Source of the DNA: Duncaniella sp.
GTDB lineage: Bacteria; Bacteroidota; Bacteroidia; Bacteroidales; Muribaculaceae
Assembly (NCBI GenBank): GCA_023664955.1
Contig: JAMPEV010000002.1
Location: forward strand, 1-46,408
Direction of reading: 5' to 3'
DNA length: 46,408 nucleotides
Shown: positions 1 through 46,408 of the stretch, one piece after another
Position numbering within the stretch: position 1 is the stretch's first letter
Layout of the letters: every line of letters starts with the position of its first letter
Translations under genes and position numbers: made by a program
The notes under the pieces: generated by a model
The model's input: only the letters and a program-made list of their open reading frames with translations
The model's database searches: none
Told to the model about the DNA's origin: nothing

Positions 1-1
1 A

Positions 2-100
2 CCCTTGATTGGCTGGATTATTTTCATAGTATTCGCAGTGAAGCCAAGTGACCCCGTGCCCAATCAATACGGGCCCGTTCCCAACCTCGAACAACGCTAA
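2..100 (+). CDS. DUF805 membrane protein, C-terminal fragment
   Basis: The window opens inside a plus-strand reading frame of 32 codons that ends in TAA. It encodes a hydrophobic segment (GWIIFIVFAV) followed by a tail with the pattern PSDP-x4-QYGPVPN. This hydrophobic-helix plus GPN-YGP-P tail is the usual C-terminus of DUF805 small inner-membrane proteins, whose function is not well defined. The start lies outside the window, so nothing can be said about its regulation. The family call rests only on the tail motif. Confidence 0.6.
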   Translation, partial: PLIGWIIFIVFAVKPSDPVPNQYGPVPNLEQR

Positions 101-219
101 ATCTCACCCCTTTCGGAGAAACCTCTTAATAGCATCCCTGCCCGCATCTTTACGATAACGGCAGGGATGATTTTTGTAGAAGAGTAAATTATCCATCTCT
201 AATCCTTCGTTCACCATTC

Positions 220-1248
220 TTAATTGCTCTGTATAAGTTGGATTGCGAAGTCGAGGATTGTATCGTGACCGGAAAGAGCATCGGTGGAGGAGAGGTCTAC
301 AGAGCATCCAGGCGACGGTAACACCCCCTGTTCGGTGCTTTGGTGATTAGCGTCCAGCATCGAGCAGGCCGAGAACCGCACAGCCCATCCGCATGGTATC
401 TCAGAAGAGAACGGCACACCGCTTCCGCCACCGGTCGTTGCCCCCACAATTTTCACCCCGGGTAATATTTTCATAATCGATACAAAATTGTTAGCCGCCG
501 AAAATGTTGACCGATTTGCTAATACCACAATCGGCTTACCCCAACGTTGCCTCCCTATGTCGGCCGGATTATATGTAATCTCCATCGGTTCAGAGAAATC
601 CGTATGACCCGGACCGGTCTTGTGTGAGATGTATCCCACAACCGTAGGTTTAGTTATAAATCGCGCTACAAGCTTCTCCACATTAGTTAAATTACCTCCG
701 CCATTGTCTCGTACATCAATGATAAGTGCCTGAGCAGACGAAAGATAGTAAAGTACGTTATCAAGATTCCCCTCACCCACAGGAGATGAGAATGAGCCAT
801 AGTAAATGTACCCGATATTCTCATTCAGAAAGCCATACATTAGTCCTGACGACTGTCGGTAGTTGAAATTGAAATATGACTCTTCAATGAGACGCTTTGA
901 GAAATTCTGAGGATAGTCACTCCACCACTTGCGATAGTAGGATGTGTTGAAAGGCGATGTCAGATTGACATGTCCGTCGCGAAGCTCGTCAAGCATGTCA
1001 GAGCAAACCGTAAACAGCTCTTCACGAGTCATTTCGCTTCCGATTCGACGGGCATATATGTCATGCACCGCATCCCAGTCCACCCCTTTCTCCTCGAAAA
1101 AACAGTAATGCTGGTCGAGAATGGTCCACAACGCCTCAAAATTACCCATGGCATCGTCGGCATGTTCTTCCACATTGTGGCAAGCCGTCATCGTTAGCAC
1201 CAGTATGGCAGTTAGGAGTATATTTGAAGAAATGCGTAAATATTTCAT
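220..1248 (-). CDS. S41 family peptidase, lipoprotein
   Basis: This 342-residue protein starts with a lipoprotein signal (hydrophobic residues 8-20, lipobox ending at Cys23), so it probably sits in the cell envelope. The tricorn-type S41 hallmark LRDGH places the likely general-base His at residue 93. The nucleophile region NRSTFSAAN puts the catalytic Ser near residue 250, followed by a VGATTGGG loop. The Lys found in CtpA-type S41 enzymes is missing from that loop, which fits a Ser/His enzyme rather than a Ser/Lys one. No PDZ domain is evident. It is the last gene of a tight operon, 10 bp after a beta-barrel-like gene that itself overlaps parC. The substrate is unknown. Confidence 0.8.
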   Translation of the reverse strand: MKYLRISSNILLTAILVLTMTACHNVEEHADDAMGNFEALWTILDQHYCFFEEKGVDWDAVHDIYARRIGSEMTREELFTVCSDMLDELRDGHVNLTSPFNTSYYRKWWSDYPQNFSKRLIEESYFNFNYRQSSGLMYGFLNENIGYIYYGSFSSPVGEGNLDNVLYYLSSAQALIIDVRDNGGGNLTNVEKLVARFITKPTVVGYISHKTGPGHTDFSEPMEITYNPADIGRQRWGKPIVVLANRSTFSAANNFVSIMKILPGVKIVGATTGGGSGVPFSSEIPCGWAVRFSACSMLDANHQSTEQGVLPSPGCSVDLSSTDALSGHDTILDFAIQLIQSN

Positions 1249-1258
1249 AGCTATATGT

Positions 1259-2200
1259 TTAGTATATTGCCGGAATCATGGAAATCTTTTGTGGTACCCC
1301 TTTGCGAGGATTAACCGAAATCCAATCGCCGCTCACCCCTACCACCAGTGAATGGGTAAAAACATTGGTAGTTATATTGTTAACCTCCGATGAGAAAATC
1401 TTGCCTCGATAACCAAGGCGTAGATTGGTGTTTCCCAGATGCAAATCTGCGGTAATGAGATTGTCAAGCGAAAAATAATTCCCCCACCATGCTTCGTGGA
1501 CGAGCCCCGAGGTGTTGCCTAGGTAAATCTCGTAATACAATTCTCCGTAGTCGGGCGAGAAGAACATCCCGGTGACAGGAAGATTAGGTTGGTACATGAG
1601 TGTGACCGAAAGTCGCCCGATATTGATCTTATATGCCGCATAGCCGGTGAGATTAACCGTCCATGCGGCTTTTGCAGAGGCCGGATTATTGCCATTGCGG
1701 GCATTGTAGAGACATCCCAAATCAATCCCGGTCGAACCACCCACGGCAAGTGTTAGTCCTGTGAGAGGATGGAATTTACGCATCATTCCCCAGTCAAGGG
1801 AGAGCATCACGCTCCACATCGTGGCGTTGCGTGCGGGATTGTCAGTACGGTCAACTCCTAAATTGGCGTGGAGCCGCATAGTCCATTTCTCAGGGTCGAA
1901 TTTCATGGCCTGATATCGGGAATAATCGAGTCCCGAATGCCAACCGCTGTATTTCAGAGGGGTGAGATATGTGTCGGTGAGATGCGACGCCCCAAATTCG
2001 GCTGTATAAGCAGCGAAAACCGGGCGCATCGTTTGGCAACTATCACTTATGTAGGGAAGCCCAATGGAGCGTCCTCCCATTTCGGGGCCGCCGAAACACA
2101 ATAAATCACTGTTCTGTATCCATGAATTTTGAGCTGTTGAGGTTACATGGATAAATATAGTCGTGATGAAGAATAGTAAATGTGGAAATTTCATTCTCAA
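1259..2200 (-). CDS. Outer-membrane beta-barrel-like protein (DUF3316-like)
   Basis: This 313-residue protein has a cleavable signal peptide (about residues 1-23, ending TSTAQ). It then shows alternating polar and aromatic strands such as LHANLGVD, GRLSVTLMYQPN and LRLGYRGKIF, typical of small Bacteroidales beta-barrels. It resembles DUF3316 proteins, but that match is from memory and no function is known. Its start codon overlaps the parC stop by 4 bp (ATGA), so translation is probably coupled to parC. The S41 peptidase gene follows 10 bp downstream. Confidence 0.55.
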   Translation of the reverse strand: MRMKFPHLLFFITTIFIHVTSTAQNSWIQNSDLLCFGGPEMGGRSIGLPYISDSCQTMRPVFAAYTAEFGASHLTDTYLTPLKYSGWHSGLDYSRYQAMKFDPEKWTMRLHANLGVDRTDNPARNATMWSVMLSLDWGMMRKFHPLTGLTLAVGGSTGIDLGCLYNARNGNNPASAKAAWTVNLTGYAAYKINIGRLSVTLMYQPNLPVTGMFFSPDYGELYYEIYLGNTSGLVHEAWWGNYFSLDNLITADLHLGNTNLRLGYRGKIFSSEVNNITTNVFTHSLVVGVSGDWISVNPRKGVPQKISMIPAIY

Positions 2201-4884
2201 TCAAATAATCGTTGTTGACCGGTTATCTCGTCGCGTACTTCATCATCGCTTTTCACCTCCTTGTCCACAAGGCGATCTTCTTCGCTCTGCTCAGTCTCCT
2301 CTTCCGTCTCCTGCTCGGGCTCAATTTGCTGCATCGCAACGGGCTCAAGTTCCGTGAGATGGTCGATGACGAATGTCGTGAGCCGTTTTCCCTTGGCTTT
2401 AAATGACTTAACAGCAACAAATTCTGATGCCACGATCTCCATCGGTGGTCGCACGGCATCCGCACCGCCAAATGTCACCTCGATACGTAATCCGGGCTCG
2501 TCGCTTAGCATCAGGAGCTTAGATTTCTCATTATCGCCCAGGTATCGCTGTGGCTTGGCTGTGGTCTCGAATTTGAACCGTTTGAGATATGGGAATTTCT
2601 GGTCCGCATCGTTGAGAATCGCTGTCCATACTTTGTGTTCATTGAATTTCTCGATGCGCAGAATGTTGTCCGGATAATGATTCGACGCGTCAAAACTTGA
2701 AGTGTAATATTCACCGTTTTTCAGAACCACGAGCATGCGATCGGAGCTGTTGAACTCTCCGAGGAATTCCCCGCGTCCATCGTAGTTAAGTCGATTGACA
2801 TCAGGGTCAAACCACACTTCGCGTCCTCCCAAGGTTGAGACCCCCTTCTCTTTAAGGGAGAAGCGGTGTACCTCGTTACGAGTCACAATGTTACCCATGG
2901 CTCCGCGCCCTTTTATGGCAAGTGTTGAAAAGTCGACATCGATTTGAAGCACTTTGAGGCGTAATTTCGGCTTCAGTGTCACCTTGACCACCTCGGCCTC
3001 GCCGTTGGGGTTGGCTGTGAACCAGCAGATGCGGGTTCCGGGCTCGCCGGGGGTAAGATTGTACTCCTTGTCGCGAGTTATTCCGGTGACTGAAAAGCGT
3101 TTCATATAGTAAGTGCCGCCTTTGCCATTCTGGTAAATGACATTGTAGACGGTGCGGGAATCGTTGCGCTTGAACACCGACACATATTCCACATTCTTAC
3201 CTATAAACAGTTTCTCCTGGATTTTTACTACCTTATAACGACCATCCTTATAGAAGATTATCACATCGTCAATTGATGAGCAATTGCCGATTATTTCGGT
3301 GTTGTCATCCTTCTTGAGCCCGGTGCCGATGAACCCTTCTGAACGGTTAAAATATAGCTTTTCGTTGGCCTCGGCCACTGAGGTTGCTTGGATGTTGTCG
3401 AAGTTGCGTATCTGGGTACGTCGGGGGAATGCATCGCCATATTTCGTCTTCAGTCGCTCAAACCAATTTATAGTGTACTCGGTGAGATGCTCAAGGTCGT
3501 GGGTCAATTCTTCGATGCGCGTATTATAGGCTGCGATTTGCTCATCGCATTTCTCGGCGTTAAACTTAAGAATGCGGCCCATCTTAATCTCAAAAAGACG
3601 GATTATGTCATCGTCAGTCACTTCGCGGATAAAGAGCTTTGCATATTTCTCCAGCCGTCCTCGGATATGGTCGATTGCCTGCTGACGGTTTTCACTCTCT
3701 TCGTAGCCCTTGTCCTTATAGATACGTTTTTCGATGAAAATGCGTTCGAGGGATGCGAAGTGGAGCTGCTCGCGCACTTCATCAAGCTGAATCTGCAATT
3801 CCTTCCCGAGTATTTCGCGAGTACCATCGGTGTTGTGTCGGAGCACATCGCTCACACCCACGAAATGTGGCTTCTTGTTAGATATCACGCAGCAATTTGG
3901 CGACACGGAAATCTCGCAGTCAGTAAAAGCGTAGAGGGCGTCGATGGTGCGGTCGCTGGATGTGCCGGGAAGGAGATACACCAGGATATTAGCATGTTCG
4001 GCGGTGTTGTCCACCACTTGGCGTATCTTGATTTTCCCTGATTCAAAGGCTTTGAGGATGGAATCGATGAGGGTTGCGGTGGTCTTTCCGTAGGGTATCT
4101 CGGTGATAGCGAGTGTGCGATTGTCAACTTTCTCAATTTTTGCACGGATCTTTACCGAGCCGCCGCGCTCACCGTCGTTATAGCGTGACACGTCAATCGA
4201 CCCTCCGGTATAGAAGTCGGGGTATAGGGTGAATTCTTCTCCTTTCAGATGGGCGATGGCTGCGTCGATAATCTCGTTGAAGTTGTGTGGGAGAATTTTC
4301 GACGACAAACCCACTGCAATTCCCTCCACGCCCTGTGATAGCAGAAGTGGGAATTTTACCGGAAGCGTCACTGGCTCTTTTTTGCGCCCGTCGTAACTCA
4401 ATGTCCATTCTGTAACTTTGGGATTGTAAACCACGTCAAGGGCAAATTGCGACAGTCTGGCCTCGATGTAACGTCCGGCTGCCGCTCCCGCTCCGGTGAG
4501 GATATTACCCCAGTTACCTTGGGTTTCCACAAGTAATTCCTTCTGACCGAGCTGCACGAGGGCTTCATAGATGGAAGCGTCGCCGTGAGGGTGGAACTGC
4601 ATTGTGTTACCCACGATGTTGGCTACCTTATTGAAGCGCCCATCGTCGAGCAGCTTCATGGAATGGAGAATGCGACGCTGCACGGGCTTAAGTCCGTCGT
4701 CGATATGGGGGACGGCGCGCTCAAGTATCACATAGCTTGCATAGTCCAAGAACCAGCTTTGGAACATGCCGCGAAGCTGGTGGCGTATTACATCGTTGGA
4801 AGTGTCGACAATGATTTTCGGGTCGAACTTCTCTGTGCGGGGGGCTATGGCCTCGTCATCGAAGATTTGTTCCTCGTCTTGCAT
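2197..4884 (-). CDS. parC: DNA topoisomerase IV subunit A (ParC / GyrA family)
   Basis: This 895-residue type IIA topoisomerase A subunit cuts and rejoins both DNA strands, acting with a B subunit (ParE) that is not in this window. The winged-helix core is clear: RAVPHIDDGLKPVQRRIL at 56-73, the quinolone-pocket helix HPHGDASIYEA at 98-108, and the active-site Tyr139 in AAGRYIEARLS. The C-terminal half (from about residue 500) forms the beta-pinwheel region and ends in a long acidic Glu/Asp-rich tail. No GyrA box was found, which favours topoisomerase IV over gyrase. A near-perfect promoter lies 45 bp upstream. The gene leads the operon with the beta-barrel-like gene and the S41 peptidase. 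Confidence 0.9.
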   Translation of the reverse strand: MQDEEQIFDDEAIAPRTEKFDPKIIVDTSNDVIRHQLRGMFQSWFLDYASYVILERAVPHIDDGLKPVQRRILHSMKLLDDGRFNKVANIVGNTMQFHPHGDASIYEALVQLGQKELLVETQGNWGNILTGAGAAAGRYIEARLSQFALDVVYNPKVTEWTLSYDGRKKEPVTLPVKFPLLLSQGVEGIAVGLSSKILPHNFNEIIDAAIAHLKGEEFTLYPDFYTGGSIDVSRYNDGERGGSVKIRAKIEKVDNRTLAITEIPYGKTTATLIDSILKAFESGKIKIRQVVDNTAEHANILVYLLPGTSSDRTIDALYAFTDCEISVSPNCCVISNKKPHFVGVSDVLRHNTDGTREILGKELQIQLDEVREQLHFASLERIFIEKRIYKDKGYEESENRQQAIDHIRGRLEKYAKLFIREVTDDDIIRLFEIKMGRILKFNAEKCDEQIAAYNTRIEELTHDLEHLTEYTINWFERLKTKYGDAFPRRTQIRNFDNIQATSVAEANEKLYFNRSEGFIGTGLKKDDNTEIIGNCSSIDDVIIFYKDGRYKVVKIQEKLFIGKNVEYVSVFKRNDSRTVYNVIYQNGKGGTYYMKRFSVTGITRDKEYNLTPGEPGTRICWFTANPNGEAEVVKVTLKPKLRLKVLQIDVDFSTLAIKGRGAMGNIVTRNEVHRFSLKEKGVSTLGGREVWFDPDVNRLNYDGRGEFLGEFNSSDRMLVVLKNGEYYTSSFDASNHYPDNILRIEKFNEHKVWTAILNDADQKFPYLKRFKFETTAKPQRYLGDNEKSKLLMLSDEPGLRIEVTFGGADAVRPPMEIVASEFVAVKSFKAKGKRLTTFVIDHLTELEPVAMQQIEPEQETEEETEQSEEDRLVDKEVKSDDEVRDEITGQQRLFD

Positions 4885-4928
4885 ATTGAACGTTTTGTGA
4901 ATGGCGGATTACTATTCTTGGGTCTTTG

Positions 4929-4960
4929 CAAAGATAAGAAATTTTATTGTGAATAGCAAA
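4929..4960 (-). promoter_or_regulatory. Bacteroidota-type promoter for parC
   Basis: On the minus strand the -33 box TTTG (4957-4960) is followed after exactly 20 bp by the -7 box TATCTTTG (4929-4936). This matches the Bacteroidota housekeeping sigma pattern. The predicted start near 4922 gives a leader of about 38 nt for parC. Confidence 0.75.
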
Positions 4961-5172
4961 TGATTGATAAAACTCCTTGTACATCAGGCATATAACGGAT
5001 ATTGTTTACAAATGTTAACGGGGCTTGTTTCTATAATCATATATTACTATCGGCGAATTATAGCAAATTGCTACAAAAAAGGGCTTAAATCGCCAAATGT
5101 TTATTATTTCCAATCAAATCTATCCGTTTTGCTAAAATATTTGTTAAAATTGCGCATTTTTCAATCAGATTA

Positions 5173-5204
5173 TTTGGTGAATACTGCAAAACCCCTTACC
5201 TTTG
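5173..5204 (+). promoter_or_regulatory. Bacteroidota-type promoter for small RNA candidate
   Basis: TTTG at 5173-5176, a 20-bp spacer, then TACCTTTG at 5197-5204: a perfect match to the Bacteroidota promoter. No plausible gene follows on this strand before a strong terminator about 65 nt downstream. Confidence 0.75.
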
Positions 5205-5210
5205 TAACGT

Positions 5211-5277
5211 GTTTTTCATGGTATTAGATTTAAGGTTAACTAAGATTGATTGTCGGGAGACAATCAATTTTTTTTTT
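5211..5277 (+). ncRNA. Candidate small RNA or conserved short leader (~65 nt)
   Basis: Between a perfect promoter (5173-5204) and a perfect intrinsic terminator (5245-5277) lies a unit of about 65 nt with no credible ORF. The 5' half is AT-rich and includes TGGTATTAGATTTAAGG. It points into the intergenic space after the hmu operon, which is transcribed the other way, so it is not the leader of a downstream gene. I have an impression that similar promoter-proximal sequence recurs in other Bacteroidales, and paralogous sRNA families are reported in Bacteroides, but I cannot verify a match. The predicted start is inferred from the -7 box. Confidence 0.6.
5245..5277 (+). terminator. Intrinsic terminator of the small RNA
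   Basis: A perfect 10-bp stem (ATTGATTGTC / GACAATCAAT) with a GGGA tetraloop is followed directly by nine T residues (5269-5277). It is oriented for the plus strand. Confidence 0.85.
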
Positions 5278-5501
5278 GCCAACTTTTTATGACACCATCG
5301 CACTTATCTCACAGATTATTCATTATCGTTGTAAAATAATCCATCAGGTTGTACGAACGCATCAAGGTGAAAACACCTACTTTTCAGTGCCTTCACCTTG
5401 GAAAGTCCTCCCTGATCGGGGACGCTGAATCACGATGAAATCTCACGAGACTCCCATCACTCACAATTTTATTCCAAAAGAGACCCTACCCACATGCAAT
5501 T
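5278..5501. other. Intergenic region with inverted repeat 5363-5400
   Basis: No convincing gene lies here. The notable structure is a 9-bp inverted repeat CAAGGTGAA (5363-5371) / TTCACCTTG (5392-5400) with a 20-nt loop. A competing smaller hairpin, AGGTG-AAAA-CACCT, lies at 5365-5378. Neither is followed by a T-tract in either direction. Because it follows the last hmu gene, it may be a 3'-end structure of that transcript. Confidence 0.4.
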
Positions 5502-5828
5502 CTATTCCGGAACGTAGATTATGTCGCCGTTTTCGAGCTCGTAGGCGGTGCCTACGCGTTTGCCTTTGTTACCGGATGAGTTGTTATCCTCCGACGGAGT
5601 GTAACGGTTAATCTTCTCCCCTTCTTTGGTGATTATTTCCATATTCTCCTTGCCCGGATTTTTCACCATGGTGAAATCCTCCTGCGAAAACATTTCAGTC
5701 ATGTTGTAACGGCTTACGAGGGCAACCATCAGAGCGACAGCAAACACCATCGCCACATCGAAGAGATTGCTTACGACGCTCATCGGGTCAGTATCCTCGC
5801 CGCGTTGTAAAAGTCTGTGTCTTCTCAT
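5502..5828 (-). CDS. hmuV: DUF2149 protein, HmuV-like
   Basis: This 108-residue protein opens with a short basic cytoplasmic stretch and the DUF2149 hallmark DPMSVVSNLFDVAMVFAVAL. One membrane helix (about residues 22-42) is followed by a small soluble domain that ends in a conserved-looking GDIIYVPE. The layout (short cytoplasmic N-terminus, single helix, extracytoplasmic domain) resembles ExbD, so it may be the partner of the ExbB-like channel encoded just upstream; that role is inferred. Its start overlaps the channel gene stop by 4 bp. It is the final gene of the heme operon, equivalent to hmuV of Porphyromonas gingivalis. Confidence 0.75.
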   Translation of the reverse strand: MRRHRLLQRGEDTDPMSVVSNLFDVAMVFAVALMVALVSRYNMTEMFSQEDFTMVKNPGKENMEIITKEGEKINRYTPSEDNNSSGNKGKRVGTAYELENGDIIYVPE

Positions 5829-6430
5829 TTCTCGTTCTTGTTAGATTCCTTGATTACTTCAGCGAGATACTCAAGCATTGTTATATTCTTCACCGCCCAG
5901 CGTTCCTTAACTTGCTGTGTGAGGAAACCGATAGCACTTACCACAAGCCCCACGACAGTGGTGGCGAAGGCCACCTGCATATTATAAGCCATTGAAGCGA
6001 TGTCGCCGGTTGCAAGGCCCACCAATGCCGGACCCATCGGGATAAGTGTACCCATCAATCCGAGAATGGGGCCCATTTTGGTCAGAATCTTAGAAGTTGC
6101 CAGCTCCTTATCGGCATCAATCTCATACTGGGAAAGGAGCAGGTCAATTTTAGCCTTGTCATTACTATTGGCAATCAATTTCATCGCGTAGGCCATTACA
6201 ACTGAATTAGACCTTTCAGGAAGAGAGTCGCTAAATTCGCCGAGAGTAGCAGGTGAAAGCGTCTCGATGCGATTCCAAAAAGCCACAGTATGCTTCTTCA
6301 CTTGCATATACTGACCAAAGAAACCGCCCACTAAGATTATGGCACGAATGAAGAAGAATATAAGGAGCACAATCACCGGAACGAGCAAGCCGGTGGAAAT
6401 CCAGTAAAGGATATTTGAAATGACATTCAT
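5825..6430 (-). CDS. hmuU: MotA/TolQ/ExbB proton channel family protein, HmuU-like
   Basis: This 201-residue membrane protein has a first helix at about 10-32 and a cytoplasmic stretch. The channel core then contains the family signature GPILGLMGTLIPMGPALVGLATGD (about 115-138) and a last helix near 150-172. Proteins of this family conduct protons and drive a partner subunit, here probably the DUF2149 protein. It overlaps both neighbours by 4 bp (ATGA junctions), which indicates tight translational coupling. It is distinct from the second ExbB encoded at 34.7 kb, which has its own ExbD and TonB. The link to heme processing comes from operon context. Confidence 0.8.
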   Translation of the reverse strand: MNVISNILYWISTGLLVPVIVLLIFFFIRAIILVGGFFGQYMQVKKHTVAFWNRIETLSPATLGEFSDSLPERSNSVVMAYAMKLIANSNDKAKIDLLLSQYEIDADKELATSKILTKMGPILGLMGTLIPMGPALVGLATGDIASMAYNMQVAFATTVVGLVVSAIGFLTQQVKERWAVKNITMLEYLAEVIKESNKNEK

Positions 6431-7125
6431 TTTATACGAGATATAAGTTTATTTGTTACACGTTTATTGATGATTAGTCCGGCAACAGCGCCGATGATTA
6501 GCAGGCCGAAAATCCCCGCCAAAGCGTCCCACTCCACGGAGTTAGTGCCACGTACGGCGGTACGGCCATTGACGGTGGCGATTACTCCAAGAATCGCGGT
6601 TAGAGCGTTAATCATGAACATTAGTTCGAGCCGCAGGTCGCTTTCAGGAAGAAGCCATTTTATACCGAAAGTCAACACCGGGACACCGACAAACACACAA
6701 GCAGCGGTGGTCCATGCCAAAGTAGCAAAATCACTTCCAGGGAATGAGAAAATAATTTCCACGAGCATAGAAAACAATGTGGGGAAAATCAGTATTCCGG
6801 GGAACCACAGTGACACCGGGAGAATCACGGACTCTACATTGCTCAATCTTTCGCCTGAGAGCTTTTTAGCCATCATGATGCAGAATGTAATCTGGAAAAA
6901 CACATCGACAGTGAGGAGCACCGAGGTGTCGAGCATCAATTCCGGTTGGTTGAGCCAATCGGAAATCTGTACCTTAGATTGGCTAACCGCCACATCCCAC
7001 ATCATGCCGATGAAAGCGGCCACTATGGCGCAAAGCAGTATCTTACCGATTATGCCGTGGTAGGTTAACTTCAGGACGAAGTTAAACCCCACCAACAGCA
7101 TTATTATTACGATTACTATCTCCAT
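6427..7125 (-). CDS. hmuT: DUF2162-like integral membrane protein, HmuT-like
   Basis: This 232-residue protein is almost entirely hydrophobic, with about seven predicted membrane helices starting at the N-terminus (MEIVIVIIMLLVGFNFVLK). It matches the position and character of HmuT/DUF2162 in heme operons, where it always sits between the CobN-like chelatase and the proton channel. Its molecular role is unknown; a permease or a motor scaffold are both possible. It begins 3 bp after the hmuS stop and overlaps the channel gene by 4 bp. Confidence 0.7.
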   Translation of the reverse strand: MEIVIVIIMLLVGFNFVLKLTYHGIIGKILLCAIVAAFIGMMWDVAVSQSKVQISDWLNQPELMLDTSVLLTVDVFFQITFCIMMAKKLSGERLSNVESVILPVSLWFPGILIFPTLFSMLVEIIFSFPGSDFATLAWTTAACVFVGVPVLTFGIKWLLPESDLRLELMFMINALTAILGVIATVNGRTAVRGTNSVEWDALAGIFGLLIIGAVAGLIINKRVTNKLISRIK

Positions 7126-7128
7126 CGA

Positions 7129-10100
7129 TTATTCGTTGAAATTGTTTTTCTTACGGCGGCGAAGGAGAATTACCACTCCGATGAGGGCTATCACTACAAC
7201 CACACCCACGATTATACCGTTGATGTGACTTGTAATCTGGTCGGTGGTGCTGAGTTCCTCTTTCTGCATTACCATGCCATCATTATCGCCTGATATGTTT
7301 TCAGCACGAATCTGACCTATTGACTGGTTATATTTGTCAGCAGTCTCCTTTGATACTTTTGATGCGATGAATTCACGAAGTTTGGCATTATCGCACACAA
7401 AGCCGGAGCAAGAGGGTTGATACTCGTTCACAATTTCAGTGTGGAGGTCGGCAATAGCTGAAATCTGTTCTGGTGAGGCATCCCACATACCCTTGCGCAC
7501 GGTTTCGAGCATCACGGCTGTAATCTCCTCGATAGCAGCAGGATTGGAAGAGGTGAAATAATCTTTCACTCCAAGGTTGTTCTTATCCTGCACATAGGTA
7601 TCGTAGATGTCATCCCAAAGCTCGTCATCTATTGCGTCGGGTTTCATCACGTTCCAGCCGTATGTGTTGCGCACCACATCGGCAATACCGGAAGCATCGC
7701 CCGAACCGCCTTTCATCTTATTCTTGATGTAATTGGGATTGAGGATGGTGGTACGGCTTTCTACACCGATAGCCTCCTTTACCTCTTGCATACGAGCTTT
7801 GTTGCGGTTACGATAGTCACTTAGGTAGGCTTCGGGATCCTTCCCTGTCACATTCTTAACAGCAAGGTTCATACCACCCATGAACTCATAAACGTGATCA
7901 AGGCTAAGTGCGCCCCAGGTGTTGCTCTGACGAGGTTGAACCACAACGTCAGTACGAGTAAGGGCAGCCTCGAATACATAGTCGTGCATCTGTTCCCATT
8001 CCTCTTCACTGCCATAAACGGCACCCATATTGTTCATGTAGGTTTCAGCGATTTCATTGCTGTCCTCCCAACGATCTCCGGCTTCAACCATACTTTGGAT
8101 ACCGCTGCCATAGTTACCGTTGACACCGCCAAATACGCGAGCAGTGGCAAGTTCTCGGGCTTCCTTCGGGGTTATTCCCTTATTCACGAGGTGTTGCTCG
8201 GATTCCACCACGCCTTCAGCCACATAGTTGGGATATTCGTCATCCTCTGCGGCAGCAACCATCTTGACGGCACGGCTGATGAGGAACAGACGAGAAGCGG
8301 CTAAGTCACGCAATTGACCACTGGTCTGAACGACCACATCAATTCTCGGACGTCCAAGTTCCTTGGAGGGGATGAGCTTGAGGTCTGTTACACGTCCAAA
8401 CGGGTCACGAACGGGTTCTACACCAAGCATATAAAGTACTTGAGCGATTGTAGCACCTTCCGTCTCAATAAATTCACTACTCCAAAGGGTGTAGCTGACT
8501 TTACGCGGCACAGAATCGCCATGTGCTTTGCGATACATATCGATTGTATTGTCGGCCAATCCTTTACCCTTTTCCCAAGCCACTACCGAAGGGGTTTCCT
8601 CAGCATTGACGGCGAACATATTGCGACCGGTGGGGAGAATATTAGGATTGAGTACCGGGTCTCCGCCTGAAGTCGGGGCTATATACCCGCCATTCAAAGC
8701 ATTTACCACAGAAGAAAGTTCATTAGCCGGACTGGTTTTAAGTGCTTCCTTGTAACGGCTCACATTACCGATGGCACGAGATACTTCCGAAACAGCCATT
8801 GCGAATTCGAGTTGTTCTTTGCCGGGAGCGGATGAAGTACCCATTCCCATTCCCTTCGGCGCTCCACTTTTACCCATACCGGCAGGAGCGGCCGATGCAC
8901 CGCCATTGGCTTTTCTCTTCATCGCCGCCTCCATTTTCTTGATTGCCTCCTCATCGGCCCCCATCTTTCTTGCCATTTCGATGGCTTTTTCAGGGCTCAT
9001 TCCGGCAGCCGACATCATTTTCTTCATACCGGAAGTGTTGGGACGATCAGAAATCTTGAGGGTCGTTTTACCATCTTGAGGCATCATGGAACCTAATACC
9101 ATCATGCGCGATAGCATATCCTTAGAATTATCAATGGCACGCACAATGGCACGCGCGCTATCGAGTTCGGCTGCTGTGATACCAGCGATGCGACATATTT
9201 CCGCATCGTCAACACTACGTCCGGAGTTCAAAAGTGAATTGACAAGAGCCTTAGCATTGTTGGTGTAAGTACGAGTAAACTGCGCGCGGTTCTTATCGTA
9301 ATCAATATTGGTGCGACCACGCTGTTTGTCAAGATTGTATAGACTATATGCAATCGGGTCGACAGTCATAGCATAAACTGTTGAGTTGATGTTCTCCTGT
9401 TCGTAAGGCTTACCGATTACGTAAAGAGCTCCGGTAATCTTCTCGTTGGCAAGCTCCTCGGCAAAATTCTCAATACGCAGAATATCATCCGATGAATACG
9501 GAGTTGAAAGGACACTGTCAAGACGCAATTCGCGGTGTATACCAAGGTCGACGGTAAATTTCTTAACCATCAAAGAAGCTTTATTGAGAGCCGATTCCGA
9601 AGGATTGTCAGCACCCAACAAACGGTTATAGTCAGCGATAGCATCAGAGAGGTTTTTGTATATGCCCCTAACCTCACTCTCCATGAATGGAGGGGTAAGG
9701 TAGTTGATAATGCTCGTATATGAGCGACGTTTAGCAATCATGGCTTCACCCACATTGCTGGTGGAGTAGAGATAGAAGTGGGGCATAGTGCCGATGAGGC
9801 GATCAGGCCAGTCATTGCTGCCAAGCGCAACTTGCTTGCGGGGGGTGTACTCCAGGCTACCATGCGCGCCGAAATGAATCAACGCATCAGCATCAAAACC
9901 GTGACGAGCCCACAGGTAAGCAGCTACATAATTATGAGGGGGAGCGGCATCGGTGCCGTGTACTATCTGGAAACTATCGTCGCCAAGTCCAGCTGCGGTC
10001 TGTGGTATCAGCACCACATTGCCAAACTGCAAGCGGGCCAATGCAAGGTCACCATTGTCGGTTCTCAAACCATGGCCCGGGAAGGCACCGTCGACACTGT

Positions 10101-11475
10101 CAACGGCCTCACGCATGCCTGTTGGGAAGGATTTTCCAAACCATTCGTCATACTGATCAGCGTTGATAATCTCTGGCGAGTTTTTCTTGACAAATTCATC
10201 TTTAGCACCCATTGCATACTCATTGAACACCTTTCCCTGCTCGTTAATCTTCTTTTCAAGTTCAGCCGCAGATGAAGGGAGATTGTCAACCTTGTACCCT
10301 TCGGCTTTGAGTTTGAGAAGTAAATTGTACAGAGAAGGAGCCACTTCCATACCTTCGGCTACGAGGGAATTTTGCCCGGGACCCTTGAAATAGAATATAG
10401 CTATTTTCTTATCAGCATTGCTCATTGTGCGTAGAGAGGTGTAATTATTAACCATTTCCACAAAGTCGGTCAAGCGGTCAGGAATCGCTTGCACGTATGG
10501 CAGACCGTCTTCACCCTTGAAATGGGCGAAAAGGGTAAATGGTCGAATCGCGCCGTCAATTTCGGGGGTAACGATGCTCTGTGACATGAATCCACCGTTC
10601 ATACCCATCTTATCGGCCATCCATTCATCATAGTCACGGTTGGCATTAATGGGCGCAAACAATGGTATATTGTTATTTTCTAAATAGTTAACTACCATGT
10701 CACCCATGCGTCCGTGAGCCATGTTAATCAAGGCGGAGGTTGATATGGAATCAGCGTGCCCATTCTTGATGAAGAGCTGAATATTATTGACCGGATAAAC
10801 AACATTGCCGGTTCTCTCAAGAGCGGCAACGAGACTGTCAGGGACGCCCATCATACCGGTGAGGATGATTTTTGGTGCATCATCCTTCATTTTGCCCTTT
10901 TTGATGAGGAATTTCTCATAATCAGCCACAGAGTTAAAGCCAAGTTCTTCATCTCCTGGATAATACATTAGAGTAGAAGCAGCCGCTGTAGGATCACCCG
11001 GCTCATCAACGAAAAATTTCTTACCATCGATGAACTTGCGCACATAGCGGAGCATGTTACGATAATTATTCTTACCCCCGGTGAGATACATCTTTAGATA
11101 CTCGCTGTCGATTGAGTCAACCGAAATGATGTGATTCTGAGGATTAGTGGCACCGATAGTGAGCACAGGTGTGCCACTTTCAGCTGCCTTAATCAAGGCC
11201 TGACGCTGCTCGTCAGTGATGCGCAGTCCCATACCTGTCACGAATACCATGTCATAATCATCGGCTTTGTCAAGCTGATCGACAGGTAACTCCTTAATTT
11301 TCACGAAAGAATTATCATTTGCTTTGGAAATTTGACCCAAGTTAATGGTCTGGAAATTGACAAATGCTACCTTCGTAGAAGAAGCGAGATAATTCCAAAG
11401 CAGAAAGGCTGCGCCCAGAATTAAGGCGCAACCAACTGAGAGTAAAATTATTTTCTTCTTACTCATTTCTATCAA
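7129..11475 (-). CDS. hmuS: CobN/magnesium-chelatase H family protein, HmuS-like
   Basis: At 1448 residues this is a large-subunit chelatase homologue (CobN/ChlH/BchH family). The family core motif reads H534-FGA-H538-GSLE542-YTPRK, the counterpart of the HxGxHGxxE(W/F)xPGK motif near the metal/porphyrin site. Unlike cytoplasmic cobaltochelatases it has a membrane helix at each end (about 8-29 and 1415-1437, the latter followed by RRRKK). The body is therefore probably exposed to the periplasm. A Met/Ala/Gly-rich insert with about eleven Met lies near residues 805-890. HmuS homologues are linked to anaerobic heme use and metal removal; removing iron from heme is the likely job here, and other tetrapyrroles are possible. 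Its start overlaps the hmuR stop by 4 bp. Confidence 0.85.
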   Translation of the reverse strand: MIEMSKKKIILLSVGCALILGAAFLLWNYLASSTKVAFVNFQTINLGQISKANDNSFVKIKELPVDQLDKADDYDMVFVTGMGLRITDEQRQALIKAAESGTPVLTIGATNPQNHIISVDSIDSEYLKMYLTGGKNNYRNMLRYVRKFIDGKKFFVDEPGDPTAAASTLMYYPGDEELGFNSVADYEKFLIKKGKMKDDAPKIILTGMMGVPDSLVAALERTGNVVYPVNNIQLFIKNGHADSISTSALINMAHGRMGDMVVNYLENNNIPLFAPINANRDYDEWMADKMGMNGGFMSQSIVTPEIDGAIRPFTLFAHFKGEDGLPYVQAIPDRLTDFVEMVNNYTSLRTMSNADKKIAIFYFKGPGQNSLVAEGMEVAPSLYNLLLKLKAEGYKVDNLPSSAAELEKKINEQGKVFNEYAMGAKDEFVKKNSPEIINADQYDEWFGKSFPTGMREAVDSVDGAFPGHGLRTDNGDLALARLQFGNVVLIPQTAAGLGDDSFQIVHGTDAAPPHNYVAAYLWARHGFDADALIHFGAHGSLEYTPRKQVALGSNDWPDRLIGTMPHFYLYSTSNVGEAMIAKRRSYTSIINYLTPPFMESEVRGIYKNLSDAIADYNRLLGADNPSESALNKASLMVKKFTVDLGIHRELRLDSVLSTPYSSDDILRIENFAEELANEKITGALYVIGKPYEQENINSTVYAMTVDPIAYSLYNLDKQRGRTNIDYDKNRAQFTRTYTNNAKALVNSLLNSGRSVDDAEICRIAGITAAELDSARAIVRAIDNSKDMLSRMMVLGSMMPQDGKTTLKISDRPNTSGMKKMMSAAGMSPEKAIEMARKMGADEEAIKKMEAAMKRKANGGASAAPAGMGKSGAPKGMGMGTSSAPGKEQLEFAMAVSEVSRAIGNVSRYKEALKTSPANELSSVVNALNGGYIAPTSGGDPVLNPNILPTGRNMFAVNAEETPSVVAWEKGKGLADNTIDMYRKAHGDSVPRKVSYTLWSSEFIETEGATIAQVLYMLGVEPVRDPFGRVTDLKLIPSKELGRPRIDVVVQTSGQLRDLAASRLFLISRAVKMVAAAEDDEYPNYVAEGVVESEQHLVNKGITPKEARELATARVFGGVNGNYGSGIQSMVEAGDRWEDSNEIAETYMNNMGAVYGSEEEWEQMHDYVFEAALTRTDVVVQPRQSNTWGALSLDHVYEFMGGMNLAVKNVTGKDPEAYLSDYRNRNKARMQEVKEAIGVESRTTILNPNYIKNKMKGGSGDASGIADVVRNTYGWNVMKPDAIDDELWDDIYDTYVQDKNNLGVKDYFTSSNPAAIEEITAVMLETVRKGMWDASPEQISAIADLHTEIVNEYQPSCSGFVCDNAKLREFIASKVSKETADKYNQSIGQIRAENISGDNDGMVMQKEELSTTDQITSHINGIIVGVVVVIALIGVVILLRRRKKNNFNE

Positions 11476-13619
11476 ATAGCTTTAACTATATCATCCACAT
11501 CCAAGGAGATTCCCATGGACCATGTCCGGCCAGTGGTGGGAGCGGAATTCCAATAATAGATTTTAGGTTTATAATTTAGGAGATTGTCAATCACGAAATT
11601 GACATTTATCCCCTTCCAAATTTTTTGTTGAAGAGTAAATTTCCATAGGGTATATGCACCGTCGGTCTCATAGTCGCTCACAGGCTTTGCCATATATCGG
11701 CCTGACACACTGGCATATATCCGGTATGGGCTGCATATTTGCTTGTCGTAATCCACACGCCAAGTGGCTGAATGAGGACGTGGTTGAGTGAACTGTGAGT
11801 CTATCGAGCGTCCACCTACATGAAGGTAATTGTAACTTGCAGAGACTCCGAGTCCGATTATAGAGCGGTAACGTGCGTTAACATCGATACCCATCACCTT
11901 TACGCCATCCTCGTTGCAGTATATCGCCCCCTCCTCTTTGTCACCTTGCGCAGGGAAATCCATTGTGGTGATTCGGCTGTCATAGTAGTTATAATAACCT
12001 GAAAGAGTGAGACTGTAAGAGCCGCGAAGTGTGTGAGTGACAATCTGTCCGTTATGCTCCAGTGCAAGATTGAAGTTATGGCTCTTTTCGGGCTTCAAAT
12101 CCGGGTTCCCATAAATCATCTGAATACCTGCCATATCGAAGTCCATGTACATCTCCTTGAGAGTCGGCGCACGGAATCCTCCGGCATAAGATGCTCGGAT
12201 AGAGATGGGCTTGAACTTGAACATCGTGGCGAGACGTGCGGTCACTGCATTGTTGTCGGATGCTGAGAAGTAGTCCTCTCGAACACTTGCCACAACATTG
12301 AACCATGAAATCGGATTATAGTCAAATTGGGCGAATACGTCAAAGGTTGTCTGCGAGTGATCCGCATTATCCTTGAACTGGTAAGTGGTGAGATAATCGT
12401 GCATGAAATCACCACCGATTGTCAATCCGTTTAGACCCCAGAAGTGCGTGTAAAGACCGTGAACGATGTGTTGACGATTGCTATAGTCATGCTCATGGGT
12501 ACGCTGGCCACCGATGAAGCGAGCTTTGTCATACTGGTCATAACTATAGGATAGCTCTATGTTCTGGTCGCGTGAAATGTTCCACACTGACTTTAAGCCT
12601 CCGCTATAATCCTTGTAATGGTCGTCATAGTTGGCACGATTGCTCTCACGGTAGAAATAGCTTCCACGACCGATAAATCGCATCGCATCATTTACGCGAT
12701 ACACGAGGCGTTCCTTGGCATTAACGGTTTTGCCTCCGAAGATATCATGGATCTTCGATTCGGTATCGAACGCATCAGTGAGCTTGATGGTTTTGACAGT
12801 GGAATACTGAAGAGAAGTGTTAGAATTCCAATGCTTATCGTTGAAGTTAATATCACCTCCGGAGCGCCACTCATTACCGGCTGAGCGGTAACGTGAATTC
12901 ACATTCACACTCCATGGGTCTTTATTCTCGCGGGAGATGAGGTTAACCACTCCACCCACGGCATTGGCTCCATAAAGTGCTGACGACGCGCCTTTCACAA
13001 TTTCAACCTGACCTACATTCTCAAGGTTGAGACGGTTATAGTCAACGTTGTCCATTGTTTCGCCGGCGAGACGTTCACCATCCACAAGGAAAAGGATTGC
13101 GCTGCCTCCGAAGCCGCTCATGTTGAGCGATGTTTCCTGGCTCATTGCGTAGCCGAATTCCAGGCCGGGAAGCTCCTCGGTGAGGAGGTCCTGGATATTT
13201 GTGGCATCAGCCTTCTTGATATCCTCGGCAGAGATGAGGCGAGTCACCACCGGGGCATCTTTGAGGGTTTTAGGGGTGCGAGTGGCAGTTATGACTACCT
13301 CTTCGAGTGAAGTGAGGTCAGGAGTAAGACGAATCTCGTTATTAGAATTATCCTTCGGCTTCAGGATGTGGGTGTCAGTGATATAACCGATATACGACAC
13401 CCTAACCTTAGCAGCACCGTTTCCCTTAAAGGGCACAGTGAATTTGCCATTTTCATCAGTCACCACTGTGGTGTTGCTGTTCTCTACCGTAACGATTGCG
13501 CCGGGCAGAGGAGAACCGTTCTCGTCGAGCACTGTGCCGACAAATGCCTCGGCAAGTGCCACGACGGGGGTGAGAAGCCCGCAACATGCAAGTAGTATAT
13601 GTCTAAGACTTCTTTTCAT
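11472..13619 (-). CDS. hmuR: TonB-dependent heme/tetrapyrrole receptor, HmuR-like
   Basis: This 715-residue outer-membrane receptor has a signal peptide (to about residue 23) and a carboxypeptidase-regulatory-like domain (25-110). The plug domain (about 115-230) contains VEIVKGASSALYGANAVGGV, and a 22-strand-type barrel follows. The heme-receptor boxes are visible as GGFRAPTLKEMY near residue 480 and YGNPDLKPEKS shortly after, close to the FRAP and NPNL boxes. No His lies between these boxes, whereas many heme receptors have one, so ligand contacts may differ. It is followed by hmuS with a 4-bp overlap and preceded by the calycin-like lipoprotein gene. Energy would come from TonB, for example the set at 34.7-37 kb. 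Confidence 0.8.
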   Translation of the reverse strand: MKRSLRHILLACCGLLTPVVALAEAFVGTVLDENGSPLPGAIVTVENSNTTVVTDENGKFTVPFKGNGAAKVRVSYIGYITDTHILKPKDNSNNEIRLTPDLTSLEEVVITATRTPKTLKDAPVVTRLISAEDIKKADATNIQDLLTEELPGLEFGYAMSQETSLNMSGFGGSAILFLVDGERLAGETMDNVDYNRLNLENVGQVEIVKGASSALYGANAVGGVVNLISRENKDPWSVNVNSRYRSAGNEWRSGGDINFNDKHWNSNTSLQYSTVKTIKLTDAFDTESKIHDIFGGKTVNAKERLVYRVNDAMRFIGRGSYFYRESNRANYDDHYKDYSGGLKSVWNISRDQNIELSYSYDQYDKARFIGGQRTHEHDYSNRQHIVHGLYTHFWGLNGLTIGGDFMHDYLTTYQFKDNADHSQTTFDVFAQFDYNPISWFNVVASVREDYFSASDNNAVTARLATMFKFKPISIRASYAGGFRAPTLKEMYMDFDMAGIQMIYGNPDLKPEKSHNFNLALEHNGQIVTHTLRGSYSLTLSGYYNYYDSRITTMDFPAQGDKEEGAIYCNEDGVKVMGIDVNARYRSIIGLGVSASYNYLHVGGRSIDSQFTQPRPHSATWRVDYDKQICSPYRIYASVSGRYMAKPVSDYETDGAYTLWKFTLQQKIWKGINVNFVIDNLLNYKPKIYYWNSAPTTGRTWSMGISLDVDDIVKAI

Positions 13620-13625
13620 CTATCC

Positions 13626-14108
13626 TTATTTTTTTGGTGCTGTGAATGAGCATATCATCGGCATGGGCATATTGCCATACTGAAGATTGAATTGGATTTT
13701 GATAGTGTTAGATGCGAATGAACCGCTGAATGTGCCTGAGTAAGCTTTGCCGGCTGCTGTTTCACCCTTGAAAGTAGTTTCGGCAAGAGTGTAGGTGCCG
13801 TTTGTACCGGTTACTTTTACACCTTCCACTGTGATTGAGGGGAGCTGCATGGGAGGATTACCGAATGAAGGAAGAACCACGTTGACTGTAGCGTCATCGA
13901 CTGCTACCACGGATACGGTCAGGTTCTCGAACACATCGTCTTGGCCCATAACAGAGCAGGTCATATCGTCGGTGTAGGTGCCGCTGACTTCGCGAGCAGC
14001 GGGGGCTGCGGGTGCGTCATCATCATCGTCGTCAGAACATGAGGTGAAAGAGGCGAGGGAGAGTACACACACCATCATTGATGCGAAAATAGTCTTAAGC
14101 TTTTTCAT
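13626..14108 (-). CDS. Calycin-like domain surface lipoprotein
   Basis: This 160-residue lipoprotein has the lipobox ASFTSC followed by a run of Asp. That acidic run right after the lipid Cys is the Bacteroidota surface-export signal. The rest is a beta-rich domain with alternating Val/Thr strands resembling the calycin-like family of Bacteroides lipoproteins. The tail is Met-rich (YGNMPMPMICSF), which could contact a heme or metal, but that is speculation. It lies just upstream of hmuR, the place occupied by hmuY in Porphyromonas, and may be a functional stand-in for that hemophore-like protein. Confidence 0.65.
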   Translation of the reverse strand: MKKLKTIFASMMVCVLSLASFTSCSDDDDDDAPAAPAAREVSGTYTDDMTCSVMGQDDVFENLTVSVVAVDDATVNVVLPSFGNPPMQLPSITVEGVKVTGTNGTYTLAETTFKGETAAGKAYSGTFSGSFASNTIKIQFNLQYGNMPMPMICSFTAPKK

Positions 14109-14134
14109 TGTAGTAAAATGTTTTTGTTTTTTTA

Positions 14135-15658
14135 TTATTTGTTTATCTGTTTCTTAGTTGATTTGTGATGCCGGCAGTAGACTATCAAGCCGGAGATGAG
14201 GATGAGGGTGAGGAGCAGTCCTGAAACGAAGACGAACAGTTCGGAGAACGGGCCTAAGAAGGGTGAGTAGCAACGCCCCACATGCAGCTCCAACGCTGCG
14301 TTCCAAAGTGACATCGGCTGGCGTGCCATTTCCTCGTGCATCGGTGGCAATTCCGGTGCGCCTTTGGAGTAGTCAAACACTATCGGTGTACCATCTTTCA
14401 AGTCGGTTGTGTGACCGGAGACGAGAGTTGAGGCGAGAGCCATTCCGCGACGGGAGGGTTGATATGGCTTGCCGGTTGTTTGATCTATCACTTCCCCGCT
14501 CTTTTCATTCCAGTGGAATAGTCCGCTGAATGAGCCTATCAACCATTGACCAGGAGCCGTCTCTTCCATCACGGTGATTCCCATCGGGCTCACTGGTGGC
14601 GTTGCAGAAGTGATGGCCTCCGGTGTATCTGAAAAGTCGGGATTTATCTTGATAAAACCTTCAGAAGTGGAAATTAGCCATTTACCGGAAGCAGAATCCC
14701 ACCGGATACCGCGAAGCTTGTCATGCCATGCATTATCGCTGTCGAGTGTCGTCCCGGGAATAGGGGCTGTCTTTACAAGTACGAATGGTATCATCAAGGG
14801 TGGTCGCAGGCACATCCCGGTGAAAGCTATCAGCACAGTGAGAATAATCGTGTAAAAACCTATCCGGTTGTGCCATTTTAGGTTCCATTTCATGCACGAT
14901 GCCTCTTTCTTAGCGTTTTCTCGCTTGCTGTGATGGATGGTGTAAGGGAGGAGGAAGATGATTATACCTGTAGTGCCGAGAATGACGATTATAATTGCTA
15001 TAATATCGACAATCACACGACCTGCCATGCCGAATAATTCGCCACTGTGAAGCTGCCACACTGTCTTGAAGAGAGTTATTTCCGGCTTGTAGTTATCCAG
15101 GGCTTTGAGCTCTTTCCTAACGGGAATTGATGAATTGTCAAGAGGGAGAGTATATACAGCTGAACGTGTGAGCACAATCAGTTGAGCACTGTCGGGAGAG
15201 AGGGTTATGTCGGAGAGCCGCTCGTCGTTACCCGGAAGTGGCACCTCTGTCCAAGTGTCATCGCAGTGGGAGAAGAGTCCGAATTGCGCCGCAGCCCAAA
15301 TGTGTCCGTCGCGGTCCTGCACCACGTTGCGGATGTTTCGATTATCTATGCCTTTGGGGAATCCGGCATTGAAATCCGTAAATTCGCTGAATTGACGGTC
15401 GGAAAGCCACGCGCCAACATTGCCGAATACTAACACTTTGTTGCTATCCAAAGGCAATGTGCCTTTGACGCTGCCATTATTATACCGGTTGAGCCGGTAG
15501 CTGTCGGGGAGGAGCGAACGGCTTATGTCACAGCCGGAAAATGCTGCTCGATGGTTGAGAATTACGCCTGATACACAGAAAAGCAATATGAATACAGTCA
15601 GGATTACTCCTGCCCATTTGTGGAAGCTTTTCCAGTTCAGTTTATTATTCTTCGCCAT
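14135..15658 (-). CDS. PepSY-associated TM protein, putative iron/heme reductase
   Basis: This 507-residue inner-membrane protein has four main helices (about 14-35, 212-240, 268-285, 475-497). Histidines flank them in the PepSY-TM pattern: FHKW (H13), ILNH (H36), WQLHSG (H204), H242/H243, KWHNRIG (H263) and ELHVGR near 468. PiuB/FoxB-like members of this family reduce ferric siderophores and bind heme through such His. The two large periplasmic loops carry short Trp-rich repeats (GHIWAAAQFGLF, GKWLISTSEGF, GQWLIGSFSGLF) like single propeller blades. As first gene of the heme operon it may deliver electrons for iron release. This role is inferred from family and context. Confidence 0.7.
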   Translation of the reverse strand: MAKNNKLNWKSFHKWAGVILTVFILLFCVSGVILNHRAAFSGCDISRSLLPDSYRLNRYNNGSVKGTLPLDSNKVLVFGNVGAWLSDRQFSEFTDFNAGFPKGIDNRNIRNVVQDRDGHIWAAAQFGLFSHCDDTWTEVPLPGNDERLSDITLSPDSAQLIVLTRSAVYTLPLDNSSIPVRKELKALDNYKPEITLFKTVWQLHSGELFGMAGRVIVDIIAIIIVILGTTGIIIFLLPYTIHHSKRENAKKEASCMKWNLKWHNRIGFYTIILTVLIAFTGMCLRPPLMIPFVLVKTAPIPGTTLDSDNAWHDKLRGIRWDSASGKWLISTSEGFIKINPDFSDTPEAITSATPPVSPMGITVMEETAPGQWLIGSFSGLFHWNEKSGEVIDQTTGKPYQPSRRGMALASTLVSGHTTDLKDGTPIVFDYSKGAPELPPMHEEMARQPMSLWNAALELHVGRCYSPFLGPFSELFVFVSGLLLTLILISGLIVYCRHHKSTKKQINK

Positions 15659-15686
15659 ATTACTTTTTCCTTGTTCTTAACGAGTG

Positions 15687-15717
15687 CAAAATTATATAAT
15701 AATAAAAAAATGGGAAA
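15687..15717 (-). promoter_or_regulatory. Probable promoter of the heme operon
   Basis: The minus-strand -7 box TAATTTTG (15687-15694) is preceded after 19 bp by TTTC (15714-15717), one base off the TTTG -33 box. The predicted start near 15680 leaves a leader of only about 22 nt. The surrounding DNA is very AT-rich and could hold an iron-responsive operator, but I cannot point to a convincing palindrome. Confidence 0.55.
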
Positions 15718-15999
15718 TACCTAAAATGTGGGATTTTTATCTCGATTTTTTAATCAATAATATGTATGTTGCCGGTTAGGATACAAAAAACTAATCATTT
15801 TTGGGTAAGGCATCGAAAATGTTAAGTAATCAATTTTTGCAATCCCGCTTCATTTGGTGGAGCTTAAGGATGTGAATCCCAAGCAACAAATGTCCCCTTT
15901 CAAAAACTTTGCCATACGATGGTTTGTTGTAACTAAGAATGTATACCGCGTGCGTCGGTATTAACAACTGCCTACATAAACATATAAACTACAAACCTA
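15718..15999. other. Intergenic region between heme operon and transporter
   Basis: The first half is AT-rich and lies just upstream of the heme-operon promoter. I see no gene, RNA or strong hairpin here, and no clean Bacteroidota promoter for the plus-strand transporter. The closest candidate, AAACTTTG at 15904-15911, lacks both the TA pair and a -33 box. Confidence 0.4.
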
Positions 16000-17637
16000 A
16001 TGGCAAACACAACAGAGAGGGATAACGCACCCCGCGCCGGCCAAGATGGGCCAGGTGTCACTGCGTCAGGGAGAAAGAAGCCCGTGTCTACTGCTCATGG
16101 GTCAGTGACCATGATGGCCATGGCCATTTTGATTATCACTTCTGTGCTGAGTCTTAGAGGGCTCCCCTCGGAGGCCAAGTTTGGCGTCCAGTCAATTTTC
16201 TATTATATCTTTGCCGCGTTGGTGTTCCTTGTGCCATTCTCATTGGTATGTGCGGAATTGGCCTCCACTTACACTAAGTCGGGCGGTATATACCGCTGGA
16301 TTTCGGAGGCTTTCGGTCCCCGTTGGGGCTGGACGGCGATGTATCTGGAGTGGCAGACCGTCATTATCTGGTTTCCGACGGTGTTGATGTTCAGTGCGGC
16401 TTCGCTGGCTTATGTATGCTGGCCTGAGAGCTTCGATGAGAAATTAGCCTCCAATAAGATATACACGCTGATTATCGCGTTCATGGTTTACTGGGGTGTG
16501 ACGTTCAATTCATTCCGAGGCACTAAGGCGGCCAATAAGCTGAGCACTCTTGGCGGTCTGTGCGGCACGATTATTCCTGGTGCCATACTAATCGTGTTAG
16601 GCATCGTGTATGTATGCTTGGGTAAGACTATCGAGCTTACCCCCATGCCGTTCTTCCCTGATTTTTCCAATCTTAACTCTATAGTCCTTGCGGCGTCGAT
16701 ATTCCTTTTCTATGCGGGCATGGAGATGCAGGCCGTGCACATCAATGATATGCGAAATCCGTCGAGGGATTTCCCGCGTGCGATGTTAGTATCGGTTCTT
16801 GTCATAGTGGCCGTGTATGCGCTTGGAACTTTGATTATAGGGTTGGTTATACCGAGCAAGGATATCAATCTTCTACAGTCACTTTTGGTGGCTTACAATG
16901 CTTTTTGGGGCAGCTTCGGGCTTTCATGGCTTGGCAATATCACCGCTCTGCTGATTATGGTGGGTGTAATCGGCCAGGTGAGCGCGCTTGTCAATGGTCC
17001 GTCCACCGGTCTGATGGCTGTGGCTCAGTCGGGTTATCTCCCCATGGGGCTTCAAAAGACTAATGCCAAGGGGGTAAACAAGAGCATTCTCATTGTGGCA
17101 GGAGTGTTTGTCACAGTCCTCACCTTGATTCTTTTGCTTCTCCCCACCGTAGAGTCGGCTTACCAGATTATGTCACAGATGGCCACTATCATTTACCTGA
17201 TAATGGTGTTGATAATTTACGGGGCGTTTATCCGTCTACGTCGCACTCAGCCTAACAAGAAGCGCGGATTCGCGGTGCCGGGTGGTAAATTCGGCGAATT
17301 TGTGGTGTGCTTTTTCGGTATTCTCGGCGCGCTTGCAGCGCTTCTCTTGAGCTACCTGCCACCGTCGCAGATTGATACCGGCAATCCGATTGTCTATATC
17401 GGAATCATACTCATCGGAGTCGCTATTTTCGTGGCGATACCGCTCGTGATCTATGCGTTGCGCAAACCCTCATGGCGTAATCCTAACGCCCACTTCTACC
17501 CCTTTGATTGGCAAATTGAAGGCCGCAAGCCTTGGGAGGTATCCAAATGGCCGGCCGGATATGAACCTACTGAAGAGCAAGTAGAGGCGGCGGAAACCGA
17601 TGCCATCTCCCGCCATGCCTCCGAGAAACATTGCTAA
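16000..17637 (+). CDS. APC-family amino acid antiporter, GadC-like
   Basis: This 545-residue transporter has about twelve membrane helices and APC-superfamily features. These include a first-helix region with RGLPSEAKFG, AELASTYTKSGGIYRW, FGPRWGW after helix 3, MEMQAVHINDMRNPSRDFPRAM around helix 6, and a late VPGGKFGE. The last set resembles the glutamate/GABA antiporter GadC, also found in Bacteroides for acid resistance. No glutamate decarboxylase gene is in the window, so the substrate is uncertain. It runs divergently from the heme operon and stands alone. A strong GC-rich hairpin follows 32 bp after its stop. Confidence 0.75.
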   Translation: MANTTERDNAPRAGQDGPGVTASGRKKPVSTAHGSVTMMAMAILIITSVLSLRGLPSEAKFGVQSIFYYIFAALVFLVPFSLVCAELASTYTKSGGIYRWISEAFGPRWGWTAMYLEWQTVIIWFPTVLMFSAASLAYVCWPESFDEKLASNKIYTLIIAFMVYWGVTFNSFRGTKAANKLSTLGGLCGTIIPGAILIVLGIVYVCLGKTIELTPMPFFPDFSNLNSIVLAASIFLFYAGMEMQAVHINDMRNPSRDFPRAMLVSVLVIVAVYALGTLIIGLVIPSKDINLLQSLLVAYNAFWGSFGLSWLGNITALLIMVGVIGQVSALVNGPSTGLMAVAQSGYLPMGLQKTNAKGVNKSILIVAGVFVTVLTLILLLLPTVESAYQIMSQMATIIYLIMVLIIYGAFIRLRRTQPNKKRGFAVPGGKFGEFVVCFFGILGALAALLLSYLPPSQIDTGNPIVYIGIILIGVAIFVAIPLVIYALRKPSWRNPNAHFYPFDWQIEGRKPWEVSKWPAGYEPTEEQVEAAETDAISRHASEKHC

Positions 17638-17668
17638 CCCTCGTTACAATTTGACAATACTATTTCAC

Positions 17669-17705
17669 TCGCCCGGCTGGCAAACACCCCTTTCCAGCCG
17701 GGCGA
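17669..17705. repeat. GC-rich inverted repeat after the transporter gene
   Basis: A perfect 12-bp stem TCGCCCGGCTGG (17669-17680) / CCAGCCGGGCGA (17694-17705) has a 13-nt loop. With no T-tract it is not a classical terminator but may stabilise the 3' end. The sequence just after it (GCGAATGGAATAATCCGGGA) reappears in altered form near 18915 and 19685, so it belongs to a dispersed repeat. Confidence 0.6.
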
Positions 17706-17728
17706 ATGGAATAATCCGGGAGAGAAAT

Positions 17729-17752
17729 GTAGGGACGCACCATGGTGCGTCC
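17729..17752 (+). repeat. REP-like palindrome copy 1
   Basis: GTAG at 17729-17732 leads into the 20-bp perfect palindrome GGACGCACCATGGTGCGTCC (17733-17752). It sits between the GC-rich hairpin and the 10-bp tandem array. Confidence 0.9.
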
Positions 17753-17795
17753 GACGGGAATCAGGCTGCTTATGGGGGCTCTTTACGCCCGGATT

Positions 17796-17965
17796 CAACA
17801 TATTGCAACAAGATGCAACATGCTCCAACATGCTTCAACAAGCTGAAACTTGCTCCAACAAGATGCAACATGCTCCAACATGCTCCAACAAGCTGAAACT
17901 TGCTCCAACAAGATGCAACATGCTCCAACATGCTCCAACATGCTTCAACATGCTTCAACTTACAA
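17796..17965. repeat. 17-unit tandem array of 10-bp repeats
   Basis: Seventeen successive 10-mers follow the pattern CAACATGCTC with variants CAACAAGATG, CAACAAGCTG, AAACTTGCTC and CAACATGCTT. A 50-bp higher-order unit of five 10-mers appears twice almost identically (17806-17855 and 17856-17905, one visible difference), then decays into simple CAACATGCT(C/T) units. The ORFs that cross it are repeat artefacts. The 10-bp period is close to one DNA helical turn. The array ends about 10 bp before the promoter of the four-helix-bundle gene. Confidence 0.9.
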
Positions 17966-17974
17966 GGGGAATTT

Positions 17975-18006
17975 TTTCTTTTTCTCATTCATAACTGTTA
18001 TCTTTG
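17975..18006 (+). promoter_or_regulatory. Promoter of the four-helix-bundle gene
   Basis: TTTC (17975-17978), a 20-bp spacer and TATCTTTG (17999-18006) fit the Bacteroidota promoter with one -33 mismatch. The predicted start near 18013 leaves a leader of about 57 nt. Confidence 0.6.
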
Positions 18007-18069
18007 CGATGATAATTCTATAAAACAACCAATTCCGGGTTTCCAACCGGGATAAAATTCCTTACAGTT

Positions 18070-18822
18070 ATGGGAGTAGATATAAAGTTTTCACAGTCAT
18101 ATTTCTGGCTTAATTCGTGGGTGATAGCTAATATCATCCAGTTGGGTACACAAAGTTTTTGCAAACGTTTTATTGATTACCATACTGACCCCTGCCAACG
18201 GCTCTACGATCAGATGGTGATGGCCGCAAGAAGTGGCGTGGCCAATATCGCCGAGGGCAATGCCCGACACTCCACTTCAATCGAAACTCAGATGAAACTG
18301 CTCGATGTCGCCCGCGCAAGCATTGATGAGCTCCAAGGCGATTTATTTAACTATATTATCGGAAATGATGCCGAGGTGTGGGCTATCGGTAATCCTTACC
18401 AAGAGGCGATGTGGAAGGTGGAACTCGACAAACCTAACTATTCCAACAGCCTACATCATGACGCGGCTTTGCATATCCTTGCCCAGAAACGTAAATATGA
18501 CCCTTGGATTAAGAATGACGACCCTGTTGTGGTGGCAAATGCTTTGCTGATTCTGTGTATCAGGGTTAACAAGATGCTTCAATCGCAGCTCAGCAATCTA
18601 TTGGAGAAGTTTAAACTGGTGGGAGGATTCACTGAAAACATGACGGAGGAGAGGCTTAAGGCGCGCGAGGCCCTGGCCGCACAGTCAGGAGCGCCATCGT
18701 GTCCTCTTTGCGGGAAACCGATGCTTAAACGGATGCAAAAGAAAGGCCAAGGGCACGGTCGTGAATTCTGGGGTTGCAGCGACTATCCTAACTGCCGAGG
18801 ACTCCGACCGATGAAAGCTTAA
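18070..18822 (+). CDS. Four-helix-bundle protein fused to topoisomerase-type zinc ribbon
   Basis: Residues about 35-195 of this 250-residue protein form the four-helix-bundle domain related to proteins encoded in 23S rRNA intervening sequences. It shows the typical AARSGVANIAEGNARHSTSIETQMKLLDVARASI stretch in several blocks. The C-terminus (about 212-245) is a C4 zinc ribbon like those at the end of topoisomerase I: CPLCGKPM, then FWGCSDYPNCRG. Bacteroidota proteins with a four-helix bundle and this suffix are known as a family, but the function is unknown; binding of structured nucleic acid is plausible. It lies in the repeat-rich patch beside the toxin-antitoxin pair. Confidence 0.75.
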   Translation: MGVDIKFSQSYFWLNSWVIANIIQLGTQSFCKRFIDYHTDPCQRLYDQMVMAARSGVANIAEGNARHSTSIETQMKLLDVARASIDELQGDLFNYIIGNDAEVWAIGNPYQEAMWKVELDKPNYSNSLHHDAALHILAQKRKYDPWIKNDDPVVVANALLILCIRVNKMLQSQLSNLLEKFKLVGGFTENMTEERLKAREALAAQSGAPSCPLCGKPMLKRMQKKGQGHGREFWGCSDYPNCRGLRPMKA

Positions 18823-18890
18823 TGAAGTGACCGTGTCGCAACGAATTGCATCGAATTGCCACTCTGGGATAGCTGCCGAAACCTGCGGAA

Positions 18891-19223
18891 TCATGGGAGC
18901 ATTGTGTGGGAAAGCGAATGGAATGAGCCGGGAGAGATTACTATAGCCCAAAGCATCTCGAGCCTCAGACTGTCATACCCATGAATCAAATAATTTCTCG
19001 TCCCCACTATCTGACGCGCATTTGAAATAGCAATTCCAGAATCAAGTTTGAGAATTCTATTCGTTGCTTCCCCTATTATCGACAAATTCATATGAATGGC
19101 GCTTTTAAGCAAAGAATCTGAGCTATATACATCAAATCGACGAGGCCGCTTCTCAAAATACGATTCTATCTCGTATATACGCTCTAATATATCATATAGT
19201 GATTTCTTTATTTTTCTATCCAT
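18891..19223 (-). CDS. hepT: HepT-like toxin (HEPN/DUF86), C-terminus replaced
   Basis: This 110-residue HEPN-type protein carries the HepT catalytic signature R-x4-H-x-Y as RNYLIHGY, the RNase active site that MntA silences by adding AMP to the Tyr. Its start overlaps the frame of the mntA 3' end by 8 bp, the usual order antitoxin then toxin. The expected C-terminal helix ends after LEMLWAIVI. The last 14 or so codons match a dispersed repeat also seen at 17701-17725. The catalytic motif is intact, but stability or dimerisation may be affected. Whether it is active cannot be judged from sequence. Confidence 0.75.
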   Translation of the reverse strand: MDRKIKKSLYDILERIYEIESYFEKRPRRFDVYSSDSLLKSAIHMNLSIIGEATNRILKLDSGIAISNARQIVGTRNYLIHGYDSLRLEMLWAIVISPGSFHSLSHTMLP

Positions 19224-19522
19224 AAATCAATTGACGAGTCTCGTTAAGTTCTTCGCGGAAATAGGGATTCCTGATTGCGCTATCGTCAGTAAGGTCTATT
19301 TCCCTACCCAATAGATGTTCAAGGGCTTCCTGAAATCCAAAAAAAATTATTGGCCGATTCAAGTAACGGAATTTTGTTCCAATCAAAGTCAACGCAAAAA
19401 TCCACATCACTATCATCACGGAAATGATGGGTTAATATAGAGCCGAACACCCACAATCTCCTGACGTTAAACTGTCGGCAAAGTTCAGCAATCTTCAAAA
19501 TATTTAGCTCTATAAGTTTCAT
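19216..19522 (-). pseudogene. mntA: MntA-like nucleotidyltransferase antitoxin, frameshifted
   Basis: The first 58 or so codons from ATG at 19522 encode a minimal nucleotidyltransferase with the signature GS-x10-DxD (FGSILTHHFRDDSDVDF). At a run of eight T (8 A on the plus strand, 19339-19346) the frame shifts. The natural continuation FFGFQEALEHLLGREIDLT lies in the next frame and runs to 19216. One T fewer would restore a single protein of about 100 residues, the normal MntA length. As read, the protein stops after a short nonsense tail. Options are a true inactivating mutation, slippage-dependent phase variation, or a sequencing error. MntA normally AMPylates HepT, so its loss matters for toxin control. 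Confidence 0.75.
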
Positions 19523-19541
19523 GTCAAATTTATAATTTCCG

Positions 19542-19573
19542 CAAATATAATGATAAATTTTTCAATTGACAAA
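19542..19573 (-). promoter_or_regulatory. Promoter of mntA-hepT
   Basis: The minus-strand TTTG (19570-19573), 20-bp spacer and TATATTTG (19542-19549) are a perfect Bacteroidota promoter. A second -7-like TAAATTTG lies at 19525-19532, almost on the start codon. The predicted start gives a leader of about 15 nt. Confidence 0.7.
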
Positions 19574-19607
19574 CGACTAATGACAATTCAATTGACAAAG
19601 GGAAAAT

Positions 19608-19631
19608 GTAGGGACGCACCATGGTGCGTCC
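19608..19631 (+). repeat. REP-like palindrome copy 2
   Basis: GTAG (19608-19611) plus the full 20-bp palindrome (19612-19631). It is flanked on both sides by short AATTGACAATT-type motifs (19563-19597 and 19672-19684), a companion repeat seen beside other copies. Confidence 0.9.
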
Positions 19632-19721
19632 GCCCAACAGGCGGTGCCGGAACAGACGGTCCAATTGTCAATTGAAATGAGTCGGGGGGGTGAGGCGAAT
19701 GTAATGAGCCGTACATGAACA

Positions 19722-19788
19722 GAAGAGGCTGTGTCGGGATGACACAGCCTCTTCGTATTGGGAAGAAGAGTGAGGGGCGAACCCCTCA
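19722..19788 (-). terminator. Tandem hairpins after the surface lipoprotein gene
   Basis: Reading with the lipoprotein gene, the first hairpin is TGAGGGG / CCCCTCA with a TTCG loop (19771-19788). The second has a perfect 14-bp stem (19722-19735 / 19741-19754). Neither has a long T-tract on the minus strand. On the plus strand the first hairpin is followed by TCTCTTTTT. They probably end or protect the abundant lipoprotein mRNA. Confidence 0.65.
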
Positions 19789-19812
19789 TCTCTTTTTGTT
19801 TATCAGTTCAGA

Positions 19813-22800
19813 TTAGTTGTTACCAGTTGTAATATTCAACGGAATCTTGCAAACTACTTTTGAGAATGTGTTGCTTGTACCTGAGTTGAATCTTGCAGTT
19901 GCTTCGATAGTAAGGGTCTTACCTTCTACGAGAACAGCACCAGGAACATAAGTAACTTCACCAGTTGCAGAGTTGATTTCAAGCTTACCGGCTGCCATAC
20001 CCTTAATGTACTCCTTAGAAGCCTTATCGAAGTCGTATGATACAGTATAATTAGTAACCTTGTAACCAGTAGCAGCAGTTGCGATGTCAGAGAGGATGAG
20101 ATCATAAACTGCAGCAGTTGTAACATTGCCATTTGCATCAGTTACGGCAGGTGTTTTAACGCCCCATGAGAGGATTGTAGAACCATTGTGGTCGTTAACA
20201 ACGAGTGACGGCTTAACATTGAGCGGTGCTGCAAGAGGAGCGTTACCGTTGAGTGTGATAGCTGTACCAGTTGTACCTACGAACGGATTGTTGAATGTGA
20301 TTGCCAACTCGTAAGCCTTCGGACAAATTTCGCCATTAGCGAGAGTGAGTTCGAATTCGATAGTAGCAGTAGCAGGTTCATAATCCAAACCAGCAGCAGT
20401 CAACTTAATCATGCGGATACGAGCAAGAGCTGCGTAGTAAGCAGAGATTTCAGCTGCAGTTGGGTTATAAGGATCAGTAAATCCTGGGATTGAAACAACA
20501 TTACCAGATGCATCGCATGGAGCAAGGAGGTCAGTCATTTTACCGCTGATCTTCTGCTGTGGGATATCAATACCTGTGAATGTAATAGCCTTAACATTGT
20601 TAAGAGTATTAGTACCATCGAGGTAAGTGAAGATATCAGTGTTGTTATCACCGCGCATGAATGCGTTAGTGAGCTGGAACAACATTGAATAATTACCGTT
20701 AGTTGCTGGATAGAGAGCACCGAATGTAGTAACAGCGTTGTTAGAAACGAAGTTACTGTAGATTGGAGCTTCGTGAGTTTCAGTAACAGTTACAGTCTTA
20801 GAGATTACAACATTACCAAGAGTTGCAGGAGTTGAAGAATTGTAAGTGATGTCAATGTTGTAAGTAGCAGCAGGACCGGCAATCTGTACAGGATTTCCAC
20901 TGTTAAGAGCCTGTTTATCTGCACCCTTAGCATTCTTCAACTGACCATCCTGAGTGTGGATCAAGTTGTTAACCCATACCTGGATAGGAGCGTTAGTAGT
21001 AGTTGCATCAGCAGAGAGGTTACAGCTTACATAGAGACCTGGAACGTCATTGTTGTAGTAAACAGATGCGTTGCTGCCACCAGCTACAGTTGCAGGACCT
21101 GAGAATTCGTAAACAGCATTACCCTTCTTAGAGCCATTGTTCCAAGTTACAGGGATAGTAACTTTTACAGTAGGACCAGTGTACTTAGTGTTGAATTCAA
21201 CTGAGTTCAAACCAACAGCGTCATAAATCTGAGTGTTGATAGCCTGCCAGCCGAGTTCAGCAACCTTCTGGTTAGTCTTGCTGTTACCTACGCTATTAGG
21301 TTTAGCGATAGTAGAGTAAGTAAGATCAGCGCTGCCTGAAGTAGGAATAGTTACGTTAACATCATCCTTAGAACCAGTAGCCTTAACGATTTGAACCTTG
21401 ATGAAAGCAGTAGCAACAAGAGCGTTGCCTACGTATGCATCAACTTGTACGATAGGAGTGCGACCTTCAGGTGAAGTAGTGTAAGCAGGATTTACTGAAA
21501 GAACAGTACCATTGAGAGTAACGAATACCTGCTGGTCAGTCTGACCAATAACGTAAGATGCGGGAAGTGAATATACATAGCTTACATTATTGTAACCAAG
21601 ATCTTCAAGGAAAGAACCTTGAGTAGAAGCGTTGCCAGTATAGAGACCTGCGAAATTAGCGAGATCAACAGGCTGCTGAAGACCAAGTTCAATAGCTGTT
21701 TCAGTATTACCAGTTACGAACTGGTTGATGTACTGAGTAACTGTCTGGTTAGAAGCAGCAGGAGCTTTAGTAATTTCAGCGATGTCAGCAGTATAAGCTA
21801 CTTTATTCTTAGTGGTCTTAGCCTTGTCAACGAGGACTGCAGTTACATTCTTCTGGTTAACCAAGAGGAAGTCAGAAGTAAACATATTCTGACCGTTGGT
21901 GAGTTGAAGAGCAGCGATAGGATCCTTTCTACCATCCTTATCCTTGTCGTTTATAATATCATTGTAAGCAGAAAGGTTGATAGAAGTTGAAACTGAAACA
22001 ACATCATCAGAAGTGCTTTCAACGATAGAACCAGAAAGAAGCTTGTTGCTATCACCAGTTGCACGTGAAGCAGCGATATTAGCATCACGATCGATATATG
22101 ATACAGAAGCAGAAGGAGCTACAAATGCGTCAGCTGGATTCTTACGATAGTTTATAACAACTTCGTTAGAAACGTTAAGCGCATTTTTGCTCTTTGCCCA
22201 ATCTTTACCAGGGATAGTGTTGGCCTTATCAATTGATTTATTTTGAAGAGTGGTGAAAGTAACCAAGGGGAAACCGCTGTTGAAATCATCAGCAACAACT
22301 GCGATAGAAGTAAGAGTAATACCAACCTGAATCTTTACGGGATCGAGAGTCTTACCGTCAGCGTCCTTAAGGTTAGAAAGGATGAGTGTAGTACCGTCGA
22401 AAGAAGCAGTAGGACCAGCGGCTACCCAGCTGATGTCAGTAGCTTCGATGAGCTTGCCATCCTGATAGATGTCGAACTTGCCGGTTTCTTCGTTTGGCAC
22501 ATAGTACTTACCGTTTTCACCGGGCTTGCCAGCTTCGCCGGCAGCGCCAGACTTGGGAACTGCGAGGTTGTCGGTCTTAACGCCGTCGCAATACCAGTAA
22601 CCGTCAGGACCGATAGTCCAAACAGTACCGTTCTTTCCAGGTTCGCCCTGAGGACCCTGCGCACCGTCCTTACCATTGTAAACGGTGACAGTCTTGCCGT
22701 CAGACATTGTGAAGACGAAACCATCAGAAGTAGAGGTAACGCCGGTGATCACGCCGCCCTTAGCAACAATCGCCTTAAGCTCGTCTACAGATGCCTTGAT

Positions 22801-22923
22801 ATTATTAATCTGACCCTGCAGATCATTAATATCATCATCGTAGTCCTTGCAAGAGGTGAAGCAGCCTGCTGTACCTACCATGAGGGTAGCGAGCAGGAGC
22901 CCGTTGATGAATTTTTTGTTCAT
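19813..22923 (-). CDS. Large surface lipoprotein with collagen-like triplets (DUF4988-like N-terminus)
   Basis: I start this protein (1036 residues) at 22923 (MNKKFING) rather than at the upstream ATG 22977, because only this start places the signal peptide at the N-terminus. The lipobox FTSC (Cys25) is followed by KDYDDD, a surface-export signal. A predicted coiled coil (about 30-55) leads into Gly-X-Y triplets at 84-99 and 126-138, spaced by a Trp/Tyr-rich segment (VWTIGPDGYWYCDG), then about 800 residues of beta-rich repeats. Codon choice is narrow, suggesting high expression. A 174-nt leader with a long hairpin precedes it. It stands alone. A structural or adhesive surface layer role is a guess. 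Confidence 0.65.
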   Translation of the reverse strand: MNKKFINGLLLATLMVGTAGCFTSCKDYDDDINDLQGQINNIKASVDELKAIVAKGGVITGVTSTSDGFVFTMSDGKTVTVYNGKDGAQGPQGEPGKNGTVWTIGPDGYWYCDGVKTDNLAVPKSGAAGEAGKPGENGKYYVPNEETGKFDIYQDGKLIEATDISWVAAGPTASFDGTTLILSNLKDADGKTLDPVKIQVGITLTSIAVVADDFNSGFPLVTFTTLQNKSIDKANTIPGKDWAKSKNALNVSNEVVINYRKNPADAFVAPSASVSYIDRDANIAASRATGDSNKLLSGSIVESTSDDVVSVSTSINLSAYNDIINDKDKDGRKDPIAALQLTNGQNMFTSDFLLVNQKNVTAVLVDKAKTTKNKVAYTADIAEITKAPAASNQTVTQYINQFVTGNTETAIELGLQQPVDLANFAGLYTGNASTQGSFLEDLGYNNVSYVYSLPASYVIGQTDQQVFVTLNGTVLSVNPAYTTSPEGRTPIVQVDAYVGNALVATAFIKVQIVKATGSKDDVNVTIPTSGSADLTYSTIAKPNSVGNSKTNQKVAELGWQAINTQIYDAVGLNSVEFNTKYTGPTVKVTIPVTWNNGSKKGNAVYEFSGPATVAGGSNASVYYNNDVPGLYVSCNLSADATTTNAPIQVWVNNLIHTQDGQLKNAKGADKQALNSGNPVQIAGPAATYNIDITYNSSTPATLGNVVISKTVTVTETHEAPIYSNFVSNNAVTTFGALYPATNGNYSMLFQLTNAFMRGDNNTDIFTYLDGTNTLNNVKAITFTGIDIPQQKISGKMTDLLAPCDASGNVVSIPGFTDPYNPTAAEISAYYAALARIRMIKLTAAGLDYEPATATIEFELTLANGEICPKAYELAITFNNPFVGTTGTAITLNGNAPLAAPLNVKPSLVVNDHNGSTILSWGVKTPAVTDANGNVTTAAVYDLILSDIATAATGYKVTNYTVSYDFDKASKEYIKGMAAGKLEINSATGEVTYVPGAVLVEGKTLTIEATARFNSGTSNTFSKVVCKIPLNITTGNN

Positions 22924-23039
22924 TTGAAAAAAATTTAAGTTATAACTTTGGTTATTTTGGTGTTTGTTATAATTCAAAAGGTAAATTTGATAGAATTAGC
23001 ACCTGTTAGGGTGGTTAGATTTAAATTGCACATTTTCAG

Positions 23040-23078
23040 CGAGTAAGGCTGATTTCACAGGAAATCAGGGGATACTCG
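23040..23078 (-). promoter_or_regulatory. Two-tier stem-loop in leader of the surface lipoprotein
   Basis: The inner stem is CTGATTTC (23049-23056) / GAAATCAG (23061-23068) with a 4-nt loop. The outer stem is CGAGTA (23040-23045) / TACTCG (23073-23078). It lies near the 5' end of the predicted transcript, where such structures often stabilise abundant mRNAs. Confidence 0.5.
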
Positions 23079-23102
23079 GATGTATAGAAAACAATTTTAG
23101 TA

Positions 23103-23110
23103 CAAAGGTA
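23103..23110 (-). promoter_or_regulatory. Probable -7 box for the surface lipoprotein gene
   Basis: A perfect TACCTTTG on the minus strand. No TTTG is visible at the -33 position. The predicted start near 23097 gives a leader of about 174 nt. Confidence 0.5.
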
Positions 23111-23194
23111 ATTGAAAGTATTTGAGGTAGAGATATAATTTTGTTGCGGTTTTCATACGTTAGTGTTGCGGGTTTGACACAGTTTTTTTTGATT

Positions 23195-23291
23195 GTAGGG
23201 ACGCACCATGGTGCGTCCTCAAGGGAGCATGGGGGGATGTACCGTGATTCGGCGACCCCGGTTGGGAGGACGCACCATGGTGCGTCCCTAC
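23195..23291. repeat. Inverted pair of REP-like palindromes (copies 3 and 4) with a second module between
   Basis: Copy 3 (GTAG 23195-23198, palindrome 23199-23218) points right. Copy 4 (palindrome 23268-23287, CTAC 23288-23291) points left. Between them lies the second module, read as GATGTACCGTGATTCGGCGA followed by CCCCGGTTGGG. This head-to-head arrangement resembles the paired REP units (BIMEs) of enterobacteria. It lies upstream of the surface lipoprotein promoter. Confidence 0.85.
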
Positions 23292-23373
23292 TTTTCAATT
23301 GTTAATTTTGTTTTCGTGGTGCAAAGGTAGGGATAATTTTTTGATTGTGAAAGAGATGAAAGGATATTTGGGG

Positions 23374-23733
23374 TTATTTAAGAGATTTTTGGTGAAAATC
23401 GGGGGAATGTAGGGACGCACCATGGTGCGTCCACCCAGATCGGGGTAGCCCATTTGGGGTTGATTTTCGACGGTTTAGACGGTTTAGACGATGTACCGTG
23501 ATTCGGCGACCCCGGTTGGGCATAACTACCGATAAGGGTACTTCAACGTAGGGATAGTGCGTCGGGATTTGAGCAATTGATTTCTGTGTAAATTCTCCTA
23601 TATCGGAGAGGTGCATTTTGTCATCTACTATGTTACCAAAGTATCGGGTGTGATCTAAGGTGCAGATTGTAATGAAGTATAGACCGCCGGAGTAGTTGTG
23701 GAAGTTGGCGCGCGGAGATTTGCGATTCATCAT
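23374..23733 (-). pseudogene. REP-associated tyrosine transposase (RAYT) fragment, N-terminal
   Basis: Residues 1-73 match the N-terminus of Y1-type REP-associated transposases: NYSGGLYFITICTLDH, then YFGNIVDDKMHLSDIG, then VEVPLSVVMPN. In intact proteins MPN leads directly into the catalytic His-x-His. Here it changes to RGRRITV, which is the second repeat module read in frame. The join lies at CCCAACC, present both in the gene and in the repeat. The rest (catalytic Tyr and C-terminus) is absent, so this copy cannot be active. Palindrome copy 5 (23413-23432) lies within the replaced part. If the repeats still move, a complete RAYT elsewhere in the genome must act. Confidence 0.8.
23409..23520. 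repeat. REP-like copy 5 with two inverted second modules
   Basis: GTAG plus the palindrome (23409-23432) is followed by a degenerate second module (CCCAGATCGGGGTAGCC from 23435), two tandem TTTAGACGG units near 23475-23495, and an inverted second module ending CCCCGGTTGGG at 23520. The whole block replaces the 3' part of the RAYT gene. Confidence 0.75.
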
Positions 23734-23799
23734 TGGATTGTTGTTTTAGAGATTTGATGCAAAGATATGGAAATAGAGGTTTATATCCAAATAAATATA

Positions 23800-23841
23800 G
23801 CCGCCCGGCGGGTTCCTCGTGGGAGGATGACGTCGGGCGGC
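23800..23841 (-). terminator. GC-rich hairpin after the Sus-like operon
   Basis: GCCGCCCGGCG (23800-23810) pairs with CGTCGGGCGGC (23831-23841), allowing one G-U pair, with a further TCCTC/GAGGA-type stem inside. It lies 60 bp past the last Sus gene. There is no T-tract, so it is either a weak terminator or an mRNA 3'-end structure. Confidence 0.5.
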
Positions 23842-23880
23842 GTTCGTAGAGTGAAATAAGGGGCGAATTCAGGTTGGGGT

Positions 23881-23904
23881 GGACGCACCATGGTGCGTCC
23901 CTAC
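23881..23904 (-). repeat. REP-like palindrome copy 6
   Basis: Full palindrome (23881-23900) with GTAG on the minus strand (CTAC 23901-23904). The TAG inside GTAG is the stop codon of the SusE-like gene that ends at 23901. Confidence 0.9.
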
Positions 23905-25325
23905 TTTGTCAATGTGGCGGTGTAGGGGACGGTGGTGAGGTCGAGGGTGACGGTGTAGGTTCCTGCGCCGGGTGAGGTGATGTTGTCGCCTCCCTGAGTG
24001 AGGTCGGTGAGTGAGCCTCCGAGGTTGATGTCCCATCCGTCGTTGGCACGGAATTTGAATGTGCCGTCGGTCAATGCCACCTGTGCAGTCCATACGAGGA
24101 AGTCGGCTGAGGGCTGCAATGCGGTTGATGCATCCCAACCATCGGGGGTAGCATCGCCGATCAGACCGATTGTGGTAATCGGAGTGAGGGTGTAGGTGAG
24201 GTCAACCACGTTGGCCGATACCCAGTAGAGACCGTCAGCGTCAACGGTGAGGTTAGCTGCGCCACCGTCGGAGCTGAGTTTGCCGGGATCGCCAGCACCG
24301 AAGCTCACGCCATCCCAGTTGGGCTGGGTAGAGAGCTTGAAGCCGCCGCTGAGGTGAGCATATCCCTCGTAAGTGATATAATTAGAGGTGGTGAGCACCT
24401 GAGAGGCAGCCTGATTCCAACCGTTGGTATCGCCGGGAGTGTAGAGCATCGGGTAAGCCGCCTTCACCTCGTAGGTGAGAGTTTCCATGTTGACAGTCAC
24501 CATGTAAGGGCCGGCCTGGTCGATAACACCATAATTAATATTAGAGCCTGAAGCAGCCACGAGAGTACCTGTGAGGTCAGTGGGGTTAGTCACGCCATAG
24601 CCTTGGCCGAGAGAACCGGCAGTGAAAGTGGTGGCAGGGATGATAGCCCACTGATAGCCAGCGCCATTCACATTGATGATGGTCTGGAACACTGGGTCAT
24701 CGTAGGGATCCTTGTCAGAGTGAGCCAACTTGACAGCCTTAGAGAAATCGAAATTGTCGACACTGTTGATAAGGTAGTAAGCATCCTCAATCACCTGGCC
24801 GCCGAAGAGGTCGAAAGGCTTCACGGTGACAGCGAAATTGCCGTAGTAGTAATTTTCGCCTCCCATGCGCACCTTCTGGTCGCCGTTAACGGCCATGATG
24901 GGGAAACGCACGTAGGAAGTGGTGGCGTTGGGGTTCTTGCCATACATTGTCATGTAGGTCTCCTCCCAAGCATCAGGGGCAATAAGCACCTGTCCCTCAG
25001 CACCCATGGTGGCATCGATGGTTTCAAAGGTTTCAAAAGCCTGGTCCTTTGACACCTGCATATAGGGTACAGAGGGGGTGAAACCTTCGGGCCAATCGGG
25101 AGCTGTGGCCACGGTGGCGATGGCGATGTCGGAGGCAGAGTTGTTGAGCGCTTCAAGGTCGATGACACTTGAGGCAGCTGGTCCGGCCGAAATTGAAGCA
25201 TTTTCGGCAGATACTATGTCGAGCTGGGGATTGGACTGCGGGAGGGAGTTAGAGTCCTCGATGTCGTCGCAGGCGGTGAAGCCGAGCGCGAGGGCCGCCA
25301 ATCCGAATAATGCTGAATATTTCAT
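23901..25325 (-). CDS. SusE/SusF-like outer-membrane lipoprotein (second)
   Basis: This 474-residue lipoprotein has a signal peptide ending at TAC (Cys19) followed by acidic residues, so it is surface exposed. An N-terminal SusE-type immunoglobulin-like domain is followed by glycan-binding modules with the recurring patterns YTPGDTNGWNQ, GGFKLSTQPNWDG and GLIGDATPDGWD. In Sus systems such proteins bind the glycan at the cell surface. It is the last gene of the SusC-SusD-SusE-SusE operon, 65 bp after its paralogue. Its stop codon comes from REP copy 6, so the original C-terminus may have been slightly longer. Confidence 0.8.
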   Translation of the reverse strand: MKYSALFGLAALALGFTACDDIEDSNSLPQSNPQLDIVSAENASISAGPAASSVIDLEALNNSASDIAIATVATAPDWPEGFTPSVPYMQVSKDQAFETFETIDATMGAEGQVLIAPDAWEETYMTMYGKNPNATTSYVRFPIMAVNGDQKVRMGGENYYYGNFAVTVKPFDLFGGQVIEDAYYLINSVDNFDFSKAVKLAHSDKDPYDDPVFQTIINVNGAGYQWAIIPATTFTAGSLGQGYGVTNPTDLTGTLVAASGSNINYGVIDQAGPYMVTVNMETLTYEVKAAYPMLYTPGDTNGWNQAASQVLTTSNYITYEGYAHLSGGFKLSTQPNWDGVSFGAGDPGKLSSDGGAANLTVDADGLYWVSANVVDLTYTLTPITTIGLIGDATPDGWDASTALQPSADFLVWTAQVALTDGTFKFRANDGWDINLGGSLTDLTQGGDNITSPGAGTYTVTLDLTTVPYTATLTK

Positions 25326-25355
25326 AATTAATTAGGATTTTTAAAAAATTGATTT

Positions 25356-25382
25356 GTAGGGACGCACCATGGTGCGTCCCTA
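25356..25382 (+). repeat. REP-like palindrome copy 7
   Basis: GTAG (25356-25359), the full palindrome (25360-25379), and CCTAC on the right side as well. The unit can therefore be read as starting with GTAG on either strand. It fills most of the gap between the two SusE-like genes. Confidence 0.9.
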
Positions 25383-25390
25383 CAATTTTG

Positions 25391-26500
25391 CTATTCGAAT
25401 GTGGCTGTGTAGGGGAGGGTGCGGAGGTCGAGAGTCACAGTGTGAGAGCCGGACTCGTCGGTGAGGTTTCCGCCGTCCCATACGAGGTTGTCAAATGAGT
25501 CACCGCCAAGGTTATATTTCCATTCGCTGGTAGGACCGTTGAAGATGAACTTGAAGCCGCCACCTGTGAAGTCGGCAGTCGCAGTCCAAACGAGGAAATT
25601 GTCGGAAGTCATCTCAGCCGGAGTAGCCGCAGCCCAACCGTTGAAGTCACCCACGAGACCCACGCTTGTGATATGTACAAGAGTGTAAGTCAAAGTGGTA
25701 GTGTTGACATCAGCAAAGTAGAGACCTTCACCGGCAGTAGGCATGGCAAGATTACCTGCGCCGCCATCGGTGCTGAGAGTACCTGACAGCCCATCCTCAG
25801 CAGCAGAATCAAGACCGTAGTTAGTGCCGTTCCAGTCAGGCTGGTTGGTGAACTTAAACTCGCCATTGATATATACGAGACCCTTGAACTGACCGGGAGC
25901 GTATTCTGCGAGATACTGCGACTTACTCTGATCCCAACCGTTAGAGTTACCCGGAGTGTAGAGTACGGCCACGTTTTCGGCCTCGAAAGCGCAATAGCCC
26001 TTCACCTGGGCGAGAGTCACCACATTAGAAGTAATCTTAGTGGCAGGTTGATTATTAATGTGGGCAAGAGCACGGACATAAAGGGGATGAGCAGGGATGT
26101 CAGTATACTCCTCCTCGCTGGTGATACCTCGCATAGCGCAGATAGCAGAAGCAATCTGCGATTCCTGAAGCTGAATCACAGCACTTTGGGGATTAACCGG
26201 CACGAGAGTGACAGAATATGGGGCCTCATCCTCGCCGGGGGCAGGCTGACCGTCGCCGAAATTCTCGAGCATGGAGATTTCCACACCGTAGGTAGTGGCA
26301 AGAGTCAAGCCGTAATTAGGCTGAGAGCAAGTGAGTTCGATCACGCCGGTGGGAGTGAGATCGTAAAGCTGAGTGGCAAAAGGCGGAGTATTGAGCACAA
26401 ACTCTGTAGGCTCCTGGAGCTTAGGATCGTCATCAGCCTCGCAAGAGGTGAACCCGACCATAGCCAACGCCATCATGCCAAAAATATGAAGTTTATTCAT
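25391..26500 (-). CDS. SusE/SusF-like outer-membrane lipoprotein (first)
   Basis: This 369-residue lipoprotein has lipobox FTSC (Cys20) followed by EADDD, a surface-export signal. It shares architecture with the next gene: a SusE-type N-terminal domain, then repeats YTPGNSNGWDQ, GEFKFTNQPDWNG and GLVGDFNGWAA, with one module fewer than its paralogue. It probably binds the same glycan at a different site. It starts 35 bp after susD and ends just before REP copy 7. No glycoside hydrolase is encoded nearby, so the target glycan is unknown. Confidence 0.8.
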   Translation of the reverse strand: MNKLHIFGMMALAMVGFTSCEADDDPKLQEPTEFVLNTPPFATQLYDLTPTGVIELTCSQPNYGLTLATTYGVEISMLENFGDGQPAPGEDEAPYSVTLVPVNPQSAVIQLQESQIASAICAMRGITSEEEYTDIPAHPLYVRALAHINNQPATKITSNVVTLAQVKGYCAFEAENVAVLYTPGNSNGWDQSKSQYLAEYAPGQFKGLVYINGEFKFTNQPDWNGTNYGLDSAAEDGLSGTLSTDGGAGNLAMPTAGEGLYFADVNTTTLTYTLVHITSVGLVGDFNGWAAATPAEMTSDNFLVWTATADFTGGGFKFIFNGPTSEWKYNLGGDSFDNLVWDGGNLTDESGSHTVTLDLRTLPYTATFE

Positions 26501-26535
26501 CGTAGTTCAAAATTTTGATAATGTGAATGACGGGA

Positions 26536-28098
26536 TTAATTAGCACCCACGTAGCCGTCGTTCTGACCGAGAGTCGGGACGAACTGTGTCGGGATAGCGT
26601 AGAGGTTGCGATAAGTCTGAGTGGCAGCGCCATTCTCGATACCGCCCTTCCAAGACCAATTATAGGCACCGCCGGCAAACTTACCGAAGCGCACGAGGTC
26701 AGAGCGGCGATGGCCCTCCCAGTAAAGCTCGCAGAGACGCTCCTTGAGGAGGTCGTCGGCAGTGTAAGAACCCACAGCGGGGAGACCCGCACGGAGACGC
26801 ACTTCATTATAGTGAGCGAGACCGTTGCAACCGGTGGCACCGTGGAGCTCACACTCAGCAAGCATCAAGAAAGTGTCGGCCAGACGGAACAAGGGGAAAT
26901 CGGCTGAGTTGAAGATATCAGCAGCCAAAGTATTACCTGATTCATTATAATAATCATCCTCAGTTGTGTACACAAATTTTACACACATGTAACCGTCGCC
27001 TGTGGAAGTCCAAGAGTCGAGACCTGCGGCAGTGATATTCTCGTTGAAATCACCTTCGTAGATGAGGCGACGCTTATCATTGGAAGCAAGAGCCTTAGAG
27101 AGCTCCGGGCGAACACGAGCTCCACCCCATGCTGATTTATTAAGACCAAACTGAGTACAGTCAACCTCCCCATTATAAGCACCACCTGATATATAAGTTG
27201 TACCACCATAGGTTTGAAGTGTATGTTCATCCTGTGGAATACCCCAAAGTATTTCACCATTGCCCACATACTTGTCATTCGACATGCAGAAGAGGTATTT
27301 ATACTCAGGAGCGAGAGTGTTGATAGTCTTCAGGATTTCGTTGCAAGCGTTAGCACATTCCTGCCACATGGACTTGCCGGTGTAGACTTCAGCATTGAGG
27401 TAAAGCTTGGCAAGGAGCATATAGCCGGCCTCGCGTGAGATACGGCCATAACGCTGCTGAGAAGCGGGAGTGAGCTGAGGAACAGCGTCAACGAGGTCAG
27501 CCACTACAGCGTCGAAGAGCTCCTGACGAGAGTAGGTGGGAGGGATAGCGCCCACGGTAGAATTCTCGTCGGTCCAAGGACCCTTACCGAAAATGTCGAT
27601 CATGTGGTAGTAAGAAAGGTCGCGGAGTACTCGTGCTTCATACTTGAGCATATTCTTACCGTCGATACCATCGTCGGGGATAAGGTCGCCGGCGCGGTCG
27701 ATGGTGCGGAGGAATTCATTGCAGAGAGCAATCTGATAGTTGAAACGGCTGTAGCACTCATAAAGCCAGTGATTGTCGCCCGACCAAGTGTTGAAATCGA
27801 GCTCATCGATACCGACATCGTTCCAGTTCTTACCGATAAGAGCCTCATCGGTGGGAAGTTCCTGGAGATTCCAGAGCTGGCGAGTGTAGACACCGGCACC
27901 ACTGTCGTCCACTGTGATACCACCCTCGAGAACCAAGCCGCCGTAAGCGCGGGCGAGGAGGTCGTAATATTCCTGGGCAGTGGTCAATTCGGTCTTTGAA
28001 TCCGGATCCTCGGGCTTAACATCGAGGTCGTCGACACAAGAGGTGAACCCCAAAGTGAGGGCGATGCCACTGAGAATGATATATTTTGGAAATTTCAT
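26536..28098 (-). CDS. susD: SusD/RagB family nutrient-binding lipoprotein
   Basis: This 520-residue surface lipoprotein has lipobox FTSC (Cys21) followed by VDDLD. It shows the family features: N-terminal TPR-like helices (AQEYYDLLARAYGGL, EARVLRDLSYYHMIDIFGKGPW) and the C-terminal block LKERLCELYWEGHRRSDLVRFG. SusD proteins form the hinged lid of a SusC transporter and capture the substrate. It lies 45 bp after susC and 35 bp before the first SusE-like gene, with no sign of internal damage. Confidence 0.9.
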   Translation of the reverse strand: MKFPKYIILSGIALTLGFTSCVDDLDVKPEDPDSKTELTTAQEYYDLLARAYGGLVLEGGITVDDSGAGVYTRQLWNLQELPTDEALIGKNWNDVGIDELDFNTWSGDNHWLYECYSRFNYQIALCNEFLRTIDRAGDLIPDDGIDGKNMLKYEARVLRDLSYYHMIDIFGKGPWTDENSTVGAIPPTYSRQELFDAVVADLVDAVPQLTPASQQRYGRISREAGYMLLAKLYLNAEVYTGKSMWQECANACNEILKTINTLAPEYKYLFCMSNDKYVGNGEILWGIPQDEHTLQTYGGTTYISGGAYNGEVDCTQFGLNKSAWGGARVRPELSKALASNDKRRLIYEGDFNENITAAGLDSWTSTGDGYMCVKFVYTTEDDYYNESGNTLAADIFNSADFPLFRLADTFLMLAECELHGATGCNGLAHYNEVRLRAGLPAVGSYTADDLLKERLCELYWEGHRRSDLVRFGKFAGGAYNWSWKGGIENGAATQTYRNLYAIPTQFVPTLGQNDGYVGAN

Positions 28099-28143
28099 AG
28101 TCTATTATTTCGTAGATGATGAATAATTATACTCTAATGGTGT

Positions 28144-31100
28144 TTAGAACGAAGCAACGATACCGAAAGAAACAGTAATCGGGTTGGGGTAAACACCGTT
28201 GTCGATACCGGAAGCGATTTCCGGGTCAAGACCTTTGTACTTAGTAATCACGAACGGATTCTGCACGGCACCGTAGAGGCGGAGGCGGAGATTGTCGTTG
28301 AAAAGGTTGCTCCAAGTGTAACCGAGCGAGATGTTATCGCAGCGGAGGAACGAAGCGTTCTGCACGAAGTAGTCGCTCATGATGGTCTGGATTGAAGTAG
28401 ACTCGAAGAGGAAAGTATCGGCCATGAGGTTGCTCAACGGAAGAGCGTTGTTGGCCTGCTTGATCACGTTGGAAGCTTGGGTGTTGTTATATACCCAGTT
28501 GCCGATGTTGGCGCGGAGCACGATACCGAAGTCCCAATTCTTCCAATTGACAGTGTTGTTCCAAGTGAAAGTAACTTTGGGGTTCTTGCTGTGGTAGAGG
28601 TACTTATCGGCCTCATTGATTTCGCCGTCGCCGTTGCGGTCCACGAACACACCCTCGAGAGGATTGCCATCCTGGCCATAAACCTGCTCGTAAACGTAGA
28701 AGCTGAAAGCGGGGTGACCAACGTCGTGCTTCATAATAGTACCACCGGTACCAGCTGAGATACCACCGGTCTGAGTGTCGGCACCTTCAGCAAGGCGGGT
28801 AATCTTATTCTGGTTGTAAGCGATATTGAAAGCAGAAGTCCAAGTGAGGTCATTGTTCACGACCGGACGAGTAGTAACTGTAAACTCGATACCGGTGTTC
28901 TCAAGGTCGCCGATGTTGATGTAACCCTTGTTGGTGAGGTTAGAACCTGCGGGGTAGTTGGCGAAAGTGAGAAGGTCCTTAGTTTTGCGCTTGTAGAAGT
29001 CGATGCTACCCACGATACGGTTGTTCAGGAAACCGAAGTCAACACCACCGTTCCAAGTGTGAGTTTCCTCCCACTTGATATCAGAGTTGTAAGCATCCGG
29101 GGTGATAGGATAGTTGCCTGTAGCACCGCCTGTGAGTGACGGATAGAGGTGTGTACCGTCAGTAGAAGTCCAGTAAACCGGGAGATAGGGGAACAAAGAA
29201 GTTCCGAGGTCCTGTTGACCGGTCACACCATAGCCGGCACGGATTTTGAGTTCGTTCATGAAGTCGCGAGCACCTTCCATGAAATTCTCTTCGAGGAGCT
29301 TCCAACCGAGGGCTGCTGATGGGAATGTACCCCAGCGATGGTCCTTAGAGAAACGGCTTGTACCGTCACGGCGAACAGTGGCTGTGATGAGATACTTGTT
29401 GAGGAATGTGAAGTTAGCACGTCCGAAGAATGACACGAGCTGGAGGGGTTCGATGTCAACCTGGGTAGGATTAGCCTGAACACCGAGATACTTATCGTTA
29501 GCGGGATCACCCACTTCATATACCCAAGTGCGGGCGCGATACTTATTGTGGAACTTCTGCCAAGAGTAACCGGCGGTCACGTCGAGGGTTGAAGCGATAT
29601 CCTTAAACTCGTGATTATAGTTGAAGTAGAAATCGAGAAGGAGGTTGGTACGGGTCTGGAACTGCTTAGTGCGTGACACGCCACCATCCTTGATTGACAC
29701 GATCTTATCATCCTGGATTACCTGATAACCACCGGTCCAAGCATCGGGAGTGAAGGGGAGCAGACCGCCTTCCCATGTACCGTGCTGATAGTCGTAACCC
29801 ATATTGAGGTTAGCGCGGAGGTCAGTGAGGAACGGCATCTTGAAGTCGAGCTGGAGGTTGCCGATTGACTGCCAAGCCTTACCGCTTGACTCCTTACCCT
29901 CGATAGCTGCGATAGGGTTAAGAGGGGCAGTAGTAGAGTTAATCTGAGTACCGGGGGTGTTAGGACCAGCCAAGAGACCGCCACCTATATAAGATGTCCA
30001 GTAGCCGAAAGCGGGAGAACCATTCTCGAAGTCGCGGATAGGAATAGTGGGGTTCATGCTGGCGGCAGTGCCGAGAGTATTGTCAGCGTAGCTGTTGTGG
30101 ATGTATGCACCCTTCACGTTAGCGTTTACTGAAAGGAGGTCGTTGAAGAACTTGGGAGTGAGGTTGATAGAAGCGGTGACACGGTCCATGTCAGTGCGCT
30201 TGAGGATACCATTGTTATCGGTATAGCCCACAGCCACACGGTAAGGGAGGAAACCGACAGTACCGCCGACGCTCAAGTTGTAGTCAGATGAGAATGTGGT
30301 GCGCATAGCAGCCTTCATCCAGTCAGTGTTGGCAGTGCCGAGAGCATTGGCCTGGTCAGAGCCCTCGCCATATTCGCTGATAATGAAATTGCGGAATTCG
30401 TTGGGCTTCATCATGTTGAGATACTTGCGCGGAGTGTTGACATAGCCGTTCATGGTGAAATTGACCTGCGGACGGCCGGAGAGACCCTTCTTAGTAGTGA
30501 TGATAATCACACCGTTAGACGCACGCGAACCGTAGATAGCGGTGGCCGAAGCGTCCTTAAGGATGGTCATAGACTCAACGTTTTCAGGAGAAATGAGCGC
30601 GAGAGGGTTGGAAGCGCCTGTAACGCCCTGAGTGTTCATAGGCACACCGTCGATGACGATAAGAGGGTCGTTGGACGCGGCAAGAGAAGCACCACCACGA
30701 ATCTGGATAGAAGCACCGCCTGAGGGGTTACCACCGTCGGTAGTTACAACAACACCGGGAGACGCGCCCACGAGGAGGTCCTGAGCAGAAGTGGCAAGAC
30801 CGGCTTCGATTTCCGAGGGCTTGATAGTGGCCACAGAACCGGTAGCGTCACTTTTCTTGACGGTACCGTAACCGATGGCAACAACCTCGCCAAGGAGCAC
30901 GGAGTTTTCTTTCATCTGGACGTTGATGACTTCGCGTCCGTCCACCGGAATTTCCTGAGTCTCATATCCCACGTAGGAGAAAACGAGAACACCGTTAGCC
31001 GGGGCCTTGATTGTGTAGTTACCGTCGAAGTCTGTAGCTGTGCCCAAGGTTTCACCCTGAACCACTACACTGGCAGCGATTAGAGGTTCGCCCTCAGGGT

Positions 31101-31215
31101 CGACTACAGTACCTGTGACTGTAATCGTCTGCGCTAAAGCAGGGAAAGAGAGGCAAAGCAGCATTAAGGCCACCAGCCACGCCTTCCGACTCATTTGAAA
31201 ACAAATGTTCTTCAT
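28144..31215 (-). CDS. susC: SusC/RagA family TonB-linked outer-membrane transporter
   Basis: This 1023-residue barrel has a signal peptide, a carboxypeptidase-regulatory-like domain (about 30-108: VTGTVVDPEGEPLIAASVVV), and a plug with the SusC signature region VVAIGYGTVKKSDATGSVATI. The plug continues to SMTILKDASATAIYGSRASNGVIIITTKKG, followed by the barrel ending in SFGIVASF. It imports the ligand handed over by SusD using TonB energy. The start could also be ATG 31194 (MSRKAWL), which gives a more usual signal peptide. It is preceded by a leader of about 340 nt that contains an intrinsic terminator, so expression is probably controlled by termination. Confidence 0.9.
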   Translation of the reverse strand: MKNICFQMSRKAWLVALMLLCLSFPALAQTITVTGTVVDPEGEPLIAASVVVQGETLGTATDFDGNYTIKAPANGVLVFSYVGYETQEIPVDGREVINVQMKENSVLLGEVVAIGYGTVKKSDATGSVATIKPSEIEAGLATSAQDLLVGASPGVVVTTDGGNPSGGASIQIRGGASLAASNDPLIVIDGVPMNTQGVTGASNPLALISPENVESMTILKDASATAIYGSRASNGVIIITTKKGLSGRPQVNFTMNGYVNTPRKYLNMMKPNEFRNFIISEYGEGSDQANALGTANTDWMKAAMRTTFSSDYNLSVGGTVGFLPYRVAVGYTDNNGILKRTDMDRVTASINLTPKFFNDLLSVNANVKGAYIHNSYADNTLGTAASMNPTIPIRDFENGSPAFGYWTSYIGGGLLAGPNTPGTQINSTTAPLNPIAAIEGKESSGKAWQSIGNLQLDFKMPFLTDLRANLNMGYDYQHGTWEGGLLPFTPDAWTGGYQVIQDDKIVSIKDGGVSRTKQFQTRTNLLLDFYFNYNHEFKDIASTLDVTAGYSWQKFHNKYRARTWVYEVGDPANDKYLGVQANPTQVDIEPLQLVSFFGRANFTFLNKYLITATVRRDGTSRFSKDHRWGTFPSAALGWKLLEENFMEGARDFMNELKIRAGYGVTGQQDLGTSLFPYLPVYWTSTDGTHLYPSLTGGATGNYPITPDAYNSDIKWEETHTWNGGVDFGFLNNRIVGSIDFYKRKTKDLLTFANYPAGSNLTNKGYINIGDLENTGIEFTVTTRPVVNNDLTWTSAFNIAYNQNKITRLAEGADTQTGGISAGTGGTIMKHDVGHPAFSFYVYEQVYGQDGNPLEGVFVDRNGDGEINEADKYLYHSKNPKVTFTWNNTVNWKNWDFGIVLRANIGNWVYNNTQASNVIKQANNALPLSNLMADTFLFESTSIQTIMSDYFVQNASFLRCDNISLGYTWSNLFNDNLRLRLYGAVQNPFVITKYKGLDPEIASGIDNGVYPNPITVSFGIVASF

Positions 31216-31299
31216 GCAAGAATCTTTTTAGTTTGTGTTAATATGTATTATAATCTCTATTTCAATTGCATTGAGTAAACCGGCAGAGGCTCAATACTC

Positions 31300-31332
31300 A
31301 AAAAAAATAGCGCGCCTATCAGAGTGGCACGC
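31300..31332 (-). terminator. Intrinsic terminator inside the susC leader (attenuator candidate)
   Basis: On the minus strand GCGTGCC pairs with GGCGCGC (7 bp including one G-U, 31326-31332 / 31310-31316), with a 9-nt loop. TA and eight T follow (31300-31307). It lies between the susC promoter (31565-31596) and the start codon. A following stem TTGAGTA/TACTCAA (31271-31277 / 31295-31301) overlaps the end of the U-tract. Confidence 0.6.
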
Positions 31333-31564
31333 AGAGCGACGAAATTTCACGGTTATATCTTTAACATGAGGTGCGGACTGCGGGGGCTGACTGTTGCAAT
31401 TACACATCCCTACGCTGGAGTCGGACACCTTATTTAATTATGTTAGTCTGTATGATTTTCCCTTTATTTCTCTCTCTACATTAGCCCTCCCGCCCCGACT
31501 CTTCAGATGCGGAAGTGTCGAATCCGTGAGGTAAGATTGTAGACTACCCAAAGGATTCTGCTTG

Positions 31565-31596
31565 CAAATATAAAACAACTTTTTTGAATCTTCAAA
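31565..31596 (-). promoter_or_regulatory. Promoter of the SusC-SusD-SusE-SusE operon
   Basis: TTTG (31593-31596), 20-bp spacer and TATATTTG (31565-31572): a perfect Bacteroidota promoter on the minus strand. The predicted start near 31558 leaves about 343 nt before susC. Confidence 0.75.
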
Positions 31597-31669
31597 CTTT
31601 TTCACAAAAAAATTGAATGAACTGTAAAAATATTGCAATACATTTGTAATTATTCTGTAATATAAAGTG

Positions 31670-31798
31670 TATATTTGTTTAGACTCTGAATACTCTGAAC
31701 CATTTCTACTCTTTGATGACTCTGAACACTCTGTGTCATCTGGGTCCTCCGGGCACTCTGAGAACTGTATTCTCTGAAATATTTCTGCTCTCCAAGTT
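31670..31798. other. Low-complexity intergenic stretch with repeated ACTCTGAA-like motifs
   Basis: At least six ACTCTGA/CTCTGAA-type motifs recur between 31681 and 31780, with one inverted pair GATGAC / GTCATC. A plus-strand TATATTTG (31670-31677) has TTTG 23 bp upstream, slightly long for a promoter. No gene is visible. It forms the 3' region of the metallopeptidase gene. Confidence 0.4.
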
Positions 31799-32503
31799 TC
31801 ACTTCAGGATGGGCCAGGTATAATTTTTTAGTTCTTTAATGAGGACCGCCTCCTGACCATTGCAATACTGGTCGCAGAGAACATGGAAGCGCAGGGAGTG
31901 GTTCATCTCCGTGAGATGCGCCAACTCATGGCATATTATATAGTCACGCAACGCCTGGGGGAGGAAAATGAGTAATGATGAAAGCGTGATAACCCGTCGG
32001 GAGGAACACGTGCCGAGTGTGCGCTTGCCGTTGGATATTTTCCATCCGTCCACTCTTAGCCCAAGCTCAGAGGCTATCTGCCTAGCCCGAGGCAAGATAT
32101 GTATGGGTGCGAGAAGATGGGCTGACTTTATTAGCATACGGCTAATCGCACTGTCAACCGTCACGCTACCGACTGTCAGATCACTCGCCACCGTCACTAT
32201 GCCACCGGTGGAGGTGGGCTGAAGAAGGATTTGACCTGGATGCAACGATGATGTCTGGAAATGATAGGTAATGCCTCCATCGAGGCAAAGCGGCCTCCCG
32301 ATTTCGAACATTGCCGATGGGCGACGTGCAAGCAGTCGCTGACGCATGGCATCAATGGCCCGTATCGTCTCGTTGTAACTCACACCCACCGGCGTTATCA
32401 CTTCAACATGGCCGTTCTTCCATCGGGCTGTGAAACGTGACGATCCCTTACGGTCACGCACTATAATCTCACCTAATTCGCCGTCATTCTCGATATATGT
32501 CAT
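31799..32503 (-). CDS. YgjP-like zinc metallopeptidase domain protein (DUF45/M48-like)
   Basis: This 234-residue protein ends in the zinc-binding motif H192-E193-LA-H196-LTEMN-H202 with the third ligand His202, as in YgjP/SprT-like proteins. The N-terminal half is beta-rich and has no signal peptide, so it is probably cytoplasmic. The family is widespread, and the substrate is not established. Its start overlaps the nadK stop by 4 bp, so it is co-translated with NAD kinase. Confidence 0.8.
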   Translation of the reverse strand: MTYIENDGELGEIIVRDRKGSSRFTARWKNGHVEVITPVGVSYNETIRAIDAMRQRLLARRPSAMFEIGRPLCLDGGITYHFQTSSLHPGQILLQPTSTGGIVTVASDLTVGSVTVDSAISRMLIKSAHLLAPIHILPRARQIASELGLRVDGWKISNGKRTLGTCSSRRVITLSSLLIFLPQALRDYIICHELAHLTEMNHSLRFHVLCDQYCNGQEAVLIKELKNYTWPILK

Positions 32504-33384
32504 CGCTTAGATATCCCCCAAAGCATCTTTGCACGAAGTGTGTCGATGAAATTATGACCCTTAGTGTGGAACACTTTCACCACGAAATCAGCGCGGCGCA
32601 CTTGCAGCTTCACATTAATGGGCAGGATGAGTGTGCGGCCGTCAAGGGTGAGCCTATATGTATCGGCACGTGATTCAACTGATGTTTCGATAATATGACT
32701 GTCGGACACCACGAGCGGACGCATAGTGAGTGAATGAGGAGCAATCGGGGAAAGCACCCAGCAGGGAGCCGTGGGCTGGACAATCGGACCTCCCACCGAC
32801 AGATTGTATGCCGTACTGCCTGTCGGAGTGGAAATTATAAGGCCGTCACCTTGATACGAAGCCACCGGCATACCATCAAGCCGGGTGTCAACAGTAATCA
32901 TTGACGCAGTATCCTGTCGGAGAATCGCCACCTCATTGAGCGCGTATGCCCAACCGGACAGACTGGCCCGGATATCGCCATTCACTCCGCGCACCTCTAA
33001 AAGCGAGCGCGACTCGATGAAATAGTTGCCGTCCATAAGCTCATCAATGAGCTGAGGGGCAGTAGAAATTGACTCTTCGGCAAGGAATCCGAGATGGCCG
33101 GTGTTGATTCCGATAATCGGAGTCTCCTTAGCCCCCACCCAGCGGGCTGTACGCAGAAATGTGCCATCGCCACCTATACTTATAGCGAAATCGGCAGTGA
33201 AGTCGTCACCTTCAAATACATCGTCAGCGTCCATCGGCTTACCGGTGAGGTGCGACATAGCCTCGAAAAACAGTCGTTCTACCGTGACAAACACGCCACG
33301 GTCGCTAAGGTTGTTGATGAGACCATATATTAAAGGTGCATCATCCAAGCTTTGTCGGCGTTTACCGAAAACAGCTATTTTCAT
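32500..33384 (-). CDS. nadK: NAD kinase
   Basis: This 294-residue cytoplasmic enzyme phosphorylates NAD to NADP. The hallmark GGDGTFLRTA lies at residues 71-80. Also present are the NE/D-type block GINTGHLGFLAE, the substrate loop DGLIISTPTGSTAYNLSVGGPIV and a C-terminal LTLDGR. Length and order of motifs are standard. It is flanked by the ACT-like gene 59 bp upstream and the overlapping metallopeptidase gene downstream, forming a three-gene operon divergent from pdxJ. Confidence 0.95.
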   Translation of the reverse strand: MKIAVFGKRRQSLDDAPLIYGLINNLSDRGVFVTVERLFFEAMSHLTGKPMDADDVFEGDDFTADFAISIGGDGTFLRTARWVGAKETPIIGINTGHLGFLAEESISTAPQLIDELMDGNYFIESRSLLEVRGVNGDIRASLSGWAYALNEVAILRQDTASMITVDTRLDGMPVASYQGDGLIISTPTGSTAYNLSVGGPIVQPTAPCWVLSPIAPHSLTMRPLVVSDSHIIETSVESRADTYRLTLDGRTLILPINVKLQVRRADFVVKVFHTKGHNFIDTLRAKMLWGISKR

Positions 33385-33443
33385 CTATCGTAGTATAAAA
33401 AGATTGTTTAAAGGTGGAATGGTGATTATCTCTCTCCTCTCCC

Positions 33444-33827
33444 CTACTCTTCCAAATAATGAAGAAGTTCAGCCACTCGTGCCTGAATGACATCATCGTC
33501 CATGGCACGGACATCGACATCATCAACTTCATAACCGTAACGCTCAAGCGAGCGGGCCACCGACACAGGATTACGGTGGGACACTCGTATTTCCACTGCT
33601 ATACGATTATCGAGGGATTCCGTGTCAGAAGTAACATTAAGATTGAGGAGGTGCGCGTCACAATCCTCCACGGCATGAGCTATGCGTGAGGCACTGTAAT
33701 CGCCCCTTCGGCAAGTGAGCAGCAACGTGCTACTCTCCTCCACCGGTGGGAAAAGTCGCGCCATCGAGGGTGCGGCAGGGAGCGCCAATGGCTTATTTTG
33801 GGATAATATGTCGTCTTTTGCTGGCAA
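33444..33827 (-). CDS. ACT-like domain protein (AcuB-type, CBS domains missing)
   Basis: This 127-residue protein has its main domain at about 33-115: TLLLTCRRGDYSASRIAHAVEDCDAHLLNL, then VEIRVSHRNPVSVARSLERYGYEVDDVDV. It resembles the C-terminal ACT-like half of the CBS-domain protein that many Bacteroides encode at this place between nadK and pdxJ. The two CBS domains that normally precede it are absent, and the first 30 residues are low complexity. It is either a shortened family member or a relic of a longer gene. It heads the nadK operon. Confidence 0.55.
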   Translation of the reverse strand: MPAKDDILSQNKPLALPAAPSMARLFPPVEESSTLLLTCRRGDYSASRIAHAVEDCDAHLLNLNVTSDTESLDNRIAVEIRVSHRNPVSVARSLERYGYEVDDVDVRAMDDDVIQARVAELLHYLEE

Positions 33828-33855
33828 AATGTTTCAATTTTTAGTTTTTTCTGAC

Positions 33856-33863
33856 TAAATTTG
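33856..33863 (+). promoter_or_regulatory. Probable promoter -7 box of pdxJ operon
   Basis: TAAATTTG with TTTC exactly 20 bp upstream (33832-33835). The predicted start near 33870 gives a 117-nt leader before pdxJ. Confidence 0.55.
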
Positions 33864-33869
33864 CATCGC

Positions 33870-33986
33870 TTTTGTCAGAGAACTGATTTAAACTTTTTAT
33901 GGAATATCAAAATCAGTTCTGAGAGGGCAAAATTACAAATAATAGTTTATATTAAAACCTCTCAGAAGCATAAAAAGATTATAAAT
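33870..33986 (+). promoter_or_regulatory. pdxJ leader with mutually exclusive stems and a tiny uORF
   Basis: Stem A pairs AGAACTGATTT (33879-33889) with AAATCAGTTCT (33910-33920), 11 bp perfect. Stem B pairs TTCTGAGAGG (33917-33926) with CCTCTCAGAA (33958-33967), 10 bp perfect. The two share 33917-33920 and cannot both form fully. Stem B ends 19 nt before the start codon and could affect ribosome access. A seven-codon ORF (ATG 33900, MEYQNQF, stop 33921-33923) lies across the switch region. No T-tract is present, so control, if any, would be translational. Confidence 0.5.
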
Positions 33987-34709
33987 ATGACCAATCTTAG
34001 CGTAAATATTAATAAAATCGCTACTATTCGTAATGCCCGCGGTGAAAATGTGCCCGACCTGTTAAAGGTGGCCGCCGACTGTGAAGCATTTGGTGCTGAC
34101 GGTATTACAGTGCATCCACGTCCCGACGAGCGACACATTCGTCGTGCTGACGTCTTTGCACTACGTCCTATCGTGAGAACAGAATTTAACATAGAGGGCT
34201 ACCCCTCGCCCGAGTTCATGGACTTGGTGCTTAAAGTAAGGCCCACGCAGGTAACTCTCGTACCTGATGCTCCTGATGCGTTGACCTCGTCGGCCGGATG
34301 GAATGTGGCTAAGAACATGGAGTTTCTCACTTCCATCGTTGACCGCATCCGCGAAGCCGGTATCCGCTCTTCCATTTTCGTAGGCACTGACGTGGACAAC
34401 ATACGCCTTGCCGCAAAAACAGGCACCGATAGGGTGGAATTGTACACTAAGCCATACGCTGACGAGTTCCCCACCAATCCCGAACACGCTGTGGGTCCTT
34501 TCGTCATCGCCGCCAAGGCAGCCCTTTCGGAAGGTCTCGGCGTTAATGCCGGTCACGACCTCAATCTCAAAAATCTTGCGTTTTTCCATCGCAACATCCC
34601 CAAACTGAGCGAAGTGTCGATCGGACATGCACTTATCTGCGACGCCCTTTACATCGGTCTCGAAGAGGCTATCCGGCAATACAAGCAACAACTAAGAATT
34701 AACGAATGA
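33987..34709 (+). CDS. pdxJ: Pyridoxine 5'-phosphate synthase
   Basis: This 240-residue TIM-barrel enzyme makes pyridoxine 5'-phosphate from 3-amino-2-oxopropyl phosphate and deoxyxylulose 5-phosphate. I chose ATG 33987 ([16 protein letters not shown]) because family homology begins exactly there; the open frame upstream to 33861 is leader. Hallmarks are [34 protein letters not shown] and the C-terminal GHDLNLKNL with [14 protein letters not shown]. exbB follows 32 bp downstream, so vitamin B6 synthesis and the TonB energising genes share a transcript. Confidence 0.95.
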
Positions 34710-34741
34710 TTTAAATTCTCCATAACCACCCTCCACTCATC

Positions 34742-35446
34742 ATGTTACAACAAGAATTCGTTGACACTATGTCAACCGTCACCGCCAACATCGAAGCCTC
34801 CCAGGCACAAGCTGCCGAGATAGTTCAGGAACTTTCAGTCTGGGACCTTACAATGCGCGGCGGGTTCATCATGATTCCACTCGCCATCCTTTCAATTGTA
34901 TGTGTATACATATTCATTGAGCGTTGCCTCGTAATCAGCAAGGCTCAGCGCGAGGATGGTTCTTTCATGGAACGCATCAAAGATTATATTCATGACGGTG
35001 AAATTGAAAGCGCGCGCAAGCTTTGCAGCCGCACCGACACCCCTTATTCTCGTCTGATTGCCAAGGGTATCTCACGCATCGGCCGTCCGATGAATGATGT
35101 GCTCGTGACAATCGAGAACACCGGTAATATCGAAGTGGCAAATCTTGAAAAAGGTCTTCCGTGGCTTGCCACCACTGCTGCCGGTGCCCCGATGATAGGC
35201 TTCCTTGGCACTGTAATCGGTATGGTACATGCTTTTTACAACCTTGCGAGCGCAGGCACAAGCGCCAATATTGCCGTGCTTGCCGATGGCATATACGCCG
35301 CCCTTGTCACCACCGTAGCCGGTCTTATAGTAGGCGTTATCGCTTTGTTTGCATATAATTACCTCGTGTCGCGCATCAACAAGGTTATGAACAAGCTTGA
35401 GGCTCGCACCATGGAATTTATGGATCTCCTCAACGAACCGGCATAA
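34742..35446 (+). CDS. exbB: ExbB/TolQ/MotA family proton channel
   Basis: This 234-residue inner-membrane protein has an extended N-terminus, a first helix at about 40-60 and a cytoplasmic domain with arginine-rich helices. The channel core GLPWLATTAAGAPMIGFLGTVIGMVHAFYNL spans about 137-167, followed by a last helix near 185-207. With ExbD it uses the proton gradient to drive TonB. It lies between pdxJ and exbD, with a 40-bp gap to exbD. This set most likely powers HmuR and SusC. Confidence 0.9.
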   Translation: MLQQEFVDTMSTVTANIEASQAQAAEIVQELSVWDLTMRGGFIMIPLAILSIVCVYIFIERCLVISKAQREDGSFMERIKDYIHDGEIESARKLCSRTDTPYSRLIAKGISRIGRPMNDVLVTIENTGNIEVANLEKGLPWLATTAAGAPMIGFLGTVIGMVHAFYNLASAGTSANIAVLADGIYAALVTTVAGLIVGVIALFAYNYLVSRINKVMNKLEARTMEFMDLLNEPA

Positions 35447-35486
35447 GCCATTTAAGAGCGTGTCTAATAATTAATCTCTTATAGCC

Positions 35487-35960
35487 ATGGCTTTAAAACG
35501 ACAGACAAGAATGATGGCGGAATTCTCTATGGCATCTATGACCGATGTGATATTCCTCCTTCTAATATTCTTCATGGTCACTTCCACATTCGTATTTCCC
35601 ACGGCTCTGGAAGTTAACCTCCCCGAAAGTTCTAAGCAGACAGCCATAAAGCCTTCCACACGTGTTTACATTAACAAGGAAGGTATCATATATGCAACTG
35701 CCGACGATAGCGAGCCTACGCCCCTATCCATCGAACAACTTTTACCATTCCTTCAGCTGGCTAATGCGGCCAACAACGACGCTGTGCAAGCTCAAGCTCC
35801 TAATGGTAAACTATCTGCAGAGGAACAATACATTGCAGTGTACGCCGATGAAGAAGTTACCTATGGTCGCCTTGTGGAAGTACTTGACCTCGGCGCACAG
35901 AACAACATGAAAATGGTGCTCGCCACCAAACCCGCCCCCTCATCAGCACGTCCTAATTGA
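35487..35960 (+). CDS. exbD: ExbD/TolR family biopolymer transport protein
   Basis: This 157-residue protein has a short cytoplasmic start, one membrane helix (about 14-34) containing the conserved Asp in SMTDVIFLLLIFFMVTS, and a periplasmic domain with the usual ending VTYGRLVEVLDLGAQNNMKMVLAT. The Asp in the helix is the proton-linked residue of the family. It follows exbB and precedes the TonB-like gene; a REP-like repeat separates it from the latter. Confidence 0.9.
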   Translation: MALKRQTRMMAEFSMASMTDVIFLLLIFFMVTSTFVFPTALEVNLPESSKQTAIKPSTRVYINKEGIIYATADDSEPTPLSIEQLLPFLQLANAANNDAVQAQAPNGKLSAEEQYIAVYADEEVTYGRLVEVLDLGAQNNMKMVLATKPAPSSARPN

Positions 35961-35973
35961 TAATTGTCACAAT

Positions 35974-36035
35974 GTAGGGACGCACCTTGGTGCGTCACCT
36001 TGGTGCGTCCTCCCAAATCGGGGTCGCCGAATCAC
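35974..36035 (+). repeat. REP-like copy 8, half-duplicated, with second module
   Basis: GTAG (35974-35977) leads into a variant in which the centre reads CCTTGG and the right half is duplicated (ACCTTGGTGCGTC twice, 35978-36010). The second module CCCAAATCGGGGTCGCCGAA follows (from 36012), then AATTGACAATT-type motifs. It sits inside the exbD-tonB junction of a working operon. Confidence 0.8.
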
Positions 36036-36101
36036 AGTACGATTGACAGTTGATAATTGACAATTGACATTTTTCCATCCGCTCTTATATCGCAGCTCAT
36101 T

Positions 36102-36977
36102 ATGACCTCAAGTCACCGCAACAAACTAACAGCCCTCATTTGTACCATCGCATTCCACGTGCTTTTGGTGGTGTTACTTTTCACCCTTTACCTTCGCTAC
36201 ACCGGAGCAGAGGATCCGGAACGCACTTGGCCTCCGGTCGACTCTGCCGAATTACTTTTCGGCGGTGAATATGTGATGCTCGGTGACTCTCCGGAGGCGA
36301 CTTCTACGGATAACGCACCTGATAATAGTCAGTCTATCACACAAAACATTTCCCAGCCCAAACCGGCTGCTCCCACTCATCAACCCGTCACAACCAAGGC
36401 AGCTAAAAGCACTCAGGAACCTACTTCAAAAGTGCCCCAACCTAAAATCACTGAGCCTAAGCATGAAACGCCAAAGCAGGTACAGGTCACCAAACCGGCA
36501 CAGGAAGCCAAGAGTACGAAGAAGGAGACTGTTGACAATCAGCAACAAGAGAATAAAGAGCAACAAGTGGCAAAAGCTATTGCCAACAAGGTGCAATTCG
36601 GTAAATCAGGCTCCGGAAGTAATAGCAACAATGCTACCGCGGGCGTAGGCGGTTCCGGTTCCGGAAAGCCCGGCAGTCCCAATGGCAATTCCACCACAGG
36701 CGCACTTGCAGGCAGCCCCGGATTCAGCCTGAAAGGACGTTCGCTCGCATCTTGGCACACTCCACCAAGCGCACCACTCGGCACTATCACTATCCGCGTG
36801 AGCGTTAACCGTCAAGGAAAAGTCACAGCCGCAACATATCTTTCAGGCACCGGAGCAGCGGCTGCAAGTTCGGCAGCTCGTAAAAACTGCGAGGATGCCG
36901 CACTACGTTCGCAATTCTCAGTTGACACCAACGCCCCCTCCAATCAAACCGGCACAATAACCTATCGATTCCAGTAA
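36102..36977 (+). CDS. TonB-like energy transducer
   Basis: I start this 291-residue protein at 36102 (MTSSHRNKLT); the 45 bp upstream are repeat-derived. One membrane helix (about 9-32) is followed by a long Pro/Lys/Gln/Thr-rich periplasmic linker (75-170) and a Gly/Ser/Asn-rich hinge (175-215). The C-terminal domain (225-291: TITIRVSVNRQGKVTAATYL, then AALRSQFS) matches TonB-family C-termini in layout. It would couple the ExbB/ExbD motor to outer-membrane receptors. It ends the pdxJ-exbB-exbD-tonB operon. Confidence 0.8.
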   Translation: MTSSHRNKLTALICTIAFHVLLVVLLFTLYLRYTGAEDPERTWPPVDSAELLFGGEYVMLGDSPEATSTDNAPDNSQSITQNISQPKPAAPTHQPVTTKAAKSTQEPTSKVPQPKITEPKHETPKQVQVTKPAQEAKSTKKETVDNQQQENKEQQVAKAIANKVQFGKSGSGSNSNNATAGVGGSGSGKPGSPNGNSTTGALAGSPGFSLKGRSLASWHTPPSAPLGTITIRVSVNRQGKVTAATYLSGTGAAAASSAARKNCEDAALRSQFSVDTNAPSNQTGTITYRFQ

Positions 36978-37034
36978 TAGGATATTCCCAACTTTCTATT
37001 TCGTAGGCGATAACCCACAGCTTACTGCAACCGC

Positions 37035-38459
37035 TTATTTCCAGCATTCTGTTTCGTTGGCGATTTCGGGTATAGTCTCAGAGTGGTATACCGGGTCTTT
37101 CCCGGCCTTGCGCTGGCCGATATAATCTTTCAACAGCACTACAGCATACTTTCCAAGCATGAATATCGCGGCAAGGTTACAGAGTGTCATCAACGCCATA
37201 GTGATGTCGGCAAATCCCCATACCAAGTCGAGCGTAGTAACACCACCGACATAAACAACCGCTCCAACCAACAAGCGATACACATTCACAAGCCGGTCGT
37301 TGTTATAGATGAATCTGACGTTAGCCTCACCATAATAGTAATTAGCTATGATACTAGTGAAGGCGAAAAACAATATTGCAACACAAACGAAGATTGAGCC
37401 ATACTGGTGACCGCCTCCAAGCTCGGCATCAATTGCCTTCTGAGTCAACACGATTCCATCGTGCCCCTCGATGAACACACCGCTACACAGAATTATAAAT
37501 GCAGTGGCAGTGCATACCAACATCGTGTCGGTATACACGCCCAAGGCTTGTATGAGACCCTGCTTTACCGGATGACTGACAGATGCTGTAGCCGCCGCAT
37601 TTGGTGTAGATCCCTCACCGGCCTCGTTGCTAAACAGTCCTCGTTTCACTCCCATGATTATTGCCGCGCCGAGTGTGCCTCCCATCGCCTGATTAATCCC
37701 GAATGCGTTCTCGAATATCAACCCAAATATCTCAGGTATACGATTGATGTTCATCATAATTATAACAATCGCTAGTAATATATAGGCAATAGCCATAAAG
37801 GGCACCACAATCTCGCTGAAGCGCGACACACGTTGTACTCCTCCCCATATCACCACTAAGGTTACAGCCGTCAGAATAACAGCCATCCACACTTTAGGGT
37901 ATGAGAAACAAGCGTCAAAGGCACTGGCTATGGTGTTGGACTGCACCGAACTGAATGCGAATCCGAATGTCAATGTGATAAGTACGGCAAAAGTCACTGA
38001 CCACCAACGCCTATGCAATCCCTTTTGGATATAATAGGCAGGACCACCCATAAACGACTTATCGCCCTTTACTTTAAACAATTGTGCCAATGTTGACTCC
38101 ACAAACGCACTTGATGCGCCGAACAGGGCTATAAACCACATCCAGAACACCGCACCCGGACCGCCCAATGCGATTGCTGTAGCTACTCCTGCAAGATTAC
38201 CGGTGCCCACTCTTGATGCTATTGACAAGGCGAATGCCTGGAATGAGCTTATGGTTCCATGATGCGGCTCATCCTGATTCCGTGGGTCATTATCACGCTT
38301 ACCGGAGTTCACAAGCAAGCGACACATCTCCCCTATCATCCTAAACTGCACACCTCGGGTGATAATGGTGAAAAATATCGCCGCTATGAGCAGCACAGTC
38401 ACCATCACGTAGTCAGTAAGCAAACCACTCACTGCGTCAACTGCATTTTGTAAAGTCAT
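37035..38459 (-). CDS. Sodium:alanine/glycine symporter family protein (AgcS)
   Basis: This 474-residue protein has about ten membrane helices. Family signatures are GVQFRMIGEM near the N-terminus, SRVGTGNLAGVATAIALGGPGAVFWMW, GGPAYYIQKGL and SNEAGEGSTPNAAATA. AgcS/AlsT proteins import alanine or glycine with Na+ or H+. It lies after prfB on the same strand, separated by a 69-bp gap containing a long imperfect hairpin, and converges with the TonB-like gene. No good promoter is visible in the gap. Confidence 0.9.
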   Translation of the reverse strand: MTLQNAVDAVSGLLTDYVMVTVLLIAAIFFTIITRGVQFRMIGEMCRLLVNSGKRDNDPRNQDEPHHGTISSFQAFALSIASRVGTGNLAGVATAIALGGPGAVFWMWFIALFGASSAFVESTLAQLFKVKGDKSFMGGPAYYIQKGLHRRWWSVTFAVLITLTFGFAFSSVQSNTIASAFDACFSYPKVWMAVILTAVTLVVIWGGVQRVSRFSEIVVPFMAIAYILLAIVIIMMNINRIPEIFGLIFENAFGINQAMGGTLGAAIIMGVKRGLFSNEAGEGSTPNAAATASVSHPVKQGLIQALGVYTDTMLVCTATAFIILCSGVFIEGHDGIVLTQKAIDAELGGGHQYGSIFVCVAILFFAFTSIIANYYYGEANVRFIYNNDRLVNVYRLLVGAVVYVGGVTTLDLVWGFADITMALMTLCNLAAIFMLGKYAVVLLKDYIGQRKAGKDPVYHSETIPEIANETECWK

Positions 38460-38476
38460 AATAACTAAAACAATAT

Positions 38477-38521
38477 GGATGTGCCGACATCTATATAAAA
38501 CTTATAGGTGTAGACACATCC
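38477..38521 (-). terminator. Long imperfect hairpin between prfB and the symporter gene
   Basis: The outer stem is GGATGTG (38477-38483) / CACATCC (38515-38521). The inner stem CATCTATA / TATAGGTG has one G-U pair. There is only a weak T-rich stretch after it on the minus strand. It may end or attenuate the prfB transcript. Confidence 0.4.
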
Positions 38522-38528
38522 TGATAAA

Positions 38529-39645
38529 TTAATTTTCGTTTCCGGCAAATTCCATGAGATAGGCCTTGATGAACGCATCAAGGTCGCCATCCATCACACC
38601 ATTCACATCACTGGTCTGGTAGTTTGTGCGATGATCTTTCACACGTCGGTCATCAAACACATAACTTCGTATCTGCGAGCCCCATTCGATTTTCATCTTT
38701 CCCGCCTCTATCTTAGCTTGCTCTTGCATACGGTGCTGGAGTTCTTTATCGTAGAGGATCGAACGGAGTTGGCGCAACGCATTCTCCTTGTTTTTGGGCT
38801 GGTCGCGTGTCTCAGTGTTTTCAATAAGTATCTCCTCTTGTTCACCTGTGTATGGGTCGGTGAATTGGTAACGCAGACGAACACCTGATTCCACCTTGTT
38901 GACATTCTGGCCTCCGGCACCGCCTGAGCGAAAAGTGTCCCATGACAGCAACGCCGGTTCCACTTTCACTTCGATAGTATCATCAACGAGCGGGGTGACG
39001 AACACTGATGCGAATGAGGTCATGCGCTTTCCTTGGGCATTGTAGGGTGACACACGCACCAAACGATGCACTCCGTTCTCACTCTTCAGATAGCCATATG
39101 CGAAGTCACCTTCCACATTTATCGTACATGACTTGATACCAGCCTCATCACCTTCCAAGAGGTTGGCTATCGAAGTCTTGTACCCATGGTCTTCACACCA
39201 GCGAAGATACATTCGCATGAGCATCGACGCCCAGTCTTGGCTTTCAGTACCACCGGCCCCGGAATTGATTTTCAGCACCACTCCAAGTTTGTCTTCCTCG
39301 CGGCGCAACATATTGCGGAGCTCAAGATTCTCAATCTTTGCCATCGCATCGGCATAAAGCCGGTCAAGGTCAGCCTCCTCCACAAGTCCTTCTTTCAGGA
39401 AATCCCATGCGAGTTCAAGTTCATTGACAATCTTGTCAATCTCCTCATAGCCATCAATCCAGGCTTGAAGGTCCTTGATTTTCTTCATCTGCAGCTGCGC
39501 CTCCTTCGGATGCTCCCAGAAGTCAGGCACATGGGTGCGAAGCTCTTCCTCTTCTACCTGTATTTTCTTACTGTCGATGTCAAAGATACCTCCTCAACGC
39601 CAACTTGCGTTCTAAAGTCTCTTTTAATTGTTCTTGTGTAATCAT
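38529..39645 (-). CDS. prfB: Peptide chain release factor 2, programmed +1 frameshift
   Basis: The full product is 371 residues: 21 codons from ATG 39645, then a +1 shift at TGA (39580-39582), then 350 codons to the stop at 38529. The shift site reads AGGAGG-TAT-CTT-TGA-C, the classic RF2 self-regulation element with its internal ribosome-binding-like sequence just upstream of the slip codon. RF2 releases proteins at UGA and UAA. The catalytic GGQ lies in SGGAGGQNVNK, and the codon-recognition loop reads SPYNAQGKRMTSF. A -7 box lies upstream. Without modelling the frameshift, annotation would start wrongly near 39530. Confidence 0.95.
39580..39595 (-). promoter_or_regulatory. RF2 programmed frameshift site
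   Basis: AGGAGG, TAT, CTT and TGA in phase 0, followed by C. The in-frame UGA is read slowly when RF2 is scarce, and the ribosome slips +1 on CUU to decode GAC. This is established for bacterial RF2. Confidence 0.9.
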
Positions 39646-39706
39646 AATTACGCGTTCAAACAGGGTTAATTTTTTTTAGTAAGTTAGCAGAATTACTTAT
39701 TCTGTG

Positions 39707-39714
39707 CAAATTTA
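39707..39714 (-). promoter_or_regulatory. -7 box of prfB promoter
   Basis: TAAATTTG on the minus strand. No TTTG is visible at the -33 spacing. The predicted start near 39700 gives a leader of about 55 nt. Confidence 0.5.
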
Positions 39715-39726
39715 CACATTATTTAC

Positions 39727-39734
39727 TAATTTTG
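39727..39734 (+). promoter_or_regulatory. -7 box very close to the AspT-like start codon
   Basis: TAATTTTG ends only 4 bp before ATG 39739. If it is used, transcription would start at or next to the start codon, giving a leaderless or nearly leaderless mRNA. Confidence 0.5.
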
Positions 39735-39738
39735 CAGC

Positions 39739-41400
39739 ATGAATTTGATTAATGACATATTCATAGAACATTCTGCGCTGCAAGCGGTAATTATCATTTC
39801 GATAATAATCGCCGTCGGACTGGCTTTTGGCAAGATTCGCGTCTGTGGGATTTCCCTTGGGGTCACTTTCGTGTTCTTTGCGGGGATTCTCGCCGGCCAT
39901 CTCGGACTGTCAATCGACCCCACAATTCTGCATTACACTGAGAATCTTGGACTTGTACTGTTCGTTTATGAACTTGGTTTGAAAGTCGGGCCAGGCTTTT
40001 TCAGTTCTTTCCGCAAGGGCGGTTTGCAACTTAATCTCTTAGGGCTCGGAGTTTTAATAATCGGGACTTTAATGACCATACTCATTAGCAAGGGATTAGG
40101 AGTGCCTATCGGAGAGGCTACCGGACTACTATGCGGCGCCACCACCAACACGCCGGCCTTAGGTGCCGCACAGCAAGCTCTCCAGCAGTTAGGATTGTCT
40201 GCATCAGGGGCGGCCCTTAGTTGTGCCGTGACTTATCCTCTTGGCGTAGTAGGCGTCATACTTGCCATAATTGTAATTCGTAAAATTTTCATTTCACCCG
40301 ACACTCCTCTTACCACACAGCAGGAGGAAGCAGATGCCACTTATATCGCAGAATTCAAAATCAGCAATCCCGCCATCTATAACATGACGGTGAAACAGAT
40401 ATCGCAACTCACTAACACTCAGTTTGTCATCTCTCGCCTATGGCATAACGACATTGTGAACGTCCCCGACTCTCGCACGGTGCTTAGCAAAGATGACCAC
40501 CTTTTAGTGATAACCACCCCCGATGACTGTCCGAAGCTCAAAGTGCTTTTTGGCGAGCAAGAGGAACGCGATTGGAACAAGAAGGATATCGACTGGAATT
40601 CTATAGACAATCAATTGATTTCAAGGCGCATCGTTGTAAGCCGCGCTTCCATCAATGGCCGCAAGTTGGGGTCGCTGCGTCTACGCAACCATTACCATAT
40701 TAACATAAGCCGCGTTAGTCGTTCCGGGCTCCACCTCCTTGCCACCCCGAGCCTGATTCTGCAACTTGGCGATGCTCTGACTGTGGTAGGAAGCGAAAAG
40801 GACATTGAAAAGGTTGAACAGATATTGGGAAATACCGCCATCAAACTGAAAGACCCTAATCTTGCGGCAATCTTCATCGGCATAGTAATAGGTCTTGTGG
40901 TAGGCTCAATACCCATTGCCATTCCGGGTATTTCCACCCCTATCAAACTCGGTCTTGCCGGAGGGCCTATTATAGTAGGCATCCTCATCGGACGCTTTGG
41001 CCCACAGTTCAGGATGGTGACATATACTACCCGCAGTGCCAATTTGATGCTCCGCGGCATAGGGTTGTCGCTATACCTTGCGTGCCTGGGTCTTGATGCC
41101 GGTGCTCAATTTCTTGACACAATAATGCGGGGGGAAGGGCTACTATGGATTGGGCTCGGATTTGCAATCACTTTGATTCCGGTTATTATAATGGGATGTG
41201 TAGCGATGAAGCTATGCAACCTTGACTTCGCACTGACATGCGGTATGCTATGCGGCAGTATGGCCAATCCCATGGCTCTCAACTATGTGAACGACACCGT
41301 CCCCGGAGACTATGCCACCGTAAGCTACGCCTCTGTCTATCCACTCCTAATGTTCTGCCGAGTGATTGTGGCACAACTATTGATTCTACTGCTCATCTGA
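39739..41400 (+). CDS. AspT/YidE-type transporter with two RCK_C domains
   Basis: This 553-residue inner-membrane protein shows the YidE/YbjL duplication. Two blocks of about five helices (residues 10-180 and 375-553) each carry a Gly-rich motif (LCGATTNTPALGAAQQAL; LCGSMANPMALNYV). Between them lie two TrkA-C/RCK_C regulatory domains (about 205-285 and 290-370, for example DDHLLVITTPDD and GDALTVVGSEKDI). The family includes the aspartate:alanine exchanger AspT; the substrate here is unknown. It is divergent from prfB, and its -7 box sits almost on the start codon. Confidence 0.85.
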   Translation: MNLINDIFIEHSALQAVIIISIIIAVGLAFGKIRVCGISLGVTFVFFAGILAGHLGLSIDPTILHYTENLGLVLFVYELGLKVGPGFFSSFRKGGLQLNLLGLGVLIIGTLMTILISKGLGVPIGEATGLLCGATTNTPALGAAQQALQQLGLSASGAALSCAVTYPLGVVGVILAIIVIRKIFISPDTPLTTQQEEADATYIAEFKISNPAIYNMTVKQISQLTNTQFVISRLWHNDIVNVPDSRTVLSKDDHLLVITTPDDCPKLKVLFGEQEERDWNKKDIDWNSIDNQLISRRIVVSRASINGRKLGSLRLRNHYHINISRVSRSGLHLLATPSLILQLGDALTVVGSEKDIEKVEQILGNTAIKLKDPNLAAIFIGIVIGLVVGSIPIAIPGISTPIKLGLAGGPIIVGILIGRFGPQFRMVTYTTRSANLMLRGIGLSLYLACLGLDAGAQFLDTIMRGEGLLWIGLGFAITLIPVIIMGCVAMKLCNLDFALTCGMLCGSMANPMALNYVNDTVPGDYATVSYASVYPLLMFCRVIVAQLLILLLI

Positions 41401-41540
41401 CTTTCGTAAGTAAACATCAATATGTCAATATGCTCTTGCCATGCGGTTTATAGCCCGAGTGGTTGAGATTTCTCGGACTATCTCTTCGGTGCAGAGCACG
41501 AGCACTCCGCTATAGTGGTCAAGCTTAGGAATTTAGAAAT

Positions 41541-41582
41541 GTAGGTTTGCACCATGGTGCGTCCACCCCAACCGGGGTCGCC
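41541..41582 (+). repeat. REP-like copy 9, degenerate left half, with second module
   Basis: GTAG (41541-41544) leads into GTTTGCACCATGGTGCGTCC (right half intact, left half mutated). The second module CCCAACCGGGGTCGCC (41567-41582) follows directly. It lies between the convergent AspT-like and truA genes. Confidence 0.75.
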
Positions 41583-41606
41583 GCCAAACGTTTAGCCAAC
41601 TGGGTG

Positions 41607-42341
41607 TCAGTATGTTATCTCCCAAAGATACAGCGCGTGACCGGGCATTGAGGTTCCGGCTGCGCAGCGGTCTTTTCGGTCTATAACGGCTTTAAACTCT
41701 TCAATTGTCATTTTACCGCGACCCACATCCAAGAGGGTACCAACAACGGCTCTGACCATGTTACGAAGGAAACGGTCAGCTGTGATCACAAACACCCATC
41801 CACCGGTTTCGGGAACCGGATGCCACTGAGCATGAGTAACTTTGCAGATATTTGTCTTGGCGTCAGTGTGAAGCTTCGCAAAAGAAGTGAAATCAGAGGT
41901 GGTGAGTAGGAGTGTGGCTGCTTCGTTCATCCTTTCATAGTCCAGCTCCTCCGGAGCTTTCCAACAGAGAGGATAGAAGAATGGTGATTTCTCCGGTAGA
42001 GCATAATAATGGTAGGTACGAGACGTGGCGTCAAATCGGGCATGTTTGTTGGATGGCACCTCATATATCTCATACACAGCAATATCTTTACCTACAAGCG
42101 AATTCAAACCCCTCACCAATCGAACTGTGTCGGCAATAGGCTCCCCAACGTCAAAATGAGCTATCATCATGCGGGCATTCACACCGGTGTCGGTGCGTCC
42201 AGCGCCGACTATTTTTATATCTTGGCGCATAACAGTGGAAAGCGCCTTTTCGAGCGTTTCCTGCACAGTCACCTCTCCCGGCTGGCTTTGCCATCCATGG
42301 AAAGGCGCGCCACGATATGCCAATCGCATGAAATATCGCAT
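41607..42341 (-). CDS. truA: tRNA pseudouridine synthase A
   Basis: This 244-residue enzyme makes pseudouridine at positions 38-40 of tRNA anticodon arms. The catalytic Asp51 is in GAGRTDTGVNA, and HFDVGEP follows. Other family blocks are ATSRTYHYY, DFTSFAKLH and the C-terminal RNMVRAVVGTLLDVGRG. Its length is normal. It lies 61 bp after speA on the same strand; a perfect inverted repeat fills that gap. It is convergent with the AspT-like gene. Confidence 0.95.
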   Translation of the reverse strand: MRYFMRLAYRGAPFHGWQSQPGEVTVQETLEKALSTVMRQDIKIVGAGRTDTGVNARMMIAHFDVGEPIADTVRLVRGLNSLVGKDIAVYEIYEVPSNKHARFDATSRTYHYYALPEKSPFFYPLCWKAPEELDYERMNEAATLLLTTSDFTSFAKLHTDAKTNICKVTHAQWHPVPETGGWVFVITADRFLRNMVRAVVGTLLDVGRGKMTIEEFKAVIDRKDRCAAGTSMPGHALYLWEITY

Positions 42342-42367
42342 TTTGATAATTGTGAATTATGAGTTGA

Positions 42368-42401
42368 GAGTTGTGAATTGACAATTGACAATTCACAACT
42401 C
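42368..42401. repeat. 13-bp inverted repeat between speA and truA
   Basis: GAGTTGTGAATTG (42368-42380) / CAATTCACAACTC (42389-42401) with an 8-nt loop. It contains the AATTGACAATTGA motif that also flanks REP copies 2 and 8. No T-tract is present. Confidence 0.65.
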
Positions 42402-42402
42402 C

Positions 42403-44304
42403 TTAATCCTTTTCGATATAAGTATATCCGTAAAGCCCTGAGCGATATTTACTTAGAAATTCACGTCCTTCATCGGGTGTGATGCTGCCGGCTTTCATAG
42501 AGGCGGTAACCCAAGCCTCTACATTGCGTACCAGCTTCTTAGGGTTAAACTGTACATAGTCAAGCACATCAGCCACGGTCTCACCATCAATTATGCGATC
42601 AATTTCATAATGGTCCTTATAAACCGAAATATGCACCGCATTAGTATCGCCGAAAAGATTGTGCATATCACCCAAAATTTCCTGATAAGCACCAACGAGG
42701 AACACACCAAGGTAATAGGGCTCACCCGGCTTCACCGGATGCACCGGGAGCGAATTGGCGGTACCGCCGTGCACCGAGATGAAATTAGCTATCTTTCCAT
42801 CACTATCGCAGGTGATATCCTGAATGGTACATGTCTTTGTAGGCTTCTCATCCAGGCGTGACAAAGGAATAATCGGGAACACTTGATCAATAGCCCAAGA
42901 GTCGGTGAGTGACTGGAAAAGTGAGAAATTACAGAAATACTTGTCAGGCAACATTTTCGTAACCTTACGGAGCTCCTCTGGACTATGTTTCATCCCGTTG
43001 GCGATATCGCCAACTTCACGGGCCACCGACCAAAACAACTCCTCAATCTGCGCACGGGTGCGGAGGTCGAGTAAACCGAGACTGAAGAGGTCGAGGGCCT
43101 CTTCCCGAATCTGCAGGGCATCATGCCAGCTTTCAAGAAGACTCTGAGAGTCGAGCTTATCCCAAATCGTGTACAACTCCTTAGCGAGCTCATGGTCAGT
43201 GTCCGCCACTTCTTTGCTATCCTTCCATATAGGCAACTGGGTAGTTTCAAGCACCTCAAACACCAGGACCGAGTGGTGGGCAGTCAACGACCGTCCGCTC
43301 TCGTTAATCACATTAGGCTGCTTTAAGCCATTCTTCTCACATGCATCCACGATGGCCGAGATGGCATCGTTGGCATACTCCTGGATAGAATAGTTCATCG
43401 AGCTGCCGGATGCAGAGTTACGAGTACCGTCATAATCCACACCTAAACCACCGCCAATGTCCATAAACTCGATGTCAAATCCCATGTGGCTGAGCTGCAC
43501 ATAGAATTGTGTTGCTTCGCGTATGGCAGTCTTTATATGTCGTATCTTAGTGATTTGGCTGCCTATGTGGAAATGGATGAGCTTCAAGCAATGTTTCATC
43601 TTGTTACGTTCCATGAAGTCGAGAGCCTCGAGGAGTTCGGATGAGTTAAGTCCAAACTTCGACTGGTCACCGCCGCTCGTTTCCCATTTGCCCGAGCCCG
43701 AGGATGCAAGCTTGATTCTGATACCCACATTCGGGTCGATACCAATACGTTTAGCGACTTCGAGGGTAATCTTCAACTCATTGAGTTTTTCCACCACAAT
43801 ATATATACGGCGACCCATCTTTTGGGCAAGAAGAGCAAGCTCGATATATGTTTGGTCCTTATATCCGTTACAGATAATCAATGCGTTTTCCTTTATGTTA
43901 GAAGCAAGGACGGCATGAAGTTCCGGCTTGGAACCGGCCTCAAGACCGATGTTGAACTTTTCGCCGTGAGTCACAATCTCCTCCACCACAGGGCGCATCT
44001 GATTCACCTTAATCGGGTAGATGATATAGTTTTGAGCCTTGTAGTTATACTGTTCGGAAGCCACTGCGAAGCAGTTGGAAATTTTCTCGATACGATTATC
44101 AAGGATGTCAGGGAAACGCAGCAGCACGGGGGATGTTATATCCCTTACCTGCAGCTCATCCATCACTTCGCGCAAATCCACGGAAGCGTAACCTTCACGA
44201 GGTGTGACCTCAACATTCCCCTTGGAATTAATGGAGAAATACTTTCGTCCCCAGCCTAAAATATTATACAGCTCGGCGCTGTCCTCAATTCGCCATTTTC
44301 TCAT
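42403..44304 (-). CDS. speA: Biosynthetic arginine decarboxylase
   Basis: This 633-residue PLP enzyme turns arginine into agmatine, the first step of polyamine synthesis. The PLP-binding Lys99 lies in YIIYPIKVNQ. The phosphate-binding and barrel motifs include GLEAGSKPEL, HFHIGSQI, DIGGGLGVDYDG and NESGRSL, and the C-terminal part has NLFGDTNAVH. Length matches SpeA (about 630). It probably shares a transcript with truA. A -7 box (TACTTTTG) lies 97 bp upstream. Confidence 0.95.
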   Translation of the reverse strand: MRKWRIEDSAELYNILGWGRKYFSINSKGNVEVTPREGYASVDLREVMDELQVRDITSPVLLRFPDILDNRIEKISNCFAVASEQYNYKAQNYIIYPIKVNQMRPVVEEIVTHGEKFNIGLEAGSKPELHAVLASNIKENALIICNGYKDQTYIELALLAQKMGRRIYIVVEKLNELKITLEVAKRIGIDPNVGIRIKLASSGSGKWETSGGDQSKFGLNSSELLEALDFMERNKMKHCLKLIHFHIGSQITKIRHIKTAIREATQFYVQLSHMGFDIEFMDIGGGLGVDYDGTRNSASGSSMNYSIQEYANDAISAIVDACEKNGLKQPNVINESGRSLTAHHSVLVFEVLETTQLPIWKDSKEVADTDHELAKELYTIWDKLDSQSLLESWHDALQIREEALDLFSLGLLDLRTRAQIEELFWSVAREVGDIANGMKHSPEELRKVTKMLPDKYFCNFSLFQSLTDSWAIDQVFPIIPLSRLDEKPTKTCTIQDITCDSDGKIANFISVHGGTANSLPVHPVKPGEPYYLGVFLVGAYQEILGDMHNLFGDTNAVHISVYKDHYEIDRIIDGETVADVLDYVQFNPKKLVRNVEAWVTASMKAGSITPDEGREFLSKYRSGLYGYTYIEKD

Positions 44305-44400
44305 CGGCCAATCTTAAATCAGAAGAATTTTATGATACTTTGAACTTATAGCCGCATTAAAAAGGCTAAAAAGATCACCTATGCACACGGCTACACGCAA

Positions 44401-44408
44401 CAAAAGTA
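44401..44408 (-). promoter_or_regulatory. -7 box of speA promoter
   Basis: TACTTTTG on the minus strand, without a TTTG at the right -33 spacing. The predicted leader is about 90 nt and contains a short AGCC/GGCT hairpin near 44351-44368. Confidence 0.4.
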
Positions 44409-44468
44409 CAATTATTCTTCCAAAACTCCCAATTTTGCACAAATATTTTACCTTTATTCAAAGATTAT

Positions 44469-44500
44469 TTTGTTTAAATCAACAGAACATTGTAACTTTG
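44469..44500 (+). promoter_or_regulatory. Promoter of the TPR lipoprotein gene
   Basis: TTTG (44469-44472), a 20-bp spacer and TAACTTTG (44493-44500): a perfect Bacteroidota promoter. The predicted start near 44507 gives a leader of about 43 nt. Confidence 0.75.
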
Positions 44501-44549
44501 CCAATAAATATACCTTTCAATCACGTTTTATACATCTATTTTTTATCCT

Positions 44550-46235
44550 ATGGACAAGAAACTCGGATTATCCCTCCTGCTCGGCTCAGCGCTGATGCTC
44601 ACAGGATGTGGTAAAAAAATGAATCAGTTTGCAGCTGATTATTTCACTACAAACCCCAATCCCCTCGAAGTAGTAGGTCAGAACGTACCCGCTACCGTTA
44701 CCGGTCGCATCCCTGCCAAGTTCTTCGTTAAGAACGCAACTGTGACCGTTACCCCCTTCCTCACCTACAACGGCACAGAAAAAGCTGCTACCCCTATGAC
44801 ATTCCAGGGAGAGAAAGTTCGCGGTAACAACCAGGTAATTTCTTGGGAAAATGGCGGAACTGTTACTATCCCCGTCAACTATGTTTACGAGCCTGCAATG
44901 CAGCGTTCTGAGCTCTATCTCGACTTCACCGTTGACCAGAAGGGCAAGCAGTATGTTCTTCCCCGTGTAAAAGTAGCTGACGGCATCATCGCTACCGCAG
45001 CGCTCGCTAACGCCGGAACAGTTGAGCCCGCTATCGCTCCCGACAAGTTCCAGCGCATCATCAACGAGAAGTACTCTGCCGACATCTACTTCCTCATCAA
45101 CCGCGCCAACATCCGCAAGGATCAGCTCGACAGCCCCGAAATGATCGCCCTCAACCAGGACATCAAGAGCGCAGCTGATGACGAACGTCGCCAGATTGAG
45201 GAAATCAACATCAAGTCATACGCTTCACCTGACGGTACACTCGCTTTCAACACCGAACTTGCTGAAAAGCGTGAAGACAACACCACTAAGTATGTTGAGA
45301 ACCAGCTCCAGAAGGACAAAGTGACTGAATTTGGCGAACTTACTGCCAACTTCACTCCTGAGGACTGGGAAGGTCTCCAGAAGCTCGTAGCAGCAAGCAA
45401 CATTCAGGACAAGGACCTCATCCTCAGCGTTCTTTCTATGTACAAAGATCCCGAACAGCGCGAACAGGAACTGCGCAACCTTTCTAACGTATTCGATCAG
45501 CTCGCTGACGAAATCCTTCCGAAGCTCCGCTACTCTCGCATCACTGCAAGCATCAACGTTATCGGTAAGAGCGACGAAGAAATCATCGCTGCTTTCAACG
45601 CTGACCCTGCTTCTCTAACTGACGATGAACTTCTTTACGCTGCAACCCTTACAAAGGACCTCAACCGCAAGAAAGCAATCTACTCTGCAGCTACCCGTCT
45701 CTATCCTAACGACTTCCGCGGTTTCAACAACCTCGGTATGGTAGAATATCAGCTCGGTGACTACGATGCTGCTATGGCTGACTTCAAGAAGGCCGCTCGC
45801 CTCCAGCCCAACGCACCTGAAACCCAGATGAACGAAGGCCTCGTAGCTCTTGTTAACAAAGACTTCCGTGCAGCCAACACCGCATTCGGTAAGGCCGGCG
45901 GTCTCGAAGGTCTTGGTTCTGCTCTTGGTGTTTACTACCTCGAACAGGGCGACGTTAAGGCTGCCGTTAAGGCATTCGGCAGCGCTAAGAACAACAATGC
46001 AGCACTTGCACAAATCCTTAACAAGGACTACAGCGCTGCTAAGTCAACACTTGCAGCTATCGCAACTCCCGACGCTACTACTTACTACCTCATGGCAGTT
46101 CTCGGCGCACGCACCGGCAACGACCAGGCAGTAACTTCCAACCTCCGCCAGGCAATCAAGCTTGATCCTAACATGGCCAAGCTCGCCGCTAACGATCTCG
46201 AATTTGCAAAGGTTAACCTCTCAGGCGTACTCTAA
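44550..46235 (+). CDS. Outer-membrane TPR lipoprotein, probably abundant
   Basis: This 561-residue lipoprotein has a signal peptide and lipobox LTGC (Cys20). The N-terminal half (about 25-150) is beta-rich. A middle part (about 170-345) is partly like an OmpA C-terminal region (YFLINRANIRKDQL, then INIKSYASPDGTLAFNTELAEKR), and TPR repeats run from about 380 to 480 (FNNLGMVEYQLGDYDAAMADFKKAARLQPN). Codons are strongly biased to CTC, GCT and AAG, unlike most neighbours, suggesting high expression; the perfect promoter agrees. The OmpA-like segment may touch peptidoglycan. Related Bacteroidales proteins exist, but the function is not known to me. Confidence 0.75.
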   Translation: MDKKLGLSLLLGSALMLTGCGKKMNQFAADYFTTNPNPLEVVGQNVPATVTGRIPAKFFVKNATVTVTPFLTYNGTEKAATPMTFQGEKVRGNNQVISWENGGTVTIPVNYVYEPAMQRSELYLDFTVDQKGKQYVLPRVKVADGIIATAALANAGTVEPAIAPDKFQRIINEKYSADIYFLINRANIRKDQLDSPEMIALNQDIKSAADDERRQIEEINIKSYASPDGTLAFNTELAEKREDNTTKYVENQLQKDKVTEFGELTANFTPEDWEGLQKLVAASNIQDKDLILSVLSMYKDPEQREQELRNLSNVFDQLADEILPKLRYSRITASINVIGKSDEEIIAAFNADPASLTDDELLYAATLTKDLNRKKAIYSAATRLYPNDFRGFNNLGMVEYQLGDYDAAMADFKKAARLQPNAPETQMNEGLVALVNKDFRAANTAFGKAGGLEGLGSALGVYYLEQGDVKAAVKAFGSAKNNNAALAQILNKDYSAAKSTLAAIATPDATTYYLMAVLGARTGNDQAVTSNLRQAIKLDPNMAKLAANDLEFAKVNLSGVL

Positions 46236-46256
46236 TCCCTGACGCCCTTAACTAAC

Positions 46257-46324
46257 CGCTGACTAACGTCAGCGAAGCATAATCAATACATCGCCCCCGG
46301 AATCTGATTGATTCCGGGGGCGAT
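46257..46324 (+). terminator. Double hairpin after the TPR lipoprotein gene
   Basis: The first hairpin is CGCTGAC / GTCAGCG (46257-46274). The second has a perfect 15-bp GC-rich stem (46290-46304 / 46310-46324) with a TGATT loop, followed by TGTTGTG rather than a T-tract. It is a probable terminator or 3'-end protector. The last 84 bases of the window show nothing I can assign. Confidence 0.7.
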
Positions 46325-46408
46325 TGTTGTGTATCAATATATCAATGTACGTGTGCCGGGCGGGGATTATAGCCAAGGGGTGGGTGGAATCTCTATTCCG
46401 GGGTTGGC

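What the first reader, a model, noticed from the sequence alone, without database searches (positions are those of the whole stretch)
5502..15658. Heme-processing operon with a PepSY redox protein and calycin lipoprotein added
The order PepSY, calycin-like lipoprotein, HmuR, HmuS, HmuT, HmuU, HmuV has overlapping starts and stops in its HmuR-to-HmuV part. It joins an outer-membrane receptor, a membrane-anchored chelatase and a proton-channel pair with a likely electron donor. The known hmuYRSTUV operon lacks the PepSY gene, and the calycin-like protein takes the HmuY place. A proton-driven, redox-assisted machine that removes iron from heme at the membrane would be a coherent and little-described system.
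Basis: partly seen in the sequence, partly recalled or inferred. Interest (0 to 1): 0.7.

Follow-up and report, generated by a model that had tools for sequence, protein, structure and literature searches.

The report
Heme-iron operon with added reductase gene
A gut bacterium's known gene set for pulling iron out of heme begins here with an extra gene for a probable membrane electron carrier, which may be the so far unidentified source of the electrons that this iron-removing enzyme needs.

Summary
HmuS is a full-length relative of the solved B. thetaiotaomicron heme de-chelatase (9d26) and keeps its heme ligands and catalytic residues. That reaction was published in 2025, so the core is known. 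The calycin gene is not an addition: calycin-like genes stand in 57 of 80 named HmuS loci. But in 12 of the 80 a single-domain calycin stands where HmuY is missing, so 'takes the HmuY place' holds. The PepSY gene is the interesting part. It is the first gene behind a promoter element shared by many hmu operons, it is the gene next before hmuS in six other genomes from five other Bacteroidales families, and it has five conserved histidines of a transmembrane cytochrome and similarity to the reductase FoxB. Two HmuS papers leave the electron donor of HmuS unresolved. This gene is a candidate in these lineages, not a universal one: 24 of 37 HmuS genomes lack it, and it also occurs with HmuR-HmuY without HmuS and, more often, near nitrite-reductase or stress genes. 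Verdict: a real, new variant of a known system with a testable mechanism for an open step.

The parts
15687..15721 (-). hmu promoter element GGTATT-N21-TAATTTTG (-7 box 15687-15694), 28 bases before the PepSY start codon
   Evidence: only match to GGTATT-N17..24-TAnnTTTG in the window; same element, up to one mismatch in GGTATT, in 44 of 81 hmu upstream regions; sequence
14135..15658 (-). PepSY_TM protein, 507 aa, four hydrophobic segments, conserved His 13, 36, 204, 263, 459; candidate transmembrane electron carrier
   Evidence: PF03929 E 3.5e-25; FoxB 7abw by profile E 2.7e-6; His; hydropathy
13626..14108 (-). single-domain calycin-like lipoprotein, 160 aa, lipobox Cys24 followed by SDDDDDD, no His, conserved MPM
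   Evidence: PF13944 E 8.4e-19; alignment
11472..13619 (-). HmuR, TonB-dependent receptor, 715 aa, with CarbopepD_reg_2 domain
   Evidence: in one clade with ten other single-calycin HmuRs
7129..11466 (-). HmuS heme de-chelatase, 1445 aa from ATG (1448 aa from TTG at 11475)
   Evidence: 9d26 over residues 6-1444, 1854 bits; key residues
6427..7125 (-). HmuT, polytopic membrane protein, 232 aa
5825..6430 (-). HmuU, MotA/TolQ/ExbB-type proton channel, 201 aa
   Evidence: PF01618 E 2.1e-9
5502..5828 (-). HmuV, DUF2149, one hydrophobic segment, 108 aa
   Evidence: PF09919 E 1.4e-35

Best explanation
This is an hmu heme-iron operon without HmuY. Transcription most likely starts at the hmu-type promoter before the PepSY gene. 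Heme is captured at the cell surface by the calycin-like lipoprotein and passed to HmuR, which carries it into the periplasm with TonB energy (inferred). There HmuS, anchored at both ends in the inner membrane, takes Fe(II) out and leaves protoporphyrin IX (shown by others for the B. thetaiotaomicron protein; inferred here from conserved residues). The reaction needs ferrous heme. The PepSY_TM protein is proposed to be the membrane b-type cytochrome that brings electrons from the quinone pool or the cytoplasm, over two histidine-ligated hemes, to ferric heme in or near HmuS, most likely the Met79/His254 heme of site 1. Fe(II) then enters through FeoB. HmuT-U-V form a separate proton-driven membrane complex with an unknown role in this cycle.
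For: HmuS: full-length match to 9d26; M79, H254, H538, E577 and the Asp-His pair present in all 14 PepSY-linked HmuS, the window's included. PepSY: family and FoxB similarity, five conserved His, at both membrane faces by hydropathy. Linkage: PepSY is the gene next before hmuS, same strand, in G073, G132, G216, G220, G250 and G342 (gaps -8, 120, 28, 387, 4, 53 bases), five family codes other than the window's. On the HmuS tree the PepSY label changes 9 times, at least 8 forced by starred branches, so the pairing recurs. Co-regulation: the hmu promoter element stands before PepSY in 6 of 7 PepSY-first operons. Same transporter + surface lipoprotein + PepSY layout as Xus (PMC13142918 passages). 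Only PepSY_TM gene found in this 82.7% complete genome. HmuS needs reduced site 1 heme and its donor is unknown (PMC12583661 discussion); donor also unresolved in PMC13227078 (passages).
Against: 24 of 37 HmuS-positive genomes in the order sample have no PepSY of this subfamily at E 1e-10, and HmuS of B. thetaiotaomicron works in a six-gene operon described without it, so another donor exists. PepSY is in none of 57 HmuY-type named loci. In six loci HmuR-HmuY-PepSY stands without HmuS beside it, three of them in genomes with no CobN-family match. 51 of 90 classed relatives outside the window lie near Rrf2, Hcp, NrfHA, cupin, ferredoxin or hemerythrin-type genes, so the subfamily is not heme-specific. 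L042 lacks the promoter element, and in L040 and L065 it lies inside the ORF as called, which needs a later start. No heme binding, redox or expression data exist for these proteins. FeoB was not found in this incomplete genome, though all 12 same-genus relatives searched have it.
Confidence: 0.48

Rival explanations
1. PepSY serves the outer-membrane module, not HmuS: lipoprotein-HmuR-PepSY is a Xus-like uptake unit in which PepSY reduces the cargo (free heme or another ferric chelate) as it enters the periplasm, whatever enzyme acts next.
For: HmuR-HmuY-PepSY without HmuS beside it in L145, L147, L150, L155, L194, L195. The 11 single-calycin HmuRs in the tree form one clade while their HmuS proteins are mixed with HmuY-type ones, so HmuR and calycin travel apart from HmuSTUV; in L105 PepSY-Cal-HmuR follows HmuSTUV as a block. 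PepSY with a transporter and surface lipoprotein is the Xus layout.
Against: In six genomes PepSY is the gene next before hmuS. In 4 of 11 single-calycin named loci with enough sequence upstream the module lacks PepSY.
Confidence: 0.3
2. The operon handles another tetrapyrrole or metal complex (cobalamin, another metalloporphyrin), as has been proposed for operons without hmuY.
For: PMC10100974 (section 12) lists this as one of two possibilities for operons without HmuY (pattern 011111 in 385 species). HmuR also resembles the vitamin B12 receptor family, 117 bits, far below its cut-off.
Against: Best HmuR family hit is the heme/hemoglobin receptor family, 160 bits, also below its cut-off. HmuS keeps the HmuS-specific heme ligands M79 and H254 and scores far lower against CobN structures (336 bits or less) than against HmuS (1854). 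The promoter element is shared with HmuY-type operons.
Confidence: 0.12
3. PepSY is a general periplasm-facing electron carrier of nitrosative or redox stress that has been placed by chance or for regulation in some hmu operons.
For: 51 of 90 classed relatives stand near Rrf2, Hcp, NrfHA, cupin, ferredoxin or hemerythrin-type genes.
Against: Repeated pairing with hmu genes: 20 hmu-linked rows need 8 changes on the PepSY tree against 18.3 in shuffles; six operons have the hmu promoter element before PepSY. No NrfHA, Hcp or Rrf2 family matched among the 27 window ORFs scanned; a few window ORFs were not scanned.
Confidence: 0.1

Closest known systems
hmuYRSTUV operon of Bacteroides thetaiotaomicron (BT0497-BT0491) with HmuS heme de-chelatase
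   Same: HmuR, HmuS, HmuT, HmuU, HmuV in the same order; HmuS key residues
   Different: no HmuY; single calycin-like lipoprotein in its place; PepSY_TM gene at the front. The B. thetaiotaomicron promoter itself was not examined here
XusABC xenosiderophore system (BT_2063-2065)
   Same: TonB-dependent transporter, surface lipoprotein and PepSY inner membrane protein in one locus
   Different: lipoprotein is DUF4374 there and calycin-like here; here joined to HmuSTUV
FoxB-type PepSY_TM siderophore reductases (7abw)
   Same: PepSY_TM membrane part, four hydrophobic segments, conserved His at both faces
   Different: no Pfam PepSY domain found; soluble segments resemble beta-propeller blades of hybrid sensor kinases
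Hmu operons with pepSY and cal genes in PMC12106395 Figure 1 (legend only seen)
   Same: both gene types are named as hmu neighbours
   Different: no function, promoter or phylogeny of these two genes in the passages seen

Membership tests
HmuS heme de-chelatase | full-length similarity to 9d26 | tested here: met
   residues 6-1444, 1854 bits
HmuS heme de-chelatase | site 1 heme ligands Met79 and His254 | tested here: met
   present in the window; each in 91 of 92 aligned HmuS (positions read)
HmuS heme de-chelatase | His538, Glu577 and the Asp1208-His1209 pair | tested here: met
   present in the window; the Asp-His pair was placed by its motif, not by numbering
HmuS heme de-chelatase | methionine-rich insertion | tested here: met
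   16 Met in 105 residues
HmuS heme de-chelatase | iron removal from heme | not testable with these tools
   needs assay
hmuYRSTUV operon | HmuR, S, T, U, V in order | tested here: met
hmuYRSTUV operon | HmuY hemophore (PF14064) | tested here: not met
   none in the operon; none found in the genome (where no control rang and the genome is 82.7% complete)
PepSY_TM / FoxB-type reductase | PepSY_TM domain | tested here: met
   PF03929 E 3.5e-25; 30 of 30 aligned members
PepSY_TM / FoxB-type reductase | four membrane helices with His on both faces | tested here: met
   hydropathy and conserved His; no structure model
PepSY_TM / FoxB-type reductase | periplasmic PepSY domains as in FoxB | tested here: not met
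   no such Pfam match at E 0.01 in 30 members; similarity to sensor beta-propellers instead
PepSY_TM / FoxB-type reductase | heme binding and reductase activity | not testable with these tools
   needs assay
Xus system | TBDT, surface lipoprotein, PepSY in one locus | tested here: met
   surface signal read by eye
Xus system | DUF4374 lipoprotein | tested here: not met
   lipoprotein is Calycin_like

The most novel reading that the evidence does not exclude
The PepSY_TM protein is the dedicated electron donor of the heme de-chelatase: a transmembrane di-heme cytochrome that reduces the Met/His-ligated site 1 heme of HmuS, making iron removal from heme a membrane-coupled, respiration-linked step, with the same cytochrome family serving periplasmic nitrite reductase in other genomes.
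Probability: 0.35. Interest if true: 0.78.

Novelty: new variant of a known kind. Interest (0 to 1): 0.55.

Why it matters
[quoted passage not shown] A gene of a known reductase superfamily, behind the hmu promoter and repeatedly paired with HmuS, gives a named candidate to test. It also gives a reading for operons without hmuY, for which a 2023 survey raised the possibility that they do not transport heme at all.

Tried and rejected
Rejected: the calycin gene as a novelty (PMC12106395 legend). Rejected: that PepSY is needed by every HmuS. Rejected: that this PepSY subfamily is heme-only. The sigma-70 consensus scan gave no useful promoter; the -7 consensus TAnnTTTG, recalled as the Bacteroides type, did. 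The promoter element as a wider iron regulon in this genome was not supported: of six exact whole-genome sites (reversed control two), four others precede ORFs that read by eye as housekeeping or regulatory and one an unassigned short ORF; none was checked against a library. The class-level search for the HmuS family added little: 5 of 296 genomes, two of them outside the order. PDB search with the PepSY protein alone hit only a sensor propeller; the 30-row profile found FoxB.

Own errors and limits: the first ORF caller missed genes by keeping false overlapping ORFs (for example HmuR in L038), so searches replaced it. The calycin profile used there is built on the single-domain type and undercounts the multi-domain type; joins both searches and counts fused forms. 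L154 was cut wrongly in the first PepSY tree, where it made a long branch, and was dropped; two fragments under 400 aa (L229, L230) were left out of both trees. The HmuR tree has 49 rows out of 54 loci that I chose, 11 of the 13 single-calycin loci among them (L046 gave no HmuR, L065 was not on my list), and it warns of long branches meeting among distant rows. The HmuS tree is a FastTree; 15 of its 92 rows bore no label. The promoter element was seen first in the PepSY-led loci and L105 and then counted in all 81, so those first loci are not an independent test.
Full report
What is there. The finding is correct on the anatomy. On the minus strand between 15658 and 5502 lie seven co-directional ORFs: PepSY_TM (507 aa), a calycin-like lipoprotein (160 aa), HmuR (715 aa), HmuS (1445 aa from ATG), HmuT (232 aa), HmuU (201 aa), HmuV (108 aa). 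Pfam supports six; HmuT has no Pfam match and was recognised by a profile of HmuT relatives beside HmuS in other loci. Spacers are 26, 6, 5, 3, -4 and -4 bases. The upstream neighbour, an amino acid permease starting at 16000, is divergent. The next gene downstream, a DNA gyrase/topoisomerase IV subunit A gene ending its reading at 2197 and starting at 4884, is on the same strand but 617 bases away, with a small RNA on the other strand between. The genome is an unnamed assembly of 2.18 Mb, 82.7% complete; the nearest named PepSY rows are from Muribaculaceae. In this family HmuS is uncommon: 5 of 59 genomes, the window's included, have a CobN-family match over the cut-off.

HmuS passes the sequence tests available for a heme de-chelatase. 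It aligns over residues 6-1444 with 9d26, the HmuS heme de-chelatase entry, at 1854 bits, while ChlH and CobN structures score 397 bits or less. In an alignment of 92 HmuS proteins, Met79 and His254 (the site 1 heme ligands) are each kept in 91, His538, Glu577 and the Asp of the Asp-His pair in 92, and the His of that pair in 91; all 14 PepSY-linked proteins, the window's included, keep all six. The methionine-rich insertion is present (16 Met in 105 residues), and there is one hydrophobic segment at each end. It is the only gene of its Pfam family found in the genome. The chemistry itself was shown by others (PMC12583661: abstract, introduction and the first part of the discussion read).

The calycin gene is not an addition, but it does take HmuY's place. 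None of the 12 has HmuY. Of the 57 HmuY loci, 45 also carry a calycin-like gene by one of two searches, fused forms counted. Pfam confirmed the calycin-like label in three representatives from HmuY loci and two from single-calycin loci, and HmuY in four representatives. In L092 (uncultured Odoribacter) a calycin-like match lies nested inside HmuY. So calycin-like proteins are common partners of HmuY-HmuR, and in the window's lineage a single one remains. It has a lipoprotein cysteine followed by SDDDDDD, which resembles the Bacteroidota surface export signal (recalled), an invariant Met-Pro-Met motif in 16 aligned sequences, and no histidine; heme binding by two histidines, as in P. gingivalis HmuY, is therefore excluded, binding by methionine is not. 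Its best solved relative is an uncharacterised outer membrane protein, 3rwx.

The PepSY gene. It belongs to PF03929, with four hydrophobic segments and five histidines, His13, 36, 204, 263 and 459, invariant in a 30-row alignment and kept in 64, 66, 68, 67 and 67 of 68 rows in a wider one. By position, 13 and 263 lie at the cytoplasmic side and 36, 204 and 459 at the periplasmic side (inference from hydropathy). A profile of 30 relatives finds FoxB (7abw) at E 2.7e-6, over profile positions 196-241 around His204 only, and beta-propellers of hybrid sensor kinases at 6e-8 to 9e-8 over the soluble segments, as sums of weak single repeats. So the membrane part is FoxB-like, while the soluble part looks propeller-like and no Pfam PepSY domain matched. 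FoxB is described as carrying two hemes, each held by two histidines, passing electrons to a siderophore in the periplasm (PMC13038864 and PMC11334425 passages).

Where the PepSY gene stands elsewhere. In one sample of 392 Bacteroidales genomes, 37 have a CobN-family match and 87 have this PepSY at E 1e-10; 13 have both (read off the two lists; about 8 would be expected if independent). In 7 of these 13, the window's genome included, the two are in one gene run. In the six others PepSY is the gene next before hmuS, with gaps of -8, 28, 387, 120, 4 and 53 bases in L152, L170, L175, L179, L180 and L183, in five family codes other than the window's. In three more (G221, G348, G356) PepSY follows HmuR and HmuY at another locus. 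With a few thousand genes per genome, chance adjacency in 13 genomes would give well under one case (rough estimate). Against this, three genomes without a CobN-family match also carry HmuR-HmuY-PepSY (G065, G071, G104). Of the 92 PepSY matches outside the window, all fetched, 12 are in hmu context, 51 near Rrf2, Hcp, NrfHA, ferredoxin, cupin or hemerythrin-type genes (a loose class: any one such label in the stretch), 27 elsewhere or unassigned, and 2 were fragments not classed. Among the 80 named loci PepSY is in 7, all of the single-calycin type, and in none of 57 HmuY loci, 48 of which have at least 5 kb upstream of hmuS.

History. On the PepSY tree (97 rows, L154 dropped) the hmu-linked label needs 8 changes, at least 5 forced by starred branches, against 18.3 in shuffles; the window lies in a starred set of nine, eight hmu-linked and one whose contig ends at the gene. 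On the HmuS tree the PepSY label needs 9 changes, at least 8 forced, against 13.2 in shuffles. The 11 single-calycin HmuRs in the HmuR tree form one fully supported clade, B. heparinolyticus included, though their HmuS proteins are mixed with HmuY-type ones. The simplest reading is that the outer-membrane module is exchanged against a more constant HmuSTUV core, and that PepSY linkage comes and goes.

Promoter. No TAnnTTTG box lies on the operon's strand between 5502 and 15658; the first one upstream is at 15694-15687, 28 bases before the PepSY start codon. GGTATT stands 21 bases before it. This element (consensus roughly ATTTTTAGGTATTG-N20-TAnnTTTGCA) occurs, with at most one mismatch in GGTATT at fixed spacing, at 44 of 67 TAnnTTTG sites in upstream regions of hmu operons and at 68 of 1136 such sites elsewhere in the same loci (exact GGTATT: 27 of 67 and 19 of 1136); 44 of 81 loci have it and 37 do not. 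The exact pattern was found in 14 of 1620 random stretches of these loci and in 0.03 of 81 on average after shuffling single bases. It stands before PepSY in the window, L038, L039, L040, L048 and L065, not in L042; in L040 and L065 it lies inside the ORF as called, which fits a later start. In L105 it stands before HmuS, the first gene there. Its exact form occurs once in the window. This is the best evidence that PepSY is the first gene of the hmu transcription unit; no RNA data were available. What binds the element is unknown; the literature on hmu regulation was seen only as one search listing.

Mechanism. [quoted passage not shown] the 2026 paper on the P. gingivalis enzyme leaves the in vivo donor unresolved and thinks membrane redox components most plausible (PMC13227078 passages). 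A PepSY_TM protein paired with HmuS fits this. The relatives beside NrfHA suggest that this subfamily may serve periplasmic heme enzymes in general (inference). Shown here are sequence identity, linkage and shared promoter; capture by the calycin protein, electron transfer and its target are inferred. Since 24 of 37 HmuS genomes lack this PepSY, it can be at most one of several donors. HmuU/HmuV are drawn as the TonB motor (PMC12583661 Figure 1 legend), but the window also has an ExbB-ExbD pair at 34742-35960 followed by an ORF that reads by eye as TonB-like (no Pfam match to TonB), so HmuUV may have its own work at HmuS-HmuT.

What is known and what is new. The operon, HmuS and its reaction are known. 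pepSY and cal genes near hmu genes are named in one figure legend (PMC12106395). A full-text search of the held library for HmuS with PepSY returned that paper alone, and the word PepSY does not occur in the main texts of PMC12583661 and PMC13227078. Not found in print by searches and the passages read: the pairing of PepSY with hmuS across families, the shared promoter element, or the proposal that PepSY feeds HmuS; subscription papers are mostly not in the library. Operons without HmuY were counted in 385 species, with two possibilities given, a divergent HmuY or no role in heme transport (PMC10100974 section 12); the data here favour a third for this type, a heme system with the calycin protein in HmuY's place.

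Noticed in passing
window 5209-5277 (+): FopS small RNA (RF04319, 80 bits) converging on the 3' end of hmuV, with a TACCTTTG box at 5197-5204 and a terminator-like hairpin at 5242-5271. FopS RNAs are described as repressors of polysaccharide-use operons (PMC11697453 passages); a link to hmu was not seen.
   Followed up: partly
window 34742-36977 (+): Second motor set after pdxJ: ExbB, ExbD and a 306-aa ORF that reads by eye as TonB-like, so HmuU/HmuV need not be the TonB motor.
   Followed up: partly
L092 6685-7692; similarly long HmuY in L097 and L110: HmuY with a calycin-like match nested inside it (L092 by Pfam), a fusion of the two lipoprotein types of hmu operons; L097 and L110 were not scanned with Pfam.
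   Followed up: partly
L156, L181, L185, L197, L198, L201, L211, L212, L218: Full-length relatives of the window's PepSY protein stand in runs with NrfH and NrfA and, in many, Hcp, cupin, ferredoxin and Rrf2 genes, pointing to a general periplasm-facing electron carrier.
   Followed up: partly
upstream regions of 44 of 81 hmu operons: Conserved element GGTATTG about 20 bases before a TAnnTTTG box; the factor that reads it is unknown.
   Followed up: partly
window 11433-11407 (-): Terminator-like hairpin just inside hmuS, near the HmuR-HmuS junction where mRNA structure is reported for P. gingivalis (passage); 14 such sites were found against 8.8 expected in the stretch, so it may be chance.
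   Followed up: no
window 19813-31215 (-): SusC-like, SusD-like and two SusE/F-like genes and a 1054-aa DUF4988 protein: a polysaccharide-use-like locus.
   Followed up: no
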